From the NCBI RefSeq assembly GCF_001882345.1, contig NZ_MINL01000001.1:3233852-3297851 (forward strand): 64,000 nucleotides of DNA. Direction: 5' to 3'. The translations under genes were made by a program, and so were the position numbers. Origin of the DNA: Halomonas sp. QHL1 (GTDB lineage: Bacteria; Pseudomonadota; Gammaproteobacteria; Pseudomonadales; Halomonadaceae). Position 1 is the first letter of the stretch. The number at the start of each line of letters is the position of its first letter. Below, piece after piece: positions 1 through 64,000 of this stretch. The notes below the pieces were generated by a model. The model did no database searches. It was not told where the DNA came from and saw only the letters and a list, made by a program, of their open reading frames with translations.

Positions 1-263
<263 letters not shown>

Positions 264-421
264 CTATAACACCCAAGGGGTCTGGTCGTGATGATGACGT
301 CAATGAACACCGGATACGCAGCGTGTGGCCCAGGCAACAGCGAGGGCGGCACGATGAGACGCACACAATTGAGCAAGCAGCGATAGAAAGCTCGCTCGTC
401 AGCATGATATACCACCCGTTA

Positions 422-540
422 CGCCTGACGACCATAGCACGCGTGAACCACCTGATCCCTTGCCGAACTCAGCAGTGAAACCGCTTAGCGCCGATGGTAG
501 TGTGGGGTCTCCCCATGCGAGAGTAGGTCATCGTCAGGCA
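422..540 (+). rRNA. rrf: 5S ribosomal RNA
   Basis: The segment contains the conserved 5S core (GCCGAACTCAGCAGTGAAAC, then GGTAGTGTGGGGTCTCCCCA). Its ends pair: GCCTGACGA at 423-431 with TCGTCAGGC at 531-539, forming the terminal helix. Its length of about 119 nt is normal. It is the last gene of the rRNA operon and is followed at once by a strong terminator. Confidence 0.96.
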
Positions 541-554
541 CCTATAGCGCAGAA

Positions 555-580
555 AACCCAGCCACCCGGCTGGGTTTTTT
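555..580 (+). terminator. rRNA operon intrinsic terminator
   Basis: A 9-bp stem AACCCAGCC / GGCTGGGTT (555-563 and 568-576) with a 4-nt loop is followed by a run of T to 580. It lies 14 bp after 5S and ends the rrn operon. Confidence 0.9.
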
Positions 581-596
581 GTGTGCGTGGAAGAAA

Positions 597-692
597 AGTC
601 ATGTCATGGCGAGGAGCGCAGCGACGCGGCCATCTCGTCCTGCGGTGGCAAGCCACCTCGAGATCGCCACGCTTCGCTCGCGATGACACGTG
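597..692. repeat. Palindromic intergenic repeat, copy 1 (REP-like)
   Basis: The left part has ATGGCGAGGAGCGCAGCGAC and the right part CGCCACGCTTCGCTCGCGAT, which are imperfect inverted copies flanking CCATCTCG / CGAGATCG. The unit starts and ends with GTCAT / ATGAC. This resembles the GTCATTGCGAGGAGC... extragenic repeats found in many proteobacterial genomes. No protein in this stretch is credible. A second, diverged copy follows. Confidence 0.65.
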
Positions 693-718
693 GAGAGCCA
701 ATGGCTATGGCCCGCGCA

Positions 719-812
719 TGGTCATTGCGAGGAGCTTGCGACGGAGCAATCTCAAGCTCGCGGCAGCCCACCTCAGAGATTGCGTCACTACGTTCGCAAG
801 GACAAAGCTGTC
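719..812. repeat. Palindromic intergenic repeat, copy 2 (REP-like)
   Basis: It begins with GGTCATTGCGAGGAGCTTGC and contains GCAATCTC, later matched by GAGATTGC. It ends with a decayed complement of its start (CACTACGTTCGCAAGGACAA). It is the same class as copy 1 with more mismatches. The rest of the 813-934 gap is AT-rich and presumably holds the promoter of the next gene. Confidence 0.6.
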
Positions 813-950
813 GTTATTTGCAATATTAAAGCAGTTGTTTTAAATATATCTATAACAATAAGTTGCGTATTAGATATGGTATTGTTGCCAAGCAGCATCT
901 AGTATTATGTTGCACGTACCCAGAAGTAAAATCTCAGGAGGAGAAACGGT

Positions 951-1139
951 ATGACGACGCAATTAGCCAAGAAGCTAGCCATCGCCCTTTTTATGGCTTT
1001 AATGGCAGGTGGTCTTGTCGCTTGTGATGATCAAGGCCCTGCAGAAGAAGCGGGTGAAAATATTGATGACGCTACAGAAGATGCCGGGGAGAGCATGGAA
1101 GAGCTCGGCGAAGATATGGAAGAGGCGGCCGAAAACTAG
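951..1139 (+). CDS. Small acidic lipoprotein, function unknown
   Basis: This gene encodes 62 residues with a clear lipoprotein signal: a KK-containing start, a hydrophobic core (AIALFMALMAGG) and the lipobox LVAC, with Cys25 as the predicted lipidated residue. The mature part of about 37 residues is strongly acidic. It repeats a short helical pattern (AGENIDDATEDAGESMEELG), which suggests an amphipathic or coiled helix anchored to a membrane. A strong Shine-Dalgarno (AGGAGGAG, 936-943) lies about 7 nt before the ATG. The gene is monocistronic. The family is not recognised; small entericidin-like or envelope-stress lipoproteins are only a loose comparison. Confidence 0.75.
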   Translation: MTTQLAKKLAIALFMALMAGGLVACDDQGPAEEAGENIDDATEDAGESMEELGEDMEEAAEN

Positions 1140-1253
1140 GCCGAGCCTTTGTTTGTTGAGTTAGTCGAAGCAGTCGCTGAAAAGCGGCTGCTTTATTGTT
1201 TGTATCGCGTCTATTATGGTTAGCCTATATAACGATAAAACTGAGGTGGCAAC

Positions 1254-1829
1254 GTGCTACTACAACGCGATAAAAGTTTGCTGTTAATGGTCGATTTCCA
1301 GGCGGGTCTACTGCCTGTGATCGATGGTGGTCAAGACGCCGTAAACGAAGCTGCTTGGCTAGGTGAGATGGCATGCTTACTTGAGGTACCGGTATGGTTA
1401 ACAGAGCAAAACCCCGAAAAATTAGGCGGTAGCGCGCCATCGCTACTGGCCGCTCTAAACGACTATCGCCTTTGGCAAAAGCAGCATTTCGGCATCATGG
1501 CAGAAGCTGAATTTGGAACAGCATTAAAAGCATCAGGAAAAACACAGATTGTTCTGTGTGGAACAGAAGCGCATATCTGCGTGCTGCAAACAGGGTTAGG
1601 GCTATTAGAGGCAGGCTACGAGCTGTACTGGCTTAGCGAAGCCTCTGCCAGTCGCCGCCCGCAAGAGGCTGCGCTTGCCCGTGAGCGCGCCTGCGCAAGC
1701 GGTGCTGTGGCGGTGACGGCAGACATGGTGGCTTATGAGTGGCTACACCGCTGCGACACAGCGCAGTTTAAAGAGGCGCACCAGCGATTTCTAAAGCCGC
1801 GTTCTTCACGCCCCGTACGTTTTTTCTAG
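1254..1829 (+). CDS. Isochorismatase-family cysteine hydrolase
   Basis: This 191-residue protein has the cysteine-hydrolase layout. The N-terminal LLMVDFQAGLLPV holds the catalytic Asp, WLTEQNPEKLGG holds the Lys, and LCGTEAHICVLQT holds the nucleophilic Cys. Members hydrolyse amides or ester-like bonds of small molecules (nicotinamidase, isochorismatase, N-carbamoyl compounds). The substrate here cannot be assigned. The YcaC-like subgroup is a reasonable comparison because of the short length and the TEAHIC motif. The start is GTG, preceded by GAGGTGG. It is a single gene ending 24 bp before the convergent yaaA gene. Confidence 0.85.
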   Translation: MLLQRDKSLLLMVDFQAGLLPVIDGGQDAVNEAAWLGEMACLLEVPVWLTEQNPEKLGGSAPSLLAALNDYRLWQKQHFGIMAEAEFGTALKASGKTQIVLCGTEAHICVLQTGLGLLEAGYELYWLSEASASRRPQEAALARERACASGAVAVTADMVAYEWLHRCDTAQFKEAHQRFLKPRSSRPVRFF

Positions 1830-1853
1830 ATTGTACCAGTCCGGCCATTCGCT

Positions 1854-2633
1854 TTAGCGATCGGCTTCGTTACGAGTGAAAACGAAGGTATCACTTTGGG
1901 ATGCCGCTGCATCGAAGCGATAGCCAGCAACATCAAATGCCTTGAGTTCATCTGGATCGTTAACCTGCTGCTGAATCATCCAGGCGCTCATCAGCCCGCG
2001 TGCTTTTTTGGCATAGAAGCTGATGATTTTAAAGGTGTCGTTTTTCTCATCTTTAAACACCGGCGTAATGATCCGCGCATTGAGTTGCTTGGTATCTACC
2101 GCTTTGAAGTACTCATTCGAGGCGAGATTCACCAGCACGTTGGAGCCGCTTTCTGCAATGGCCTCGTTGAGTGCAGGCGTCAGAATGGGCTTCCAGTAGG
2201 CATACAGATCCTTACCGGCGCTGTTAGGCAGCTTGGTGCCCATCTCCAGGCGATAGGCCTGAATCAAATCCAGGGGCCGTAGCAGGCCATATAGGCCAGA
2301 AAGTATGCGCAGATGCGTCTGTGCGTAACGGTTCTCCGCTTCGCTGAAGTTTTCTGCTTGCAGGCCGGTATAAACGTCGCCCTGAAAAGCCTGTGCAGCG
2401 GGTTTGGCATTGCTCAGTGTGAAAGGAGGGCGCCACTCCTCAAACCGCGCCGCATTCAGGCCCGCCAATTTATCGCTGATCCCCATGAGTTCGCTGATTT
2501 GCTGCGGCGAGTAGTCCCGCAAAATAGTGATAAGCGCTTTGCTCTGTTTCAGAAAATCGGGCTGTGACACTTGCTCAGTGGTCGGTGGGGTTTCAAAATC
2601 CAGCGTTTTGGCGGGAGAGATAATGCTCAGCAT
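1854..2633 (-). CDS. yaaA: Peroxide stress protein YaaA (DUF328)
   Basis: This 259-residue protein begins [13 protein letters not shown], the signature start of the YaaA family (E. coli YaaA has 258 residues). Further family blocks are [34 protein letters not shown] and [13 protein letters not shown]. In E. coli YaaA limits intracellular iron and DNA damage during peroxide stress and belongs to the OxyR regulon. The start at 2633 is chosen over an upstream in-frame ATG (2687) because it has an AGGAG 6 nt ahead and matches the family N-terminus. A TATAAT box on the minus strand near 2685-2690 could be its promoter. Confidence 0.93.
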
Positions 2634-2694
2634 CGCATGCTCCTGGTCGTACTCTGGTAAATGGAAGCTTGATATAAGTGGGCTCATTATACCA

Positions 2695-2716
2695 AGCCTC
2701 GGCGAAGGCCGAGGCT
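2695..2716 (-). terminator. Hairpin after the aldo-keto reductase gene
   Basis: A perfect 9-bp stem AGCCTCGGC / GCCGAGGCT (2695-2703, 2708-2716) with a 4-nt loop lies 59 bp past the stop of the minus-strand gene at 2775. There is no T-run, so termination is plausible rather than certain. Confidence 0.5.
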
Positions 2717-2774
2717 ATAGTGGTGATAGCTTGGTGAGAGTCGACTGTTTTTAAGGGCTGTTTAATAGCTGTCT

Positions 2775-3806
2775 TTACGGACAGGGGTTCGGCATGCGGC
2801 GGTGAATATCTTCGATGGCCTCAAGCACTTCGTTGTCCAGCTTGAGGCTCTCGCTGGCAAGATTGCTTTCCAACTGCTCCATGGTGGTCGCACCAATGAT
2901 ATTGCTGGTCAAGAAGCTGCGCGAGTTAACAAACGCCAGCGCCATCTGGGCAGGATCCAGCTCGTGCTTTTCAGCAAGCGCAACGTAAGCCTGGGTGGCC
3001 GCTTCGGCTTCGGGCGAAGTGTAACGCTTGAAGCGCTCATACAGCGTCAAACGACCTTTGGGTGGCTGCGCGCCGTTCAGGTATTTACCTGAGAGGACCC
3101 CAAACCCTAGCGGTGAATAGGCAAGTAGGCCGACATCTTCACGGTGGGCAATTTCCGCCAAGCCAACTTCAAAGGAACGGTTAAGAAGGTTGTAGGGGTT
3201 TTGAATAGACGCCACGCGCGGTAAATCCAGCTTATCGGCAAGCTGCAGTGAGCGCATGGTGCCCCAGGGCGTTTCATTAGAAAGCCCAATGGCTCGTACC
3301 TTGCCTGCATCAACCAGCTCTTTAAGAGCCGAGAGCGTTTCTTCTAACGGCGTCGCATCTTCGTCTTCGCTATGTACGTAGCCTAGCTTGCCAAAGAAAT
3401 TGGTTTGACGATCGGGCCAGTGCAGTTGGTAAAGGTCAACGTAATCGGTGTTCAAGCGCTCCAGGCTTGTGTCGATGGCCTGATGAATATGCTTACGAGT
3501 AAGACGCGGCCCACCCCGTATATGGTCAAGCCCTGGGCCAGCTGCTTTGGTGGCTATGATTAGATCATCACGAGCACCACGCTGTTTTAGCCAACTGCCG
3601 ATATAACGTTCCGTTAAGCCCTGGGTTTCGGCCATGGGCGGAACGGGGTACATTTCTGCGGTATCAATAAAATTGATGCCAAACGCCACGGCTCGATCAA
3701 GCTGTTCGTGGGCTTCAGCTTCGCTGTTTTGCTCGCCAAACGTCATCGTGCCTAAACAGAGTCGACTTACCTCCATGCCGGTTCTGCCAAGTGGGCGCGT
3801 TTGCAT
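2775..3806 (-). CDS. tas: NADP(H)-dependent aldo-keto reductase, Tas-like
   Basis: This 343-residue protein opens with MQTRPLGRTGMEVSRLCLGTM and has the AKR catalytic Asp/Tyr region (FIDTAEMYPVPP). Later come the Lys (IIATKAAG), the His block (YQLHWPD) and the cofactor-binding C-terminus (SNIIGATTMEQLESNL). Length and motifs match E. coli Tas (346 residues), an NADPH-dependent aldehyde/ketone reductase of unknown physiological substrate. The start at 3806 has AGGAG 7 nt upstream; an upstream ATG (3839) lacks family support. It reads alone in the minus direction. Confidence 0.9.
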   Translation of the reverse strand: MQTRPLGRTGMEVSRLCLGTMTFGEQNSEAEAHEQLDRAVAFGINFIDTAEMYPVPPMAETQGLTERYIGSWLKQRGARDDLIIATKAAGPGLDHIRGGPRLTRKHIHQAIDTSLERLNTDYVDLYQLHWPDRQTNFFGKLGYVHSEDEDATPLEETLSALKELVDAGKVRAIGLSNETPWGTMRSLQLADKLDLPRVASIQNPYNLLNRSFEVGLAEIAHREDVGLLAYSPLGFGVLSGKYLNGAQPPKGRLTLYERFKRYTSPEAEAATQAYVALAEKHELDPAQMALAFVNSRSFLTSNIIGATTMEQLESNLASESLKLDNEVLEAIEDIHRRMPNPCP

Positions 3807-4052
3807 TTTTATCTCCTTACTAAGGCGGAATTGCCACAAGATAAGCCGCCATTACCAGGCTGGTAAACGGCGTATGAATGGCATGTTAGCGAGGCTCATT
3901 GCAAGCAGCAAATTAATGGGGTTGAGTCGTCGCAAAGGCAGGCGTATGCTTGCCAGCCCATCGACCGGCTAAAGGCCGGTTTCTCGTGTGGTTGGCAGCT
4001 ATTTTTGTGACTGCTAGCCCAAGGTTCCAACAGACAGGCAGGGTGGTTTGCC

Positions 4053-4547
4053 ATGCTGCAGGCATCAACGTTGTTTACTCGGCTAGAATTTCGCCTAGCT
4101 GAACGGCTGTTTCATAATCACTGGTTGTTGCCGCGTTCACCGCGCACCCAGCGTTTAACGATGCGCTTGTTTAAGCGCTGTGCGGAAGCGGGTCACCCTG
4201 ACGCGCTCTCCGTTTACGGCCATATGCTGTTTCATCGCAGTCAGACGCCCCAAGACAAGGCTCGCGGAGCGCGTTACGTTCTGGAAGCTGCGCATGCCGG
4301 GGATGTAAAGTCACAGTACCAGGTGGCACAAATCCACGAGCACGGCTGTGCTCAGTACCCGCGCCGTGAAGATTACGCGGTGACCTGGTACGCCCGCGCC
4401 GCCCAGTCTGGGCATTACCTAGCTGCGGAGCGGCTTGCCCGCGCTTATCGCCTGGGTGAATTAGGCTTGGCGGTAGATGGCGAGCGTGCGGCTTACTGGC
4501 AGCGACAGGCGGATCAGCCGACACTAAATAACGTGGCCGCTGCGTGA
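4053..4547 (+). CDS. Sel1-like / TPR-type repeat protein
   Basis: This 164-residue protein is built from Sel1-like repeats: MRLFKRCAEAGHPDALSVYG, ARYVLEAAHAGDVKSQYQVA and VTWYARAAQSGHYLAAERLA, each with the A-G-H/D spacing of the A and B helices. Such solenoids act as protein-protein scaffolds. No signal peptide is evident, so a cytosolic adaptor is likely. The gene ends 22 bp before the exonuclease gene and may be cotranscribed with it. The specific partner is unknown. Confidence 0.8.
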   Translation: MLQASTLFTRLEFRLAERLFHNHWLLPRSPRTQRLTMRLFKRCAEAGHPDALSVYGHMLFHRSQTPQDKARGARYVLEAAHAGDVKSQYQVAQIHEHGCAQYPRREDYAVTWYARAAQSGHYLAAERLARAYRLGELGLAVDGERAAYWQRQADQPTLNNVAAA

Positions 4548-4569
4548 AGCGTTACCGCGTTTTGATTGA

Positions 4570-5094
4570 GTGAGGAAGGTTGTGTCCGAGACGCTACCCA
4601 CAGTATTAGATATTGAAGCGTCCGGATTTGGGCGTGGCAGCTACCCCATCGAAGTAGGCATCGCCCGTGCCGATGGAAGCTGCTGTGCTTTTCTCATTCA
4701 ACCGCTGGAAGAGTGGACGCACTGGGATCCCAAGGCTGAACTGCTGCATGGCATCTCCCGTGATCGCCTTATTCAGGAGGGCTATCCGGTACGCCAGGTC
4801 GCCCACTGGCTGAACGATGAACTGCGCGAGCTGGGTAAGGCGTACAGCGATAGTTGGGGATACGACAACACCTGGCTGTCGCTGCTCTTCCATCACGCGG
4901 GCATGCTGCCGCGTTTTCGCCTTGAGGCGCTAAGGATTCTGCTTAGCGAAGAGCAGCAGGCGCTGTGGAGCGATACCAAAGAAGCGTTGATCGCCGAACA
5001 GGGTATTCACCGCCACCGGGCAGGTGAAGATGCCCGCTTACTCCAGCTTACCTATCAGCATACCCGCAAGCTCACCGAGCACCCGGGACGCTAG
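4570..5094 (+). CDS. DEDDh-type 3'-5' exonuclease-like protein
   Basis: This protein of about 174 residues carries the DEDD exonuclease pattern. VLDIEASGFG supplies the first Asp and Glu, SDSWGYDNTWLSLL the second Asp, and HRHRAGEDARLL the His and last Asp. This fold is shared by RNase T, Orn and DNA polymerase III epsilon; the short length suggests a small RNA or DNA trimming enzyme. The start is uncertain: GTG at 4570 gives the longest frame, while GTG at 4582 follows a purine-rich AGGAAGG placed very close to it. It converges with the LOG-family gene. Confidence 0.8.
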   Translation: MRKVVSETLPTVLDIEASGFGRGSYPIEVGIARADGSCCAFLIQPLEEWTHWDPKAELLHGISRDRLIQEGYPVRQVAHWLNDELRELGKAYSDSWGYDNTWLSLLFHHAGMLPRFRLEALRILLSEEQQALWSDTKEALIAEQGIHRHRAGEDARLLQLTYQHTRKLTEHPGR

Positions 5095-5109
5095 TGACGC
5101 TTCCCTCTA

Positions 5110-5128
5110 AAGCGCTACAACAGCGCTT
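5110..5128. terminator. Small convergent hairpin
   Basis: A perfect stem AAGCGCT / AGCGCTT (5110-5116, 5122-5128) sits between two convergent genes and overlaps the last codons of the minus-strand one. It may terminate both transcripts. There is no strong T-run. Confidence 0.35.
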
Positions 5129-5657
5129 CTAGCGCATCAAGCAACTCATGAGGTGACGGTGCGTCAAGCAGCATTTCGCGGGTGGGAGACGCCAAAAAGC
5201 CATGGTTGACCGTGCTGTCTAAAAAAGTCAGCAGCGGCGAATAGAACTCGTCGATGTTAAGCAATCCCATCGGTTTTTCATGTAGTCCTAGATAGCCCCA
5301 CGTCCATATTTCAAACAGCTCTTCTAAGGTGCCTATCCCGCCGGGTAAGGCAATAAAAGCGTCGGCGTTGGCCGCCATAGTGGCTTTGCGTTCGTGCATA
5401 TTGCGCACCCGAATCAGTTCGCTTAAGCCAAAGTGGGCCTGTTCGCGCTCCACCAGGTGGTCGGGCATGACACCAATGACTTCACCACCGGCCTCAAGTG
5501 CTGCGTTAGCCAGCTCGCCCATCAGGCCAACGCGTGCCCCGCCATACACCAGCTTGTGGCCGCGTTCAGCGAGCGTGCGTCCCAGTTTATTGGTCGCCTG
5601 GCGGAAGGTAGGGCTGTTACCATCACGGGAGCCAAGATAAACGCAAATTCGAGCCAT
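5115..5657 (-). CDS. LOG-family protein (cytokinin riboside 5'-monophosphate phosphoribohydrolase type)
   Basis: This 180-residue Rossmann-fold protein (TIGR00730 type) has the family signature PGGIGTLEELFEIWTW and the N-terminal GSRDGNSP / VYGGARVGLMG blocks. LOG proteins cleave ribose-5-phosphate from purine nucleotides. In bacteria their usual role is nucleotide salvage, and hormone activation is known in plant-associated species. The start has AGGGA about 9 nt upstream. It is transcribed alone. Confidence 0.9.
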   Translation of the reverse strand: MARICVYLGSRDGNSPTFRQATNKLGRTLAERGHKLVYGGARVGLMGELANAALEAGGEVIGVMPDHLVEREQAHFGLSELIRVRNMHERKATMAANADAFIALPGGIGTLEELFEIWTWGYLGLHEKPMGLLNIDEFYSPLLTFLDSTVNHGFLASPTREMLLDAPSPHELLDALEALL

Positions 5658-5748
5658 TCGTTTATTCCCTGTCGTTAAAAAATGAACGTAACTAAAACCG
5701 TAGCCAAAAAGAAAACGAGATTACTACGAGGCTTAGGGTAAAGGGGGC

Positions 5749-6270
5749 TTAGGGTAAGCAGCGGTCTACCTGATAGTGCTCATCCATCCACTGCCCAATC
5801 ACATTGTCACCGCAAAGGTGATGGGCGTACTGGGTATGCAGGCAGCGTATCTGGTGCCAGTTGCTAATGCCGCCAATGCCGCGTTCGGTCATCACATTGG
5901 TGTAACCCAGCGTAGCGACTTCTTCACGCTGAGCATCGCTCATAGCGTCCCAGCGGGCGGTTACATAGTCGCGATGACTCTGTTGGTAAGCCTCAAGAAA
6001 TTCTGGTTCTTCCTGCAAGCGTTGTTCGAGCGCTTTGATAACCCCAACGGCTTCGATGCGGGAAATCTCAACTTTTAGCACATCGGAACAGAGCCAATAC
6101 AGGGTGGGGAAGGGTTTGCCGTCGACAATCGGCGCCATACGCAGTACTAGCGGTGTGCCTTCACCGTCGGTGGCGGCTACCGCTTCGATACCACGCGGCG
6201 CGCGGCCAAGCTGCTGGGCAATAATGGCGAGCTGACGTTCGTCAGGCGCTTGGTTGGTGCGTATCACCAT
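5749..6270 (-). CDS. DUF501 domain protein
   Basis: This 173-residue protein matches the DUF501 pattern: an N-terminal IAQQLGRAPRGI, the central FPTLYWLCSDVLKVEISRIE and the C-terminal GIGGISNWHQIRCLHTQYAH with its conserved Cys and His. The biochemical role of the family is unknown. The gene is 12 bp downstream of the small hypothetical gene at 6283 on the same strand, so the two, and perhaps the thioesterase, form an operon. A 12-bp direct repeat (GGCTTAGGGTAA) lies at its 3' end near 5730-5757. Confidence 0.85.
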   Translation of the reverse strand: MVIRTNQAPDERQLAIIAQQLGRAPRGIEAVAATDGEGTPLVLRMAPIVDGKPFPTLYWLCSDVLKVEISRIEAVGVIKALEQRLQEEPEFLEAYQQSHRDYVTARWDAMSDAQREEVATLGYTNVMTERGIGGISNWHQIRCLHTQYAHHLCGDNVIGQWMDEHYQVDRCLP

Positions 6271-6282
6271 TGGGTTGGTCTC

Positions 6283-6585
6283 TCACGAACGGTCGTCTTG
6301 AACAAATTTAGTAGAGCGGCCAACGGCACGGAAAAAGCAGCGATTGAGCTGTTCAGGCGACGCGACATAGCACCACGTCCGCTCACAGTATTCAGCGGCT
6401 CGTGCCATTAGCACGTCGTAAAGGCGATTGAAGGGGGCATCATAATCGTAGGGGTCGGCCCCAAACAAGCGGATATGCGGATAGTCGGCAAAGCGCTCGA
6501 TGAAGTAGCGCTCAAGGTCTGCCTCCACGGCACGATGCTGGGCGACGTTATCAGGGTCTATCCAGAGATTGTAGCGGATTGCCAT
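6283..6585 (-). CDS. Conserved hypothetical protein (100 aa)
   Basis: This 100-residue, Tyr/Arg/Asp-rich soluble protein starts MAIRYNLWIDPDN and has AGGAG 7 nt upstream of the ATG, so it is a real gene. It contains two Cys (YCERTWCYVA), a pattern that could be structural. The family is not recognised and no membrane segment is present. It lies between a thioesterase gene and the DUF501 gene on the same strand with short spacing, which suggests cotranscription. Confidence 0.7.
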   Translation of the reverse strand: MAIRYNLWIDPDNVAQHRAVEADLERYFIERFADYPHIRLFGADPYDYDAPFNRLYDVLMARAAEYCERTWCYVASPEQLNRCFFRAVGRSTKFVQDDRS

Positions 6586-6626
6586 TATAAGGCTCCTGTT
6601 GCCCCGGCAGCGCGGGGCAGCGTCAA

Positions 6627-7034
6627 TCAGGCGGGCTCAGGCGCGTCTTGAAGGTGCGACGTTAGCGCCTCGCGCAGGTCACCCTCTATGGGCATGGCGC
6701 ACTTGGCCTGGTGGTCATACTGCACCATAACGGTATGCCCCAGGTTAGTGAGCTTGCCGTGCTGCCGCGCCTCTTGGGTCACTGTAAACGAGCTATTGCC
6801 TAACCGCGTTAAGTAAGTGCGTATTTCGATATCGTGACCGTAAAACAGTTCAGCCCGGTAGTCGACTTCCATGCGCGCCATAATCAAGCGCCACTGCTTG
6901 GGGTTTAAATCAGGGGTAAAGAGTTTGAACAAGTCATTACGGGCGAGCTCAAACCACGCCGGCAGGCGGGTGTTGTTAATGTGCCCTAAGGCGTCGGTAT
7001 CGTAAAAGGCGGGCTCAATGGTACGGGTAAACAT
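6627..7034 (-). CDS. Acyl-CoA thioesterase, 4HBT/YbgC-like hotdog fold
   Basis: This 135-residue protein has the hotdog thioesterase signature FYDTDALGHINNTRLPAWFE, in which Asp and the following GH-N-N form the active-site region. It continues with MEVDYRAELFYGHDIEIRT and YLTRLGNSSFTVTQEA, as in 4-hydroxybenzoyl-CoA thioesterases. It should hydrolyse acyl-CoA; the chain preference cannot be told. AAGGA precedes the start. It heads the small minus-strand group 6627-5749. Confidence 0.9.
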   Translation of the reverse strand: MFTRTIEPAFYDTDALGHINNTRLPAWFELARNDLFKLFTPDLNPKQWRLIMARMEVDYRAELFYGHDIEIRTYLTRLGNSSFTVTQEARQHGKLTNLGHTVMVQYDHQAKCAMPIEGDLREALTSHLQDAPEPA

Positions 7035-7133
7035 GGCTTGTCCTTGTTATTAAAAAACAGGTTATTAGTAGGGGTAATCGCAACGGCAACGTTTAGGATT
7101 AACCCAAGCAAGCGCTTGGTCAAGAGGTCTTGG

Positions 7134-7940
7134 TCAAGCGGTGCGGCGTTGATACCACGCAGTGAGTCGCATCCACCCCATCAGCCATAGCGTGGCAGCA
7201 GCAAAGCCAGCCAATGTTCCCCATAGCAACCCCAGCGTGCTGTAAGTATAGGAGACACATAGCGTATAACTCAGTAGCGAACCAAGTCCCATCGGGTAGT
7301 GCTTGATGACCGTGGCCACCGGCGCTGCCCCATGGTTCAGGTGTAGGATCAGCAAAAAAGGCAGCATCGTGACGGGAAAGGCGGCCAACGTTCCCGCCCA
7401 GGCGGGCGGCAGCCAGTGGGCTAGGCTAGTAATGGTAAATATGATGACGGTGGCGAGTGCGGCGCGGGCGGCAAGCGCCGGTAACGAAAACGTTCGGCTG
7501 GCGGGTATCCTGACATCAGCAATGTTGCGAAATAAGCTGCTGAACAGAGCAATGGCGCATAGCGTCACCAGCGTGCCGCTCAGGCGCGTGAAGTTAAACT
7601 GAGCGAGCAGCGTGCTAACGGCGAGCCAAGCGACTAAGCCGCCCGCCACGCCGCCAATGACACCTTTAACGCCCGGCTGGCGTCCTGCCACCCAATAACC
7701 GGCCCCTAGCGCCATTGTGGCCGTAAAGCCCGCCAGGGTATGCACCGCACTTTGGGTCGCAAACTGAGGGGAAATTTCCAAGCCGATAAAAAATAGCGCC
7801 AACGCCGTGCCTAAAGGGTAACCCGCCAGCAGGCCCGCCATGCGCGGGCTAGCACGCACCGCAACCGCGCCTAGCCCCAGCACCATGCTGATCGAGAGCC
7901 CTAATTTCGCTAGCTGCCAAGTGAGAGGGACTTCAATCAT
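7134..7940 (-). CDS. Multi-pass inner-membrane protein with an internal duplication
   Basis: This 268-residue, very hydrophobic protein has about eight predicted membrane segments. Two halves look related: GLLAGYPLGTALALFFIGLE in the first half and GTLAAFPVTMLPFLLILHLN in the second share a small-small-[YF]-P turn followed by a hydrophobic helix, as in inverted-repeat transporters. The family is not named here; a small transporter or permease is an inference. Two CTTGGTCAAG direct repeats (7112-7135) overlap its stop. Confidence 0.75.
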   Translation of the reverse strand: MIEVPLTWQLAKLGLSISMVLGLGAVAVRASPRMAGLLAGYPLGTALALFFIGLEISPQFATQSAVHTLAGFTATMALGAGYWVAGRQPGVKGVIGGVAGGLVAWLAVSTLLAQFNFTRLSGTLVTLCAIALFSSLFRNIADVRIPASRTFSLPALAARAALATVIIFTITSLAHWLPPAWAGTLAAFPVTMLPFLLILHLNHGAAPVATVIKHYPMGLGSLLSYTLCVSYTYSTLGLLWGTLAGFAAATLWLMGWMRLTAWYQRRTA

Positions 7941-7995
7941 GCGGCGTTTTCCTTGCTGTTATTGTTTGGGTACTGTCAGCGTGCGAGCTCGTTAA

Positions 7996-8427
7996 TTAAA
8001 CCAAACGCAGGCCTTGTTGGTCGCGCCAGGCGGCTTCAAGGGCATCTTGCAGGGGCGCTTTCAAGTGCGCGGGGAGCGCCTCCTGCGCCGCTTGCAGTGA
8101 ATCAAACGAGCGGTTGCGCAGCCAGCAGTACGCCCAGGCGCAGGCTTCGGCGTCGCTATCGGGGGTAGGGCGAGCGGGCATTTGATTGAGCAGAAAGACC
8201 GCAGTGCGCGGCGCCCATAGCGGCATTTCACCTAGCTCATCTTGGCTCCACTGCTCCAGGGTTTCGCCGCTGGGCGTAGCGTCGGGTGTGCCTAATTTAG
8301 CTACCCGTGCTGTTTCGGCCAAAATGAGCGCTAGCTGATCCGTATTCGCTTGCCCAAGCGAGCGCCATTGCCGCAACAGCGCCGATAGCCCCGCCCGCAT
8401 CTTGGTATAAAAGTCATCTTGCGGCAT
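7996..8427 (-). CDS. Hypothetical protein
   Basis: This protein of about 143 residues is Ala/Leu/Trp-rich, with no signal peptide or membrane helix; most of it should be helical (FYTKMRAGLSALLRQWRSLG). The start at 8427 is preferred because AGGGG lies about 10 nt upstream. An in-frame ATG at 8466 would overlap the divergent gene's start. The family is not recognised. Confidence 0.6.
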   Translation of the reverse strand: MPQDDFYTKMRAGLSALLRQWRSLGQANTDQLALILAETARVAKLGTPDATPSGETLEQWSQDELGEMPLWAPRTAVFLLNQMPARPTPDSDAEACAWAYCWLRNRSFDSLQAAQEALPAHLKAPLQDALEAAWRDQQGLRLV

Positions 8428-8464
8428 GCTTGGCACAGCCCCTATTGAATGAGTGAGATTTTTC

Positions 8465-9631
8465 ATGGCCTACGATTTTGCCACGCCTGTGGAGCGACGC
8501 CACCCAGAAGGTGGCTGGGCATCGCAAAAATGGCACCGCTACGGCGACGACATATTGCCTCTTTGGGTCGCCGATATGGATTTTCGCTCCCCGCCTGCGG
8601 TCATTGATGCGCTGCAGGCGCGCGTGGCCCACGGTGTATATGGCTATGGCGAAGTGCCCACTACGTTAACAGAAACCCTATGCCAGTGGAGCGTCCATCA
8701 CTACGACTGGCCGATTCAGCCGGAGTGGCAGCAGTGGCTGCCGGGCGTAGTGCCAGCTTTGCATCTAGCTGCGTTAGCGCTGACCGAGCCAGGCGACGGT
8801 GTATTGACGGTAGCGCCGATCTACCCGCCATTTTTAGAGGTTGCAAAGCGCACCGGCCGACTACCCCAGCAGGCGATGCTGGCAGCGCCTTCAGCACCCA
8901 ATGAGCCTTGGCAACTCGATATTGCCGCCTTGGAGGCCGCTATTACGCCACGTACGCGCTTGCTGCTGTGGTGCCAGCCCCACAACCCTACGGGGCGAGT
9001 GTGGCGCCATGAAGAGCTCGCGGCGCTGGCTGAGTTAGTGGAGCGTCACGACCTGTGGGTGGTCTCCGATGAGCTGCACTGTGACCTGTTATTAGACGAA
9101 GGCGCCCAGCACCGCCCGTTAGCCGCGGCATTTCCTCAATTAGCGAAGCGCACCGTTACGCTGTGGGCACCGTCGAAAACCTTTAACCTGGCGGGCTTAA
9201 CCAGCGCCTGCGCGGTGATTCCCGACCCCGCACTGCGTGAGCGCTTTGCGGCGGCTACCAAAGGGTTACTGCCCGATGGCAACGTGCTCGGCTTGGTCGC
9301 GGCGGAAGCAGCGTATCGACATGGCGAGCCGTGGCGGCAGGAGTTGTTAAGCATATTGCGTGAGCATCGCTCGACGCTGCAAGCGCGCGTGGCGACTTGG
9401 CCGGGCGTTCACTTAAGCGCGCCGGAGTCGACCTATCTAGCCTGGCTGGATATGCGCGAGGCAGGGTTAGGTGATGCGCCCTGCAAGACGCTGCTGAAAA
9501 AGGCGGGGGTAGCGCTATCGGACGGAGCTGCCTTTGGCTGCCCCGGCTTTGTACGGCTTAACTTTGGTACCACCGCTTCACAACTGGAAGCGGGGCTGTC
9601 TCGTATGGATTCCCTGCTGAAGCGGGATTGA
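8465..9631 (+). CDS. PatB/MalY-type PLP-dependent C-S lyase or aminotransferase
   Basis: This 388-residue fold-type I PLP enzyme begins with the MalY/PatB hallmark FATPVERR and LPLWVADMDFRSPPAV. VWVVSDELHCDLL holds the cofactor-contacting Asp, and LWAPSKTFNLAGL holds the Schiff-base Lys. Family members cleave cystathionine or cysteine C-S bonds (PatB) and, in E. coli, repress maltose genes (MalY). The start at 8465 fits the family N-terminus better than the ATG at 8453. It is divergent from and adjacent to the hypothetical gene at 7996. Confidence 0.9.
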   Translation: MAYDFATPVERRHPEGGWASQKWHRYGDDILPLWVADMDFRSPPAVIDALQARVAHGVYGYGEVPTTLTETLCQWSVHHYDWPIQPEWQQWLPGVVPALHLAALALTEPGDGVLTVAPIYPPFLEVAKRTGRLPQQAMLAAPSAPNEPWQLDIAALEAAITPRTRLLLWCQPHNPTGRVWRHEELAALAELVERHDLWVVSDELHCDLLLDEGAQHRPLAAAFPQLAKRTVTLWAPSKTFNLAGLTSACAVIPDPALRERFAAATKGLLPDGNVLGLVAAEAAYRHGEPWRQELLSILREHRSTLQARVATWPGVHLSAPESTYLAWLDMREAGLGDAPCKTLLKKAGVALSDGAAFGCPGFVRLNFGTTASQLEAGLSRMDSLLKRD

Positions 9632-9647
9632 AAGCCTTCAGAAGACT

Positions 9648-10592
9648 CTAGTACAGCATCGCAAAGAGTTTACGGCGGTAAGCAACGGTCAGCGGGTGGT
9701 CGGCGCCCAGGGCGTCGAACACCTGCAGCAGCGTTTTACGCGCTGCGTCATCGTTATAGGCGCGATCCTGCTTCATCAGCGCCAGCAGCGCTTCTAGCCC
9801 TTCATCGTAATGACCGTCAGCCACTTGGCGCAGGGCGCGCTGGTACTGCGCTTCGCTATCGGTGCGATCGCCCAGTGCCGCAATCTCCTCGGCTGAGAGT
9901 GCCTGCTCGCTAAACTCAATGCTGGCGCGTACGCCACGAGCGGGAGCCGCATCGCGCTCTTCGGGGGGCAGGTTATCGAGTACTTCACGGGCTTCGCTGC
10001 CGCGCCCTTCAGCCACCAATACCCTAGCGAAGGCTATTTGGTAAGCGTAGTGTTCGGGGTACTGGCCCATCAGGGTTTGATATATCTCGCGGGCAGCGGC
10101 GGTGTCACCGGCTTTAAGCGCTTCTTCCGCCTGCTCTTCAGGTGTGGGTGGCGCTTCGCCGGGGGCTGGGAAGTAGCGATTGAGCCACTCGCGCACCTCT
10201 TTCTCCGGCAGCGCACCCTGGAATCCATCTACCAAGCCGCCCTGGCTAATCAGCTTCACATCGGGCACTGAACGCACGCCCAGTTGGCCGCCGATTTCGG
10301 GGTTTGCTTCAATATCGAGCTTGCCGAGCAGGAAAGCGCCCGCGTACTCAACCACCAGCTTATCCAGCACCGCGAGGAGAGTGCTGCTGCCTGCGTTGGA
10401 AGGCGAGTAGCAGCCCAATAGCACCGGCACCTGCATGGACGCTTCCAGCACCTGCTGAATATTGCCAGCATTGAGCTCGATAATGACATCTTCAGGGCGC
10501 ACCGCCGCCTGTTCAGCGTTAGGCGCGGTAGCGTCAGCACTTCCGGTATCCGCCGTAAGCGGCTTACCTGAGCGGGGATCAATAATCTGCAT
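9648..10592 (-). CDS. ybbN: Thioredoxin/TPR co-chaperone, YbbN (CnoX)-like
   Basis: This protein of about 314 residues has a thioredoxin-like N-terminal domain (DVIIELNAGNIQQVLEASMQ, then VPVLLGCYSPSNAGS and LGKLDIEANPEIGGQLGVRS). TPR-like helices follow (EEALKAGDTAAAREIYQTLM and LEALLALMKQDRAYNDD). E. coli YbbN/CnoX has this plan and acts as a holdase that passes clients to GroEL and DnaK. The redox motif WCxxC is replaced by CYSPSNA, so the protein cannot act as a dithiol oxidoreductase. The start is uncertain: 10592 and 10607 are both possible. Confidence 0.9.
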   Translation of the reverse strand: MQIIDPRSGKPLTADTGSADATAPNAEQAAVRPEDVIIELNAGNIQQVLEASMQVPVLLGCYSPSNAGSSTLLAVLDKLVVEYAGAFLLGKLDIEANPEIGGQLGVRSVPDVKLISQGGLVDGFQGALPEKEVREWLNRYFPAPGEAPPTPEEQAEEALKAGDTAAAREIYQTLMGQYPEHYAYQIAFARVLVAEGRGSEAREVLDNLPPEERDAAPARGVRASIEFSEQALSAEEIAALGDRTDSEAQYQRALRQVADGHYDEGLEALLALMKQDRAYNDDAARKTLLQVFDALGADHPLTVAYRRKLFAMLY

Positions 10593-10726
10593 GGGTAGAC
10601 TCGGCATCAAAAAATGAACAATAGTTCCCCATGATATGCAGGCATGTGCCGGTGGATTCAAGGAAAAGGAGGGAAATAAAACTCACTGCTAGTGGGTTTC
10701 AAGCTACGTGAACCTGGTAAAGCAGC

Positions 10727-10752
10727 AACAGGGCGCGGTTAGGCGCCCTGTT
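10727..10752 (-). terminator. Hairpin downstream of the SDR gene
   Basis: A perfect 10-bp stem AACAGGGCGC / GCGCCCTGTT (10727-10736, 10743-10752) lies 35 bp past the SDR stop on the minus strand. The downstream U-run is weak. Confidence 0.45.
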
Positions 10753-10787
10753 GGAGCTACTGTTTCTGGCATCGTTTCTGAAATTGC

Positions 10788-11846
10788 TTAAGGAATGATG
10801 CGCTCCGCGCGTAGGCGGGCGAACAGATCGAAAAACGCTGCGCGTGTTTCGCGGAAGTGATCAAAGCCGAAGTCACGGGACTTGGTGACGTCGTTGACGC
10901 ACTCAAGCTCGCGCCCCAGGTCGGCATCGGTGTGCCACCAGGAGGCTAGCTTGCTGACATCGGCTTCCACTAGCTCGTTCTGTTCGGCAATCTCGGCCCA
11001 GGTAGGCGCAATGTTGGCCATTTGCGTTTCTAGCGGCTGCGGCGTTTCCGGGCAGTCCGCTACTTCGAGCTCGAAGAATTCGCCAATTTCATGCCATAGT
11101 CGACGCCAGCGGAACACGTCGCCATTGACCGTGTTAAAGGCTTCATTGTGAGCACCTGGCGTTGTGGCTGCCCACTCCATCTGCCGCGCCAACACGAGAG
11201 AATCAGTTAGATCGGTCAAGGCGTTCCACTGCACCTGCGAGCCAGGGAACGTGAACGGCTTGCCCGTTGCTTTGCAGATAGAGGCGTAAACCGCCAACGT
11301 TACGCCCATGTTCATGGCGTTACCGCGGGCATAGCCGATGACCGTGTGCGGACGATGCACGTTCCAGCTGAAGTCGTCCCGCTCCGCCGTCGCGAACATG
11401 ATGTCTTCGAGGGTGTAGTAAAAGTTCTCGCCAGGTACGCGGGGCGCTGATTCACGAAACGGCGTCTCGGTCTTGCCGCTACCGTAGTTTTCGAAGGCAC
11501 CCAGGTACTGCTTGGTGCCGGTCACCAACGAGACATGCGCCAAGCTTGCGCTCTGCAGGGCGTCGAGGAGGTTGTGCATCATCGCGCCGTTGGCCTCGAC
11601 GTTAGCCTTTTCATTTTCGCGCCGCACCCAAGTGCAATAAAACACGTGGGTGATGGGTAGCCCTGCCAATGCTTCAGCGGTGGCCTCGCGATCTAACAGA
11701 TCGGCAGCGACGGGAATAACCCCTGCTTGATCAGAGGGGCGACGAGATAATCCATAGACACTCCACCCGCTAGCGGTGAGATAGCTTGCTAAGTTGCCGC
11801 CGGTAATACCGGTAGCGCCGACGACTAATGCGGTGCCTTTGCGCAT
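10788..11846 (-). CDS. SDR-family oxidoreductase, PRISE-like
   Basis: This 352-residue extended/atypical short-chain dehydrogenase has a Rossmann GATGITGGNLASYL motif near residue 10, SRRP for NADP phosphate binding, and ENFYYTLEDIMF in the catalytic region. It resembles plant progesterone 5-beta-reductase/iridoid synthase (PRISE) homologues, which reduce activated C=C bonds with NADPH. The bacterial substrate is unknown. It is divergent from a LysR regulator across a 141-bp gap, a common arrangement for a regulator and its target. Confidence 0.85.
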   Translation of the reverse strand: MRKGTALVVGATGITGGNLASYLTASGWSVYGLSRRPSDQAGVIPVAADLLDREATAEALAGLPITHVFYCTWVRRENEKANVEANGAMMHNLLDALQSASLAHVSLVTGTKQYLGAFENYGSGKTETPFRESAPRVPGENFYYTLEDIMFATAERDDFSWNVHRPHTVIGYARGNAMNMGVTLAVYASICKATGKPFTFPGSQVQWNALTDLTDSLVLARQMEWAATTPGAHNEAFNTVNGDVFRWRRLWHEIGEFFELEVADCPETPQPLETQMANIAPTWAEIAEQNELVEADVSKLASWWHTDADLGRELECVNDVTKSRDFGFDHFRETRAAFFDLFARLRAERIIP

Positions 11847-11987
11847 GAATAACTCCTTTTTGCAGACAAGATTTTCGGAACGGGCAGTGGAAATGTGCTT
11901 TGTGCCCGATGAAAAGCAGTCTGGTCGCCAAAGATCATTGCTACAATTGGAAAAATCGCAAATCTTTATTGCGCTAGGAGCAACGTG

Positions 11988-12923
11988 ATGGATCTCAATG
12001 CGCTACGCATCTTTGAACGCGTCGCCGCGACAGGAAGTTTTACCTCCACCGCACGCCATTTTCATCGCGCCGTGTCCTCTGTCTCGCGTCAGATTGCCTC
12101 TTTAGAAGAGTCGTTGGGCCAGCAGCTGTTCTATCGCCACACCCGCGCCGTGACGTTGACCGAAGCGGGCTGGCGCTACTATCAGGAAGTTCGCGAGATA
12201 CTTGAACGGCTAGACCTGGCGACAGAAGCGCTAACGGCCCCCAATACAGCGCCTAGCGGCGTGCTGCGCCTCAACGCCCCCGTGGCTTTCGGCCAGCGCC
12301 AAATCGTGCCGATTCTGCATCACTTCCAGCGCCGCTACCCGGCGATCAAAGCCGAACTGAAGCTGACCGATCAACTGACCGACCCGGTGCGCGAGGGTAT
12401 TGATATCACCTTTCGTGTTGGCGAGCTGGCCGATTCCACGCTGGTCGCGCGCCGCCTAGCGTCAATGAACTACGTGGTGGCCGCCGCCCCTGCTTATTTG
12501 CAGCGTTGCGGTAGGCCCAACACCCCGGATGATTTGGAGCGCCACGATTGCCTGCTCTACCAGGGCGAAATGGGCCGTCAGCGCTGGTACTTCCACCATG
12601 CTGAGCAGCCGCAAGCCTTTGCTTACAAAGTCGACGGCAGCCTGTATAGCAACGATGCCGAGAGTCTGGTGCGTGCCGCGCTATTGGGACAGGGACTGGT
12701 GATGTTTCCCACCTGGCTGATCGCTGATGAGCTGGCCTCGGGCACACTGCTGCCCCTGCTCGAAGCATGGCGTTGTGAAGTCGTGCCAGGCAGGCGCGAT
12801 ATCCACGTGCTCTACGCCCAGCGCCGTCTGCACACCCGCAAGGTAAGCGCTTTTCTGGATCACCTCTTTGAAATGGTTGGGCCTACACCAGATTGGGATC
12901 GCTGGCGGGAGCAGCTGGATTAA
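11988..12923 (+). CDS. LysR-family transcriptional regulator
   Basis: This 311-residue protein has the LysR winged HTH at the N-terminus (MDLNALRIFERVAATGSFTS, then SRQIASLEESLGQQLFYR) and a periplasmic-binding-like effector domain (GVLRLNAPVAFGQRQIVPIL and GLVMFPTWLIADEL). The ATG at 11988 is chosen because AGGAG ends 7 nt upstream; a GTG at 11985 is the alternative. By position it probably controls the divergent PRISE-like reductase and itself. The inducer is unknown. Confidence 0.92.
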   Translation: MDLNALRIFERVAATGSFTSTARHFHRAVSSVSRQIASLEESLGQQLFYRHTRAVTLTEAGWRYYQEVREILERLDLATEALTAPNTAPSGVLRLNAPVAFGQRQIVPILHHFQRRYPAIKAELKLTDQLTDPVREGIDITFRVGELADSTLVARRLASMNYVVAAAPAYLQRCGRPNTPDDLERHDCLLYQGEMGRQRWYFHHAEQPQAFAYKVDGSLYSNDAESLVRAALLGQGLVMFPTWLIADELASGTLLPLLEAWRCEVVPGRRDIHVLYAQRRLHTRKVSAFLDHLFEMVGPTPDWDRWREQLD

Positions 12924-12934
12924 AGCCGATGACC

Positions 12935-13135
12935 TTCTGGGATGGTAAGGCGGTGAACCCGACAGCCGCTGCTGTGGTGCCATCCACTTTCGCCAGGATC
13001 ACCAGAGCATAGATCGCTCTACCAACGTACCGACGGCAGAGCGGTTGCTGGCACCAAAGATGAAATCACCCTCCCAATTGTCAGGTATAAGGCGGTCTTC
13101 GATCTCTGGAGACTGCAGATGGATGCTGACCAAGT
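12935..13135 (-). pseudogene. IS30-family transposase remnant
   Basis: On the minus strand the segment reads LVSIHLQSPEIEDRLIPDN, then WEGDFIFGASNRSAVGTLVE, matching the conserved IS30 block (SIH-RP-EVEDR-PGHWEGDL and SAVGTLVER). The frame is then broken near 13020, and the next part (VILAKVDGTTAAAVGFTA) lies in another frame. Both ends are missing and no terminal repeats were seen, so this is a decayed fragment. The rest of the gap up to 13492 shows no gene. Confidence 0.75.
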
Positions 13136-13492
13136 CTGGAATCTGTTTGAGAGGTTAGGTGCTGCATTTGGTTATTGAGACTACCAGTGATCGTTATGTT
13201 TATAACGGGCCTGCGTGATGTCCTCATCCAGTAACGCCAGTAAAACATTACCGGATTAACTTACCAGACGCTTTTGAAGCGACCTCCAGTGTTGCATTTG
13301 CGACGGAGCGCCAAGTTTGCGCAATAGTTTTGTCGCTATCCGCCCTATTCGTGCCAATATACGACCAAAGAGCAATACAACCCCTGCACTAGTGAGTATT
13401 CACGCCAGTAAAGGGAAACTAAAAGACGCCAGCGACACCTACATACTAATAAGAAAAAAAGTGATGATTAAAAGGTGACGGAGGGTAAAACC
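13136..13492. other. Non-coding region upstream of the AraC-type regulator
   Basis: This stretch of about 357 bp has no credible gene. It must contain the promoter of the regulator at 13493. The last part is A-rich (AAGAAAAAAAGTGATGATTA) just before the Shine-Dalgarno. Nothing else is recognised. Confidence 0.5.
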
Positions 13493-14635
13493 ATGACATC
13501 AAATCAAGCAAAAGACCCGGCAGCAAATACCAACCGTGCGGGCGAACCGCAAACCCTTGGCTTTCTACTGTTAGATAATTTCACACTGATTTCTCTGGCA
13601 TCGGCAATAGACCCTTTGCGGATGGCTAATCAGTTGGCCGGCCGCGAGCTGTATCGCTGGTATACCCTGACACAGGATGGCCTTCCCGTTCGCGCCAGTG
13701 ATGGATTGCAGGTGACACCTGATGCCTCTATGCAGACCCCGCTATCGCTTGAGTGGGTGGTCGTTTGTGGTGGGGTAGGCCCGCAGCACAGCGTTACCCG
13801 TGAACACATTCGTTGGCTTCAGTCGCAGTCACGCCAGCTAAAACGATTAGGCTCGGTATGTACGGGCAGTTGGGCACTAGGGCAGGCGGGATTGCTGGAT
13901 CACTATGAAACCAGTGTGCACTGGGAGTGTCTGGCATCCATGCAGGAAGCTTTCCCCAGCGTTATTCTGACGCCGCACCTTTTCTCTATTGATCGTGATC
14001 GATTCACCGCCTCTGGCGGCACTGCGCCGCTCGATATGATGCTTAATCTGATTGCGCATGACCATGGTCGAGAGCTTTCGGCAGGCATCTCTGAGATGTT
14101 TATCTACGAACGTGTACGTAACGAGCAGGATCAGCAGCGAGTTCCTCTTAAGCACGTGTTGGGTACTACCCAGCCCAAGCTATTGGAAATTGTCGCCTTG
14201 ATGGAATCCAACCTTGAAGAACCGATTGAGCTTGATGAACTGGCAAGCTATGTGGATGTTTCACGACGCCAGTTAGAGCGATTGTTCCAGCGCTATCTGC
14301 TCTGCTCGCCGTCTCGTTACTACCTCAAGCTACGCTTAGTACGTGCTCGTCAATTGCTCAAACAAACGCCGCTGTCGATCATCGAAATCGCTTCCGTATG
14401 CGGCTTTGTCTCTACGCCCCATTTTTCTAAGTGCTACCGTGAATACTTTGGTGTGCCACCGAGAAGTGAGCGCCTGGGTGGCTTGGATCGTCAGGGAGGT
14501 AACAGTAAGTCACCACTGTTAACCAAGCGTTGGGGGGGCGAGCCTTACAAAAGCGAGCCTCTTTCAAGCGCCCAACAGGCGCTAGCCTGTGCTCAGGGTG
14601 AACCTACTTTTGCCAGCGTACAGCTATTGAACTGA
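13493..14635 (+). CDS. gbdR: GlxA-family AraC-type regulator, probable GbdR
   Basis: This 380-residue regulator has an N-terminal DJ-1/PfpI-like (class I amidotransferase-like) domain (LGFLLLDNFTLISLASAIDP, CTGSWALGQAGLLD) and a C-terminal AraC double HTH (IELDELASYVDVSRRQLERL, IIEIASVCGFVSTPHFSKCY). In Pseudomonas aeruginosa GbdR has this architecture and activates gbcAB, dgc and sox genes in response to glycine betaine or dimethylglycine. The adjacent dipeptidase/DUF5943/dgcAB order is the same as there, which supports the name. ATG 13493 has GGAGGG 7 nt upstream. It is probably the master activator of the 14.9-51.6 kb region. Confidence 0.85.
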   Translation: MTSNQAKDPAANTNRAGEPQTLGFLLLDNFTLISLASAIDPLRMANQLAGRELYRWYTLTQDGLPVRASDGLQVTPDASMQTPLSLEWVVVCGGVGPQHSVTREHIRWLQSQSRQLKRLGSVCTGSWALGQAGLLDHYETSVHWECLASMQEAFPSVILTPHLFSIDRDRFTASGGTAPLDMMLNLIAHDHGRELSAGISEMFIYERVRNEQDQQRVPLKHVLGTTQPKLLEIVALMESNLEEPIELDELASYVDVSRRQLERLFQRYLLCSPSRYYLKLRLVRARQLLKQTPLSIIEIASVCGFVSTPHFSKCYREYFGVPPRSERLGGLDRQGGNSKSPLLTKRWGGEPYKSEPLSSAQQALACAQGEPTFASVQLLN

Positions 14636-14661
14636 AACCCCGCTGCGTCACCAAGATTTGA

Positions 14662-14695
14662 AACGTGCTGCCACTCTTCGGCAGCACGTTTTTTT
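14662..14695 (+). terminator. Intrinsic terminator after the gbdR-like gene
   Basis: The stem AACGTGCTGCC pairs with GGCAGCACGTT (14662-14672, 14680-14690) and is followed by a T-run to 14695. It lies 27 bp after the stop. Confidence 0.9.
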
Positions 14696-14772
14696 AAGTG
14701 GTCGTGACTCTTTACGCTTATGCACATTTCTGTAAAAACTCCGCTATAAAAGTTAGATGGTGCGCGGGTAGT

Positions 14773-14788
14773 TGTCGTGTTCACGACA
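14773..14788. promoter_or_regulatory. Candidate GbdR-type operator (dyad) upstream of the dipeptidase-dgc operon
   Basis: TGTCGTGTTCACGACA is a perfect 7-bp interrupted palindrome about 98 bp before the dipeptidase start. Similar TGTC-N7/8-GAC elements occur before fdhA (25446) and between gbcA and gbcB (40776). The assignment to a regulator is an inference. Confidence 0.4.
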
Positions 14789-14885
14789 CAATGACGCTTT
14801 TGGAATTTCCACCGTCGTTTCCAAGAGCAGCTAAACCCAACGTCAGCGCTATGCTCGCTACATTAATCAATGTTGGAGCTTAGCT

Positions 14886-15863
14886 ATGACCCCCTCTGAA
14901 CTGCACAATGACGCTATCGTCATTGATGGCCTGATCATCGCCAAATGGAATCGTGAGCTGCTTGAGGACATGCGTCGCGGCGGTCTTACCGCTGCCAACT
15001 GCACAGTCTCAGTGTGGGAAGGGTTCCAGGCCACGGTCGATAATATCGTCAAGTCCAACCGGTTGATGGCGGAGTGTAGTGACCTGGTGCGCCCTGTTCG
15101 CACCACCGCTGACATCACTCGCGCGAAAGAAGAGGGCAAAACCGGCATCATCTTCGGCTTCCAGAATGCCCATGCCTTTGAAGACCAAATTGGCTACGTT
15201 GAGATATTCAAGCAGCTGGGCGTGGGTATCGTACAGATGTGCTACAACACCCAGAATCTGGTGGGTACCGGCTGCTACGAGCGTGACGGCGGCCTGTCTG
15301 GCTTCGGCCGCGAAATCGTTGCCGAGATGAACCGGGTCGGCATCATGTGTGACCTTTCTCACGTCGGTGCCAAGACCTCCGAAGAGGTCATTCTTGAGTC
15401 TAAAAAGCCAGTCTGCTACTCACACTGCCTGCCCTCCGGCCTCAAAGAGCACCCGCGCAATAAATCTGATCAAGAGCTGAAGTTCATTGCCGACCACGGC
15501 GGTTTTGTTGGTGTCACCATGTTTGCGCCGTTCCTCAAAAAGGGCATCGACTCAACCATCGAAGACTACTGCGAGGCGATCGAATACGTCATGAATATCG
15601 TCGGAGAGGACGCTATCGGCATTGGTACCGATTTCACCCAAGGGCATGGTCAAGAGTTTTTCGAGTGGTTGACCCACGACAAAGGCTACGCCCGTCGCCT
15701 CACTGACTTTGGCAAGATCATCAATCCCAAAGGAATACGCACCATTGGCGAGTTCCCCAATCTCACCGAGGCACTTCTCAAGCGCGGTTTAAGTGAGGTC
15801 CAGGTGCGCAAGATCATGGGAGAGAACTGGGTGCGCGTGCTAAAGGACGTGTGGGGCGCCTAA
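14886..15863 (+). CDS. Membrane dipeptidase (renal dipeptidase, M19 family)
   Basis: This 325-residue zinc peptidase-like protein begins with IVIDGLIIAKWN, a variant of the usual HxD metal site in which HxD is replaced (DGL-I). FGFQNAHAFEDQ, MCDLSHVGAKTSEEV, CYSHC and GIGTDFTQGH follow. Family M19 hydrolyses dipeptides. The homologue in P. aeruginosa (PA5396) lies in front of dgcA and is induced with betaine catabolism, but its role there is unclear. It is the first gene of the dgc operon. The loss of the canonical N-terminal His-x-Asp suggests altered metal binding. Confidence 0.85.
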   Translation: MTPSELHNDAIVIDGLIIAKWNRELLEDMRRGGLTAANCTVSVWEGFQATVDNIVKSNRLMAECSDLVRPVRTTADITRAKEEGKTGIIFGFQNAHAFEDQIGYVEIFKQLGVGIVQMCYNTQNLVGTGCYERDGGLSGFGREIVAEMNRVGIMCDLSHVGAKTSEEVILESKKPVCYSHCLPSGLKEHPRNKSDQELKFIADHGGFVGVTMFAPFLKKGIDSTIEDYCEAIEYVMNIVGEDAIGIGTDFTQGHGQEFFEWLTHDKGYARRLTDFGKIINPKGIRTIGEFPNLTEALLKRGLSEVQVRKIMGENWVRVLKDVWGA

Positions 15864-15941
15864 GCGCCTGTTCCATAAGATTGATAGGGCGGGATACCCC
15901 CCGCTCCTTAGCCAAGAATAATGATGTAGAGGATAACAACC

Positions 15942-16487
15942 GTGACCAAACTGGCCCCCGCACTGCCCATCGACGTGGATAGCGAAACAGGCGTCTGGAC
16001 GACTGATGCTCTGCCTATGCTCTATGTGCCGCGGCACTTCTTTATCAATAACCACGTAGCCGTAGAAGAGGCGCTAGGTGCGGAGAAGTATGCCGAAATT
16101 CTTTATCACGCAGGTTACAAGAGTGCCTGGCACTGGTGTGAGAAAGAGGCCGAACTACACGGCATTAGCGGAGAGGCGGTATTTGAACACTACATGACGC
16201 GCCTTTCCCAGCGCGGTTGGGGGCTATTCATTACTGAGCAGATCGATCTCGACTCGGGTACTGCTCAAGTACGTCTTGAACACAGCGCTTTTGTTTACCA
16301 GCTTGGCAAGACCGGGAACAAGGAAGAGTACATGTTCAACGGTTGGTTCGCCGGTGCCATGGATCAAATCCTCGCTGCCCGCGGAAGCTCACTGCGTACC
16401 GTTGCTGAGCAGACGCAGAGTGCAGCCGAACCTGGCTGTGATGTAGGCATCTTCGTCGTCCAGCCGCTGACCGACGCTGCCCGCTAA
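15942..16487 (+). CDS. DUF5943-like protein (V4R-like), betaine-locus partner
   Basis: This 181-residue protein starts with GTG, with AGAGGA about 9 nt upstream. It resembles the conserved protein between the dipeptidase and dgcA in Pseudomonas (PA5397, DUF5943). It has VEEALGAEKYAEILYHAGYK and, near the C-terminus, GCDVGIFVVQPL, which recall the V4R small-molecule-binding fold. Its function is unknown. Constant linkage to dgcA suggests an accessory role in dimethylglycine demethylation or ligand sensing. It ends 23 bp before dgcA. Confidence 0.75.
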   Translation: MTKLAPALPIDVDSETGVWTTDALPMLYVPRHFFINNHVAVEEALGAEKYAEILYHAGYKSAWHWCEKEAELHGISGEAVFEHYMTRLSQRGWGLFITEQIDLDSGTAQVRLEHSAFVYQLGKTGNKEEYMFNGWFAGAMDQILAARGSSLRTVAEQTQSAAEPGCDVGIFVVQPLTDAAR

Positions 16488-16510
16488 CTGGGGTACGAGG
16501 AGAGATAACC

Positions 16511-18607
16511 ATGGCATTCGACGCAATTTTCGAGCCGATCGACATCGGCAAGCTGACTATCCGCAACCGTGTGGTCAGTACCGCTCACGCTGAGGTGCAT
16601 GCCACCGACGGCGGTATGACCACAGAGCGTTACGTCAGGTACTACGAGGAGAAGGCCAAAGGTGGTTGTGGTCTATGTATTTGCGGTGGCTCATCGGTGG
16701 TGTCCATCGATAGCCCTCAGGGTTGGTGGAGCTCGGTAAACCTTTCCACCGATCGCATTATTCCGTACTTCCAGAATTTGGCCGAGGCCGTGCATAAGCA
16801 TGGCGGCAAGATCATGATCCAGATTACCCATATGGGGCGTCGCTCCCGCTGGGACGGTTTCGACTGGTCGACCCTGGTATCACCCTCCGGTATCCGTGAG
16901 CCGGTGCACCGCTCTACCTGTAAGACCATTGAGGAAGAGGAGATCTGGCGTATTGTCGGCGACTTTGCCCAGGCCGCGCGCCGGGCAAAGGAAGGTGGCC
17001 TCGACGGTGTTGAGCTTTCTGCCGTGCACCAGCATTTGATCGATCAGTTCTGGAGCCCACGGGTCAACAAGCGTGAGGACGAGTGGGGCGGTAGCTTCGA
17101 GAACCGTATGCGCTTCGGCATGGAAGTGCTGCAAGCGGTACGTGCTGAAGTGGGTGACGACTTCGTTGTGGGTATGCGTATCTGTGGCGACGAGTTCCAC
17201 CCGGATGGTCTTTCTCACGACGATATGAAGCAGATCGCCGCCTACTACGATGCCACCGGTATGGTGGATTTCTTCGGCGTTATCGGTTCTGGCTGCGACA
17301 CTCACAACACCCTCGCCAACGTTATCCCTAATATGTCCTATCCGCCGGAGCCTTTCCTACACCTGGCGGCGGGGATCAAGGAAGTGGTGAACGTGCCGGT
17401 GATCCACGCCCAGAACATTAAGGATCCCAATCAGGCCCAGCGTATCCTCGAAGGGGGCTACGTAGACCTGGTGGGTATGACACGGGCACATATTGCCGAC
17501 CCTCACCTGATCGCCAAGATCAAGATGGGCCAGATCGATCAGATCAAACAGTGTGTGGGCGCTAACTACTGCATCGACCGCCAGTACCAGGGCCTGGACG
17601 TACTGTGCATTCAAAACGCCGCAACCTCGCGGGAATACATGGGCCTGCCCCACATCATTGAGAAAACTGAGGGCGCCAAACGCAAAGTTGTCGTGGTAGG
17701 CGGCGGCCCCGGCGGTATGGAGGCAGCGCGGGTAGCCGCTGAGCGCGGTCACGATGTCACTCTGTTTGAGGCCGCTGACGCCTTGGGCGGGCAGATCACA
17801 ATTGCCGCCCAGGCACCCCAGCGCGATCAGATCGCCGGTATCACCCGCTGGTTTCAACTGGAGCTGGCGCGGCTAAAAATCGACCTGCGTCTGGGCACCC
17901 GCGCCGATGAGGCGACGCTGCTCGATCTGCGCCCGGATATCGTGGTGCTCGCCACCGGTGGCCAGCCCTTCCTTAGCCAGCACCCCGAGTGGGGTTACTC
18001 GGAGAATGCCGAGGAGAGCTTGGTAGTCAGCACCTGGGATATTCTCTCAGGCAAAGTGGCGCCAGGTAAAAACGTGCTGATTTATGACGCCATCTGCGAA
18101 TTCTCCGGCGTCTCGGCGGCGGATTTTCTCGCCGACAAGGGCGCCAAGGTGGAGATCGTCACCGACGATATTAAACCCGGCGCGGCGGTGGGCGGTACCA
18201 CCTTCCCCACCTACTACCGCAGCCTCTACGAGAAGGAGGTGATCATGTCCTCCGACCTGATGCTGCATAAGGTTTACCGCGAGGGCGACGGCCTGGTGGC
18301 GGTGCTCGAAAATGAGTACACCGGTGCTTTGGAAGAGCGCGTGGTGGATCAGGTAGTGGTCGAGAACGGCGTACGCCCTGACGAAGCGCTCTACTACGCC
18401 CTGAAGGAGCAGTCCCGCAACAAAGGGCAGGTCGACCTGGAGGCACTCTATGCCATCAAGCCGCAGCCTTGCCTGATTGAAGAGAGAGTGGATGAGAGAG
18501 GCGAGGAAGGAGATGGCTTCCTGCTGTTCCGCCTGGGCGACTGCACGGCACCGCGTAACGCCCATGCGGCCATTTACGACGCCCTGCGAATCTGCAAGGA
18601 CTTCTGA
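16511..18607 (+). CDS. dgcA: Dimethylglycine demethylase subunit DgcA (OYE/TMADH-like flavoprotein)
   Basis: This 698-residue protein has an N-terminal FMN TIM barrel of the old-yellow-enzyme type (FEPIDIGKLTIRNRVVSTAH, MIQITHMGRRSRW). An Fe-S segment (about residues 348-366) and a C-terminal FAD/NAD-binding half (KVVVVGGGPGGMEAARVAAE) follow. The layout is that of trimethylamine dehydrogenase. With DgcB it oxidatively removes a methyl group from dimethylglycine, giving sarcosine and formaldehyde or a folate adduct. The Fe-S site reads C348-x2-A351-x2-C354-x11-C366, so one of the four TMADH cysteine ligands is Ala. It lies in an operon with dgcB, etfA and etfB. Confidence 0.93.
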   Translation: MAFDAIFEPIDIGKLTIRNRVVSTAHAEVHATDGGMTTERYVRYYEEKAKGGCGLCICGGSSVVSIDSPQGWWSSVNLSTDRIIPYFQNLAEAVHKHGGKIMIQITHMGRRSRWDGFDWSTLVSPSGIREPVHRSTCKTIEEEEIWRIVGDFAQAARRAKEGGLDGVELSAVHQHLIDQFWSPRVNKREDEWGGSFENRMRFGMEVLQAVRAEVGDDFVVGMRICGDEFHPDGLSHDDMKQIAAYYDATGMVDFFGVIGSGCDTHNTLANVIPNMSYPPEPFLHLAAGIKEVVNVPVIHAQNIKDPNQAQRILEGGYVDLVGMTRAHIADPHLIAKIKMGQIDQIKQCVGANYCIDRQYQGLDVLCIQNAATSREYMGLPHIIEKTEGAKRKVVVVGGGPGGMEAARVAAERGHDVTLFEAADALGGQITIAAQAPQRDQIAGITRWFQLELARLKIDLRLGTRADEATLLDLRPDIVVLATGGQPFLSQHPEWGYSENAEESLVVSTWDILSGKVAPGKNVLIYDAICEFSGVSAADFLADKGAKVEIVTDDIKPGAAVGGTTFPTYYRSLYEKEVIMSSDLMLHKVYREGDGLVAVLENEYTGALEERVVDQVVVENGVRPDEALYYALKEQSRNKGQVDLEALYAIKPQPCLIEERVDERGEEGDGFLLFRLGDCTAPRNAHAAIYDALRICKDF

Positions 18608-18627
18608 CGGCTTAGGAGGTGAGTACC

Positions 18628-20631
18628 ATGCTCAATACGCTCTTGCCGATACTGATTTTTACTGCCCTGGCCCTGGCAGTAATCGGCGCTGTACGCCGTA
18701 TACGCCTGTGGCGTCAGGGGCGCCCCTCGCGGGTGAACCTGCTCAAGGGATTGGTTGCCCTGCCGCGCCGCTATTTGGTGGATCTGCACCATGTAGTGGG
18801 GCGTGACAAAATGATCTCCAACACCCATGTGGCCACCGCCGGTGGCTTCGTGGCCGCTGCCGTGCTGATGATCCTGGTGCACGGTCTGGGTATCGCCAAC
18901 CTATTGTTAGGCGGATTACTGCTACTGGCGAGCTCCTCCATGTTCGTCGGTAGCCTCTTCGTGGCGCGGCGGCGGCTTAACCCTCCAGCTCGGCTCTCCA
19001 AGGGCCCCTGGATGCGTCTGCCCAAGAGTCTGATGGCGTTCTCGATAGGCGTCTTCCTGATCACGCTGCCCACGGTAGGTCTGCTGCCTGAAGGTTTGCT
19101 TGAAGGGGGCAGTAGCTGGCTGCTGGCGCTGGTATTAGCGGGCGTCGTGGCCTGGGGCCTGGGGGAAATGTTTTTCGGCATGACCTGGGGCGGGCCCATG
19201 AAGCACGCCTTCGCCGGTGCCCTGCATCTGGCCTTCCACCGTCGCGCCGAGCGCTTCTCCACGAAAAAAGGCGGCGCTGGTCGTTCAACGGGTCTCAAGG
19301 CACTCAACCTTGAGGATGAAGCGACGCCTCTGGGGGTGGAAAAGCCGACCGACTTTACCTGGAACCAACTGCTGGGCTTCGACGCTTGCGTGCAGTGCGG
19401 TCGCTGCGAGGCGGTGTGCCCTGCCTTTGCCGCCGGTCAGCCGCTGAACCCCAAGAAGCTGATCCAGGACATGGTGGTGGGTATGGCGGGGGGCAGTGAT
19501 GCCGCCTATGCCGGTTCCCCCTACCCTGGCAAGCCGGTAGGTGAACACGCAGGGTCTCCCCATGGGCCCATCGTGGCGCTGGAAGGAAAAGCGTTGGTCG
19601 ACGCCGATACGCTCTGGTCGTGTACGACCTGCCGCGCCTGCGTGGAAGAGTGTCCGATGATGATCGAGCACGTGGATGCGATTGTCGATATGCGCCGCCA
19701 CCTGACCCTGGAACGGGGCAAAACGCCCAACAAAGGCGCCGAGGTGCTCGACAATTTGATCGCCACCGACAATCCCGGCGGTTTCGATCCTGGCTCGCGG
19801 CTCAACTGGGCGGCGGATCTTAACCTACCGCTCATGGCAGATCTTAAGCAGGTCGATGTGCTGTTGTGGCTAGGGGATGGCGCCTTTGATATGCGCAACC
19901 AGCACACCTTGCGTGCACTGGTCAAAGTGCTGCGCGCTGCTGAAGTCGATTTCGCGGTGTTGGGTGCCGAAGAGCGCGATAGCGGCGACGTGGCCCGGCG
20001 TCTAGGCGATGAGGCGACGTTCCAATCCCTGGCGAAGCGCAATATTGCCACCCTGGCTCAGTATCGCTTCTTGCAGATTGTTTCCTGCGATCCCCACAGC
20101 TTTCATGTGCTGGGCAATGAGTACGGTGAGCTAGGGGGACATTATGAGGTACGTCACCACAGTACCTTCATTGCCGAGCTGTATGAGGCCGGTCGACTGG
20201 CGTTCGCACCCTGGAAAGGCGGCAGCGTCACCTATCACGACCCGTGTTACCTGGGGCGCTATAACGGTGAATACGAGGCACCACGTAACGTGCTTAAGGC
20301 GCTGGGCATCGAGGTCAAGGAGATGGAACGCTCCGGCTTCCGCTCGCGCTGCTGCGGCGGCGGTGGCGGGGCACCGATTACCGATATTCCCGGTGAACGG
20401 CGGATTCCCGATATGCGCATGAACGATGTCAAGGAGAGCGGTGCCGAGCTGGTGGCGGTGGGCTGCCCGCAGTGTACCGCCATGCTGGAAGGCGTGGTGG
20501 ATGCCAGCGCCGAAGTGCGCGATATCGCCGAACTGGTGGCCGATGCGCTGGTTGAGCGTTCCGCTGACGATGTGTCCGGCGCATCCCGCCGAACCACTGC
20601 ATCGACGACTGCTGAAGAGGTGATCGTATGA
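18628..20631 (+). CDS. dgcB: Dimethylglycine demethylation protein DgcB (membrane Fe-S/CCG electron carrier)
   Basis: This 667-residue protein begins with several membrane helices (TLLPILIFTALALAVIGAV, AAAVLMILVHGLGIANLLLG, LLALVLAGVVAWGLGEMFFG). Two 4Fe-4S motifs follow, at Cys254 (CVQCGRCEAVCP) and Cys332 (CTTCRACVEECP), and then CCG domains (YHDPCYLGRYNG, RCCGGGGGAP). This is the plan of HdrD/GlpC-like quinone-linked electron carriers. It probably takes electrons from DgcA and the Etf pair to the quinone pool. Start 18628 has AGGAGGT 7 nt upstream. Its stop overlaps the next start (ATGA, 20628-20631), showing translational coupling. Confidence 0.92.
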   Translation: MLNTLLPILIFTALALAVIGAVRRIRLWRQGRPSRVNLLKGLVALPRRYLVDLHHVVGRDKMISNTHVATAGGFVAAAVLMILVHGLGIANLLLGGLLLLASSSMFVGSLFVARRRLNPPARLSKGPWMRLPKSLMAFSIGVFLITLPTVGLLPEGLLEGGSSWLLALVLAGVVAWGLGEMFFGMTWGGPMKHAFAGALHLAFHRRAERFSTKKGGAGRSTGLKALNLEDEATPLGVEKPTDFTWNQLLGFDACVQCGRCEAVCPAFAAGQPLNPKKLIQDMVVGMAGGSDAAYAGSPYPGKPVGEHAGSPHGPIVALEGKALVDADTLWSCTTCRACVEECPMMIEHVDAIVDMRRHLTLERGKTPNKGAEVLDNLIATDNPGGFDPGSRLNWAADLNLPLMADLKQVDVLLWLGDGAFDMRNQHTLRALVKVLRAAEVDFAVLGAEERDSGDVARRLGDEATFQSLAKRNIATLAQYRFLQIVSCDPHSFHVLGNEYGELGGHYEVRHHSTFIAELYEAGRLAFAPWKGGSVTYHDPCYLGRYNGEYEAPRNVLKALGIEVKEMERSGFRSRCCGGGGGAPITDIPGERRIPDMRMNDVKESGAELVAVGCPQCTAMLEGVVDASAEVRDIAELVADALVERSADDVSGASRRTTASTTAEEVIV

Positions 20632-21932
20632 GTGAGATTATTCGCCGCGACCCACGTCGTGAGTGGATCGCACGAAACCGTCTGCACCCCGACAACGCCG
20701 CGGTGCTGGCTGCCCTGGGTGTAAACAGGCGCGGCGGAGCGGTCAGCGAATGGATGGGCCCCAACGGTGTGGTGCGCAAGAATCCTCGTGCCATCGGCTT
20801 TATCGGCCCTAATGGCGTCAAACGGATTGATCGTAGTGGCCTCCAGCAAGGGGGGCAGGCCTCCGCGACCACCACGGCGGCGCGCGATAGCCGCCGCACG
20901 GTGACCATTGATCAGCCCTCCTTCCTAGTGGCCGTGGTGCCCGACCTGACCGGCGGGCGCCTCTCCGGACATGACAAGGATCTGCTGGGCTTGGCCCGGC
21001 GTGTGGCGGATGCCGACGCCGAACAGCCCGGCGCCGTGGTGGCGATCCTGTTTGGTGAGCATAAGGGCGAGGGGGGCGGCGAGCTTAAGGAGCAGGCGCT
21101 GGGCGAAGCCGGGATCGATCGCGTCGTGCATCTTGATGATGAGCTTTACACAGGGTTTGCGCCTGAAGCGCGTCTGGCTGCTTTAAGCGCCGTCGAGCGG
21201 GAGATGACGCCGCGCTTCTGGCTGTTGCCAGACTCGCCCCTGGGCGGAGCCGATTTGGGGCGGCGGCTTGCATTACACCTGGGTGAACGCGCTGCCACTG
21301 GGGTGTGGCAGGTGGAAGCTGATAATGAGGCCTCTTTGGGTTGGCGCTGTACTGCCCGTGGCGCCGCTGGGAGCCTGGATATCCAGCGCCCTCTGCCGCG
21401 GGTTGCACTGGCGCTGGCCGAGTGCGCCGAACCGGTGGACGAGACCCGGCATGCGGCCGAGCACCTGACCCTGATAGCGTCAATTCCCACCACTCTATCG
21501 CGCATTGAAGACCTGGGGCAGGTGGCGGTTGATCCCGCCGGCGTGGCGCTGGCCGAGGCTGAGTTCATCCTCTCCGGTGGCAACGGCGTCAAGCAGTGGG
21601 ACGCCTTCCACCATGCCGCGAAAGTCCTCGGCGCTACCGAAGGAGCCTCGCGTGTCGCGGTAGACGACGGCTTTATGGCACGCGATCGTCAGGTGGGCGC
21701 CACCGGCACCTGGGTAACCGCCCGAGTCTATATGGCGGTGGGTATTTCAGGCGCTATCCAGCACCTGCAGGGCATTCAGCGCTGCGACAAGGTAGTGGCA
21801 ATCAATCTCGATCCGGGGTGCGACATCATCAAGCGCGCCGACCTGGCGGTGATTGGCGACAGCACACAAATTCTGGCCGCGCTAGTGGCCATGGTGGAAA
21901 AGCAGCGGGGAGGGCAGCGCGATGCAGCCTGA
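20628..21932 (+). CDS. etfA: Electron transfer flavoprotein alpha subunit, betaine-locus type
   Basis: This 434-residue protein has the ETF-alpha FAD-binding C-terminus (ARDRQVGATGTWVTARVYMA, GISGAIQHLQGIQRCDKVVA and INLDPGCDIIKRADLAVIGD). An extra N-terminal segment of about 100 residues contains two related WMGPNGVVRKNPRA / GFIGPNGVKRIDRS units; ordinary EtfA lacks it. It forms the FAD subunit that accepts electrons in the dgc system. It overlaps dgcB by 4 bp and the beta subunit by 11 bp. A counterpart lies in the same place in Pseudomonas (PA5400). Confidence 0.9.
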   Translation: MSEIIRRDPRREWIARNRLHPDNAAVLAALGVNRRGGAVSEWMGPNGVVRKNPRAIGFIGPNGVKRIDRSGLQQGGQASATTTAARDSRRTVTIDQPSFLVAVVPDLTGGRLSGHDKDLLGLARRVADADAEQPGAVVAILFGEHKGEGGGELKEQALGEAGIDRVVHLDDELYTGFAPEARLAALSAVEREMTPRFWLLPDSPLGGADLGRRLALHLGERAATGVWQVEADNEASLGWRCTARGAAGSLDIQRPLPRVALALAECAEPVDETRHAAEHLTLIASIPTTLSRIEDLGQVAVDPAGVALAEAEFILSGGNGVKQWDAFHHAAKVLGATEGASRVAVDDGFMARDRQVGATGTWVTARVYMAVGISGAIQHLQGIQRCDKVVAINLDPGCDIIKRADLAVIGDSTQILAALVAMVEKQRGGQRDAA

Positions 21933-22764
21933 TTTACACCAGAAGCAGCAACAAGAGGGAATCGACGTGGCGGTGCTGGTCTCCATCGGCCGTCACCCTG
22001 CCACCGGCCGCGCGAGGCGCGCAGAGCAGGATTCCCGGGGCCTGGAGCTTGCGCTGGCCATGGAAGCCGAACTGCCGGGCACTCGGATTAGCGTACTGCA
22101 TGCTGGTTCACAGGATGTTGACAGCGAGGCAGCCCTGCGCGGCTACTTGGGTATGGCCACAGGCGGCGGCATGGGGCTTGAGTCCATGACTCTGCTAGAG
22201 CAGCCTGAAGGCAGTGATGCCATTCAGCCCCTGGTGGAACATTTAGCCGCTACCTCGCCCCAGCTAGTGATCACCGGCGCCCGGGCAGAGCGCGGTGAAG
22301 GCTCTGGGCTTTTGCCCTATGCGTTGGCAGAACATCTCGGCTGGCCATTGGTTAATAGCTTGGCGTCGGTAGAGAAGGTGGAAAATGGCGTGGTTACGCT
22401 GCTTCAGGCGTTGCCCCGGGGTCAGCGTCGTCGTCTCAAGGTGCGCCTACCCGCCATCATCAGCGTGGACGAAGCGGCGCCGGCGGCGCGTCAGAGCGCC
22501 TTCGGCCCGGCGCGTCGAGCCACCTTTGCGATTACGACCACTACCCCTGAAGCCGACAGCGAACTAGCCCAGTGGCATCTGGCCCCTGCACGTAAACGGC
22601 CTAAGCGTCTGAAAATCGTTAAAGCTGCGTCAGCCAGGGATCGCTTCAAGGCGGCAGCCTCCAAAGCCGAGGGCAAGGGCGGGCAGGTGCTCACCGACGT
22701 TACCCCCGAACAGGGCGCCGAGGCGATCTACAAGCTGCTGAAGGAAGAGGATGTGCTGCGCTGA
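21922..22764 (+). CDS. etfB: Electron transfer flavoprotein beta subunit, betaine-locus type
   Basis: This 280-residue protein has the ETF-beta/FixA pattern: VLVSIGRHPATGRARRAEQD at the N-terminus, PQLVITGARAERGEGSGLLPYALAEHLGW in the centre, and the recognition-like GQRRRLKVRLPAIISVDEAA. A basic, Ala/Lys-rich C-terminal tail (KRPKRLKIVKAASARDRFKA) follows. It pairs with the alpha subunit to carry electrons from the dimethylglycine dehydrogenase. The start overlaps the alpha gene. It is the last gene of the operon and is followed by a strong terminator. Confidence 0.88.
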   Translation: MQPDLHQKQQQEGIDVAVLVSIGRHPATGRARRAEQDSRGLELALAMEAELPGTRISVLHAGSQDVDSEAALRGYLGMATGGGMGLESMTLLEQPEGSDAIQPLVEHLAATSPQLVITGARAERGEGSGLLPYALAEHLGWPLVNSLASVEKVENGVVTLLQALPRGQRRRLKVRLPAIISVDEAAPAARQSAFGPARRATFAITTTTPEADSELAQWHLAPARKRPKRLKIVKAASARDRFKAAASKAEGKGGQVLTDVTPEQGAEAIYKLLKEEDVLR

Positions 22765-22798
22765 CCCAGCCTGTGCATCACGCCGCTAACCATCACTC

Positions 22799-22825
22799 AA
22801 GCCCGCCTTTTTCAGGCGGGCTTTT
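22799..22825. terminator. Bidirectional terminator between etfB and the DMT gene
   Basis: The stem AAGCCCGCC / GGCGGGCTT (22799-22807, 22815-22823) is followed by T on one strand, and A-rich bases give U on the other. It separates two convergent genes. Confidence 0.85.
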
Positions 22826-23713
22826 CTATTGGCCGATAAAACCCGGATAAAGCTGCAGACGCTGCCTTTCCAGACGCAAGCCTATCCAGGCATGCACTAC
22901 CAGCACCAGGATCACCACACCACCGCCGAGTAGCGTCGAAGTCGTAGGTGTCTCAGCTAATAACCACCACACCCACAGTGTGCCCAATGCGGTTTCGACC
23001 AGATAAAACAGCGCCACCTCAGTAGACGACAGATAGCGGGTGGCGCTGTTGATCAGCACCGTGGCCAAGGGCATCTGCACCAGCCCCATCAGCGCCAGTA
23101 CGCCATAGCGCTGGGCATCCAGCTCCAGCGGCGAGGCCATGGGCAGGGCAACCGCCGCCGAGAGCAACCCACCACCGGCAATCACCGTCATAGGATCAAT
23201 CGCTGGATAGCGGCGCAGCAGGGTCAGGTTGCCGCCGATAGCTGCCGAGGCCGCCAAGGCATAAAGATTACCTACCAGCATCCCGATAGCCCCCTCGCCT
23301 ATGAACACCAAACCCATGCCCAGCATGCAGACAGCAATGGCCACCAGCGTTCGCAGCGCGACTTTTTCACCCAGGAAAATCCGTGAAAACAGCGCGGCAA
23401 ACAGCGGCGCTGTACTTAGGATTACCACCACATTGGCCACGTTGGCGTTCATGACTGCCAGAACAAACAGGCTGGATATCAGACCCAGCAGCAGCGCCGA
23501 GGCCAGTGAGGAGAACGGGTTGCTGCTCAGCGTCGCCAGCCGCTTGCCTGCCCAGCATAAAAGCCCCAGCACGCAGAACATCAATAAACCGCGCCAGAAC
23601 ACGATGGTCCAACCGTCGGTGCGCGCAAGGCGTATAAGCAAACCGTCGAAGCTGAGAAACACCACGCCCAAGACCACCATGAGTAGACCGCGCTGGTAAG
23701 GGCTTGACTGCAT
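22826..23713 (-). CDS. DMT-superfamily (EamA) transporter
   Basis: This 295-residue protein has ten predicted helices forming two EamA repeats (GLLMVVLGVVFLSFDGLLIR and NLYALAASAAIGGNLTLLRR). Family members export amino acids or other metabolites, or take up small compounds. The location beside the betaine genes suggests a metabolite of this pathway, but the substrate is not shown. The start at 23713 has GGGAG upstream (7-nt spacing); an in-frame ATG at 23734 is less likely. Confidence 0.85.
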   Translation of the reverse strand: MQSSPYQRGLLMVVLGVVFLSFDGLLIRLARTDGWTIVFWRGLLMFCVLGLLCWAGKRLATLSSNPFSSLASALLLGLISSLFVLAVMNANVANVVVILSTAPLFAALFSRIFLGEKVALRTLVAIAVCMLGMGLVFIGEGAIGMLVGNLYALAASAAIGGNLTLLRRYPAIDPMTVIAGGGLLSAAVALPMASPLELDAQRYGVLALMGLVQMPLATVLINSATRYLSSTEVALFYLVETALGTLWVWWLLAETPTTSTLLGGGVVILVLVVHAWIGLRLERQRLQLYPGFIGQ

Positions 23714-23740
23714 TGTCTTACTCCCGGTTGGCACAAAAGA

Positions 23741-23769
23741 AAACCACCCGCCGAATAGGCGGGCGGTTT
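23741..23769 (-). terminator. Terminator of the BCCT transporter gene
   Basis: On the minus strand a 12-bp stem (AAACCGCCCGCC against GGCGGGTGGTTT, one mispair) with a 5-nt loop precedes TTTTCTTTT. It lies 9 bp after the stop at 23778. Confidence 0.85.
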
Positions 23770-23777
23770 AGAGTTGA

Positions 23778-25358
23778 TTAGCTAGCGATTTTGGGCACCG
23801 CGTTGAGCTGTTGCCACTCCTTGTGAAGCCCCATATAAAGACTAAAACACATCAGCAAGAGAACCAACGTAAAGGGGAGTCCCGTGGCCACCGCGCCCGC
23901 CTGCAGTGCGCTGAGTGCCGTGCTTCCGCCGCCGTACAGCAACACACCCGCAATAATGCCTTCCAGCGCTGCCCAGAACACTCGCTGGCCCTTGGGTGCA
24001 TCGGTTTTGCCGCCAGCGGTGATGCTATCTATCACCAGCGAGCCGGAGTCTGAAGAGGTAATGAAAAATACCAGTACCAGAATAATCCCCAGCGTCGACG
24101 TTATGCTGGTCATGGGCAGCTGCTCCAGCATATGGAACATAGCTAGCGAGACGTCACCAATGCCGTTGGCCAGCTCACCCACGCCGTTTGAGGCTTGAAA
24201 AAGTGCCGTGCCGCCAAAGGCGCTCATCCATACCAGCGTGACCAGCGTTGGCACCAGCAGTACCGCGATCAGAAATTCACGCACCGTGCGCCCCCGGGAT
24301 ACGCGAGCGATAAACATGCCGACAAACGGAGACCAAGAGATCCACCACGCCCAGTAAAAGATCGTCCAGCCGTGATACCAGGTGTCGTCCTCACGGCCAA
24401 TCCAGTTCGACAGCGGCAAAAGGTGGCTCACGTAGTCCAGCGCCGTGGTGCCGATGCCTGTCAGAATCATCAGGGTCGGCCCGGCGATAAATACAAACAG
24501 CAGCAGCGCCGCCGCAATGACCATGTTGATGTTCGAGAATAGCTTGACGCCACCGTCGAGACCCCGCCATACCGAGATCAGCGCGATCACTGTAACCACC
24601 ACAATAATTGCCAGTTGCGTTCCGATGGTATTGGGAGTGCCGAACACGTAGGCAAGCCCGCTGGCCGCTTGGGTAGCACCAAAACCGAGCGAGGTGGCCA
24701 GGCCAAAAATGGTTGAGAGTACGGCAAGAATATCCATGATATGGCCTGCCCAACCGCGGGTTCGCTCGCCAAGAATGGGGTAAAAGGCGGAGCGCAGTGT
24801 TAGTGGCAGGCCCTTGTTATAAGCGAAGAAAGCGAGTGAGAGTGCCACCACGCCATAAATGGCCCAGGGGTGCAGTCCCCAGTGGAACATCGTCGCCCCC
24901 ATGGCGGCGCTGGCGCCTTCCGGCGTCCCCGCCGGCGCATTCAAGGGCGTTCCGTACCAATCGGTATAATAGGCCACCGGCTCAGCAACGCTCCAGAACA
25001 TCAAACCAATGCCCATGCCTGCCGCAAACAGCATGGCGAACCAGGAGGTGCGCGAGTATTCCGGCTTGGCATCTTTGCCGCCAAGACGAATCCGACCTAG
25101 CGGCAAGCAGATCAGTACGAGGCAGAAAACCACAAAAACGTTACCCGCAATCATGAATAGCCAGTCGAAGTGTTCGATCGACCAGTTCTTGGCAAACCCA
25201 AGGTGAGTATTAGCGGCATCTGGGTAAACCAGTGCGTAAAGAATGAACAGCAGAATGGCGAGAGCGGAGAGTGGAAAGACGGGGTTATGAAAATCCAACC
25301 CCATTATCTGGGTATTGTCCTGTCCAGGCGACAGAACCGGGTCGTCATTGTTTTTCAT
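23778..25358 (-). CDS. BCCT-family transporter (betaine/choline/carnitine)
   Basis: This 526-residue protein of 12 membrane helices has the BCCT signatures GMGIGLMFWSVAEPVAYY (glycine-rich segment in helix 3) and the Trp-rich helix 8 region FYWAWWISWSPFVGMFIARV. BCCT carriers import glycine betaine, choline or related quaternary amines by ion symport. The short C-terminal tail suggests metabolic uptake rather than an osmosensing carrier. Beside glycine-betaine catabolic genes it is the obvious substrate entry route. It is divergent from fdhA across a 243-bp region. The start has AAGGA 7 nt upstream. Confidence 0.93.
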   Translation of the reverse strand: MKNNDDPVLSPGQDNTQIMGLDFHNPVFPLSALAILLFILYALVYPDAANTHLGFAKNWSIEHFDWLFMIAGNVFVVFCLVLICLPLGRIRLGGKDAKPEYSRTSWFAMLFAAGMGIGLMFWSVAEPVAYYTDWYGTPLNAPAGTPEGASAAMGATMFHWGLHPWAIYGVVALSLAFFAYNKGLPLTLRSAFYPILGERTRGWAGHIMDILAVLSTIFGLATSLGFGATQAASGLAYVFGTPNTIGTQLAIIVVVTVIALISVWRGLDGGVKLFSNINMVIAAALLLFVFIAGPTLMILTGIGTTALDYVSHLLPLSNWIGREDDTWYHGWTIFYWAWWISWSPFVGMFIARVSRGRTVREFLIAVLLVPTLVTLVWMSAFGGTALFQASNGVGELANGIGDVSLAMFHMLEQLPMTSITSTLGIILVLVFFITSSDSGSLVIDSITAGGKTDAPKGQRVFWAALEGIIAGVLLYGGGSTALSALQAGAVATGLPFTLVLLLMCFSLYMGLHKEWQQLNAVPKIAS

Positions 25359-25445
25359 TGGGTTTCCTTGGTGGCTCTTGTTAGACGTCGGGGTTGCGTC
25401 ACATTGCCGACGCTATGAATTGTTGGGCCTGTTGCAAAGGAGGAG

Positions 25446-25461
25446 TGTCGTGAAAGCGACC
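25446..25461. promoter_or_regulatory. Candidate GbdR-type dyad between the BCCT gene and fdhA
   Basis: TGTCGTGAAAGCGACC at 25446-25461 shares its TGTCGTG half and CGAC end with the element before the dgc operon. The divergent position could serve both promoters. This is an inference from similarity only. Confidence 0.35.
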
Positions 25462-25601
25462 TCTATCTATTCATCTTGGCTAGGATGTCTTGAATAGATA
25501 TGTGAGTGCCTTTTTGGGGTAAGTCCCAATGCGCGGAGGGGATAGGGTGGGATAGCGCAATCAACCATCATGAACAGAACAATAAGCCACAGGAGCCAGC
25601 C

Positions 25602-26792
25602 ATGAATGCAGCCAACCGCGGAGTGGTCTACAAGGGGCCGGGAGAGGTCGCCGTTGAGTCCATCGCCTATCCTGAACTCGCCCTCGGCAATCGCAAATGC
25701 GAGCACGGCGTGATTCTCAAGGTCGTGACCACCAATATTTGTGGCAGCGACCAGCACATGGTGCGCGGCCGCACTACTGCGCCGTCGGGCCTGGTACTTG
25801 GCCACGAGATCACCGGCCTGGTTGTGGAGTGCGGCCGCGACGTTGAGTACATACGTCCGGGCGATCTAGTCTCGGTGCCGTTCAACATTGCCTGTGGTCG
25901 CTGCCGCAACTGTAAAGAAGGCCGCACCGGTATCTGCCTCAACGTCAATCCATCTCGTCCTGGCGCCGCCTACGGCTATGTGGATATGGGCGGCTGGGTC
26001 GGCGGCCAGACCGAATATGTCATGGTTCCCTATGCTGACTTTAACCTGCTGAAGTTCCCAGATGCCGATCAGGCCATGGAGAAGATCAAGGATCTGACCC
26101 TGCTCTCCGATATCTTCCCCACTGGGTTCCACGGCTGCGTTACAGCTGGTGTCGGCCCCGGCAGTACTGTCTATATTGCTGGTGCTGGCCCGGTAGGTCT
26201 GGCGGCCGCGGTTTCCGCTCAGCTACTGGGTGCGGCCTGCGTGATCGTCGGCGACATGATCGAAGAGCGTCTGGCCCAGGCCCGCAGCTTTGGCTGCGAG
26301 ACCATCGATCTGACCCAGGACGGCGATATGGCCGACAAGATTGAGGTGATCCTCGGCGAGCGTGAGGTCGATGCCTTTGTCGACTGCGTCGGCTTCGAAG
26401 CTCACGCCTGTGGCTGCAATCACGGCAAAGAAGCGCCCGCCACGGTGCTCAACTCGGCGATGTCGTTGACCCGGGCGGGTGGTCAGATCGGTATTCCGGG
26501 TCTATATGTGACTGAAGACCCGGGCGCGGCTGACGACGCTGCCAAGCAGGGCGCTCTGAGCATGCGCTTTGGTCTTGGTTGGGCCAAGTCCCACAGCTTC
26601 CATACGGGCCAGTGTCCGGTGATGAAGTACCATCGCCCGTTGATGCAGGCGATCTTGTTTGGCAAGGTCAATATCGCCGATGCGGTGAATGTCCAGATGA
26701 TCACTTTGGATCAGGCACCCCAGGGCTATGCCGACTTCGATGGCGGCGCTGCTAAGAAATTCGTCATTGACCCCCATAGCAGCGTGGCTTAA
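25602..26792 (+). CDS. fdhA: Glutathione-independent formaldehyde dehydrogenase
   Basis: This 396-residue zinc alcohol dehydrogenase superfamily member has the first zinc site in NICGSDQHMVRG and GHEITG, the structural zinc Cys run CGRCRNCKEGRTGIC, and the NAD fold VYIAGAGPVGLAAAV. Length and sequence match Pseudomonas FdhA, which oxidises formaldehyde to formate with NAD+ and no glutathione. It removes formaldehyde released by the N-demethylases. The start at 25602 has AGGAG upstream; an upstream in-frame ATG at 25506 is not supported. It precedes the formate dehydrogenase genes. Confidence 0.93.
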   Translation: MNAANRGVVYKGPGEVAVESIAYPELALGNRKCEHGVILKVVTTNICGSDQHMVRGRTTAPSGLVLGHEITGLVVECGRDVEYIRPGDLVSVPFNIACGRCRNCKEGRTGICLNVNPSRPGAAYGYVDMGGWVGGQTEYVMVPYADFNLLKFPDADQAMEKIKDLTLLSDIFPTGFHGCVTAGVGPGSTVYIAGAGPVGLAAAVSAQLLGAACVIVGDMIEERLAQARSFGCETIDLTQDGDMADKIEVILGEREVDAFVDCVGFEAHACGCNHGKEAPATVLNSAMSLTRAGGQIGIPGLYVTEDPGAADDAAKQGALSMRFGLGWAKSHSFHTGQCPVMKYHRPLMQAILFGKVNIADAVNVQMITLDQAPQGYADFDGGAAKKFVIDPHSSVA

Positions 26793-26860
26793 TAACTCAT
26801 TTAATAAGTACTGAGTAACAAGCCCTGCCCTTGCCTGAGGGCAGGTTAGTGCGACCCTAG

Positions 26861-26886
26861 ACGGCGCCCCGCGGGGTGCCGTCTTC
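26861..26886 (+). terminator. Hairpin between fdhA and the formate dehydrogenase genes
   Basis: A strong GC stem (GACGGCGCCCC / GGGGTGCCGTC) is followed by TTCGTTC. It could partly terminate fdhA transcripts. A second hairpin (CCTGCCC / GGGCAGG) lies just before it at 26824-26845. Confidence 0.5.
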
Positions 26887-26929
26887 GTTCATCCGGTATA
26901 AAACCGATCAAGATAATAATGGGTATTCA

Positions 26930-28648
26930 ATGACCGTCCAGACCGTGTCCCCCAAGCGCCGCTTCCGCGGTAAACCCCGTGGCCGTGAACTTGATCCCCG
27001 CCTTCTTGAGGGGTTGTGTGAACTGCTGGGCGACGAACGACAGAACGCCACGCTGCGCCGCCGCGACCTACTTATTGAACACCTGCATACCATTCAGGAC
27101 ACCCAGGGCCATCTATTGCTGGCGGATTTGCGTGCCTTGGCGGCTTACATGAACCTGCCCATGGCGGCCGTCTACGAGACAGCCACTTTCTATGCGCACT
27201 TCGACGTCATCCACGACGATCAGCTGCCGCCGCCGGCAGTGACCATTCGCGTTTGCGATTCCCTAACCTGCCAGCTAGCCGGTGCCGAGGCGCTTAAAGC
27301 ACAGCTTGAAGCGAACGTGGATATCGAACAGGTGCGGATACTGCGGGCCCCCTGCATGGGACGCTGCGACACGGCGCCAGTAGCCGAAGTAGGCCACCAT
27401 CATGTGCTGTTCGCCACCCAGGCGCGTATTGCGTCGGTGATCGAAAAGGGCCACTTTCACCCCGCTCCCGTTGACTGGCAGCGACTGGGCGACTATCGCC
27501 GCGAGGGCGGTATGGCGTTGCTCCAGGCCTGTCATGACGGCAGCGTTACGGTAGAAGCGCTGATGGAGGCGATGCAGCAGGCCAATCTGCGTGGCTTGGG
27601 TGGCGCGGGTTTCCCTACCTTCAAAAAATGGACGTTCGTACGTCAGGAGGCTAGCCCCCGCTACTGCGCCATCAACGCCGACGAGGGCGAGCCCGGTACC
27701 TTCAAGGACCGCTATTACCTGGAGCGCTCACCTCATCAATTTCTTGAAGGGGCCTTGGTCAGCGCCTGGGCGGTAGACGCCGAGGCGCTGTATATCTACC
27801 TACGCGATGAGTACCCAGCGTTACATAGCGTGGTGCGCGAGGCGATTGGCGAGCTTGAGGCTGCAGGGTGGGTGGCGCCGGGTTACATCGTGCTGCGCCG
27901 CGGCGCGGGTGCTTACATCTGCGGCGAAGAGTCGGCGATGATTGAGTCCCTGGAAGGCAAACCGGGCAAGCCCCGCCATCGTCCTCCGTTTGTGGCCCAG
28001 AAGGGGCTCTTTGACCGCCCAACGCTGGTCAATAACGTCGAGACCGTCTACTGGATCCCGATGATCTGGCAGCGCGGCGCTGAGGCTTTCTCTAGCCAGG
28101 GTCGCCATGGCCGCGTGGGGCTGCGCAGTTTCTCGGTTTCGGGCCGGGTCAAACGCCCAGGCGTCTATTTAGCGCCTGCGGGGATCACCCTTAGCGAATT
28201 GGTTGACGAGTATTGTGGCGGCATGGCCGACGGCCACCGACTAACGGCGTACCTGCCCGGCGGTGCCTCGGGTGGCATTCTGCCGGCGTCCAAGGCCGAT
28301 ATCCCCCTCGACTTTGACACCCTTCAGGAGCACGGCTGTTTTATCGGTTCCGCTGCGGTGATCGTGCTTTCCGACCAGGACGATCTGCGCGGGGTGGCGA
28401 CCAATCTATTGGCCTTCTTTGCCGACGAGTCCTGTGGTCAATGCACCCCCTGCCGGGTGGGTACGGAAAAAATGCTCACCCTGCTCGAACGCAACGAATG
28501 GGATGCCGGGCTGATGACGCAGCTTTCCCAGGTAATGATCGATGCCTCCATTTGCGGGCTCGGCCAGGCGGCGCCTAACCCGGTGCTGGGGCTGCTCAAG
28601 GATTTTCGCGGTGAACTTGCCGCCCAGAACGTAATTGTCAAGGGGTAG
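26930..28648 (+). CDS. fdsB: NAD-dependent formate dehydrogenase, fused gamma-beta subunit (NuoE-NuoF type)
   Basis: This 572-residue protein has an N-terminal 24-kDa-type thioredoxin-like domain with 2Fe-2S cysteines (IRVCDSLTC and LRAPCMGRCDT). A NuoF-like domain follows, with NADH and FMN sites (GGAGFPTFKKW, NADEGEPGTFKD, GAGAYICGEESAM) and the 4Fe-4S motif ESCGQCTPCRVGTEKM. It passes electrons from formate to NAD+. In many organisms these are two proteins (FdsG and FdsB); here they are one chain. It is 4 bp before fdsA. The Shine-Dalgarno is weak. Confidence 0.9.
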   Translation: MTVQTVSPKRRFRGKPRGRELDPRLLEGLCELLGDERQNATLRRRDLLIEHLHTIQDTQGHLLLADLRALAAYMNLPMAAVYETATFYAHFDVIHDDQLPPPAVTIRVCDSLTCQLAGAEALKAQLEANVDIEQVRILRAPCMGRCDTAPVAEVGHHHVLFATQARIASVIEKGHFHPAPVDWQRLGDYRREGGMALLQACHDGSVTVEALMEAMQQANLRGLGGAGFPTFKKWTFVRQEASPRYCAINADEGEPGTFKDRYYLERSPHQFLEGALVSAWAVDAEALYIYLRDEYPALHSVVREAIGELEAAGWVAPGYIVLRRGAGAYICGEESAMIESLEGKPGKPRHRPPFVAQKGLFDRPTLVNNVETVYWIPMIWQRGAEAFSSQGRHGRVGLRSFSVSGRVKRPGVYLAPAGITLSELVDEYCGGMADGHRLTAYLPGGASGGILPASKADIPLDFDTLQEHGCFIGSAAVIVLSDQDDLRGVATNLLAFFADESCGQCTPCRVGTEKMLTLLERNEWDAGLMTQLSQVMIDASICGLGQAAPNPVLGLLKDFRGELAAQNVIVKG

Positions 28649-28652
28649 GGGG

Positions 28653-31499
28653 ATGAACATGAGGATGAGCGAACAGAGCCTAGGTACAAGCTTCACGCTG
28701 ACGCTGGACGGCGTTGACGTCATCGCTTACCCCGGTGAAAGCCTCTGGCAGGTGGCCAAGCGCGCCGGCGAGACCATTCCTCACCTGTGTTTCAAGGACG
28801 CCAGCGGCTACCGCGCCGACGGCAACTGCCGCGCCTGTATGGTGGAAATCGAAGGCGAGCGGGCACTGGCCGCCAGCTGTCTGCGCGAAGCGGCCCCCGG
28901 TATGGTGGTCAAGAGCGCCAACTCCGAACGAGCCTACACGGCCCGCAAGATGGTCATGGAGATGCTGCTGGTCGACCAGCCTGAGCGGGAAGAGAGCCCC
29001 GACAGCTCAAGCCATTTTTGGGCCATGGCCGACCAACTGGCTATTGATGCCACGGCGGTGCGCCGCAAGCTGCCCAGGCGCAACGGGCGCGAGGCGCCCA
29101 CCGTGCACCATGTGGCGTCCCGGGCGGATAGCCTGGCGCAGGACAGCAGTCACTCGGCCATGCGCGTCAATCTTGACGCCTGCATCGAGTGCAACCTGTG
29201 TGTGCGTGCCTGTCGCGAAGTACAGGTTAACGACGTGATCGGACTGGCTCACCGGGGGGCGGCGTCCAAGATCGTGTTTGATTTCGACGACCCTATGGGG
29301 GATAGCACCTGCGTGGCGTGTGGCGAGTGTGTTCAAGCCTGCCCCACCGGCGCCCTGATGCCCGCTACCCTGGTCAACGAAGAGGGCCGCGGCGATTCTG
29401 CCGTCGCCGACCGTAAGGTGGACTCGGTATGCCCCTACTGCGGGGTGGGTTGCCAGCTCACCTACCATATCAAGGACGATGAGATCCTTTATGTGGAGGG
29501 CCGCGACGGCCCCTCTAATGAGAACCGGCTATGTGTTAAAGGCCGCTTCGGCTATGACTATCCGCGCCATCCATCCCGGCTTGTCACCCCGCTGATTCGT
29601 CGCGAGGGTGTCGCAAAGGGAATCGACCCAGACTTCGATCCCGCCAAGCCCCTGACGAATTTCCGCGAGGCTAGCTGGGACGAAGCCCTTGAGGTTGCTG
29701 CCAGCGGGCTTGTGAACCTTAAAGTGAATCATGGCCCTGATGCCCTGGCGGGATTCGGTAGCGCCAAGTGCTCCAACGAAGAGGCGTGGCTGTTCCAGAA
29801 GCTGGTGCGTACCGGCTTTGGCTCCAACCATGTGGATCACTGTACCCGTTTGTGCCACGCCAGCTCCGTGGCGGCACTCATGGAGTGTATTGGTTCAGGC
29901 TCGGTAACCGCCTCCTTTATGCAGGCAAGCCAGGCCGACGTGGTGATTCTTACCGGCTGTAATCCTGCGGTGAACCATCCGGTGGCGGCCACCTTCTTTA
30001 AACAGGCCGCCAAACGCGGTACTAAGATAGTGATAATCGACCCCCGTGGTCAGTCGCTGGATGCCTACGCCCACCTGAGCGTGCGCTTTTCACCGGGCGC
30101 CGACGTGGCCCTGTTTAATGCCATTCTCAATGTGATTATCAGCGAAGAACTTTATGATACGGCTTATATCGCCGCGCATACTGAGGGCTTCGAGGCCCTG
30201 AAAATTCATACCGTCGACATGACCCCCGAGGCGATGAGCGGTCTGTGCGGCGTTGAGCCCGAGACCATTCGCGAGGTGGCCAGGCTCTATGCCAACGCCG
30301 AACGGGCGATGATTTTCTGGGGCATGGGCATTTCCCAGCACACCCACGGCACCGATAACGCCCGCTGTCTGATCTCGCTGGCGTTGGCCTGCGGCCAGAC
30401 CGGCCGCCCTGGCACCGGCCTGCACCCTTTGCGGGGGCAGAACAACGTTCAGGGCGCGTCTGATGCCGGTCTGATTCCCATGGTGATGCCGGACTACCAG
30501 CCCGTTAGCGATGCCCAGGTACGCAGTGCCTTCGAAGAGCTGTGGAATACCAAGCTGGACCCTACACCCGGCCTCACCGTGGTGGAAATCATGGACGCCA
30601 TCACCGCGGGCACTATTCGCGGCATGTATATCCAGGGTGAAAACCCGGCGATGTCCGACCCGGATCTGGCCCATGCCCGGGCCGCCCTGGCCAAGCTGGA
30701 ACATCTGGTGGTGCAGGATCTGTTTGTCACTGAGACTGCCCAGTTTGCCGATGTCATTCTGCCTGCCTCCGCCTGGCCTGAGAAAAACGGCACCGTCACC
30801 AACACCAATCGGCAGGTTCAAATGGGGCGTGCGGCGTTGCCGCTACCGGGCCAAGCCAAGCCGGACTGGTGGATTATCCAGGAAATCGCCAAGCGCTTTG
30901 GCCTGGACTGGAACTATCAACATCCACGGGACGTTTTCGCCGAGATGAAGCAAGGCATGGCCTCTCTCAACCATATTTCCTGGGAGCGTCTCGAGCGCGA
31001 GCAGTCGGTGACCTACCCCTGTCCAGCAGAGGACGCACCGGGGCACGACGTGGTCTTTACTGAGGCCTTCCCAACCGCCAGCGGTCGGGCGAAGTTCGCG
31101 CCTACGTGCCCGCTGCCCCCGGGTGAGCCGGTAGATAACGACTACCCGACGGTACTGACCACCGGTCGCCAGTTGGAGCACTGGCATACCGGTTCTATGA
31201 CCCGCCGGGCCAAAGTGCTCGATGACCTGGAACCGGAAGCTGTGGCGAGCCTGGCACCCGCTGAGTTTATCCGGCTGGGGATGGCGCCGGGCGATGAGCT
31301 GACCATCGCCACCCGGCGAGGGGCCATTACCCTCAAGGCGAGGACGGATCCGGGCATGCCAGAGGGTATGGTGTTCGTGCCTTTCTGTTACGGGGAAGCG
31401 GCGGCGAATCTATTGACCAATCCGGCGCTAGACCCCTTTGGCAAGATTCCGGAGTTCAAGTATGCGGCCTGCCGTTTGAGCCCTACGGGTGCGGCCTGA
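28653..31499 (+). CDS. fdsA: Formate dehydrogenase alpha (catalytic) subunit
   Basis: This protein of about 948 residues has an N-terminal 2Fe-2S domain (CFKDASGYRADGNCRACM) and two 4Fe-4S sites (CIECNLCVRACREV and CVACGECVQACPTG). A molybdopterin oxidoreductase core follows (VCPYCGVGCQLTYHI). The active-site residue lies in TRLCHASS and is Cys, not selenocysteine. It oxidises formate to CO2. It forms a complex with the fused subunit upstream. ATG 28653 is used; 28659 and 28665 are alternatives. No fdsC/D-type maturation gene is present in the window. Confidence 0.92.
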   Translation: MNMRMSEQSLGTSFTLTLDGVDVIAYPGESLWQVAKRAGETIPHLCFKDASGYRADGNCRACMVEIEGERALAASCLREAAPGMVVKSANSERAYTARKMVMEMLLVDQPEREESPDSSSHFWAMADQLAIDATAVRRKLPRRNGREAPTVHHVASRADSLAQDSSHSAMRVNLDACIECNLCVRACREVQVNDVIGLAHRGAASKIVFDFDDPMGDSTCVACGECVQACPTGALMPATLVNEEGRGDSAVADRKVDSVCPYCGVGCQLTYHIKDDEILYVEGRDGPSNENRLCVKGRFGYDYPRHPSRLVTPLIRREGVAKGIDPDFDPAKPLTNFREASWDEALEVAASGLVNLKVNHGPDALAGFGSAKCSNEEAWLFQKLVRTGFGSNHVDHCTRLCHASSVAALMECIGSGSVTASFMQASQADVVILTGCNPAVNHPVAATFFKQAAKRGTKIVIIDPRGQSLDAYAHLSVRFSPGADVALFNAILNVIISEELYDTAYIAAHTEGFEALKIHTVDMTPEAMSGLCGVEPETIREVARLYANAERAMIFWGMGISQHTHGTDNARCLISLALACGQTGRPGTGLHPLRGQNNVQGASDAGLIPMVMPDYQPVSDAQVRSAFEELWNTKLDPTPGLTVVEIMDAITAGTIRGMYIQGENPAMSDPDLAHARAALAKLEHLVVQDLFVTETAQFADVILPASAWPEKNGTVTNTNRQVQMGRAALPLPGQAKPDWWIIQEIAKRFGLDWNYQHPRDVFAEMKQGMASLNHISWERLEREQSVTYPCPAEDAPGHDVVFTEAFPTASGRAKFAPTCPLPPGEPVDNDYPTVLTTGRQLEHWHTGSMTRRAKVLDDLEPEAVASLAPAEFIRLGMAPGDELTIATRRGAITLKARTDPGMPEGMVFVPFCYGEAAANLLTNPALDPFGKIPEFKYAACRLSPTGAA

Positions 31500-31789
31500 T
31501 TGATGGCGAAGACCTACCGTCCATGGAGTAGCTTCCATGGGCGATGCCACTTTTCGACGTTAAAGGAACCCGTTCGTAGTTGACTTTGCTGTGTCTGTGG
31601 CATGTTGATATTCAACGCTAATTGTCCCGACGAAAATTGTCATGCGCTACGAGCAACCCTTATGGTCGTTAGCAAGCATTAAGAAAAAATATAAATCAAT
31701 CAGGTTCTAGGGGATGCGTGTCGGGGTGTGAGTGCGTTTTAGATTGTGCACTCGCCTTGCCGCAACGGGACTTTTATCGGGGAATGTGC

Positions 31790-32929
31790 ATGAACGAGAC
31801 CCTTGCAGACGCTGGGGAGGCGAGGGAGGCAACGACGGAAATACCGTCGAATTTCGCCCGCTTCGTCAATGTCCAAAAGAGTTATGACGGTGTCGAACTG
31901 GTCGTCAAAGATTTCAACCTTGATATCCGCAAGGGCGAATTCGTCACCCTGCTAGGCCCTTCGGGCTCCGGTAAGACCACCTGCCTGATGATGATGGCAG
32001 GCTTCGAAACCCCCACCCATGGTGAGATTCTGCTGAAAGACGAGCCGATCAGTGGCTTGCCGCCGCACAAGCGCGGCATCGGCATGGTGTTCCAGAACTA
32101 TGCGCTGTTCCCGCACATGACGGTGGCCGAGAATCTTGCTTTCCCGCTTGAGGTGCGCCATCTCAGCAAGGCGGAGATCAAGGAGAAAGTGGCCAAGGCA
32201 CTGGCCATGGTGCGCCTGGAGGAGTTTGGCGATCGCCGCCCGGCGCAGCTCTCCGGTGGCCAGCAGCAGCGCGTGGCGTTGGCCCGCGCACTGGTATTCG
32301 AGCCTGAACTGGTGCTGATGGACGAACCGCTGGGCGCGCTGGATAAGAATCTTCGCGAGGAAATGCAGTACGAGATCAAACGCATTCATGCCAGCCTCGG
32401 CGTCACCATGATCTACGTCACCCACGACCAGACCGAAGCATTGACCATGTCTGACCGCATTGCGGTCTTTAATGACGGCATTGTGCAGCAGTTAGCCTCA
32501 CCGGATGAACTTTACGAACGACCGGAAAATGCCTTTGTGGCGTATTTCATCGGCGAGAACAATCGGTTGGTCGGCGAGGTCAGCGAGCACCTCGGCGATG
32601 ACTGCAAGGTGCGCCTGGATAGCGGCGACACCGTGATTGCCAAACCGGTGGCGGTGGGGGACGTGGGCTCGCGTACGACGCTGTCGCTGAGACCAGAGCG
32701 TGTCAGCATCCTGTCGGGCGACGCCAACGCGCAGTTCGACAACCAGTTCACCGCCACGGTGCAGGAGGTTATCTACCTGGGCGACCATCTGCGCACGCGG
32801 GTGTCGGTGTGCGGTAATGATGATTTTATTTTGAAAACGCCCAATGCCCAAGGGGGTGGGGTGATGCGCCCTGGCCAGCAAATTCAGGTCGGCTGGTCGA
32901 GCGCCGATTGCCGCGCGCTGGATGCATAA
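31790..32929 (+). CDS. ABC transporter ATP-binding protein, PotA type
   Basis: This 379-residue ATPase has Walker A GPSGSGKTT, the Q-loop FQNYALFPH, the signature LSGGQQQRVALARAL, Walker B LVLMDEPLGALD and a C-terminal TOBE regulatory domain (TTLSLRPERVSIL). It energises the binding-protein-dependent system coded by the next three genes (spermidine/putrescine family). Substrates in this family include polyamines and quaternary amines such as choline. Here an N-methylated compound is an inference from the locus. ATG 31790 has GGGGA upstream. Confidence 0.9.
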   Translation: MNETLADAGEAREATTEIPSNFARFVNVQKSYDGVELVVKDFNLDIRKGEFVTLLGPSGSGKTTCLMMMAGFETPTHGEILLKDEPISGLPPHKRGIGMVFQNYALFPHMTVAENLAFPLEVRHLSKAEIKEKVAKALAMVRLEEFGDRRPAQLSGGQQQRVALARALVFEPELVLMDEPLGALDKNLREEMQYEIKRIHASLGVTMIYVTHDQTEALTMSDRIAVFNDGIVQQLASPDELYERPENAFVAYFIGENNRLVGEVSEHLGDDCKVRLDSGDTVIAKPVAVGDVGSRTTLSLRPERVSILSGDANAQFDNQFTATVQEVIYLGDHLRTRVSVCGNDDFILKTPNAQGGGVMRPGQQIQVGWSSADCRALDA

Positions 32930-33008
32930 GCAGGACGGCAGTCAAGTGCGCCGTTTCTTGGCATCCCATGGTGCCGGCGGCGATTGCAACAATAAACGGA
33001 GAATCCCT

Positions 33009-34118
33009 ATGAAAACCAGTATCAGCAATCGCGTTTTTAAAACAGGTATCGCTGCCGTGGGAGTGTCGGCACTGGCAGTGGCGGTTAGTGCCCATGCCCA
33101 GCAGACGTTGAACATTGTTTCCTGGGGCGGTGCTTACAGCATGAGCCAACATGAGGCTTACGATAAGCCTTGGATGGAGAAGACTGGAGACGAGATCGTC
33201 AATATCGACCGTAGCGGTAACGCCCTGGCGGGGCTGCGCGCCCAATCCCAGGCAGGCAACGTGACCTGGGACCTGGTCGACATGCTCCCCGCCGATGCCA
33301 TGATCGCCTGTGATGAAGGGCTAATCGAGCCGCTCGATCACGATGAGCTGCTGGCCGACGCTCCGGATGGCACGCCGCCCAGCGAGGACTTCGTCGACGG
33401 TGCCTTGGGTGACTGCTTTGTGGCCTCCATCGTCTATTCTAATATCGTCGCCTACAACAGCGAGATGTTCCCCGAGGACGTCCAGCCCAGCACCATCGAG
33501 GATGTCTTCGACCTGGAAAACTATCCCGGCAAGCGGGCCCTGCTACGCAAGCCGATCAACAACATGGAATGGGCTTTGATCGCCGATGGCGTCGATCGTG
33601 ATGAGGTCTACGCCATGCTCGAGACAGAAGAAGGCGTACAGCGTGCCTTCGACAAGCTGGATACCATCAAGGACGAGGTCATCTGGTGGGAGGAGGGCGC
33701 CCAACCGCCTCAGCTGCTGGCCGATCAGGAAGTCGCCTTTGCCTCCGCCTACAATGGCCGGATCTTCAATGCCATGGTCACTGAAGACCAGCCCTTCGAG
33801 ATCATCTGGGATGCGCAGGTGTTCGAGCTGGACGGCTGGGTTGTGCCCACCGGCAAGCTCGACAAGGTGAAGGACTATCTCTACTTCGCCACCGACACCC
33901 AGCGACTCGCCGATCAGGCCCAGTACATTTCCTATGGCCCGGCTCGTCTCTCCTCGTCTGAATTAGTGTCCACCCATGCCGAAACCGGCATCGATATGAC
34001 GCCGCACATGCCGACCCACGAGCCGAATTTCGAAACGGCGCTACAAAAGGACGACCTGTTCTGGGCCGACTACAACGATGAGCTGACCCAGCGCTTCAAC
34101 GCCTGGCTGTCCCAGTAA
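33009..34118 (+). CDS. ABC transporter substrate-binding protein, PotD-like
   Basis: This 369-residue secreted protein has a signal peptide (GIAAVGVSALAVAVSAHA, cut before QQT). The mature start TLNIVSWGGAYSMSQHEAYD fits the spermidine/putrescine-binding (SBP_bac_8/PotD) family. It delivers ligand to the two permeases downstream. Acidic and aromatic residues (WWEEGAQPPQLL, DAQVFELDGWVV) are consistent with a cationic ligand. ATG 33009 has GGAG upstream and removes a false N-terminal extension. Confidence 0.88.
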   Translation: MKTSISNRVFKTGIAAVGVSALAVAVSAHAQQTLNIVSWGGAYSMSQHEAYDKPWMEKTGDEIVNIDRSGNALAGLRAQSQAGNVTWDLVDMLPADAMIACDEGLIEPLDHDELLADAPDGTPPSEDFVDGALGDCFVASIVYSNIVAYNSEMFPEDVQPSTIEDVFDLENYPGKRALLRKPINNMEWALIADGVDRDEVYAMLETEEGVQRAFDKLDTIKDEVIWWEEGAQPPQLLADQEVAFASAYNGRIFNAMVTEDQPFEIIWDAQVFELDGWVVPTGKLDKVKDYLYFATDTQRLADQAQYISYGPARLSSSELVSTHAETGIDMTPHMPTHEPNFETALQKDDLFWADYNDELTQRFNAWLSQ

Positions 34119-34208
34119 GGCGCTGCTGCCGCCCGGTGACCATCGGGCGGCAGCATGCCGATAGCCGATCGTTGCTGATCGTTTCTTTCGCCTGACGGAG
34201 AGAACTAC

Positions 34209-35462
34209 GTGTCCGAACCGCCTGCAGCTCCTCTGACAACGGCCGATGGTGTGCCGCTTAAGGTCAGCCTGCGTCGTACCGTGCGACGCTCGAAAATCAA
34301 GGCGCTGTTGCTGGTTGCGCCGCTACTGGCATTCCTGTTTATTGCCTTTTTGATGCCCTTGTTCGAAATGCTGTGGCGCAGTGTCGATAACCCGGAAGTG
34401 TCTACCCATTTATCCCGCACTGTTTCAGCGCTGGAAGGCTGGAACGGTGAGTCTTTACCCAATGAGGCCGCCTTTGCCGCCTTGGCCGAGGACCTCCGCG
34501 AAGGTCAGCAGGAACGCAATCTGGGGCTTTTATCCAGCCGGCTGAACTATGAGAAGTCGGGCATGCGTTCAACTATCAGCCGCACGGCGCGCCGCGTCGG
34601 CACTTTGGAGCCGCCCTATCGCGAGTCGCTTATCGAGGTTAACAATACCTGGGGAGAGCTCGATACCTGGAAGCTGATCCAGCGCGAGGCGTCTCCTTAT
34701 ACGGTGTCGTATTATCTGGCGGCGGTGGATCGCCAGTTGAGCCCCGATGGCGAAATCGTCAAGGTGCCGGAACATATGCAGATCCATGGAACCCTGTTTT
34801 GGCGAACGCTGTGGATGAGCGCCGTCATCACCGGTCTGACGCTGGTGCTCGGGTTTCCGGTGGCCTTTTTGCTGGCGAATCTGCCAATGCGCCATTCCAA
34901 CCTGCTGATGATTCTGGTGCTGCTGCCTTTCTGGACCTCGCTGCTGGTGCGCACCACCACCTGGATCGCCATCCTGCAGTCACAGGGCGTGCTCAACGAC
35001 GTCATGGTGGCCCTCGGCGTGATCGCCGATGAGGCGCGCTGGCAGATGATCCACAACAAGATGGGCACGATCATCGCCATGACGCATATCCTGCTGCCTT
35101 TCATGATCCTGCCGCTCTACTCGGTGATGAAGACCATTCCACCCAGCTACATGCGAGCCGCGCGCTCGTTGGGGGGCAAACCGTTTCTCAGTTTCCGTCG
35201 GGTCTACTTCCCTCTAACGATTCCAGGCATTGCCGCTGGCGGCATCCTGGTGTTCATACTGTCGATCGGTTACTACATCACGCCGGCGCTGGTGGGCGGG
35301 CAGTCGGGGCGCTTCATCACGAATTACATCGCCTACCATATGCAGACATCGCTCAACTGGGGGCTGGCGGCCGCGATTGCCTCCATCCTGCTGTTCGTGG
35401 TGATTATCTGTTATCTGGTGTTCAATCGTCTGATCGGCGTCGACAAGGTCAAACTGGGGTAA
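34209..35462 (+). CDS. ABC transporter permease, PotB-type with large periplasmic insertion
   Basis: This 417-residue permease starts with GTG, with GGAG about 8 nt upstream. The first helix (ALLLVAPLLAFLFIAFLMPL) is followed by about 130 soluble residues before the standard five-helix BPD domain, larger than in typical PotB. The EAA-type loop is AARSLGGKPFLSFRRVYFPLTIPG. It pairs with the next gene, which begins 4 bp after its stop. Confidence 0.88.
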   Translation: MSEPPAAPLTTADGVPLKVSLRRTVRRSKIKALLLVAPLLAFLFIAFLMPLFEMLWRSVDNPEVSTHLSRTVSALEGWNGESLPNEAAFAALAEDLREGQQERNLGLLSSRLNYEKSGMRSTISRTARRVGTLEPPYRESLIEVNNTWGELDTWKLIQREASPYTVSYYLAAVDRQLSPDGEIVKVPEHMQIHGTLFWRTLWMSAVITGLTLVLGFPVAFLLANLPMRHSNLLMILVLLPFWTSLLVRTTTWIAILQSQGVLNDVMVALGVIADEARWQMIHNKMGTIIAMTHILLPFMILPLYSVMKTIPPSYMRAARSLGGKPFLSFRRVYFPLTIPGIAAGGILVFILSIGYYITPALVGGQSGRFITNYIAYHMQTSLNWGLAAAIASILLFVVIICYLVFNRLIGVDKVKLG

Positions 35463-35465
35463 ACC

Positions 35466-36317
35466 ATGGCCATTCCTTCCTACGCCACCCGTGGCGAGCG
35501 TATCTGGCATTATGTCTTTCTGATCATCTGCGGCCTGGTCTTCCTATTCCTCATCGGACCGCTATTGGTGATCATACCGTTGTCATTCAATGCCGAGCCC
35601 TACTTCACCTTCAGCAAGGAAATGCTGACCTTCGACCCAGCCGGTTATTCGTTGCGCTGGTATGAGGATTTCTTTACCTCGAGCGCGTGGCTCAATGCCA
35701 TCAAGAACAGCTTCATCATCGGTATAGCGTCCACGCTGCTGGCCACAGTATTGGGGACGGTAGCGGCACTGGGGTTGTCGAGTCGGCACATGCCAGCTCG
35801 CGGCGCGATCATGGCGCTTTTGATTTCGCCGATGATCGTGCCGTTGATCATTTCAGCGGCGGCGATGTTCTTCTTCTTTTCCAAGGTCAATCTCGCCCAA
35901 ACCTACGTGGGTGTGATTCTGGCACATACGGCGCTCGGCATTCCCTTCGTGGTCATTACCGTGACGGCCACGCTATCCAGCTTCGACACCACGCTGATCC
36001 GTGCGGCGCATAGTCTTGGGGCCAATCCCACGCGCACCTTCTTCAAGGTGGTGCTGCCACTGGTCACGCCGGGGGTGGTGTCAGGGGCGCTGTTCGCCTT
36101 CATCACGTCCTTCGACGAGGTGGTGGTGGTGCTGTTCATTGCAGGTCCTGAACAGCGCACCATGCCGATCCAGATGTGGTCGGGCATTCGCGAGCAGATC
36201 AGCCCGACGATCCTCGCTGTAGCGACCATGCTGGTATTGCTATCGATGATGATGCTCACCACCCTTGAACTGCTACGCCGGCGTAGTGAGCGGCTACGGG
36301 GCCTCTCTCCCGATTGA
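35466..36317 (+). CDS. ABC transporter permease, PotC type
   Basis: This 283-residue protein with six helices has the EAA loop RAAHSLGANPTRTFFKVVLPLVTPG. Together with the PotB-type permease it forms the membrane channel of the amine transporter. It is the last gene of this plus-strand operon and is followed by the convergent flavoprotein gene 40 bp away. Confidence 0.9.
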   Translation: MAIPSYATRGERIWHYVFLIICGLVFLFLIGPLLVIIPLSFNAEPYFTFSKEMLTFDPAGYSLRWYEDFFTSSAWLNAIKNSFIIGIASTLLATVLGTVAALGLSSRHMPARGAIMALLISPMIVPLIISAAAMFFFFSKVNLAQTYVGVILAHTALGIPFVVITVTATLSSFDTTLIRAAHSLGANPTRTFFKVVLPLVTPGVVSGALFAFITSFDEVVVVLFIAGPEQRTMPIQMWSGIREQISPTILAVATMLVLLSMMMLTTLELLRRRSERLRGLSPD

Positions 36318-36357
36318 GCCCAAACAGCGTTAATGCTGCACTGGTTTGCTGTGGAAA

Positions 36358-38409
36358 CTAAATGTCCTTAACCAACCTGAGCGCATCGTAGATAGCCGCG
36401 TGAGTGTTCCGAGACTCGACGGCATCGCCGATCCGGAACAGCTGGAAGCGGCCATCCGGGTTGCTAGTCATGGTCTGGGGGGCGCCCACGATCAGGTTAT
36501 CGTAATTCACCTCGCCGCGGTTGCTGGAGTGGGGTTTTAGCTCGAAATAGATATCGGCCATCGGTGTGATGCCGTAGTTGACCACCACTTGGTCGATACG
36601 CCGCTCTTGCCCCGTATCTTGCTGGCCGTGAATCACATAATCGCTGGTGATTTCGGCGAGCAGTTGGTTGCCGTCGCGCTGCACGGACTTCAGCCGGTAA
36701 GTCGGCGTGAAGGTGACGTTGGCACGCTGTAGGGAACGCATGTAGGGCACAAGGTTCATGGCCATGATCTCGGCGGAGAAGGTGCGGTCCGGCGTCATAA
36801 TCTCAAGCTCGGCCCCCGCGGCGGCAATGATCTCCGCAGCCTGAAGGGCGGCATGGTCGCCTGCATCGTCAAACAGCAATACCCGTTTGCCCGGTGGCAC
36901 GTGCCCGGAGAGTATGTCCCAGGTATTGACGACTAAGTCGCTGCCGACTGCGGGCTGGTCTTCCATCGGGTAGCCACCGGTAGCCACGATCACCACATCG
37001 GGTTTTTCGGCGAGCACCTCCTCGGCTTCGGCCCAGACGTTGTAGCGGATCTCGACGCCGAGTGCTTCACAGCGCGACAGGCGCCAATCGATGATGCCCA
37101 GCATCTCGCGACGTCGCTCACTCTGCGCCGTGAGACGTACCTGCCCCCCCGCATCGCTGGCGGCTTCTAATACCACCACCGAATGGCCACGCTCACCGGC
37201 GACACGAGCGGCTTCCAACCCTGCTGGCCCTGCGCCGATAATTACGACTCGCCGTTGTTGTGCCGCCTTGGGAATAGTGTGGGGCATGGTGGTTTCGCGC
37301 CCGGTGGCGGCGTTATGGATGCAGTAGGCGGCACCGCCTTGATAGATGCGATCAAGGCAGTAGTTGGCGCCGACGCAGGGGCGGATCTCTTCCTCTCGCC
37401 CTTCGGCGATCTTGCGCACGATGTGCGGGTCGGCCATGTGGGCACGGGTCATGCCGATCATGTCGACCTTTCCAGAGGCGATGGCATAACGGGCAGTGGC
37501 GACATCCTGGATTTTGGCGCCATGGAAGGTGGGGAAGTCGATCTCACGACGTATTTCGCCGGCAAAATCCAGGTGCGGGGCGCTGGGCATGCCCTGGATG
37601 GGAATCACGTCGGTGAGCCCTGCATCGGTGTCGATGTGGCCGCGAACCACGTTGAGGAAGTCGACCAGGCCGCTACTCTTCAAGCGTAGTGATATCTCCA
37701 GCCCATCGCCGGAGGTCAGCCCACCCGGCAGCATCTCGTCGCCGGTGTAGCGCACACCGACGATAAACGCCTCACCCACCCGCTGGCGAATGGCGCGCAG
37801 CACATCGAAGGTGAAACGCAGTCGGTTATCGAGATCGCCGCCATAAGGTTCCTCAAGAGTATTGGTCAGCGGTGACCAGAACTGATCCATCAGGTGGCCA
37901 TAGGCCTGTAGCTCGATGCCATCGAGACCGGCGGCATGCATGCGCTCGGCGGCATCGGCGTAGTCGCGGATTAGGCGCTCGATATCCCAATCCTCGACCT
38001 GCTTGGGAAAGGCGCGGTGGGACGCCTCGCGACGGTGAGAAGGCGACAGCGCTGGCAGCCAGTCGCCCTTGTCCCAACGAGTGCGTCGGCCCAGGTGGGT
38101 GAGTTGGATCATCACTGCGGTGCCATGCTCGTGACAGGCGTCGGTCAGCTCACGCATCCAGGGCACCACTTCATCCTTATAGGCGAGTATGTTGTTGAAC
38201 ACGGGCGGGCTGTCCTTGGCTACTGCGGCGGATCCGGCAGTCATAGTCAGGCCAAGGCCTGCCTTGGCGCGCTCGACGTGGTAGGCCCGGTAGAGCGCCT
38301 TGGGCATCCCATCCTCAGGATAAGCGGGCTCATGAGCTGTCATCATAAGCCTGTTTTTCAGGGTTAGATGTTTGAGCTGGAAGGGCTGCAGCAGCGGATC
38401 GTTAAGCAT
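36358..38409 (-). CDS. DgcA-like OYE/TMADH-family N-demethylase paralogue
   Basis: This 683-residue flavoprotein has the same plan as DgcA: an FMN barrel (FQLKHLTLKNRLMMTAH, IQLTHLGRRTRWD), an Fe-S site (CVGANYCLDRIYQG) and a FAD/NAD half (RRVVIIGAGPAGLEAARVAG). The barrel entry differs from DgcA (HEPAYPEDG against HAEVHATDG), so a different N-methyl substrate is likely. As in DgcA, one of four Fe-S cysteines is Ala. It is followed by a TetR gene on the same strand and converges with an ABC amine transporter. The Shine-Dalgarno is poor. Candidate substrates include other betaines or methylated amines. Confidence 0.85.
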   Translation of the reverse strand: MLNDPLLQPFQLKHLTLKNRLMMTAHEPAYPEDGMPKALYRAYHVERAKAGLGLTMTAGSAAVAKDSPPVFNNILAYKDEVVPWMRELTDACHEHGTAVMIQLTHLGRRTRWDKGDWLPALSPSHRREASHRAFPKQVEDWDIERLIRDYADAAERMHAAGLDGIELQAYGHLMDQFWSPLTNTLEEPYGGDLDNRLRFTFDVLRAIRQRVGEAFIVGVRYTGDEMLPGGLTSGDGLEISLRLKSSGLVDFLNVVRGHIDTDAGLTDVIPIQGMPSAPHLDFAGEIRREIDFPTFHGAKIQDVATARYAIASGKVDMIGMTRAHMADPHIVRKIAEGREEEIRPCVGANYCLDRIYQGGAAYCIHNAATGRETTMPHTIPKAAQQRRVVIIGAGPAGLEAARVAGERGHSVVVLEAASDAGGQVRLTAQSERRREMLGIIDWRLSRCEALGVEIRYNVWAEAEEVLAEKPDVVIVATGGYPMEDQPAVGSDLVVNTWDILSGHVPPGKRVLLFDDAGDHAALQAAEIIAAAGAELEIMTPDRTFSAEIMAMNLVPYMRSLQRANVTFTPTYRLKSVQRDGNQLLAEITSDYVIHGQQDTGQERRIDQVVVNYGITPMADIYFELKPHSSNRGEVNYDNLIVGAPQTMTSNPDGRFQLFRIGDAVESRNTHAAIYDALRLVKDI

Positions 38410-38458
38410 GGGCAGGACGCCATTTTATTGTGTATTTAATAAATCTAGGTGCTAATGT

Positions 38459-38493
38459 TCATTGTTGTCAATTAAATGTTCAATGATGTACAT
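38459..38493. promoter_or_regulatory. Candidate operator upstream of the DgcA-like paralogue
   Basis: The inverted repeat TCATTG / CAATGA (38459-38464, 38481-38486) leads into the palindrome ATGTACAT (38486-38493) in the AT-rich promoter region of the minus-strand gene. The octamer resembles the GTGTACAC pair before the tetR gene. A regulator site is an inference. Confidence 0.35.
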
Positions 38494-38566
38494 TTCGAGG
38501 CGAGCATGTTTAACCGCTAGTACGGTTGGGAGGTAGGTGGTGTTAGCCGATCAGGCTTGCTGTGGG

Positions 38567-39205
38567 CTAGTAAGTGCCAGTTGGAGAATAATATCCATGG
38601 CGGGCATGGAAGCGTTGTAACTCCCTTGCGCCAGGGGGCTGGCCGGTGAAGATCTCGACATAGGCGGGGATGCGCTGCATGCGCACCTCAAGCGGTTCCT
38701 GGGTCTTCATCGAGATATAGCCGATCTGGGTTAGGTAGATGGTGCGACCACGAACGTTGGCCGCCAGCGGATCATAGCCGTAGCGCTGGAACATTCGCGC
38801 CAGTGCTTCGATACGGGTGGCATCAGCTGCATCGATTTCACTCACTACGGATGCTGACTGTAGCGCCCAGCTGCGCATGGCGAACTCTAGCGGGGAGTCG
38901 AACAGTTTAGGGTCCAGCCAGCAGTCGAAGACATTGAGCATCGCTTCGACGATATTCTCGGCATAGGCTTCGGTCTGATGCACTAGCCCTTGGGTATTCT
39001 TTTCACGCCAGCGTGCAATCAGTGCCTCCAGCAGTGCCTCGCGATCCTTGAAGAACCAGTAAAAACTGGTTCGAGAAAGCTTTAGTCGCTTGGCCAGGGA
39101 AAGAATACGTACGCTATCGACGCCCGATTCCAATAGCAGCTCAAACGCCGCCTCAAGCCAGACGTCTTGGGAGCCTTTAGCGGTGGGCGTATCGGTGGAT
39201 GGCAT
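38567..39205 (-). CDS. TetR-family transcriptional regulator
   Basis: This 212-residue protein has the TetR HTH at the N-terminus (VDSVRILSLAKRLKLSRTSF, then YWFFKDREALLEALI) and an all-helical ligand domain. It resembles regulators found next to betaine-type demethylase genes. It probably controls the flavoprotein gene 157 bp downstream and itself. ATG 39205 has a weak AGAGAA upstream; the longer frame to 39283 crosses the candidate operator and is rejected. Confidence 0.88.
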   Translation of the reverse strand: MPSTDTPTAKGSQDVWLEAAFELLLESGVDSVRILSLAKRLKLSRTSFYWFFKDREALLEALIARWREKNTQGLVHQTEAYAENIVEAMLNVFDCWLDPKLFDSPLEFAMRSWALQSASVVSEIDAADATRIEALARMFQRYGYDPLAANVRGRTIYLTQIGYISMKTQEPLEVRMQRIPAYVEIFTGQPPGARELQRFHARHGYYSPTGTY

Positions 39206-39246
39206 TGAGCAGTTCTCTAAGAATAGTCTAGGAATAGTGTGGCAAA

Positions 39247-39275
39247 GTGTACACAGGTGTCTCTTATGTGTACAC
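39247..39275. promoter_or_regulatory. Candidate TetR operator: two GTGTACAC octamers
   Basis: Two identical palindromic octamers GTGTACAC lie at 39247-39254 and 39268-39275, 21 bp start to start (two helical turns). They are 42 bp before the tetR start codon. The spacing suits two TetR dimers on one face and autoregulation. No experiment is known to me. Confidence 0.5.
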
Positions 39276-39329
39276 GTTGTCAACTACCCTGGCTAAGTCC
39301 TAGACGTCACTGCCTTGATCCTTCAAGTT

Positions 39330-40616
39330 TTACCCTTGGGCTAAGTGTAACGTCGGCGCCTCATATCCTAGGTTCTCGAGCATGCGGGCGGCGTACCAGT
39401 CGATAAAGTCGATAACACCGAACTCATAGGTTTCAGAGTAAGGGCCCGGTTGGTAAGCCTTGGAGTTAATGCCACGCTGGTTCTCTTCGGCGAGTTGGCG
39501 ATCCTGGTCGTTGGTCGCATCCCATACTCGGCGGAGCTGCTCGGGATCGTAGTCAACGCCTTCCACGGCATCCTTGTGAACCAGCCACTTGGTGGTCACC
39601 ACGGTTTGCTGCGGGCCAAGCGGTAGCACACGAAAGACCACCGCGTGATCACCCATAAAGTGATTCCACGAGTTGGGCAGATGCAGGATGCGTAGAGAGC
39701 CCATGTCGGGGCTTTTCAGGCGCCCCATCAGCTTTTTGCAGCCGGGCTGGCCGTCCATGGTCATCGACACGATACCATCTAGCAGCGGCGTACGGGTCAG
39801 GCGGTTACGCTGGCCAAGCCGCGTAAGCTGATAGGGAACCTGCTCCTGGTCCCAGTCTGCCTGTTTGCGGGCCACCAGCGCTTTGTAGGCGGGTGTGGCG
39901 CGCGGGTCGTCGGTGTCATCGAACTCCTGCAGCGAGTTCAGCAGCTCGGGGTGAGCGCCGTTGCAGTGATAGCACTCGCGGTTGTTTTCGATGACCAGCT
40001 TCCAGTTGGCTTGCTCGACGATGCTGGACTCGGTGGCGACCTTGACGTTGTCCATTTGGTACGGCTCAAGATAATGCTCAAGCGTTGTCAGAAATTCGTC
40101 AATCGCGGGCGGTTCATCGCTAAGATTGATAAAGATGAAGCCGCCGGCGGTGTGCACGCTGACCGGCTTGAGGCCAAACTGGTCGAGGTCGAAGTCAGTG
40201 CCCATGTCGCTGCCGGCAAACAGCAATCGACCATCAAGTTCGTAGGTCCACTGGTGGTAGGGGCAGACGAGTTTTGCCACCTTGCCTTTATCTTTTACGC
40301 AAAGGCGCGACCCGCGGTGCCGGCAGACATTGTGAAACGCATGAACAGCGCCTTCACTGCCGCGAACGATGACAATGGGATTATCACCGATATCCAATGT
40401 CATGAAGTTACCCTTGGCCGGGATTTCGCACGTCATGCCCGCAAACAGCCACTCTTTCTCGAAGACCTCCTGCATATCAAGCGCGAACAGGCGGGCATCG
40501 TTGTAAAACGGCTGCGCAAGCGAAAAGGTACGCTCTCTTTCCTGCAGCATATGGACCGTTGACTCACGAGCCGCAGCGAGTGGGTCATCCATCCGATTAG
40601 AAACACTTTTTTCCAT
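39330..40616 (-). CDS. gbcA: Glycine betaine demethylase, Rieske oxygenase subunit GbcA
   Basis: This 428-residue protein has a Rieske 2Fe-2S site C98-x-H100 and C118-x2-H121 (NVCRHRG, CPYHQW) and a mononuclear iron site in ENNRECYHCNGAHPEL. GbcA with its reductase GbcB converts glycine betaine to dimethylglycine and formaldehyde. Length and motifs match P. aeruginosa GbcA. It is divergent from gbcB across a 363-bp promoter region. ATG 40616 has GAGGAT upstream. Confidence 0.93.
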   Translation of the reverse strand: MEKSVSNRMDDPLAAARESTVHMLQERERTFSLAQPFYNDARLFALDMQEVFEKEWLFAGMTCEIPAKGNFMTLDIGDNPIVIVRGSEGAVHAFHNVCRHRGSRLCVKDKGKVAKLVCPYHQWTYELDGRLLFAGSDMGTDFDLDQFGLKPVSVHTAGGFIFINLSDEPPAIDEFLTTLEHYLEPYQMDNVKVATESSIVEQANWKLVIENNRECYHCNGAHPELLNSLQEFDDTDDPRATPAYKALVARKQADWDQEQVPYQLTRLGQRNRLTRTPLLDGIVSMTMDGQPGCKKLMGRLKSPDMGSLRILHLPNSWNHFMGDHAVVFRVLPLGPQQTVVTTKWLVHKDAVEGVDYDPEQLRRVWDATNDQDRQLAEENQRGINSKAYQPGPYSETYEFGVIDFIDWYAARMLENLGYEAPTLHLAQG

Positions 40617-40979
40617 TACCAGTATCCTCGTAAACCTCCGCTCCCCCCTCAAGGGCTGCGAATCGGCCGATAGTCAAGATTGCGTATCTTGTTGCTCTGT
40701 TGCGTAACCTGGCGTTTGATTCAAATGTGGCCTGACGTCAGGTATCGATTGTGTTGCAGGCGCTGGCCTACCAATTGTCTGCCCGCGACATTAGATGGCG
40801 TAGTGGCGACTAAAAAAGAGGTTTCTAAACGATAAAGAGTGGCACGAGGTAAGTGCGAGTCGCTGTCAGGTAAGTCGGTCGGCAGGCGCGTCCCCAAAAT
40901 GCAGCTCAAAGGTGCTGACCGTATCGCAAATACGGTTCGGCGATGCATGGTGATGAAGGCTGGTCAGGCAGAGGCGACA
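40617..40979. promoter_or_regulatory. Divergent gbcA-gbcB promoter region
   Basis: This stretch of about 363 bp lies between divergent start codons. It holds the dyad TGTCTGCCCGCGACA (40776-40790), similar to elements before the dgc operon and fdhA, and the palindrome CCTGACGTCAGG (40732-40743). No gene is credible here, although an in-frame ATG at 40839 extends the gbcB frame. Confidence 0.5.
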
Positions 40980-42086
40980 ATGACAACTAATTTCTTCAAT
41001 CCGGTCACGACCCAAACCTGGACCAACGGCCGCCACCAGGTGCGTTGCGTCAAGGTGATCCAGGAAACCCAGGATGTGCGCACGTTCTGTTTCATGGCCG
41101 AGCAGCCTGTGCTGTTCTTCTTCAAGCCAGGTCAGTTCGTCACGCTGGAGCTTGAGATTGATCACCAGCCGATCATGCGCTCCTATACGATTTCCAGTTC
41201 TCCCTCTATTCCTTACAGCTTTTCCATCACCGTTAAGCAGGTGCCGGGAGGAAAGGTATCCAATTGGCTACATGCCAACTTGAAGGTGGGCGATGAGCTG
41301 GCCGTGCACGGGCCAGTTGGCAATTTTAATTCTATTGATTACCCCGCCGAGAAAGTGCTGTTTCTCTCTGGCGGTGTGGGCATTACGCCCTTGATGTCCA
41401 TGACGCGCTGGTTTTTTGATACCAACGCCGCTGTCGACGTTGAGTTCATACACAGTGCCCGTGCCCCGCGTGATGTGATTTATCACCGTGAGCTGGTGCA
41501 TATGTTTTCGCGCATCCCTGAATTCAAGCTGCATATTATTTGCGAGAACAAAGAGGATATCGGCGAGGCCTGGGCCGGCTACCGTGGTTACCTAACGCAG
41601 CCACTATTTGAGTTGATAGTGCCGGACTTTATGGAGAGAGAGATATTTTGTTGCGGCCCTACCCCCTATATGAATGCCGTCAAGAGTATTCTGCGACATC
41701 ATAACTTTGACATGAATCACTACCACGAAGAGTCGTTTGGCGCCACGCCGGTTGAAGTGCGTGAAGATGTACTTGAGCTGGCCGAACAGGCAGAGGTCGA
41801 AGCCGAAAATGTCGACACCAGCGACTTGCACAGCATCGAATTCGCCTCTTCAGGGAAAAGTGTGCGTATCCAGGCTGGTGAGACGGTTCATGCGGCGGCG
41901 GCAAAGCTTGGTTTGCATATCCCCAAGGCTTGTGGAATGGGGATTTGCGGTACTTGCCGAGTAGAACTCAAATCAGGTGAGGTGGAAATGGAACATAACG
42001 GTGGTATTACCGATGAGGATGTCGAAGAAGGCTATATTCTGTCGTGCTGCAGCCGGCCGAAGGGGGATCTAGTCGTCGATTTTTAG
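40980..42086 (+). CDS. gbcB: Glycine betaine demethylase, ferredoxin-reductase subunit GbcB
   Basis: This 368-residue protein has a FAD-binding domain (MRSYTISSSPS), an NAD domain (LFLSGGVGITPLMSMTRWFF, REIFCCGPTPYMNAV) and a C-terminal plant-type 2Fe-2S domain (CGMGICGTCRVEL, last Cys in ILSCCSRPKG). It supplies electrons to GbcA. ATG 40980 matches the usual N-terminus and has AGAGG upstream. An intrinsic terminator follows. Confidence 0.92.
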   Translation: MTTNFFNPVTTQTWTNGRHQVRCVKVIQETQDVRTFCFMAEQPVLFFFKPGQFVTLELEIDHQPIMRSYTISSSPSIPYSFSITVKQVPGGKVSNWLHANLKVGDELAVHGPVGNFNSIDYPAEKVLFLSGGVGITPLMSMTRWFFDTNAAVDVEFIHSARAPRDVIYHRELVHMFSRIPEFKLHIICENKEDIGEAWAGYRGYLTQPLFELIVPDFMEREIFCCGPTPYMNAVKSILRHHNFDMNHYHEESFGATPVEVREDVLELAEQAEVEAENVDTSDLHSIEFASSGKSVRIQAGETVHAAAAKLGLHIPKACGMGICGTCRVELKSGEVEMEHNGGITDEDVEEGYILSCCSRPKGDLVVDF

Positions 42087-42115
42087 CCCCGGCAAGCACC
42101 TTGCTACCTAGTTTT

Positions 42116-42162
42116 AAGCGCCCTAAACGGCTACTTCCCGTCTAGGGCGCTTTGCTTTTTTT
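42116..42162 (+). terminator. Terminator after gbcB
   Basis: The stem AAGCGCCCTA / TAGGGCGCTT (42116-42125, 42143-42152) is followed by TTGCTTTTTTT. Confidence 0.85.
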
Positions 42163-42191
42163 GGCGGGGTCAGTCGTGTTATTGGCTAAAT

Positions 42192-42233
42192 CTTGCCGAT
42201 GTCGCAAATACATCGCGTGGTGACGTCGGCAAG
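42192..42233 (+). promoter_or_regulatory. Long inverted repeat upstream of glyA
   Basis: The arms CTTGCCGATGTC and GACGTCGGCAAG (42192-42203, 42222-42233) differ by one G-T type mismatch over 12 bp, with an 18-nt loop. It lies 139 bp before glyA. It may be a regulator site or a leader hairpin. The short palindrome CGATAGTATCG follows at 42255-42265. Confidence 0.45.
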
Positions 42234-42372
42234 CATCTTGGGCCCGCACACCAACGATAGTATCGCGGTAACAACGCGTTGATAGTGACTTTGGTTGAAA
42301 GCGACCTGGGTTTATCAGCATTAAAGAGTATGTTCAGCACTTAATAAAAAAGTGACTCATCAGGAGGCGGTA

Positions 42373-43686
42373 ATGCTTCAGAATAATTTTTCCCCCAATG
42401 CACGTTTGGCCAGTTACGACACGTTGCTTGCTGAAGCAATTGCTGAAGAAACGGTTCGCCAAGAAGCGCATATTGAATTAATCGCCTCCGAAAATTACAC
42501 CAGTAAACTTGTTATGGAAGCGCAAGGCACACAGCTGACCAACAAGTACGCAGAAGGTTATCCAGGTCGCCGTTACTACGGCGGGTGTGAGTTCGTTGAC
42601 AAGGTTGAAGCTCTAGCAATTGAGCGAGCTTGTAACCTATTTAGTGCCAACTATGCCAATGTGCAACCACATTCCGGGGCCCAGGCTAATGCTGCCGTCT
42701 TCATGGCGCTAGTATCTCCAGGCGATACCGTGTTGGGCATGAGTCTGGCCCACGGCGGCCACTTAACCCATGGCGCTGCACCCAACTTTTCGGGTAAGCA
42801 CTACAACGCCATACAGTATGGCCTCAAACCAGAAACTGGCGAGATCGACTATGAAGAAGTTGAACGCTTGGCTCGCGAGCACCAGCCGAAGATGATTATC
42901 GCTGGGTTTTCCGCCTACTCTCGCGTTGTGGACTGGCGGCGCTTTCGCACCATCGCCGACGAGGTAGGCGCTTGGCTGATGGTTGACATGGCTCATGTCG
43001 CAGGCCTGGTTGCCGCTGGCCTTTATCCAAGCCCGCTTCCCTTCGCCCATGTGGTGACCACCACAACTCATAAAACGCTGCGCGGCCCACGGGGTGGTTT
43101 AATTCTCTCCGCCCATGGCGATGATGCGCTCTACAAGAAGCTCAATGGGGCAGTGTTCCCGGGCCAGCAGGGTGGCCCGCTGATGCATGTGATCGCCGCT
43201 AAGGCGGTGGCTTTTAAAGAGGCCATGAACCAGGAGTTTGTGCGCTACCAACAGCAGGTGATTGATAACGCCCGAGCGATGGCCAATGTATTCGTTGAGC
43301 GCGGCTATGACGTGGTGTCTGGTGGTACCGACGATCACCTCTTTCTTGTCTCCCTTATCCGCCAGGGCATTACCGGTAAAGATGCGGATGCAGCACTTGG
43401 CCGCGCGCATATCACGGTCAATAAGAATACGGTTCCCAACGACCCTCAGAGTCCCTTCGTAACTTCCGGCCTGCGTATTGGTACCCCAGCGATCACCACT
43501 CGCGGTTTCGATGCCCAAGAGTGTAGTGAACTGGCTGGATGGATTTGCGACATCCTGGACGCGTTAGCCACTGGTGGCGACACCGCTTCCATTGAAGCCG
43601 AGCTGCTGGCCAAAGTGACCGACGTGTGTGCCCAGCACCCTGTCTACGTTGAATCCGCCGCTGAAGCCGTCGAAGCCATTGCTTGA
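42373..43686 (+). CDS. glyA: Serine hydroxymethyltransferase, sarcosine-operon copy
   Basis: This 437-residue PLP enzyme has the PLP Lys in [14 protein letters not shown] and other SHMT blocks ([24 protein letters not shown]). It converts glycine and methylene-THF to serine. The methylene group is supplied by sarcosine oxidase, whose genes follow 12 bp downstream, so both products of that reaction are used. It is slightly longer than usual SHMT (about 417). ATG 42373 has AGGAGG upstream. In pseudomonads glyA1 has the same place. Confidence 0.94.
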
Positions 43687-43698
43687 GAGGAGACCACT

Positions 43699-44949
43699 AT
43701 GCAACGCTATTCCGGCTTCGGCCTGGTCAAGCACGCGCTGAGCCACCATGAGAACTGGGAGCGCCAGTGGCGCAACCCTACGCCTAAGAAGCAGTACGAT
43801 GTGATCATCGTCGGTGGTGGCGGCCACGGCTTGGCTACGGCTTATTACTTGGCTAAAGAGTTCGGCGTCAAGAACGTGGCGGTAATAGAAAAAGGTTGGC
43901 TGGGCGGTGGTAATACTGCCCGTAATACCACCATCGTGCGCTCCAACTACTTATGGGACGAAGCTGCAGCCCTTTACGAACATGCCATGAAGCTGTGGAA
44001 AGGCCTCTCCCAGGATCTTAATTACAATGTGATGTTCTCCCAACGTGGTGTGCTCAACCTGGGGCATACCCTCCAAGACATGCGCGATATACAGCGTCGG
44101 GTTAACGCCAACCGCTTGAACGGTATCTACGGCGAGGTGCTGGATGCCCGTGGTGTACAGGACCTGGTGCCGATTATGGACTGCTCAACCAGCGCCCGTT
44201 ACCCAGTATTGGGCGCTTCTTGGCAGCCTCAGGCAGGTGTGGCGCGTCACGATGCCGTGGCCTGGGGCTATGCTCGGGGAGCTGACGCCCATGGCGTAGA
44301 TATACTCCAGCAGACCGAAGTCACCGGCTTCAAGATTCGTGACGGCCAGATCTACGGCGTACACACCAACCGTGGCGACATCGAGGCCAAAACCGTGGGC
44401 TGCGTGACCGCCGGTAATTCCAGCGTGCTCGCCAAGATGGGCGGCTTTAACCTGCCGCTGGAATCCCACCCGCTGCAGGCGCTGGTTTCCGAACCTATCA
44501 AACCGGTTCTCGATACCGTGGTGATGTCTAATCATGTGCATGGCTATGTCAGCCAATCCGACAAGGGCGACCTGGTCATCGGTGCAGGCATCGACGGCTA
44601 TAACGGCTATGGCCAGCGTGGTAGCTATCCCACCGTGGAGCACACGCTCCAGGCGATCGTCGAGATGTTCCCTATCTTCTCGCGGGTGCGCATGAACCGC
44701 CAATGGGGCGGCATCGTCGATACCTGCCCGGATGCCTGTCCGATTATCTCCAAGACACCGGTGAAAGGCCTGTACTTCAACTGCGGTTGGGGCACCGGCG
44801 GCTTCAAGGCGACGCCGGGATCGGGGCATGTGTTTGCCGCCAGCCTGGCTAGGGGGGAGATGCACCCCATCGCCGAGCCGTTCTCCATGTTCCGCTTCCA
44901 TAGCGGTGCGCTGATCGACGAGCACGGCGCTGCTGGCGTGGCTCATTAG
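43699..44949 (+). CDS. soxB: Sarcosine oxidase beta subunit
   Basis: This 416-residue flavoprotein has the N-terminal dinucleotide fold [20 protein letters not shown] and the C-terminal [20 protein letters not shown]. In heterotetrameric sarcosine oxidase the beta subunit binds covalent FMN and FAD and carries the active site for sarcosine oxidation to glycine. It is the first of four consecutive subunit genes, 24 bp before soxD. Confidence 0.94.
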
Positions 44950-44973
44950 GGTTCATACGAGAGGAGTATCCGC

Positions 44974-45315
44974 ATGTTCTATATCTACTGCCCCTACTGC
45001 GGCGAACACCGTGAGGAAGAGGAGTTTCACCCCAAGGGCCAGGCGCATATCGAGCGACCCAAGGAGCCCGAGGCGTGTAGTGATGAAGAATGGGGTGACT
45101 ACCTGTTTTTCCGCGATAACCCCCGTGGCGTTCACCATGAGATGTGGGTGCACGCGGTGGGTTGCCGCAAGTTTTTCAACGTGACGCGCCATACCGTGAG
45201 CTACGAGATTCTCGAGACCTACAAAATGGGCGAGCAGCCGTCGATTACCGCCGGTAGCCAGAACCAGCCTCGCTTGGCCCACGCGGTAAGCCAAAAAGAA
45301 GGAGTGCGGGCATGA
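44974..45315 (+). CDS. soxD: Sarcosine oxidase delta subunit
   Basis: This 113-residue protein has the zinc-binding pattern of the delta subunit (FYIYCPYCGEHREEEEFH, later HAVGCRKFFN). It is a structural subunit of the heterotetramer. Its stop overlaps soxA by 4 bp (ATGA). Confidence 0.93.
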   Translation: MFYIYCPYCGEHREEEEFHPKGQAHIERPKEPEACSDEEWGDYLFFRDNPRGVHHEMWVHAVGCRKFFNVTRHTVSYEILETYKMGEQPSITAGSQNQPRLAHAVSQKEGVRA

Positions 45316-48300
45316 GCCAGTCAAAGCAACAAATGTACCGCCTTAACACGGGCGGCCGTATCGACCGCTCCCACACGTTGAGCTTCACCTTCAATGGCGA
45401 GCGTTACCAAGGGCATCCCGGGGATACCCTGGCCTCGGCGCTGCTGGCCAACGGCGTGGATATCGTCAACCGCAGCTTTAAATACTCGCGCCCCCGCGGC
45501 ATCGTCGCCGCAGGCGCCGAAGAGCCCAATGCCATCGTGCAGCTGGGCAGCACCGAAGCGGCCCAGGTACCCAACGTACGCGCCACCCAGCAGGCGCTGT
45601 ATGACGGCCTGACCGCCAGCAGCACCAACGGCTGGCCGAACGTACAACGCGACCTGATGGGCCTGATCGGCAAACTGAGCGGGCAGTTCATGCCGCCGGG
45701 GTTCTACTACAAGACCTTTATGGCGCCGGCCTCAATGTGGCTGACCTACGAGAAGTACATCCGTATGGCGGCTGGTCTGGGCTGCAGCCCCATGGAAGTT
45801 GATCCGGACAGCTATGATCACCTTCATCAACACTGCGATGTGCTGGTCGTTGGCGCTGGCGCCGCGGGTCTGGCGGCAGCGCTGGCCGCCGCGCGCAGCG
45901 GTGCACGGGTGATCGTTGCCGATGAGCAGGAGGAGATGGGGGGCTCACTACTGGATAGCCGCGAAACTCTGGATGGCAAGCCGGCAGACCAGTGGGTTGC
46001 TCGGGTGCTGGCAGAGTTAGCTGGCTGTGAGAACGTCACATTGCTGTCGCGCACTACGGCCAACGGCTATCACGATCACAATTTTGTGACGTTGCATGAG
46101 CGGCGTACCGAGCACTTGGGCGAAACAGCCCCAGTCGTCCATGGCCACCGCCAGGTGCGTTCCCGTATGCATCGAGTTCGCGTCGGTCAGGTAATCCTAA
46201 CCACAGGCGCCCACGAGCGGCCGCTGGTTTACGCGGGGAACGACGTTCCGGGCAATCTGTTGGCGGGCGCTGTCTCGACCTACATCCGCCGCTATGGCGT
46301 GGCGCCGGGCCGCAAGCTGGTGCTCTCGACCAGCAACGACTACGGCTACCGCGCTGCCCTGGACTGGAACGAGGCCGGCTGCGAGGTCGTCGCTGTCGTG
46401 GACGCCCGAGAGGCGCCGGCGGGCGACTGGGTGGATGCCACCCGTGCCCAGGGCATCAAGATTATTACTGGCAGCGCCGTTATAGAGGCGAAGGGCAGCA
46501 ACCGGGTCACCGCGGCACGGGTCGCCAAGATCGATATTGAGGCTTTCAAAGTCAGCGGCCCGGTTCAGGAGTTGGCCTGCGATACTATCGCCAGCTCCGG
46601 CGGTTACAGCCCGGTGATTCACTTGGCGTCCCACACTGGCGCGCGGCCTACCTGGCGCGACGATATTCTCGGCTTCGTACCGGGGCTGGTGAAGGGAGTT
46701 CAGGCCTGTGGCGGTGCCAATGGCTGCTACGCGCTGTGTGACGTGCTGGCGGAAGGTGTCGAGGCTGGTATCAAGGCGGCCGCCGCCATGGGTCATGCCG
46801 CCCAGACGGTCAGCCTGCCGAGCGCCGAGCAGCTTCAGCAAGGGCCTGCGGTGGCTCTCTTCCAGGTGCCTCACGAGAAGCCCACGCTGCGTGGTCCCAA
46901 ACAGCTCGTCGACCTGCAGAACGACGTCACCGCGGCGGGCATTGAGCTGGCGACCCGGGAAGGCTTCGAGTCCATCGAGCACATCAAGCGCTATACCGCG
47001 ATGGGCTTCGGTACGGACCAGGGCAAGCTTGGCAACATCAACGGCATGGCGATTGCGGCTCGTTGCCTGGGCCGCTCTATTCCAGAGGTGGGCACCACGG
47101 TATTCCGTCCCAACTACACCCCGGTCACCTTCGGCGCCATTGTTGGTCGCCACTGCCGTGACCTGTTCGATCCCGAACGCTACACCGCGCTTCACCAGTG
47201 GCACGTGGAGCGTGGCGCCGAGTTCGAGGACGTCGGTCAGTGGAAGCGCCCTTGGTACTACCCACAGAAGGTGAATGGCAAGGCCGAGACGATGCACGAG
47301 GCGGTGGCTCGCGAGTGTCTGGCCGTGCGCGAAAAGGTCGGTATCCTCGATGCCTCGACGCTTGGCAAAATCGATATTCAAGGGCCAGATGCGCGTGAAT
47401 TCCTGGCGCGGATTTACACCAACAAGTGGGAGAAATTGGCAGTCGGCAAGTGCCGCTACGGCCTGATGTGCAAAGATGACGGTATGGTCACCGACGACGG
47501 CGTGACCAGCTGTCTTGCTGAAAACCACTTTTTGATGACTACCACTACCGGTGGCGCTGCCGCGATCCTGGAATGGTTGGAATTATGGCATCAGACCGAG
47601 TGGCCGGAACTGGATGTCTACTTCTCTTCAGTGACTGACCACTGGGCCACCATGACCATCACTGGCCCGGAAGCGCGCAAGCTGCTCGCCGAGATCAGTG
47701 ACATTGATCTTGATCGAGATAGCTTTAAGTTTATGGATTGGCGGTCCGGGAAAGTGGGGGGGGTGCCTGCCCGAGTTTTTCGCATCTCCTTTACGGGCGA
47801 GCTGACCTTTGAGATCAACGTGCAAGCCAACTACGCCATGCACGTGTGGCAGACCCTGTTCAAGCATGGCGAGAAGTATGGTTTAACGCCCTATGGCACC
47901 GAAACCATGCACGTTCTGCGCGCTGAAAAAGGCTTTATTATCGTGGGCCAGGAAACCGACGGCTCCGTCACGCCGGAAGACCTGGGTATGCAGTGGGCGA
48001 TCGGCTACGACAAGCCCTACTCATGGATTGGTAAGCGGGCCCTGATACGCAGTGACACCAAGCGTGAGAACCGCAAGCAGCTGGTGGGACTCAGGCCGAA
48101 AGACCCGAAGGTGGTTCTCGAAGAGGGAGCCCAGATCGTGCTTGATCCCAAGCATGCGATCCCTATGCCGATGGTGGGTCATGTCACCTCCAGCTACTAC
48201 AGCCCGGTTCTGGATTCAGGCTTTGCGCTGGCGGTGGTGAAGGGCGGCCACCAGAAGCTGGGTGAGACGGTCTACCTGCCCATGGCGGATGGACAAACCC

Positions 48301-48362
48301 ATGAGGCTGAAATCGTCAGCACCATTTTCTACGACCCCAAGGGAGAGCGCCAAAATGTCTAA
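45312..48362 (+). CDS. soxA: Sarcosine oxidase alpha subunit
   Basis: This 1016-residue protein has an N-terminal ferredoxin-like/nitrite reductase-type region, a NAD-binding fold (CDVLVVGAGAAGLAAALAAA) and a C-terminal GcvT/folate-binding half (GILDASTLGKIDIQGPDARE, LTPYGTETMHVLRAEKGFII). It binds NAD and tetrahydrofolate and captures the released methyl group as methylene-THF. Long minus-strand frames opposite it are antisense shadows. Confidence 0.94.
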   Translation: MSQSKQQMYRLNTGGRIDRSHTLSFTFNGERYQGHPGDTLASALLANGVDIVNRSFKYSRPRGIVAAGAEEPNAIVQLGSTEAAQVPNVRATQQALYDGLTASSTNGWPNVQRDLMGLIGKLSGQFMPPGFYYKTFMAPASMWLTYEKYIRMAAGLGCSPMEVDPDSYDHLHQHCDVLVVGAGAAGLAAALAAARSGARVIVADEQEEMGGSLLDSRETLDGKPADQWVARVLAELAGCENVTLLSRTTANGYHDHNFVTLHERRTEHLGETAPVVHGHRQVRSRMHRVRVGQVILTTGAHERPLVYAGNDVPGNLLAGAVSTYIRRYGVAPGRKLVLSTSNDYGYRAALDWNEAGCEVVAVVDAREAPAGDWVDATRAQGIKIITGSAVIEAKGSNRVTAARVAKIDIEAFKVSGPVQELACDTIASSGGYSPVIHLASHTGARPTWRDDILGFVPGLVKGVQACGGANGCYALCDVLAEGVEAGIKAAAAMGHAAQTVSLPSAEQLQQGPAVALFQVPHEKPTLRGPKQLVDLQNDVTAAGIELATREGFESIEHIKRYTAMGFGTDQGKLGNINGMAIAARCLGRSIPEVGTTVFRPNYTPVTFGAIVGRHCRDLFDPERYTALHQWHVERGAEFEDVGQWKRPWYYPQKVNGKAETMHEAVARECLAVREKVGILDASTLGKIDIQGPDAREFLARIYTNKWEKLAVGKCRYGLMCKDDGMVTDDGVTSCLAENHFLMTTTTGGAAAILEWLELWHQTEWPELDVYFSSVTDHWATMTITGPEARKLLAEISDIDLDRDSFKFMDWRSGKVGGVPARVFRISFTGELTFEINVQANYAMHVWQTLFKHGEKYGLTPYGTETMHVLRAEKGFIIVGQETDGSVTPEDLGMQWAIGYDKPYSWIGKRALIRSDTKRENRKQLVGLRPKDPKVVLEEGAQIVLDPKHAIPMPMVGHVTSSYYSPVLDSGFALAVVKGGHQKLGETVYLPMADGQTHEAEIVSTIFYDPKGERQNV

Positions 48363-48990
48363 CGCAGCCACCTTCGACTCCCGTACTGATACCGCTATTC
48401 CGGTAGAGTCCCCGTTAGCCTATAGCTATCGTCGCAGCGGTGCGCCCCAGGCCGGCAGCCCAAGCTGGCTTCAGCTACGCGAGCGGGCAATGCTTGGGCA
48501 TTTGATCCTACGGGGCGGCGCCATCGTGCTCGATGAGGCGGTGCGCGACGTACTGGGAATCAGCTTGCCTGGACAACCCCAGGCCTTGGTACAAGATGCC
48601 AGCGGCGAGCGTTCTATTCAGTGGCTTTCCCCGGACGAGTGGCTGGTGATCGTGCCCGGCGGCGAGGAATTCCCGCTGGAGACGAAGCTGCGTGAGCATC
48701 TGGGGGATGCCCATTTCGCTATTAGTGATGTCAGCGGTGGTCAGACGTTGCTAGAGCTTTCCGGCGAAGCAGCCCGAGAGCTGTTGATGAAAACGGTGAT
48801 CTACGATGTTCATCCCAGCAATTTCCCGGTGGGAAAGGGTGTCACTACCGTCTTCGCCAAGGCGACCACTATCCTGCGTCGTCCCAGTGAAGAGCGCTGG
48901 GAGTTAGTGGTGCGACGCAGCTTTGCCGACTACTGCTACCGCTGGTTGCTGGATGCAGCGGCAGAGTATGGCGTCAATGTACAACAATAA
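48355..48990 (+). CDS. soxG: Sarcosine oxidase gamma subunit
   Basis: This 211-residue protein is of the SoxG family (GISLPGQPQALVQDASGERS, LSPDEWLVIVPGGEEFPLE), a GcvT-like structural subunit. Start 48355 overlaps the end of soxA by 8 bp, which fits translational coupling; the in-frame ATG at 48262 is inside soxA and is rejected. Confidence 0.92.
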   Translation: MSNAATFDSRTDTAIPVESPLAYSYRRSGAPQAGSPSWLQLRERAMLGHLILRGGAIVLDEAVRDVLGISLPGQPQALVQDASGERSIQWLSPDEWLVIVPGGEEFPLETKLREHLGDAHFAISDVSGGQTLLELSGEAARELLMKTVIYDVHPSNFPVGKGVTTVFAKATTILRRPSEERWELVVRRSFADYCYRWLLDAAAEYGVNVQQ

Positions 48991-49065
48991 GCGGGCAGGC
49001 CGGAACGCTGTTCCGGCCGCTATGATCTTCTGCAACGGTCTGCCGCTAACTGAGAAGCATGCACT

Positions 49066-49932
49066 ATGAGCCGAATGAGCGATACCTGGATCCTGGCCGC
49101 CCAATGCCCTAGTCGCCTGGGGACGGTGGACGTCGTCACACGCTTTCTAAAAGAGCAGCAGTGCTACATCACTGAACTCAACTCTTTCGATGATCGGCTA
49201 GGCGGGCGCTTTTTCATTCGCGCCGAGTTTCGCCCAGAGCAAGATGAGTTTCATGAAGAGCGCTTTCACACCGATTTTTCAGCGCGGGCAAACGAATTCG
49301 ATATGCAGTTCGAATTGACGGCCCCTGGCAAACGCACCGGCACCGTGATTATGGTCTCCAAGGCCGATCACTGCTTGAATGATCTGCTCTACCGTTATCG
49401 GACAGGACAGCTTCCTCTGGATATCAAAGCGGTGATTTCCAATCATCCTGATCTGGAGCCATTGGCAGCATGGCACGATTTGCCCTACCACTACCTGCCG
49501 ATCACGCCCGAGACGAAACTGCAGCAGGAGGCCCAGGTACGCGAAATCATCGCGGAAACCAACGCTGAACTGGTGGTGCTAGCAAGGTATATGCAGGTGC
49601 TTTCACCTTCCATGTGCGAGCTATTAGCCGGACGGGCGATCAATATTCACCACTCGCTGCTGCCCGGTTTTAAAGGCGCTAAGCCTTATCATCAGGCGTA
49701 TGAGAAAGGGGTTAAGTTGGTCGGGGCCACGGCCCACTACATTAATAATGACCTTGATGAAGGGCCAATTATTGCCCAAGGGGTCGAGCCCGTTGATCAC
49801 ACCCACTACCCAGAGGATCTGGTTGCCAAGGGGCGGGATATCGAGTGCCTGACTCTGGCTAGAGCGATTAGCTATCACTTGGAACGCCGCGTGTTCTTTT
49901 ATTCAGGGCGCACAGTCGTTTTTGGCAACTAG
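49066..49932 (+). CDS. purU: Formyltetrahydrofolate deformylase
   Basis: This 288-residue protein has an N-terminal ACT domain (ILAAQCPSRLGTVDVVTRFL) and a formyltransferase-fold C-terminal domain with INIHHSLLPGFKGAKPYHQA. It hydrolyses 10-formyl-THF to formate and THF and so recycles folate after methyl oxidation; the formate can go to Fds. It follows soxG by 75 bp. Start 49066 or 49075 is possible. Confidence 0.93.
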   Translation: MSRMSDTWILAAQCPSRLGTVDVVTRFLKEQQCYITELNSFDDRLGGRFFIRAEFRPEQDEFHEERFHTDFSARANEFDMQFELTAPGKRTGTVIMVSKADHCLNDLLYRYRTGQLPLDIKAVISNHPDLEPLAAWHDLPYHYLPITPETKLQQEAQVREIIAETNAELVVLARYMQVLSPSMCELLAGRAINIHHSLLPGFKGAKPYHQAYEKGVKLVGATAHYINNDLDEGPIIAQGVEPVDHTHYPEDLVAKGRDIECLTLARAISYHLERRVFFYSGRTVVFGN

Positions 49933-50244
49933 TTTTTTGGTAACTAGACTTTTTGTAATTAATGCTTGTTACCTGGTGCTTTTGTTAATAAACGCAAACA
50001 GTTTGAGCGCGCTTTTATAACTGGGTTGCTGTCGTTGCTAAGCTTTTCCCAAAGCGATATGTAACCCCTTATTATATGTAAGAAGTTATGTGTGATAAGT
50101 CGTGCCTAAAAGTACTGTTTTATAAATATAAAAATATCATCGATAAAAGATAGATTAGTTTTATTTACCATCACATTAATAACTTATATGAAATTGTCAG
50201 GCATCGCCTGATTTTCCCCTGTTTATACGTCAAGAGGTGCTCCA
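49933..50244. other. AT-rich purU-sdaA intergenic region
   Basis: These 312 bp are strongly AT-rich with no gene. A hairpin TCAGGC-ATC-GCCTGA (50197-50211), followed by TTTTCCCC, lies about 33 bp before sdaA and may be a terminator or leader element. No riboswitch consensus was recognised. Confidence 0.5.
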
Positions 50245-51627
50245 ATGCCTATCAGTGTTTTCGACCTTTTTAAGATTGGAGTAGGCCCCTCCAGTTCCCA
50301 TACCGTCGGGCCCATGCAGGCGGCTTTTAAGTATGTCACAACCCTGCGCGAAAACAGCCTGCTCGATGAGGTAGGGCATCTTGAAGTCCATCTTTATGGC
50401 TCGTTATCCGCCACAGGTATCGGACATGCCACCGATCACGCGATTATTATGGGATTGATGGGTGAACGCCCTAGCACAATAGATCCCTCGATTATTGAGC
50501 CAGCCATTCAGGCGCTTAAAGAGAGCCAGTCATTACAGCTTGGCCGACAAAAAGAAGTGACGTTTGTTTGGGAGAGTGACCTTTATTTTCATGAAGAGAG
50601 CTTGCCGCATCACCCTAATGCCATGAAGCTGGCGGCTTTTACGCATCAGGGCGACTTGGTGTATGAAAATACCTATTACTCGGTGGGCGGCGGCTTCGTG
50701 GTTGAACAGGCCCAGGTGGATATGCCGCTGGACGATTTGGGTGGCGTTACCATTCCTTACAACTTCGATACGGCAGACGAGCTCTTGGCGCTATGTAAAA
50801 AAGAGCAGCTAAGTGTCAGCCGGCTGATGCTGGAAAATGAGAAAGTATGGCGGACGGAGGAGGAGGTCAGAAACGAACTGTGGCGTATCTGGCAAGTGAT
50901 GTGTGAATGCATCGACAATGGATTAACCCACGAAGGGATACTGCCGGGGGGGTTAAAAGTTAAGCGTAGGGCTAAGTTACTTCACCAGCGTCTTCAAGCA
51001 GCAGAGCAGAACGATTGTCTGATAGCCTCAACCTTTTCAGCGATGGAGTGGGTGAACATTTTTGCCCTCGCCGTTAACGAAGAGAATGCCGCAGGGGGAC
51101 GCATGGTAACGGCGCCCACCAACGGCGCTGCAGGCATTATCCCAGCCGTTTTACACTACTATATGAAGTTTCAGCCCAACGCCTGTGAGAAAAACGTGGT
51201 GGATTTTTTGCTGGCGGCAGGCGCCATTGGCATCCTCTGTAAGAAAAATGCCTCGATCTCCGGCGCCGAAGTAGGCTGTCAAGGGGAGGTCGGATCGGCT
51301 TGTGCCATGGCAGCAGCTGGCTTGGCCGATGTAATGGGGGGAACACCCGAACAAGTCGAGCATGCGGCTGAAATCGGCTTGGAGCACAATTTAGGATTAA
51401 CCTGTGATCCCGTTGGAGGGTTGGTTCAAGTCCCTTGTATTGAGCGCAACGCTATCGCCACGGTAAAAGCGATCAATGCCGCTCAGATGGCATTACGCGG
51501 CGATGGGACTCACTTTATATCGTTAGATAAAGTGATTCGTACCATGCGCGATACAGGGAGAGACATGTTGGATAAGTATAAAGAAACATCCAAAGGCGGA
51601 TTAGCCGTTAATGCTATTGAGTGTTAA
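50245..51627 (+). CDS. sdaA: L-serine ammonia-lyase (Fe-S type)
   Basis: This 460-residue protein of the single-chain bacterial type begins [20 protein letters not shown] and has the catalytic-domain blocks [14 protein letters not shown] and [20 protein letters not shown], with Cys ligands for a 4Fe-4S cluster. It deaminates serine to pyruvate and ammonia. It completes the path betaine-glycine-serine-pyruvate. It is probably a separate transcription unit and is followed by a hairpin. Confidence 0.94.
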
Positions 51628-51695
51628 TTGTAAGTAACTAGGTTTCCTGGTGATCAAGTGAAAAAAACCGGCAAGCTAGTAGACAAACAAACACA

Positions 51696-51731
51696 AAAAA
51701 GGCAGATCAGTAAGTAACTGATCTGCCTTTC
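51696..51731 (+). terminator. Terminator after sdaA
   Basis: A long stem AAAGGCAGATCAG / CTGATCTGCCTTT (about 51697-51730) with a short loop. It lies about 70 bp after sdaA, just before the tRNA-like fragment. Confidence 0.75.
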
Positions 51732-51738
51732 AAAATAT

Positions 51739-51778
51739 TGGTAACGGGGACCGGATTTGAACCGATGACGGTTATGAG
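51739..51778 (-). pseudogene. 3' fragment resembling initiator tRNA-fMet (probable att site)
   Basis: On the minus strand the stretch runs CTCATAACC, then GTCATCGGTTCAAATCCGG, TCCCCGTTACCA. It matches the 3' part of initiator tRNA-fMet from the CAT anticodon loop through the T-arm (GG-TTCAAAT-CC) to an encoded CCA. About six bases of the anticodon stem/variable loop are missing and there is no 5' half. It therefore cannot be a working tRNA. Its place beside a recombinase gene suggests one end of an integrative element. Confidence 0.6.
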
Positions 51779-51790
51779 ACTGATGATTTA

Positions 51791-51830
51791 AGGACATTTA
51801 TTTTGTCCTAAAATGGTTAAAAATGGCTTT
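51791..51830. repeat. Hairpin and 10-bp direct repeats upstream of the recombinase
   Basis: The inverted repeat AGGACA / TGTCCT (51791-51796, 51804-51809) is followed by AAATGGTTAA and AAATGGCTTT (51811-51820, 51821-51830), two copies with 10-bp period. Such short repeats beside an att-like site could be recombinase arm-type sites. Confidence 0.45.
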
Positions 51831-51887
51831 AAACCTTATGATAGAGCGGTTTTCGGCAAATGCCGCTTCTGGACGTAAGGGTTATTA

Positions 51888-54800
51888 ATGACACGGGAAG
51901 ACATTGGAGATTGTCACAGCCAGCAACTGGAAGCAGTGACCTTAAGTCTCGGGAAGCGGTATCGTAAGCTAGTCGCCTGGGCGCATGATGACGGTTTGCT
52001 CGATGTGCTACAGGTCATTTATCACGCCCTAGGACTAAGTCCCCGCAATGACGCGATTGCCAATCTTGTAAGGGAATGCTCTCACCCTGAGTCGGTCGAG
52101 ATTCTCTCGCTTTGGGCGGACGACCCGATAGTCAATGAACTGCAGCGGTTTACTAATCATTTCAATGCATCGCCAGACATCTCTCGTGACTACTCACAAG
52201 TACCTCATGTCGGCACCGTAGAACAAAACAAGCGTCAGTTTCAGGAAGGGGGTGTAAAAAATAAAACGTTTTTGATTACGTTGCTCACTAATCCGCTGGC
52301 TGATGGTAAGGCAAAGTCGACCGAAGGCTACCTGCTGTTTTGGCGTCGTCTTTTGCGTTTATGGTTTGTGGTGCACGCAGCACAGCGCATTGCTCATCAA
52401 AGATGTATCGCGGACCGCAATATCAGTGAAGTAAGCCGCTTTATGACCTTAGGGCCCTACGATGAAAAATGGCGTGTGATAGACGCGCTTTTAAGGCGGT
52501 GTCGCAGTTTTGTAGGGCAGCATGAGCCGACACTTGAGCGGGTTAACGATGCGTTCATTTTTGCCGCTGATGAGGTGCGTCTTGATTATCCTGATGACAA
52601 GAGCTACAGCCGCTTTTTCAACGCCATTACTGCTATTGCGCGTCAAGATGTTAATCCCATTAATCATGAGGCAATAGCATCACTCTTACGTATTGATCGG
52701 TTCTTGCCGTCTGCCGTCCCGTTGGTGCATCAAACTGATGAGCATAGTGAAGATACCGAGTACGAATTTTACGCGTATCCAAAAGAAGAAGATGCCGATC
52801 AAGACCCAGAGGATGAGGGGGTCTATGTTGCAAGGGTAGATCCCTCTGATAGCGATGCGGAACAACAATTAGCTAGCCGAAGCTATTTTGTACAAACGGC
52901 AGAAGCATCGCATTTTTTGCCATGGAGCTGGGAAAAGCTACTACCGCCAGAGCGAGAAAAGCTGCTTAGCTGGGTGGATCAATGTTTATTTTCAACAGAT
53001 GAGGTAGAGCAACTCGGCGCCGTGATGGTATGGCTATCAGTTCGCTTCTCACGCTCCCTCTATTTTGCTGCACAGTTTCAGATAGATGATGACTCGGGTG
53101 ATGAATGGACAGTGACACGTGATTTTTCATCGATAGCGCGGAAATCACCTCGACGTGGGAATGCCTGGCAACCCAATAGCGAATCACTCGACTATGTCCA
53201 CTCAATAAGAGAAGTGCTCTCCGTTGAACTGCCGGAACAGGTCACTGCGATCCTCCAGCGAGCCGCTAACGCGAAGCAAGCTTCGCTCGCCACGTTAGGG
53301 GATATGTGGGAGAACACTCTGCCTTTGGAACGTTGGTTTTATCAGCAGACCCAATTACATTTTCCCCGAGTAACAAGCGCTAAATTGGCGCAGGTCTGGG
53401 GACAAGCCGTCTTTGATAACACCCACGATCCCCATTTGGCGCGGCTTTTAACCGCTTACCCCAACGCAGGGTTGCCAGGCGCATGCAGCTATGCGACATG
53501 GGATATAACTGCGATTGAAAAAGGGCTGTCTCTATCGCTCTCCACCTCAACATCATTTCCCCCTTCCGTGAATCTGATTGGTAGCCGTCTCTCGCCAATC
53601 ACGACGGTGTTGCGTCAAGAGATTGCTAACGCCAGGGCAATGGTTGAAGACAGCGCCGATGGTGACCTCATTCACTATCACAACGTCCTGGCTCAATACT
53701 GTGTCATGGGACTTTATGCAGCCTCGGGCGGCCGATATCTTAAAGACCCATTTGAGTCGCTGGGACACTTCAACCAAGCAGCACGTTGTTTATATCTTAA
53801 CGATAAAATCGACCAAGGGCGCCGAAGTAGCCGGATGGTGCCGTTACCAGAAAGAGCGATTGAGCTGTTGCAGTGTTACGTGACGCATTTGCAATGGCTG
53901 GCTCAAACACTCAAAAGCGAAAACGCTGCGCTGGCAGGTGCGATACATCAAACGTTGGATAATAACGATGTACCAGCACTTCCGCTGTTCTTCTTGTTGG
54001 ATGATTCGCTGGTATGGCACTCCATGACAAGCACCGACGTGCCCGGGGTGCCTCTCTTTCAGTGGCCCTTGCCCGGCAACGTGTTTCGACATCGCTATGC
54101 CCAACAGCTGCGTTATTTGAAGGTGCCGGCAGAAGTGGTCGATGGGTGGATGGGGCATGCGGAGCGTAGTGTGGCGACCTACGGCGATTTTTCGCCGCGT
54201 TGCTGGACAGACGATGCGCACAGTTATGCCGATGCTGTGAACACCGCCTTTGATGAGTTAGGTTTTTGTCCTCCCACGCTGCCTTCGGTGTTGCCTGCAT
54301 TAACGCCTCCGCCGAGCAGTGCTACGGATGAGCACTATCAAAAGGCACTGGCGAACCGTCGGTTTGGTCAGTGCCAGCGAGAATACGAAAGACGCCAAAC
54401 GATGGTGCGAGAACGTAAAGCGGCTGAAGCGGATATCGCAATATATATGAGTCGCAGAGCATGGGAGGAGCTGACACAGGACGATATGGATGTGTTAGTT
54501 CAGCGTATGCTGCATCGAAGTGGTTCGGTGATACATACCTATGCATCGCTACGGTTGTCAGTGCTGTTGCGGTGCTTGAAAGAGGAAGGTAACCGGCACC
54601 AGCACGGTATCAGTAAGCGCGTGGCAGAGGCGTCGGCTGAAAAATCGTTACTGTCCAGCAAGGCTTCAGAGGCCCTTTTATTGTGGCCAGAGCTAAAGCG
54701 GTGGGCGGATAACATTCGAGCGAAAGTACTGAAAGCGCATTTTTCTAAATTGAGCGCTTTGAGCGTTGGGGCGCTTTTGTTGTGCTTAGAAAAACGCATT

Positions 54801-57281
54801 AGTTATCAACGTATGCTGCTTGATGTAGCCCGAGGGCGTAATTATCGACTCATTCAGCACAAGCAAGAGTATTTGCTTGAGTATAGCGAAAGCCTGGAAC
54901 TGGACAATTACTTCGCACCCGTTCAGCGCCACCGTATCAGCTATAAGACGGCATCTTTGCTAGCCGCCGGGCAGCAAATTCAAAAAGAAATCGATCTAAA
55001 CAAAGTGCTGATGCCAGCCACTATCACTCCACCCCCTGATGCATTGAAAGGGCATTTGCCGAACATAGCGGAGACAAGCGTTCAAGCCTTGTTTGCAAGC
55101 TTGGGTGACCTGATGGATCAAGTAAATCTCTTATCACTGCCTGGCATGGTGGCAGGCATGCTAGGTGGACGTGTTCTTTCGACGAGCTTACCGCTTCACG
55201 ATGAGCTACGGATTCGAGAGGGCGTTAGGTTAGCATTTCCTACCCAAGGCGATAGTGCAGACAGTGAACTCAATGTGTCGGCCACAAAAACGTCTCGTTG
55301 GCGCCATCTCAACAAAGTGGAGCAGCAGGCCAATGCGCAACGGCTTTATGAAGAAGTCCAAGAGGTTCTGAAAGGGTATACAAAGCGGCAATTTCGCCAG
55401 GGGGCTTCGCAAATTGATAAGCTAAGCAGCGCATACGACGGGCACGTCAGTACCTGCGTCCTGCTATTAGTGAGGTGGATGAGTTTTATTATGCGGCGAG
55501 GCAAAGTCGGCAAACGCAACGACTATGCGCAAAGCTCATTAACGCGGTATTTCTCAGCACTGAAATCAGCATTCGCTGAGATTGGCTACCAGGTGGATCT
55601 CCTCGATTTTGACGAAGAGGAGATCACGCACCTTTACGCTAAAATGCTGACGTTCGTCGAGCTGACGTCGCAAGATGCGCAGTACTTCAGTCATCGGTTG
55701 CGCGATTTTCATGCGTGGGTGGAAACGTTGGGGGTGGCAAGCCCTGATTGGCAAGAATTAGCTATCGAGAATGATCGCCGCAGCGTTCGCGCAGGGATGT
55801 TGATACAAAGTGAATACCTCCTGTGTCAGTCCGCTTTGCAATCAAAATGGCAAAGCCAACACGATGAGAAATTTCTGCTGTTAGGGTTTGTGCTGTTACT
55901 GACATTTCGATTTGGGCTGCGCGCGCAAGAAGCGATAGGGCTAGAGCGCAATGACTGGTGTGAGCATTACGATATCCGTTGGGTGCTGGTGCGTGATAAC
56001 GCGCAGCGAAAACTCAAAAGCGACGCCAGTCGCCGCGCAGTGCCACTGCTTTTTGCACTAGATCCAGCCGAAGAGGATCTCATCAATCATGTGTTAAGTC
56101 GCTTTCACTCGCTGGCGGGTAACGATTCAAAACGCCCTTTATTGGGTGAACTTTACGAGAGCCAAGTCAAGCTTGTTCACTGGGCAGCGCAGGTGAGCCC
56201 GGTGTTGATTCAGTTACTGCGCAATGGGACGGCGAGTAGGGGAATGACGCTGCACCATTGCCGGCACGCGTTCTATAACACCTTAGCGCCATCGTTATTT
56301 GGGATACAGACACCGCTCACAGAATCGATAAGCGGTCACCTTGATCCACAGTTCATACGTCAGCAGGTGTTGGGCCACTACAGTCATGTATCGCGACGCA
56401 GCGGTATGGCCATGGCGAGATTGATGGGGCATCGTCATCCGCGTACTGGATCGTTAAATTACAGTCACGTGCTAACTGATTGGGCGGATCAACTAACCCC
56501 CGTACTTCATGTGCGTGCAAGAAATATTGATGGTGTTTTAAATACCAAGACATTGTCGCGTATTGAAATGCCGGCGCTTGAAACAACCGATATTTCCGTT
56601 CGTTACACTCGTTTAAATTTTATGGTTTTATGGAAAGTACTACGGTTTGTAGGGCTGGGCATGAGCTACGAGCGTGCAGGGTCGCACGTTAATCTTAATC
56701 CAGAGGATACAGAAGTCATTGCAAAAATCGTTCGCGAAGCCGAATCACATATGCGATTTAAATTAAAAGGGGAAAGCGATGCTTGGGTAAGTGGGGCGAA
56801 CCATCCCAATATTTTATTACGTCAAGTAGGCGAAAAGGCGTGGCGCCGACTTATTGAGCATGTAACAGGGCTAGAAGAGAGCCGGTTGGTGAGCTTGGAT
56901 GATAGCGTCATTTTGGGTGAGTTACCTTTTTTAATCAGTAAGAATCGGCAGCTACTAATGAGTCATCAGCATCACTGCTCCTTTCTTATACAGGTATTTT
57001 CTCTGTTTAATGTGCCAAAGCGATATATACAGATTGCCTTAAAAAATGCGCCTGAAGGGCTCGTCAAGATGCTAAAATCAAATGGCCTTTATCAGCAAAA
57101 AGACACTAACACATTCCAACTGGATCCGTTTCCGATTTTTGTTGATAATGTGCTTGATCGACGCCAAGAATATGTCGGTATTGGCCTTAAAAGATCCCCA
57201 GAGGGAACAATACGCAACAGTCATGAACTGTCTGTAGCGGTGCTGGCTTGCGGACTCTTTGCCACGCTAAAGAAAGCTTAG
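51888..57281 (+). CDS. Giant protein with two tyrosine-recombinase signatures
   Basis: This 1797-residue protein contains two separate DNA breaking-rejoining signatures. In the first half they are R616 (ASGGRYLK), a basic hairpin near K640-R649, N731-x2-R734-H735 (NVFRHRYA), H757 (WMGHAE) and Y765, with the spacing of lambda-type integrases. In the second half they are R1345 (FGLRAQEA), K1375/K1377, H1456-x2-R1459-H1460 (HHCRHAF), H1515 (MGHRH) and Y1525, with an insertion of about 30 residues between R and the second H. An acidic linker (about 285-330) and a 270-residue C-terminal region have no recognised domain. Usual integrases have 300-450 residues. GC is lower than in neighbours. It starts beside the tRNA-like remnant. 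A long recombinase of an integrative element is the best reading; the exact family is not known to me. Confidence 0.8.
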   Translation: MTREDIGDCHSQQLEAVTLSLGKRYRKLVAWAHDDGLLDVLQVIYHALGLSPRNDAIANLVRECSHPESVEILSLWADDPIVNELQRFTNHFNASPDISRDYSQVPHVGTVEQNKRQFQEGGVKNKTFLITLLTNPLADGKAKSTEGYLLFWRRLLRLWFVVHAAQRIAHQRCIADRNISEVSRFMTLGPYDEKWRVIDALLRRCRSFVGQHEPTLERVNDAFIFAADEVRLDYPDDKSYSRFFNAITAIARQDVNPINHEAIASLLRIDRFLPSAVPLVHQTDEHSEDTEYEFYAYPKEEDADQDPEDEGVYVARVDPSDSDAEQQLASRSYFVQTAEASHFLPWSWEKLLPPEREKLLSWVDQCLFSTDEVEQLGAVMVWLSVRFSRSLYFAAQFQIDDDSGDEWTVTRDFSSIARKSPRRGNAWQPNSESLDYVHSIREVLSVELPEQVTAILQRAANAKQASLATLGDMWENTLPLERWFYQQTQLHFPRVTSAKLAQVWGQAVFDNTHDPHLARLLTAYPNAGLPGACSYATWDITAIEKGLSLSLSTSTSFPPSVNLIGSRLSPITTVLRQEIANARAMVEDSADGDLIHYHNVLAQYCVMGLYAASGGRYLKDPFESLGHFNQAARCLYLNDKIDQGRRSSRMVPLPERAIELLQCYVTHLQWLAQTLKSENAALAGAIHQTLDNNDVPALPLFFLLDDSLVWHSMTSTDVPGVPLFQWPLPGNVFRHRYAQQLRYLKVPAEVVDGWMGHAERSVATYGDFSPRCWTDDAHSYADAVNTAFDELGFCPPTLPSVLPALTPPPSSATDEHYQKALANRRFGQCQREYERRQTMVRERKAAEADIAIYMSRRAWEELTQDDMDVLVQRMLHRSGSVIHTYASLRLSVLLRCLKEEGNRHQHGISKRVAEASAEKSLLSSKASEALLLWPELKRWADNIRAKVLKAHFSKLSALSVGALLLCLEKRISYQRMLLDVARGRNYRLIQHKQEYLLEYSESLELDNYFAPVQRHRISYKTASLLAAGQQIQKEIDLNKVLMPATITPPPDALKGHLPNIAETSVQALFASLGDLMDQVNLLSLPGMVAGMLGGRVLSTSLPLHDELRIREGVRLAFPTQGDSADSELNVSATKTSRWRHLNKVEQQANAQRLYEEVQEVLKGYTKRQFRQGASQIDKLSSAYDGHVSTCVLLLVRWMSFIMRRGKVGKRNDYAQSSLTRYFSALKSAFAEIGYQVDLLDFDEEEITHLYAKMLTFVELTSQDAQYFSHRLRDFHAWVETLGVASPDWQELAIENDRRSVRAGMLIQSEYLLCQSALQSKWQSQHDEKFLLLGFVLLLTFRFGLRAQEAIGLERNDWCEHYDIRWVLVRDNAQRKLKSDASRRAVPLLFALDPAEEDLINHVLSRFHSLAGNDSKRPLLGELYESQVKLVHWAAQVSPVLIQLLRNGTASRGMTLHHCRHAFYNTLAPSLFGIQTPLTESISGHLDPQFIRQQVLGHYSHVSRRSGMAMARLMGHRHPRTGSLNYSHVLTDWADQLTPVLHVRARNIDGVLNTKTLSRIEMPALETTDISVRYTRLNFMVLWKVLRFVGLGMSYERAGSHVNLNPEDTEVIAKIVREAESHMRFKLKGESDAWVSGANHPNILLRQVGEKAWRRLIEHVTGLEESRLVSLDDSVILGELPFLISKNRQLLMSHQHHCSFLIQVFSLFNVPKRYIQIALKNAPEGLVKMLKSNGLYQQKDTNTFQLDPFPIFVDNVLDRRQEYVGIGLKRSPEGTIRNSHELSVAVLACGLFATLKKA

Positions 57282-57283
57282 TT

Positions 57284-58150
57284 TTACGTATCTAACATTT
57301 CTTCAGTCTCGCTGATAAGTGTAAAATCATCTATTTCTATTAATGTGTTGTCCACTTTCAGTTCTGTTAATGTATAAGAGGGTTTTTGCTTCATTTTTTT
57401 CGTGATCTTTTTTGCTTTGAAGCGGACATAAGATTCTTGATAACTGGCTTCTAAAAATACCTTGAAGTCATCGGGGTGGGTGACGGTAAAATGCCTTACG
57501 TCACCTGCTTGTTGCAGACTACCTTCAATGACGCGAAGTTCTATCCAATTTTGAGTTCTTGAAAAACCATCAGGAAAGCCAATACCCTCGATATCAATGC
57601 TTGTTTTTTCCTCATCGTCGAGCGTAATAAAGTCAGAGTTAACGCAAAGAATCGACTCTTTTTCAATAGCGTCAATTAAGCTAAAACCATTCGCCGGAAT
57701 TTTTGTATTTTTCCAACTTGATAGAAACATATTGCGGCGTTCGTCTAGAGTTTCGAGTTCTTCTTTACTTAACCAAGATAGATCAAGATTTTGACTGAAA
57801 AGGTCGTCATTAGGAAGAAGCTGTTGAATAATAAATAACGCCAGTGTGCGTGATTTTTCTATGATTTCTTGGGTGGTTTTTGGATCTTTGAGAGTGTCTA
57901 GAAAGAAAACAGCACCATTTTTATCGTATGCTTTTTCTGTGCTGAAAAATATGGTTTCATAGTTAATAGCGACACCATATTCTTCTTCGGTAATACAGTT
58001 AAGACTGGCAGCAAGATATTTGATGATTTTTTCAATAGCAGAGTTTGTGATTTTATTTATATCAAATGAAAAATAACTTTTATTTACACTTTTGATGGCG
58101 CCAACATTAGGTGCAAGAATGATTACCTGGTTTTCTTTTAATTTTGACAT
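57284..58150 (-). CDS. AT-rich orphan gene, convergent with the giant recombinase
   Basis: This 288-residue, lysine/glutamate-rich soluble protein (SKLKENQVIILAPNVGAIKS, FKAKKITKKMKQKP) has no membrane segment and no recognised motif. Base composition is far more AT-rich than the host genes, pointing to horizontal origin. Its stop lies two bases from the stop of the giant recombinase, so the two genes probably moved together. A function cannot be stated. Element-borne nuclease inhibitors, regulators or defence proteins are only possibilities. Confidence 0.7.
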   Translation of the reverse strand: MSKLKENQVIILAPNVGAIKSVNKSYFSFDINKITNSAIEKIIKYLAASLNCITEEEYGVAINYETIFFSTEKAYDKNGAVFFLDTLKDPKTTQEIIEKSRTLALFIIQQLLPNDDLFSQNLDLSWLSKEELETLDERRNMFLSSWKNTKIPANGFSLIDAIEKESILCVNSDFITLDDEEKTSIDIEGIGFPDGFSRTQNWIELRVIEGSLQQAGDVRHFTVTHPDDFKVFLEASYQESYVRFKAKKITKKMKQKPSYTLTELKVDNTLIEIDDFTLISETEEMLDT

Positions 58151-58243
58151 GGTAGCTCCACTGTTATTGACTATATATACATACAGATAAACTTAGCAGC
58201 TGTGCCATGTCGTCAATAGACAGAATTACCGCGTTTTTTGATG

Positions 58244-58545
58244 CTATATCACTAACTTAAGTTCATGGATATGATTTGGGACTATTGCATTTTTCTCATT
58301 AAGGAAGGGGAGTGGGTCAGAACCAGCAAAGACAGCTGGCCGTAAAGAATTGATGGCACGATGCTGAGCACTTCGCGTTTGCTCCCCGACATCCAGCGTG
58401 AAGCCGACACGGTGCCTCATATTTTTTAAGTATTTGCAGAGCATGTTGCTGAAAATTTGATGTGTAACGTTTTTGCCTACCGGGCGTTTGACTGACCGAG
58501 CCTAACGGGTGTCTAGAATATCCGGGGCGATTCAACAATGGCATA
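58244..58545 (-). pseudogene. IS3-family remnant (left end and start of orfA)
   Basis: On the minus strand TTGAATCGCCCCGGATATTC (near 58545-58520) resembles the terminal repeat of many IS3-group elements. After it comes a frame reading RQKRYTSNFQQHALQILKKY, the start of an IS3-type OrfA HTH. The frame decays soon after and no orfB is present. Adjacent frames (for example VGFTLDVGEQTRSAQHRAIN) may be other decayed pieces. The rest of 58151-58657 shows no gene. Confidence 0.55.
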
Positions 58546-58657
58546 TGCTCGTTTGACTTTATGAAAAGTTGAAGTGGAGACGACAATTTGCCTCTATAAT
58601 TGTTGTCCTCACCTGAACTTGACATAATTCACAAAAAGCTTTGCAAAGACAGTTTTG

Positions 58658-59569
58658 TTAAGTTTTATCATGCCTTTCAAATGGAATTATTTTCATTTTC
58701 TCTGCTAAATAATCAATGAACATTCTTAGGCGTATAGGAATGTTCTGCTTATAAGGATAGACAGCATATATATCCGCGTTAGGGAGTTGATAGTCGCTAA
58801 GTATCTTCTTTAAAGACCCTTGCTTAATATGATGATAAACATCCCATTCCGCCCTTATTGCAATACCGTGCCCCTTTAAAGTCCAGCTTAGAACGCTTTC
58901 GCCGTCATTGGAACTTAAGTTTCCTCCGACCCGAACATGGTAAATTTGATCTTCTTTTGTGAAATGCCAGTTACCGTAAGTTTCGTCATTTTGTCTAAGT
59001 ACTATACAATTGTGATGAGAGAGTTCATGAGGTGTTGTGGGTTCATTTTTAGTTGCAAAATAACTAGGTGAGGCACACAAAAAACGTCTATGTGAGGCAA
59101 TTTTCCTAGCGTGTAAACCAGAGTCTGGTAGTGAACCGAACCGGATCCCGATATCAAAGGAGTTGGTGATTAAATTCAAAGGATGATCTGATAGATGCAG
59201 CTGGCATTCAATTTTAGGGTGCTCTTCTATAAAGTCTGAAACGAACTTTGAAATATACTTTCTCCCGAATCCGAATGGTGCATTAATTCTGATTGGGCCT
59301 TCGGCTTCGTCAGTCTTTTGACGTAATGCTAAGCTCATTTCTTCTAAAGTTGATGTAACTTTTCGGGCGTATTCCAAGTATATCTTTCCATTAGTAGTAA
59401 GGCCCATAGAGCGAGTTGATCTTGAAATAAGCTGGCAACCAATATTTTTTTCAATATTAGAAAGACGCTTGCTGGCAGCAGCGGGAGTTATATCAAAATC
59501 CTTAGCCGCTTTAGATAAACTTCCAGATTGACAAATTAAAATAAAAAATTCGAAATCATTGCTAACCAT
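58658..59569 (-). CDS. LysR-family transcriptional regulator of the hydroxy-acid module
   Basis: This 303-residue protein has the N-terminal HTH FFILICQSGSLSKAAKDFDI, then TPAAASKRLSNIEKNIG, and an effector domain (IRINAPFGFGRKYISKFVSD). It is divergent from the tartrate dehydrogenase gene with a 131-bp gap and probably controls that operon. It is more AT-rich than the host average. The inducer is likely tartrate, malate or glycerate-type. Confidence 0.9.
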   Translation of the reverse strand: MVSNDFEFFILICQSGSLSKAAKDFDITPAAASKRLSNIEKNIGCQLISRSTRSMGLTTNGKIYLEYARKVTSTLEEMSLALRQKTDEAEGPIRINAPFGFGRKYISKFVSDFIEEHPKIECQLHLSDHPLNLITNSFDIGIRFGSLPDSGLHARKIASHRRFLCASPSYFATKNEPTTPHELSHHNCIVLRQNDETYGNWHFTKEDQIYHVRVGGNLSSNDGESVLSWTLKGHGIAIRAEWDVYHHIKQGSLKKILSDYQLPNADIYAVYPYKQNIPIRLRMFIDYLAEKMKIIPFERHDKT

Positions 59570-59700
59570 GATTGTTAACTCTAGGTTGTTTCTGTATTAA
59601 CTGATAGTATATTGAAGTCATTTCCACTTGTCATCTAATGTCTGAAGGGCCAAGCAAACGTATTTTCTTATAAAAAAATATATAGGTAGGAGCATTATAT

Positions 59701-60762
59701 ATGCGTAGTCATCGTGTTGCAGTTATCCCTGGTGATGGAATCGGCCTCGAAGTGATTGAGGCAGGCAAGCAAGTGCTAGAAACGTTGGCGAAAAAAAGTG
59801 GAGATTTCCATTTTGAATTCGAAGATTTTGACTGGAGCTCTCAGCGCTACCTTAGCCAGGGTGAGTACATTCCGGAAGGAGGGCTAGAAAAGCTGTCAAA
59901 ATTTGATGCTATCTACTTTGGTGCGGTGGGTAGCCAAGATGTTCCCGATCACGTTTCCCTTTGGGAGCTTAGACTTGCTATCTGCCAAGGCTTTGATCAG
60001 TACGCGAATGTACGTCCAGCTAGGGTACTGCCGGGTGTTAACAGCCGCTTAAAAGGCGCTGAAGAGATTGATTGGGTAATTGTTAGAGAAAATAGTGAAG
60101 GTGAATATTCCGGTAACGGTGGCCGAGTTCACCAAGGACACCCTGAGGAAGTCGGTACTGAGGTATCTGTTTTCACACGAAAAGGGATCGAGCGAATCCA
60201 TCGTTTTGCGTTCAAACTTGCACAAAGCCGCCCCCGTAAAAAACTGACTTTAGTCACCAAATCTAATGCTCAGCGGCACGGTATGGTGCTATGGGATGAG
60301 GTGTTCTTTGAAGTCGCAAAAGACTTCAAAGATGTAAAAATTGATCGGGAGCTTGTGGATGCTGCGACTACTCGCATGGTTCTCAAGCCGGAGACGATGG
60401 ATGTCATTGTTGCAACCAACCTTCACGCAGACATTTTATCCGATTTAGCGGCAGCTCTTTCAGGCAGTCTAGGTATAGCGCCCACCGCAAACCTGAATCC
60501 TGAAAGGACTTACCCTTCCATGTTTGAGCCAATACATGGGTCAGCTTTTGATATTGCCGGACAAGGTATTGCCAACCCAGTGGGGTCCTTTTGGACAGCT
60601 GCCATGATGCTGGAACACTTGGGGGAAGCTACTGCGGCTGAAAGACTGATGGCGGCCATTGAGCGGCTGACTGCCTCTGGCTTACAAACAAAAGATCTCG
60701 GTGGCTCTGCGAATACGCGCGATGTTACTCAGGCTATTTGTTCTGATATTGAACAACAATAA
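59701..60762 (+). CDS. ttuC: Tartrate/D-malate dehydrogenase (isopropylmalate dehydrogenase family)
   Basis: This 353-residue protein starts RVAVIPGDGIGLEVIEAGKQ. It has the substrate-site WELRLAICQGFDQYANVRPA and VIVRENSEGEYSG, the metal-binding ATNLHADILSDLAAALSGSL and the C-terminal MFEPIHGSAFDIAGQGIANP. TtuC/DmlA oxidise tartrate or D-malate with NAD+ and Mn/Mg; TtuC can also give glycerate. It is the first gene of a module with glycerate kinase and a TRAP transporter. The start has AGGTAGGAG upstream. Confidence 0.92.
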   Translation: MRSHRVAVIPGDGIGLEVIEAGKQVLETLAKKSGDFHFEFEDFDWSSQRYLSQGEYIPEGGLEKLSKFDAIYFGAVGSQDVPDHVSLWELRLAICQGFDQYANVRPARVLPGVNSRLKGAEEIDWVIVRENSEGEYSGNGGRVHQGHPEEVGTEVSVFTRKGIERIHRFAFKLAQSRPRKKLTLVTKSNAQRHGMVLWDEVFFEVAKDFKDVKIDRELVDAATTRMVLKPETMDVIVATNLHADILSDLAAALSGSLGIAPTANLNPERTYPSMFEPIHGSAFDIAGQGIANPVGSFWTAAMMLEHLGEATAAERLMAAIERLTASGLQTKDLGGSANTRDVTQAICSDIEQQ

Positions 60763-60768
60763 GGGCAT

Positions 60769-60804
60769 GGCCGTGACTTCAAGAATTGTGTTCTTGAAGC
60801 GGCC
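60769..60804 (+). promoter_or_regulatory. Intercistronic hairpin between ttuC and glxK
   Basis: The perfect 9-bp arms CTTCAAGAA / TTCTTGAAG (60777-60785, 60791-60799) are flanked by GGCCG / CGGCC (60769-60773, 60800-60804) with a 3-nt bulge. No U-run follows, so mRNA stabilisation or attenuation fits better than full termination. Confidence 0.55.
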
Positions 60805-60870
60805 GAGAGCATCAGTGGTGTTGTTTCGATGCTCAATGCCTACGGCTTTCCTCTGTAGAGGGGATAGTAA

Positions 60871-62058
60871 ATGAAAATTGTCATTGCTCCTGATAGTTAC
60901 AAAGGCGCGTTATCAGCTCAGGCTGCAGCGGTTGCGATGGAAAAAGGTATCGCCCGTGCTTTCCCTAGCGCAACCACTATTAAGTGCCCCATGGGCGATG
61001 GGGGAGAGGGTACGCTTGATGCACTAGTCTCCTCTACAGGAGCTGCCGTATTCCATAAAGAAGTTGCCGATGCTTATGGTGGATCGCGGCGAGCCGCGTG
61101 GGGATGGCATAGCGCCAGCTCTACAGCATATGTCGAGTTGGCGGAAGCTTGTGGCCTTGAGTATGTCGATGTCGTAAAAAACTCCATTTACAACAGCACT
61201 ACTTACGGAGTTGGTCAACTAATTGAACAGGCTTTGAATAAGGGCGCTAAGTCCCTTGTCCTAACATTAGGAGGAAGTGCAACTAATGATGCTGGGGCTG
61301 GGATGCTAGTTGCCCTAGGTGGGAAGCTTCTTGATAAAGAGGGTGGTGAACTTCCTCCAGTGGCTGAGAGCTTACATAAGCTGGAGAAAGTTGATCTCTC
61401 GGGATTAGATCAACGTTTAAAATATTTACAAGTAGTAGCAGCCGTTGATGTTGATAATCCACTTTTGGGTGCTAATGGCGCCACTGCGATATATGGCCCC
61501 CAAAAAGGCGCCTCGCCGGCGGATGTTTCTGTCCTTGACGCATTGTTAGGCAATTTCTCCCAAAAAGTCAGCGAAGTGACTGGCGTCGATGTCAGTGACT
61601 TTCCAGGTGCTGGTGCCGCTGGGGGAATGGGATATGCAGCAATGGCTTTCTTAAAGGCAACGCTTAAGCCTGGTATCGACGTTGTAATGGAACAAGTCAA
61701 TTTTAATAATCATCTTGATGATGCTGATTTGGTCATTACGGGAGAAGGTCGTTTAGATGGACAAAGCTTGGCAGGTAAAACGCCGATTGGCATTGCCAGA
61801 GTTGCCAGTGCAAGGGATATACCCGTTGTAATCATCGCTGGACAGTTAGGGGAGGGGTGGCGTGCATCATACTCACAAGGTGTTTCTGCTGTATTTTCGC
61901 TAGTAGATGGGCCAATGAGTTTAGCGGAGGCTATTGAGAGAACCGATGAGTTACTCAGTGATAGATGTGAATCAATCGTTAGGCTGTTTCATGCTAGTTC
62001 GCTAAGCCACTGTAAATTAACCAACTCAATAAAGGAGGGATTTATTATATATTCGTAA
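60871..62058 (+). CDS. glxK: Glycerate kinase
   Basis: This 395-residue protein begins MKIVIAPDSYKGALSAQAAA, the glycerate kinase (GarK/GlxK) signature, with TIKCPMGDGGEGTLDAL, LTLGGSATNDAGAGML and ADLVITGEGRLDGQSLAGKT. It phosphorylates glycerate to 2- or 3-phosphoglycerate. A C-terminal tail of about 15 residues (SIKEGFIIYS) goes beyond the usual end, perhaps from loss of an earlier stop. AGGGGA lies upstream of the start. Confidence 0.9.
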   Translation: MKIVIAPDSYKGALSAQAAAVAMEKGIARAFPSATTIKCPMGDGGEGTLDALVSSTGAAVFHKEVADAYGGSRRAAWGWHSASSTAYVELAEACGLEYVDVVKNSIYNSTTYGVGQLIEQALNKGAKSLVLTLGGSATNDAGAGMLVALGGKLLDKEGGELPPVAESLHKLEKVDLSGLDQRLKYLQVVAAVDVDNPLLGANGATAIYGPQKGASPADVSVLDALLGNFSQKVSEVTGVDVSDFPGAGAAGGMGYAAMAFLKATLKPGIDVVMEQVNFNNHLDDADLVITGEGRLDGQSLAGKTPIGIARVASARDIPVVIIAGQLGEGWRASYSQGVSAVFSLVDGPMSLAEAIERTDELLSDRCESIVRLFHASSLSHCKLTNSIKEGFIIYS

Positions 62059-62112
62059 TATTTTTTGATTATTGGTTTTAATTAATAACTACAAATTAAT
62101 GGAGTACTTATT

Positions 62113-63087
62113 ATGAAAATGACAAAAGTTGTAGCAGTCGTATTGCTTGGAGGCACCGTTGGAGGTGCTATCGCTGACGAAGGAAAAGAGAACTGGCCCG
62201 AGAGTCTTTCTATTGCGACGGGTAGTCAAGGCGCCACTTATTATATTTATGGTTCAGGCTGGGGGAACCTTGTCGGTGAAGCAACCGGGTCGACATTTGG
62301 TGCTGAAGTAACAGGCGGTCCGGTGCAGAACGTGACCCTTGTCCAAATGGGGGAAAGTGAGTTCGGCATGGTGACGACTGGCCCTGCCTTTCAAGCATGG
62401 AATGGGGAAAGTGAGCTTGCGCCTGGCGTAGAGCATAAGGACATTCGCGCTGTTTTCCCGATGTATCAAACAGCTCTCCAAGTTATTTCGCTTGAGGGGT
62501 CTGACATTGATTCAATTTCCGATCTGGATGGAAAGACAGTTGGTATTGGGCCTGCTGGTGGCACAGGCGATATGTATTTTCCCCAACTCTTCGAAAAGTT
62601 GGATGTTGAAGTCGAAACTCGAAATGGTGGTGCTGCCGATCAAGCGAGCCAGGTTCAAGACGGCTTAATTGATGCCTTTGCATTTGCTTCGGGTATTCCC
62701 GTGTCGGCTTTCAGCCAGCTTGAGGCTCAGGCAGACGTTAATATTTTCTCATTCTCCGAAGAGGAAATGAGTAAATTCCTTGATGACTACCCAGAGTTGA
62801 GCCAGGGAACGATTCCTGCATCCGCATACACCAGCCTTGATGAAGACGTGCCGGCTATCTCATTGTGGAATTTTGCCATTACTCATAAGGATATGTCTGA
62901 ATCCTTCGTCTATGAGGTTACTAAGACGGTAATGGAAAGCCAGGAGAGGATGTTACAAGTACACGGCTCGGCACGTGAAACGATACCCGAAAACGCTGAG
63001 CACAATTCCTTCATTCCGTGGCACCCAGGTGCGGTTCGTTGGTTCGAAGAGAACGGCTACGAGATTCCTGATGACCTACGTGGCTGA
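62113..63087 (+). CDS. TAXI-family TRAP transporter solute-binding protein
   Basis: This 324-residue secreted protein has a signal peptide (VVAVVLLGGTVGGAIA) and the mature start SLSIATGSQGATYYIYGSGW, typical of TAXI solute receptors. It captures an organic acid for the fused TRAP permease that follows. A hairpin lies between the two genes, which suggests higher expression of the receptor. It shares the likely substrate of the module, tartrate or glycerate-type acids. Confidence 0.92.
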   Translation: MKMTKVVAVVLLGGTVGGAIADEGKENWPESLSIATGSQGATYYIYGSGWGNLVGEATGSTFGAEVTGGPVQNVTLVQMGESEFGMVTTGPAFQAWNGESELAPGVEHKDIRAVFPMYQTALQVISLEGSDIDSISDLDGKTVGIGPAGGTGDMYFPQLFEKLDVEVETRNGGAADQASQVQDGLIDAFAFASGIPVSAFSQLEAQADVNIFSFSEEEMSKFLDDYPELSQGTIPASAYTSLDEDVPAISLWNFAITHKDMSESFVYEVTKTVMESQERMLQVHGSARETIPENAEHNSFIPWHPGAVRWFEENGYEIPDDLRG

Positions 63088-63099
63088 TTATTAATTATT

Positions 63100-63128
63100 C
63101 AATGCGCCGACTAACAGTTGGCGCATTG
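63100..63128 (+). terminator. Hairpin between TAXI receptor and permease genes
   Basis: The 9-bp stem CAATGCGCC / GGCGCATTG (63100-63108, 63120-63128) is followed by TCTCTT. It could reduce read-through to the permease. Confidence 0.6.
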
Positions 63129-63173
63129 TCTCTTCGAACTAGCGGGTAACTGTAACCTCCAAGGTGACCAGGA

Positions 63174-64000
63174 ATGACTCAAGATACTCTACTTCAAGGA
63201 GCAGAGGAGAAGATCGGTACTGATAGCGTCTCCGATGTTCCCCTCGCTCATAATGAGCGCGAGTTATCCGGATTGCTCGGTAAAACAGTATTCATTGCAT
63301 GTGTACTATTTACCGCGATGCATCTTTATGCGCTCAATGTTTCACCCATCGAAACCTGGACGTTTCGCATTCTCCACGTAGCTGGAGGCTTAGCCGTTGG
63401 GTTTGCCATCACCGCAGCGATTAGCCTGGATCGCAGCGGCGGAGAAGTACGCGTTACCCAGCGAGAATGGTTTGCCCTAATACCTGCGATAGCCGCTGTT
63501 GGCTACGCTAGCTTCTGTTTGGTCTTTGCCTGGTTTCAGCGCGATATTCAGGGAACGATCCCTTCCAATTGGGTTCTGGCTCATTTGAGTTGGGCGCTGG
63601 TTGTGGCGAGTACCATTGCGATTATCGGCAGTTGGGTTGGGCGAAGCTCAAGTCATTCGATACATTGGGCTGATATCGTACTGATTATTGCGTCGGTTCT
63701 GGTCGCTGGGTACCTTGTGCTAGTGCTCAACCGTTGGCGTATGACGGCGGGTATGCCTATGGCCAACCAAAATGATTTTCTTGTGGCTGCGGTGGGCGTT
63801 GCGCTGATTATGGAGCTGACCAGACGTGTAGCAGGACTGGCTCTGATTGCTATTACCGCAGTGTTTCTAATCTATGCATTTGCGGGGCCTTACTTGCCAG
63901 GTCTTCTTGAGCATCGCGGTTATACGGCATCACGTTTTTTCACCTACCTCTACACTGACAATGGCGTTCTTGGACCCACTACCGCTGTCTCCTCCACCTA
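63174..64000 (+). CDS. TRAP transporter fused permease (partial, truncated by window end)
   Basis: The frame from ATG 63174 stays open to the window end (at least 275 residues). It gives TRAP 4TM/12TM-fusion-type text: an acidic N-terminus, then helices such as KTVFIACVLFTAMHLYALNV and LHVAGGLAVGFAITAAI. It couples sodium flux to uptake of the substrate bound by the TAXI receptor 87 bp upstream. The 3' part is not in the window. Confidence 0.88.
   Translation, partial: MTQDTLLQGAEEKIGTDSVSDVPLAHNERELSGLLGKTVFIACVLFTAMHLYALNVSPIETWTFRILHVAGGLAVGFAITAAISLDRSGGEVRVTQREWFALIPAIAAVGYASFCLVFAWFQRDIQGTIPSNWVLAHLSWALVVASTIAIIGSWVGRSSSHSIHWADIVLIIASVLVAGYLVLVLNRWRMTAGMPMANQNDFLVAAVGVALIMELTRRVAGLALIAITAVFLIYAFAGPYLPGLLEHRGYTASRFFTYLYTDNGVLGPTTAVSST

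Follow-up and report, generated by a model that had tools for sequence, protein, structure and literature searches.

On balance, the 1797-residue open reading frame studied here (F) encodes the large recombinase subunit of an integrative island that has an initiator tRNA gene as its attachment site. We infer mobility of the island, catalysis by F and joint action of F with an integrase at the other end (Int) from the fold, residue conservation, colinearity with two separate recombinase genes (Y and Z), the position of F at the island end, the split and restored tRNA, the island-free locus and the pairing with Int. From profile comparison, F appears to be a covalent fusion of Y and Z, giant recombinases that are separate neighbour genes elsewhere. 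F lies in a 64 000-nt stretch of Halomonas sp. QHL1 DNA (the window, i.e. the whole stretch that was analysed), and the coordinates of its features are collected in Table 1.

Table 1. Features of the F locus; positions are those of the window unless given otherwise
Feature	Position	Strand	Remarks
sdaA (L-serine ammonia-lyase)	50245..51627	+	Adjoins tRNA-fMet in two island-free relatives (L092/G056, L084/G033)
Left junction, host side	51693..51769	-	Terminator and 3' part of the tRNA-fMet gene, minus 5 nt by the core
Core GGTTATGAG (9 bp)	51770..51778		fMet anticodon-loop sequence; meeting point of island and tRNA
Left part of the 51-kb island	51770..64000		Continues past the window to the intact tRNA-fMet
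F, fused Y–Z tyrosine recombinase (1797 aa)	51888..57281	+	ATG start, uninterrupted ORF
D0 of F (aa 335-545)	52890..53522	+	Predicted degenerate recombinase/topoisomerase IB fold; retains Tyr535 and, within the F family, R389
Tyr535 codon of D0	53490-53492	+	
D1 of F (aa 560-795)	53565..54272	+	Predicted recombinase fold; R616, K640, N731, R734, H757; Y765 variable
D3 of F (aa 1295-1545)	55770..56522	+	Predicted canonical site R1345-K1377-H1456xxR1459-H1515-Y1525
288-aa protein	57284..58150	-	Convergent with F; homologue in 11/19 F loci
Intact tRNA-fMet, right end	G000:C1:3336780-3336856 (window-equivalent 102929-103005)	-	ARAGORN: Met, CAT

The tRNA-fMet target

F starts 118 bp inside the left end of the island. 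Approximately 51 kb downstream of the left junction, a copy of the terminator and an intact tRNA-fMet gene are found on the minus strand; a second intact tRNA-fMet is located elsewhere in the genome. This is the split target of a tRNA-targeting island, with the tRNA restored at one end and a fragment at the other. On the far side of the intact tRNA, the flanking DNA is conserved across the genus; 60 of 61 genomes match the query, some of them by the tRNA part or the flank alone. Among 30 tRNA loci fetched, that of G056 has 180 bp between the end of sdaA and the terminator of an intact tRNA-fMet, and in G033 sdaA is followed by a short relic of the right end and then by the tRNA. These two loci are island-free forms of the window's locus. 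Where F and the tRNA are on one contig (G000, G025, G027, G031 and G040), F points toward the tRNA in all five genomes, at a distance of 46–92 kb.

The survey of homologues and their insertion sites that the initial annotation had envisaged found F homologues, and of the 24 loci with at least 512 bp of upstream sequence, 21 have the core GGTTATGAG ahead of F. The core was not seen upstream of F in the other three (L058, L060 and L068), and these are counted against the main reading. L056 and L061, with too little upstream sequence, were left out of the count; L189 and L165 are one and the same locus. As a background, the core is present in 26 of 1266 stretches of 710 bp taken from the same loci, the real ones included.

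Measured against one complete tRNA-fMet as common reference, the tRNA part of the left junction is whole in L055 only. Nine junctions (the window, L035, L052, L053, L057, L065, L161, L165 and L167) lack 5 nt by the core, and ten loci have a larger loss, which always ends at the core. Neither the 5-nt loss, which is the commonest, nor the larger ones are explained by a simple conservative exchange, and this also counts against the main reading. At L054, the DNA next to F is coding and hlyD-like. G005 has this allele intact and shares GTCGATGA up to the junction, so that L054 would be either a secondary site or the product of a later rearrangement.

The island carries catabolic cargo (LysR, tartrate dehydrogenase, glycerate kinase, TRAP transporter, enolase and pyruvate kinase) and defence cargo, the latter comprising type I restriction-modification with PsyrA and PsyrT, two GmrSD proteins and a HerA-like ATPase, and further two dynamin-like proteins and one WYL protein. 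The GC content of the F gene is 0.50, against 0.58 in positions 1–51800 of the window. The 288-aa neighbour gave no meaningful Pfam family when 12 of these proteins were scanned.

Int, the proposed partner

At the right end of the island, beside the tRNA, are Int (426 aa; Phage_integrase, Arm-DNA-bind_2 and SAM-like) and an ORF of 94 aa. Int was found at ≥64% identity in 18 of 20 F genomes; the same search gave no match in G032, an 89% complete genome, and only 53% identity in G098. Of the 11 genomes of the genus that have F, 10 carry Int next to the tRNA, G025, G040 and G050 among them. More distant matches to Int (≤57% identity) number 14, with Y and Z within ~5 kb in 11; in the remaining three, Y–Z is 12 kb off, the contig ends without Y–Z, or the match is a fragment that was left out of the check. 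At L053, Int, the 94-aa ORF, the tRNA fragment or junction and F follow one another in a row, the order that a tandem array or a circular junction would give. A second type of Y–Z, at four loci (L043–L046), has no Int within the 20 kb fetched. The geometry is not constant, since F is at the opposite end from Int whilst in related modules Y–Z is on the same side as Int.

In the mechanism that we propose, D3, with its complete active site, should cut and rejoin DNA. The D0–D1 half would most likely be a second, unusual site or a structural partner, in which D1 would give an R-K-R-H pocket and either D0 or D1 the tyrosine. F would bind near its own island end, beside the core, and F, Int and the 94-aa neighbour would together bring both ends into contact for integration or excision.

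It is unlikely that Int alone moves the island and that F, at the left end, merely travels along and has some other task, for which a regulator, the enzyme of a second mobile element or a defence protein using the recombinase fold could be proposed. Int beside the restored tRNA is the classical layout and could integrate alone, F is at the far end, and some Y–Z pairs have no Int nearby; however, the Int subfamily accompanies F or Y–Z at most of the places checked. The cargo is rich in defence genes, but PADLOC has no match to F, and the end position of F by the core recurs from locus to locus whilst the cargo varies. The retention of the canonical D3 residues in divergent homologues likewise argues against a passenger.

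Distribution of F

Full-length homologues of ~1800 aa, with 34–69% identity, are present in several genera, and F is thus no chance ORF; the frame given in the initial annotation stood, uninterrupted and with an ATG start. F belongs to a genuine family of fused recombinases of giant size, which is well conserved. That the frame is an artefact of assembly or annotation, or a chance fusion in a single strain, has next to no probability, for although F is rare (among 369 genomes drawn from the class, a full-length match was found in its own genome only), uninterrupted ORFs of similar length recur across many genomes.

Besides its one F, the genome of the window has, elsewhere, two adjacent ORFs matching F residues 511–785 and 1174–1464. 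Of 97 genomes of relatives, 22 match F at E ≤ 1e-5, and F itself, full or partial, is present in 11. A scan of a genome collection gave 17 loci, from Vreelandella and Halomonas species, Marinobacter, Thalassolituus and two MAGs. The draw from the class gave any match in 4 of 369 genomes, the window's own included, with no other full-length F, and a draw from the order gave any match in 29 of 390, with further full-length F among them and also more distant ORFs of 1238–1916 aa with both halves or part. Searches for F among plasmids gave one weak record, among phages none, and among viral contigs none that was confirmed.

Pfam, NCBIfam and PADLOC have no family match in F. The sole PHROGs match is to integrase, at residues 1335–1462 (E 8e-7), within the second active-site domain. 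A sequence search of the PDB with both halves of F found nothing, and the titles and abstract openings covered in the literature, mostly outside subscription papers, describe no fused giant recombinase like F.

Predicted folds

Predicted structures and profile matches together indicate that the F chain has three recombinase folds, which we call D0, D1 and D3. The two halves of F were modelled separately (N half: mean pLDDT 70.5, pTM 0.42, 17 rows; C half: mean pLDDT 73.8, pTM 0.43, 18 rows). Foldseek, which the initial annotation had suggested as one option for residues 500–800 and 1150–1550, recognised one of the two halves. The C-half model matched XerH (E 7.8e-6) over model residues 343–734, ~F 1132–1523; the N-half model gave nothing at E ≤ 0.001, the top match again being XerH (E 0.058, prob 0.96).

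VIA aligned the N-half model to an archaeal Xer (Z 14.7, rmsd 2.8, 164 aligned) across residues 426–792, and matched tyrosine recombinases and topoisomerase IB to it twice, at ~565–792 (Z up to 14.7) and at ~343–549. The latter match, D0 against topoisomerase IB and Cre, has a Z of 8.3–10.9, middling on the tool's own scale. For the C-half model, VIA gave XerH (Z 14.7, rmsd 15.3, 274 aligned) and a staphylococcal integrase (Z 13.3, rmsd 3.5, 168 aligned).

A D0 profile matched D3 (prob 85, E 6e-6, 152 columns), as it did in the reverse direction (prob 77, E 2e-5, 56 columns), and matched Xer at prob 26 (E 7e-4, 159 columns); against an Int-plus-Xer profile it failed (prob 0.4). D1 matched the Xer profile at prob 94 and D3 the Int-plus-Xer profile at prob 99. 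The catalytic-domain fold that defines the tyrosine recombinase superfamily was therefore found in D3 and D1 and, from the middling VIA Z and the profile match to D3, in D0. Residues 20–255, 800–925, 925–1115, 1140–1295 and 1560–1797 of F gave prob ≤13 and E ≥0.002 in every profile comparison. A fourth recombinase fold at 925–1115 was considered and rejected, as it had no profile support and VIA hardly reached that segment.

Y and Z genes

A Y profile matches F residues 320–791 (prob 99.5, E 2e-22) and a Z profile residues 1079–1613 (prob 99.9, E 5e-31), in the same order as in Y–Z. The proposal that F is a fused pair of recombinases was upheld to this extent, that both profiles come from separate adjacent genes; the count of two folds was not, there being a third, D0, at ~335–545. 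Comparison of F with Z gave no second strong match in the first half of F. An internal duplication as the source of the two halves was therefore rejected in favour of two genes that fused or were separated.

At ten loci (L042–L051), a Y of ~800 aa is paired with a Z of ~1000–1160 aa, and as a rule a small gene precedes Y. L042, L044, L047 and L051 have a Y or a Z that is broken or short. The 157-aa protein by the Y–Z pair of L043 was considered as a third partner and proved to be a relic of F, more of which remains behind it. Plasmids carry these genes too: Y and Z are together on one from Vibrio and one from Ketogulonicigenium, whilst one from Sphingobium has Z and a shorter piece of Y.

Three further loci (L173–L175) are cut at a different place, between D0 and D1. 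An ORF of 539–567 aa is followed there by one of 1238–1350 aa, which starts just before the D1 pocket and continues through Z. A D0 profile built without these loci matches the short ORF in all three (prob 95.7, 81.8 and 98.0; 201–206 columns), and the short ORFs have a tyrosine in the Y535 column. There are thus three gene arrangements: a single ORF of 1755–1916 aa, the D0/D1 split, and Y plus Z. As both splits occur, the position of the joint varies by lineage, whilst the whole stays at 1734–2001 aa. A midpoint-rooted tree of 34 sequences has three changes among the three states; fused versus split needs only one, and repeated fusion is not supported.

Active-site residues

Residues were compared in an alignment of 34 divergent sequences, 10 from the F family and 24 others. 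N731, R734, H757, Y765, R1345, H1456, R1459, H1515 and Y1525 are all at the positions first reported, where they had been taken as two complete or nearly complete R-K-HxxR-H-Y sets. For the second set this is correct: in D3, R1345, K1377, R1459, H1515 and Y1525 are present in 34/34 sequences and H1456 in 32/34, and to judge from these residues D3 carries the full R-K-HxxR-H-Y signature and is the only complete canonical active site in F.

The first set is different. R616 and K640, which the original listing had omitted, belong to it as well, and R616, K640, R649, R734 and H757 are all found in 34/34 sequences. The signature itself is incomplete in D1, with the HxxR histidine replaced in every sequence (at position 731 there are 30 N, 3 Y, 1 D and no H), so the asparagine, although present as described, is a trait of the Y family and not an alteration of F itself. 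Position 765 is Tyr in 9/34 sequences; among the 24 homologues that are not of the F family, a single one has it. Of the two tyrosines named in the initial annotation, Y1525 is therefore conserved and Y765 is not kept beyond the F family; loss of the first set in homologues, which would have told against two recombinase sites, was found by half, R, K, R and H being invariant and the tyrosine not. Y765 is probably not a general nucleophile, as far as can be told from the alignment.

Within the F family, a fast alignment of 28 rows, partial ones included, retains the annotated residues wherever a letter is present, with two exceptions: position 765 is Y in 25 rows and W in three (L058, L063 and L066), and position 1456 is T in one. 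Use of Y765 by D1 as an ordinary second active site in this family, with N731 tolerated, would fit the tyrosine in these 25 rows and its normal spacing from H757; the three tryptophans and the rarity of the tyrosine outside the family speak against such a site, and we regard it as improbable.

A second tyrosine, in D0, is kept more widely. Apart from the start, the invariant columns of the L-INS-i alignment are Y535, R616, D639, K640, R649, R734, G756, H757 and ten columns in D3, and Y535 (34/34) is the sole invariant residue beyond the D1 and D3 pockets. Y535 is also invariant under --auto, and is present in all 26 of the 28 F-family rows that have a letter there. Under the fast --retree 2 setting it loses this invariance, both for the same 34 sequences and for the 24 non-F sequences by themselves; the D1 and D3 residues stay invariant in each of these alignments. 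Forced alignments gave different partners for Y535. Between D0 and Xer it falls on the Xer nucleophile, with position 524 on the Xer histidine; between D0 and D3 it falls on L1470, not on Y1525; with an Int profile it is beside a gap; and with D1 it is three residues beyond the Y765 position. R389 of D0 aligns to R616 of D1, not to the Xer arginine.

Because Y535 is invariant outside both pockets in the L-INS-i alignment, a division of labour can be envisaged, in which D0 provides the tyrosine and D1 the pocket. It is quite possible, although we hold it tentatively, that the Y half is a tandem recombinase with one active site split over two folds, Tyr535 of D0, which retains little else, and the R616-K640-R734-H757 pocket of D1, which lacks a dependable tyrosine. 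This reading draws on conservation and on natural gene boundaries, and is in part sensitive to the alignment method. Discovery of D0 with its tyrosine in separate genes at three loci raised its probability and lowered that of an inactive first half. The distance from Tyr535 to the D1 pocket is not readable from the N-half model, as residues 523–542 are of low confidence.

That the first half is instead a dead recombinase serving in DNA binding only, like Tfp of SE or GinC of GInt, is possible but somewhat doubtful. Each F would then have one active and two inactive folds, with which a single strand-pair exchange would be possible. The poor conservation of Tyr765 and the HxxR histidine that is never H are as expected of a dead domain, and a motif-less protein with the recombinase fold is documented in SE and GInt (PMC10214605). 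However, R616, K640, R734 and H757 are in every sequence, and a merely structural domain need not retain them, nor would it need the Y535 that is invariant in the accurate alignments. The left junctions with their variable loss would suit half-site repair, but this variability could equally be later decay.

If the site is indeed shared between D0 and D1, F would have two working sites of different make, one domain-shared and one canonical, in a fixed order on a single polypeptide. Flp has an active site common to its subunits, with the tyrosine supplied in trans, and is the model for the proposed sharing; the Flp subunits are identical, whereas F would use two fixed domains. The shared site would then amount to Flp-like trans cleavage in a covalent and asymmetric form.

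Comparison with known elements

Islands of the P4 or lambda type that target tRNA genes have an arm-binding integrase, with the target restored at the integrase end and the displaced 3' fragment opposite. The island described here has the same split and restored target, but with a second, giant recombinase at the end with the displaced fragment.

By analogy, the F module would function in the manner of SE and GInt elements. Both of these require ordinary as well as large recombinases, together with a fold that lacks the motif and a small protein (PMC10214605, PMC5385486, PMC9345347). The end of an SE has three tyrosine recombinases, an ordinary one, a motif-less one and a large one, and a small protein besides (PMC10214605), for which Int, the D0–D1 half, the D3 half and the 94-aa protein would be counterparts. 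The layout differs: an SE has four co-directional genes, intA-tfp-intB-srap, at one end, whereas here F is on the left and Int on the right. In SE-6945, Tfp has 581 aa and IntB 720 aa, whilst here the motif-less and active parts are fused. The median SE is 15.7 kb, against 51 kb here, where the target is tRNA-fMet. SE ends have imperfect inverted repeats of 13–19 bp and a 6-bp spacer; the ends of our island were compared for the tRNA repeat only. Profiles of one or four Tfp or IntB sequences gave no similarity, in a comparison where the control of Tfp against Xer also failed and that of IntB against Xer was weak (prob 14).

A GInt is an island in which one end encodes a small protein and three recombinases, one of them short of a motif residue, with the cargo behind (PMC5385486). 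GInts have one co-directional ginABCD operon, target an ABC transporter gene and are found in pseudomonads, whereas here F and Int are at opposite ends and the target is tRNA-fMet. A ginABCD operon with three separate integrases was not found here, a distinction judged from the gene layout.

In RIT elements and Tn554, several tyrosine recombinases act together (PMC10214605). The same source gives archetype RIT proteins as 315–410 aa, all with the Tyr, and does not mention fusion. Three recombinases of 315–410 aa with terminal inverted repeats are not what we have here, a distinction judged on sizes alone. GMT islands are mobile and, like ours, rich in defence genes (PMC12715929). Membership of this group was rejected, as the NCBIfam models gave no match, with no GMT model in the results for F, three Y and four Z proteins; recomb_GmtY (441 positions) reached at best 21.8 bits in 8 genomes, against a cut-off of 340, and the GmtZ and GmtX models were searched as part of the whole NCBIfam library only.

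Implications

SE, GInt, RIT and Tn554 share a puzzle, namely why one reaction should need more than one recombinase, including some that seem inactive. The partners in the F family are one chain or two by lineage, and are cut at different places, which suggests that the Y and Z parts act as one unit and, where fused, at a one-to-one ratio. In the Y half, a fold that keeps a tyrosine without the pocket is next to one that keeps the pocket without the tyrosine, so that a shared site can be tested by three point mutations. The F family also marks defence-carrying tRNA-fMet islands that Pfam, NCBIfam and PADLOC do not flag via F.

Left junctions of F loci and relics of F genes

We compared the left junctions of the loci encoding the fused tyrosine recombinase F, i.e. 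the F-side island ends where the 3' part of tRNA-fMet meets the 9-bp core GGTTATGAG. From 5 nt to the whole of this tRNA part is missing (window position 51770 and loci L059, L062, L063, L066, L160, L162-L164, L166 and L188), and every time the loss stops exactly at GGTTATGAG. The island side is fixed and the host side variable. Relics of the F gene were found in genomes G029, adjoining a pair of the separate recombinase genes Y and Z, and G001, 3 kb from tRNA-fMet; F-type islands have therefore probably been lost there.

Features of the F island and relics of the F gene (positions beyond the window continue its numbering)
Feature	Locus or contig	Window numbering	Strand
F gene relic, G029	L043:10211-11007		
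F gene relic, G001	C1:323351-323647		
288-aa protein		57284-58150	convergent with F
T-arm-like stretch	L077	68494	minus
HerA-like/dynamin-like cluster	L077:11153-18567	75150-82567	
Two GmrSD-type proteins	L078:1219-4667	85219-88670	
PsyrA/PsyrT pair	L078:6823-8169 + 8076-10184	90823-94184	minus
TGTCACA/CGTCACA repeats	L078	102829-102860	

Other features of the island

The T-arm-like stretch, GGATTTGAACC, resembles the 3' fragment of another tRNA and perhaps marks a nested insertion. The repeats just within the right end recur in L053, L059 and L065, there upstream of F, and are possible recombinase binding sites.

Nested within a type I restriction-modification set is a PsyrA/PsyrT pair of defence genes, matched by PADLOC at E 7e-178 and 0. 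Two GmrSD-type proteins lie side by side, the first ending in DUF7834 in place of GmrSD_C. A HerA-like ATPase, a 327-aa unknown protein and two adjacent dynamin-like GTPases perhaps form an undescribed defence operon.

F and its neighbour

The 288-aa protein has no known family; homologues occur at 11 of 19 F loci, with identity falling to 15%. At L173, L174 and L175, a gene boundary separates the F folds D0, with the conserved Tyr535, and D1, with the R-K-R-H pocket; tyrosine and pocket, both of them conserved, therefore reside on separate proteins.
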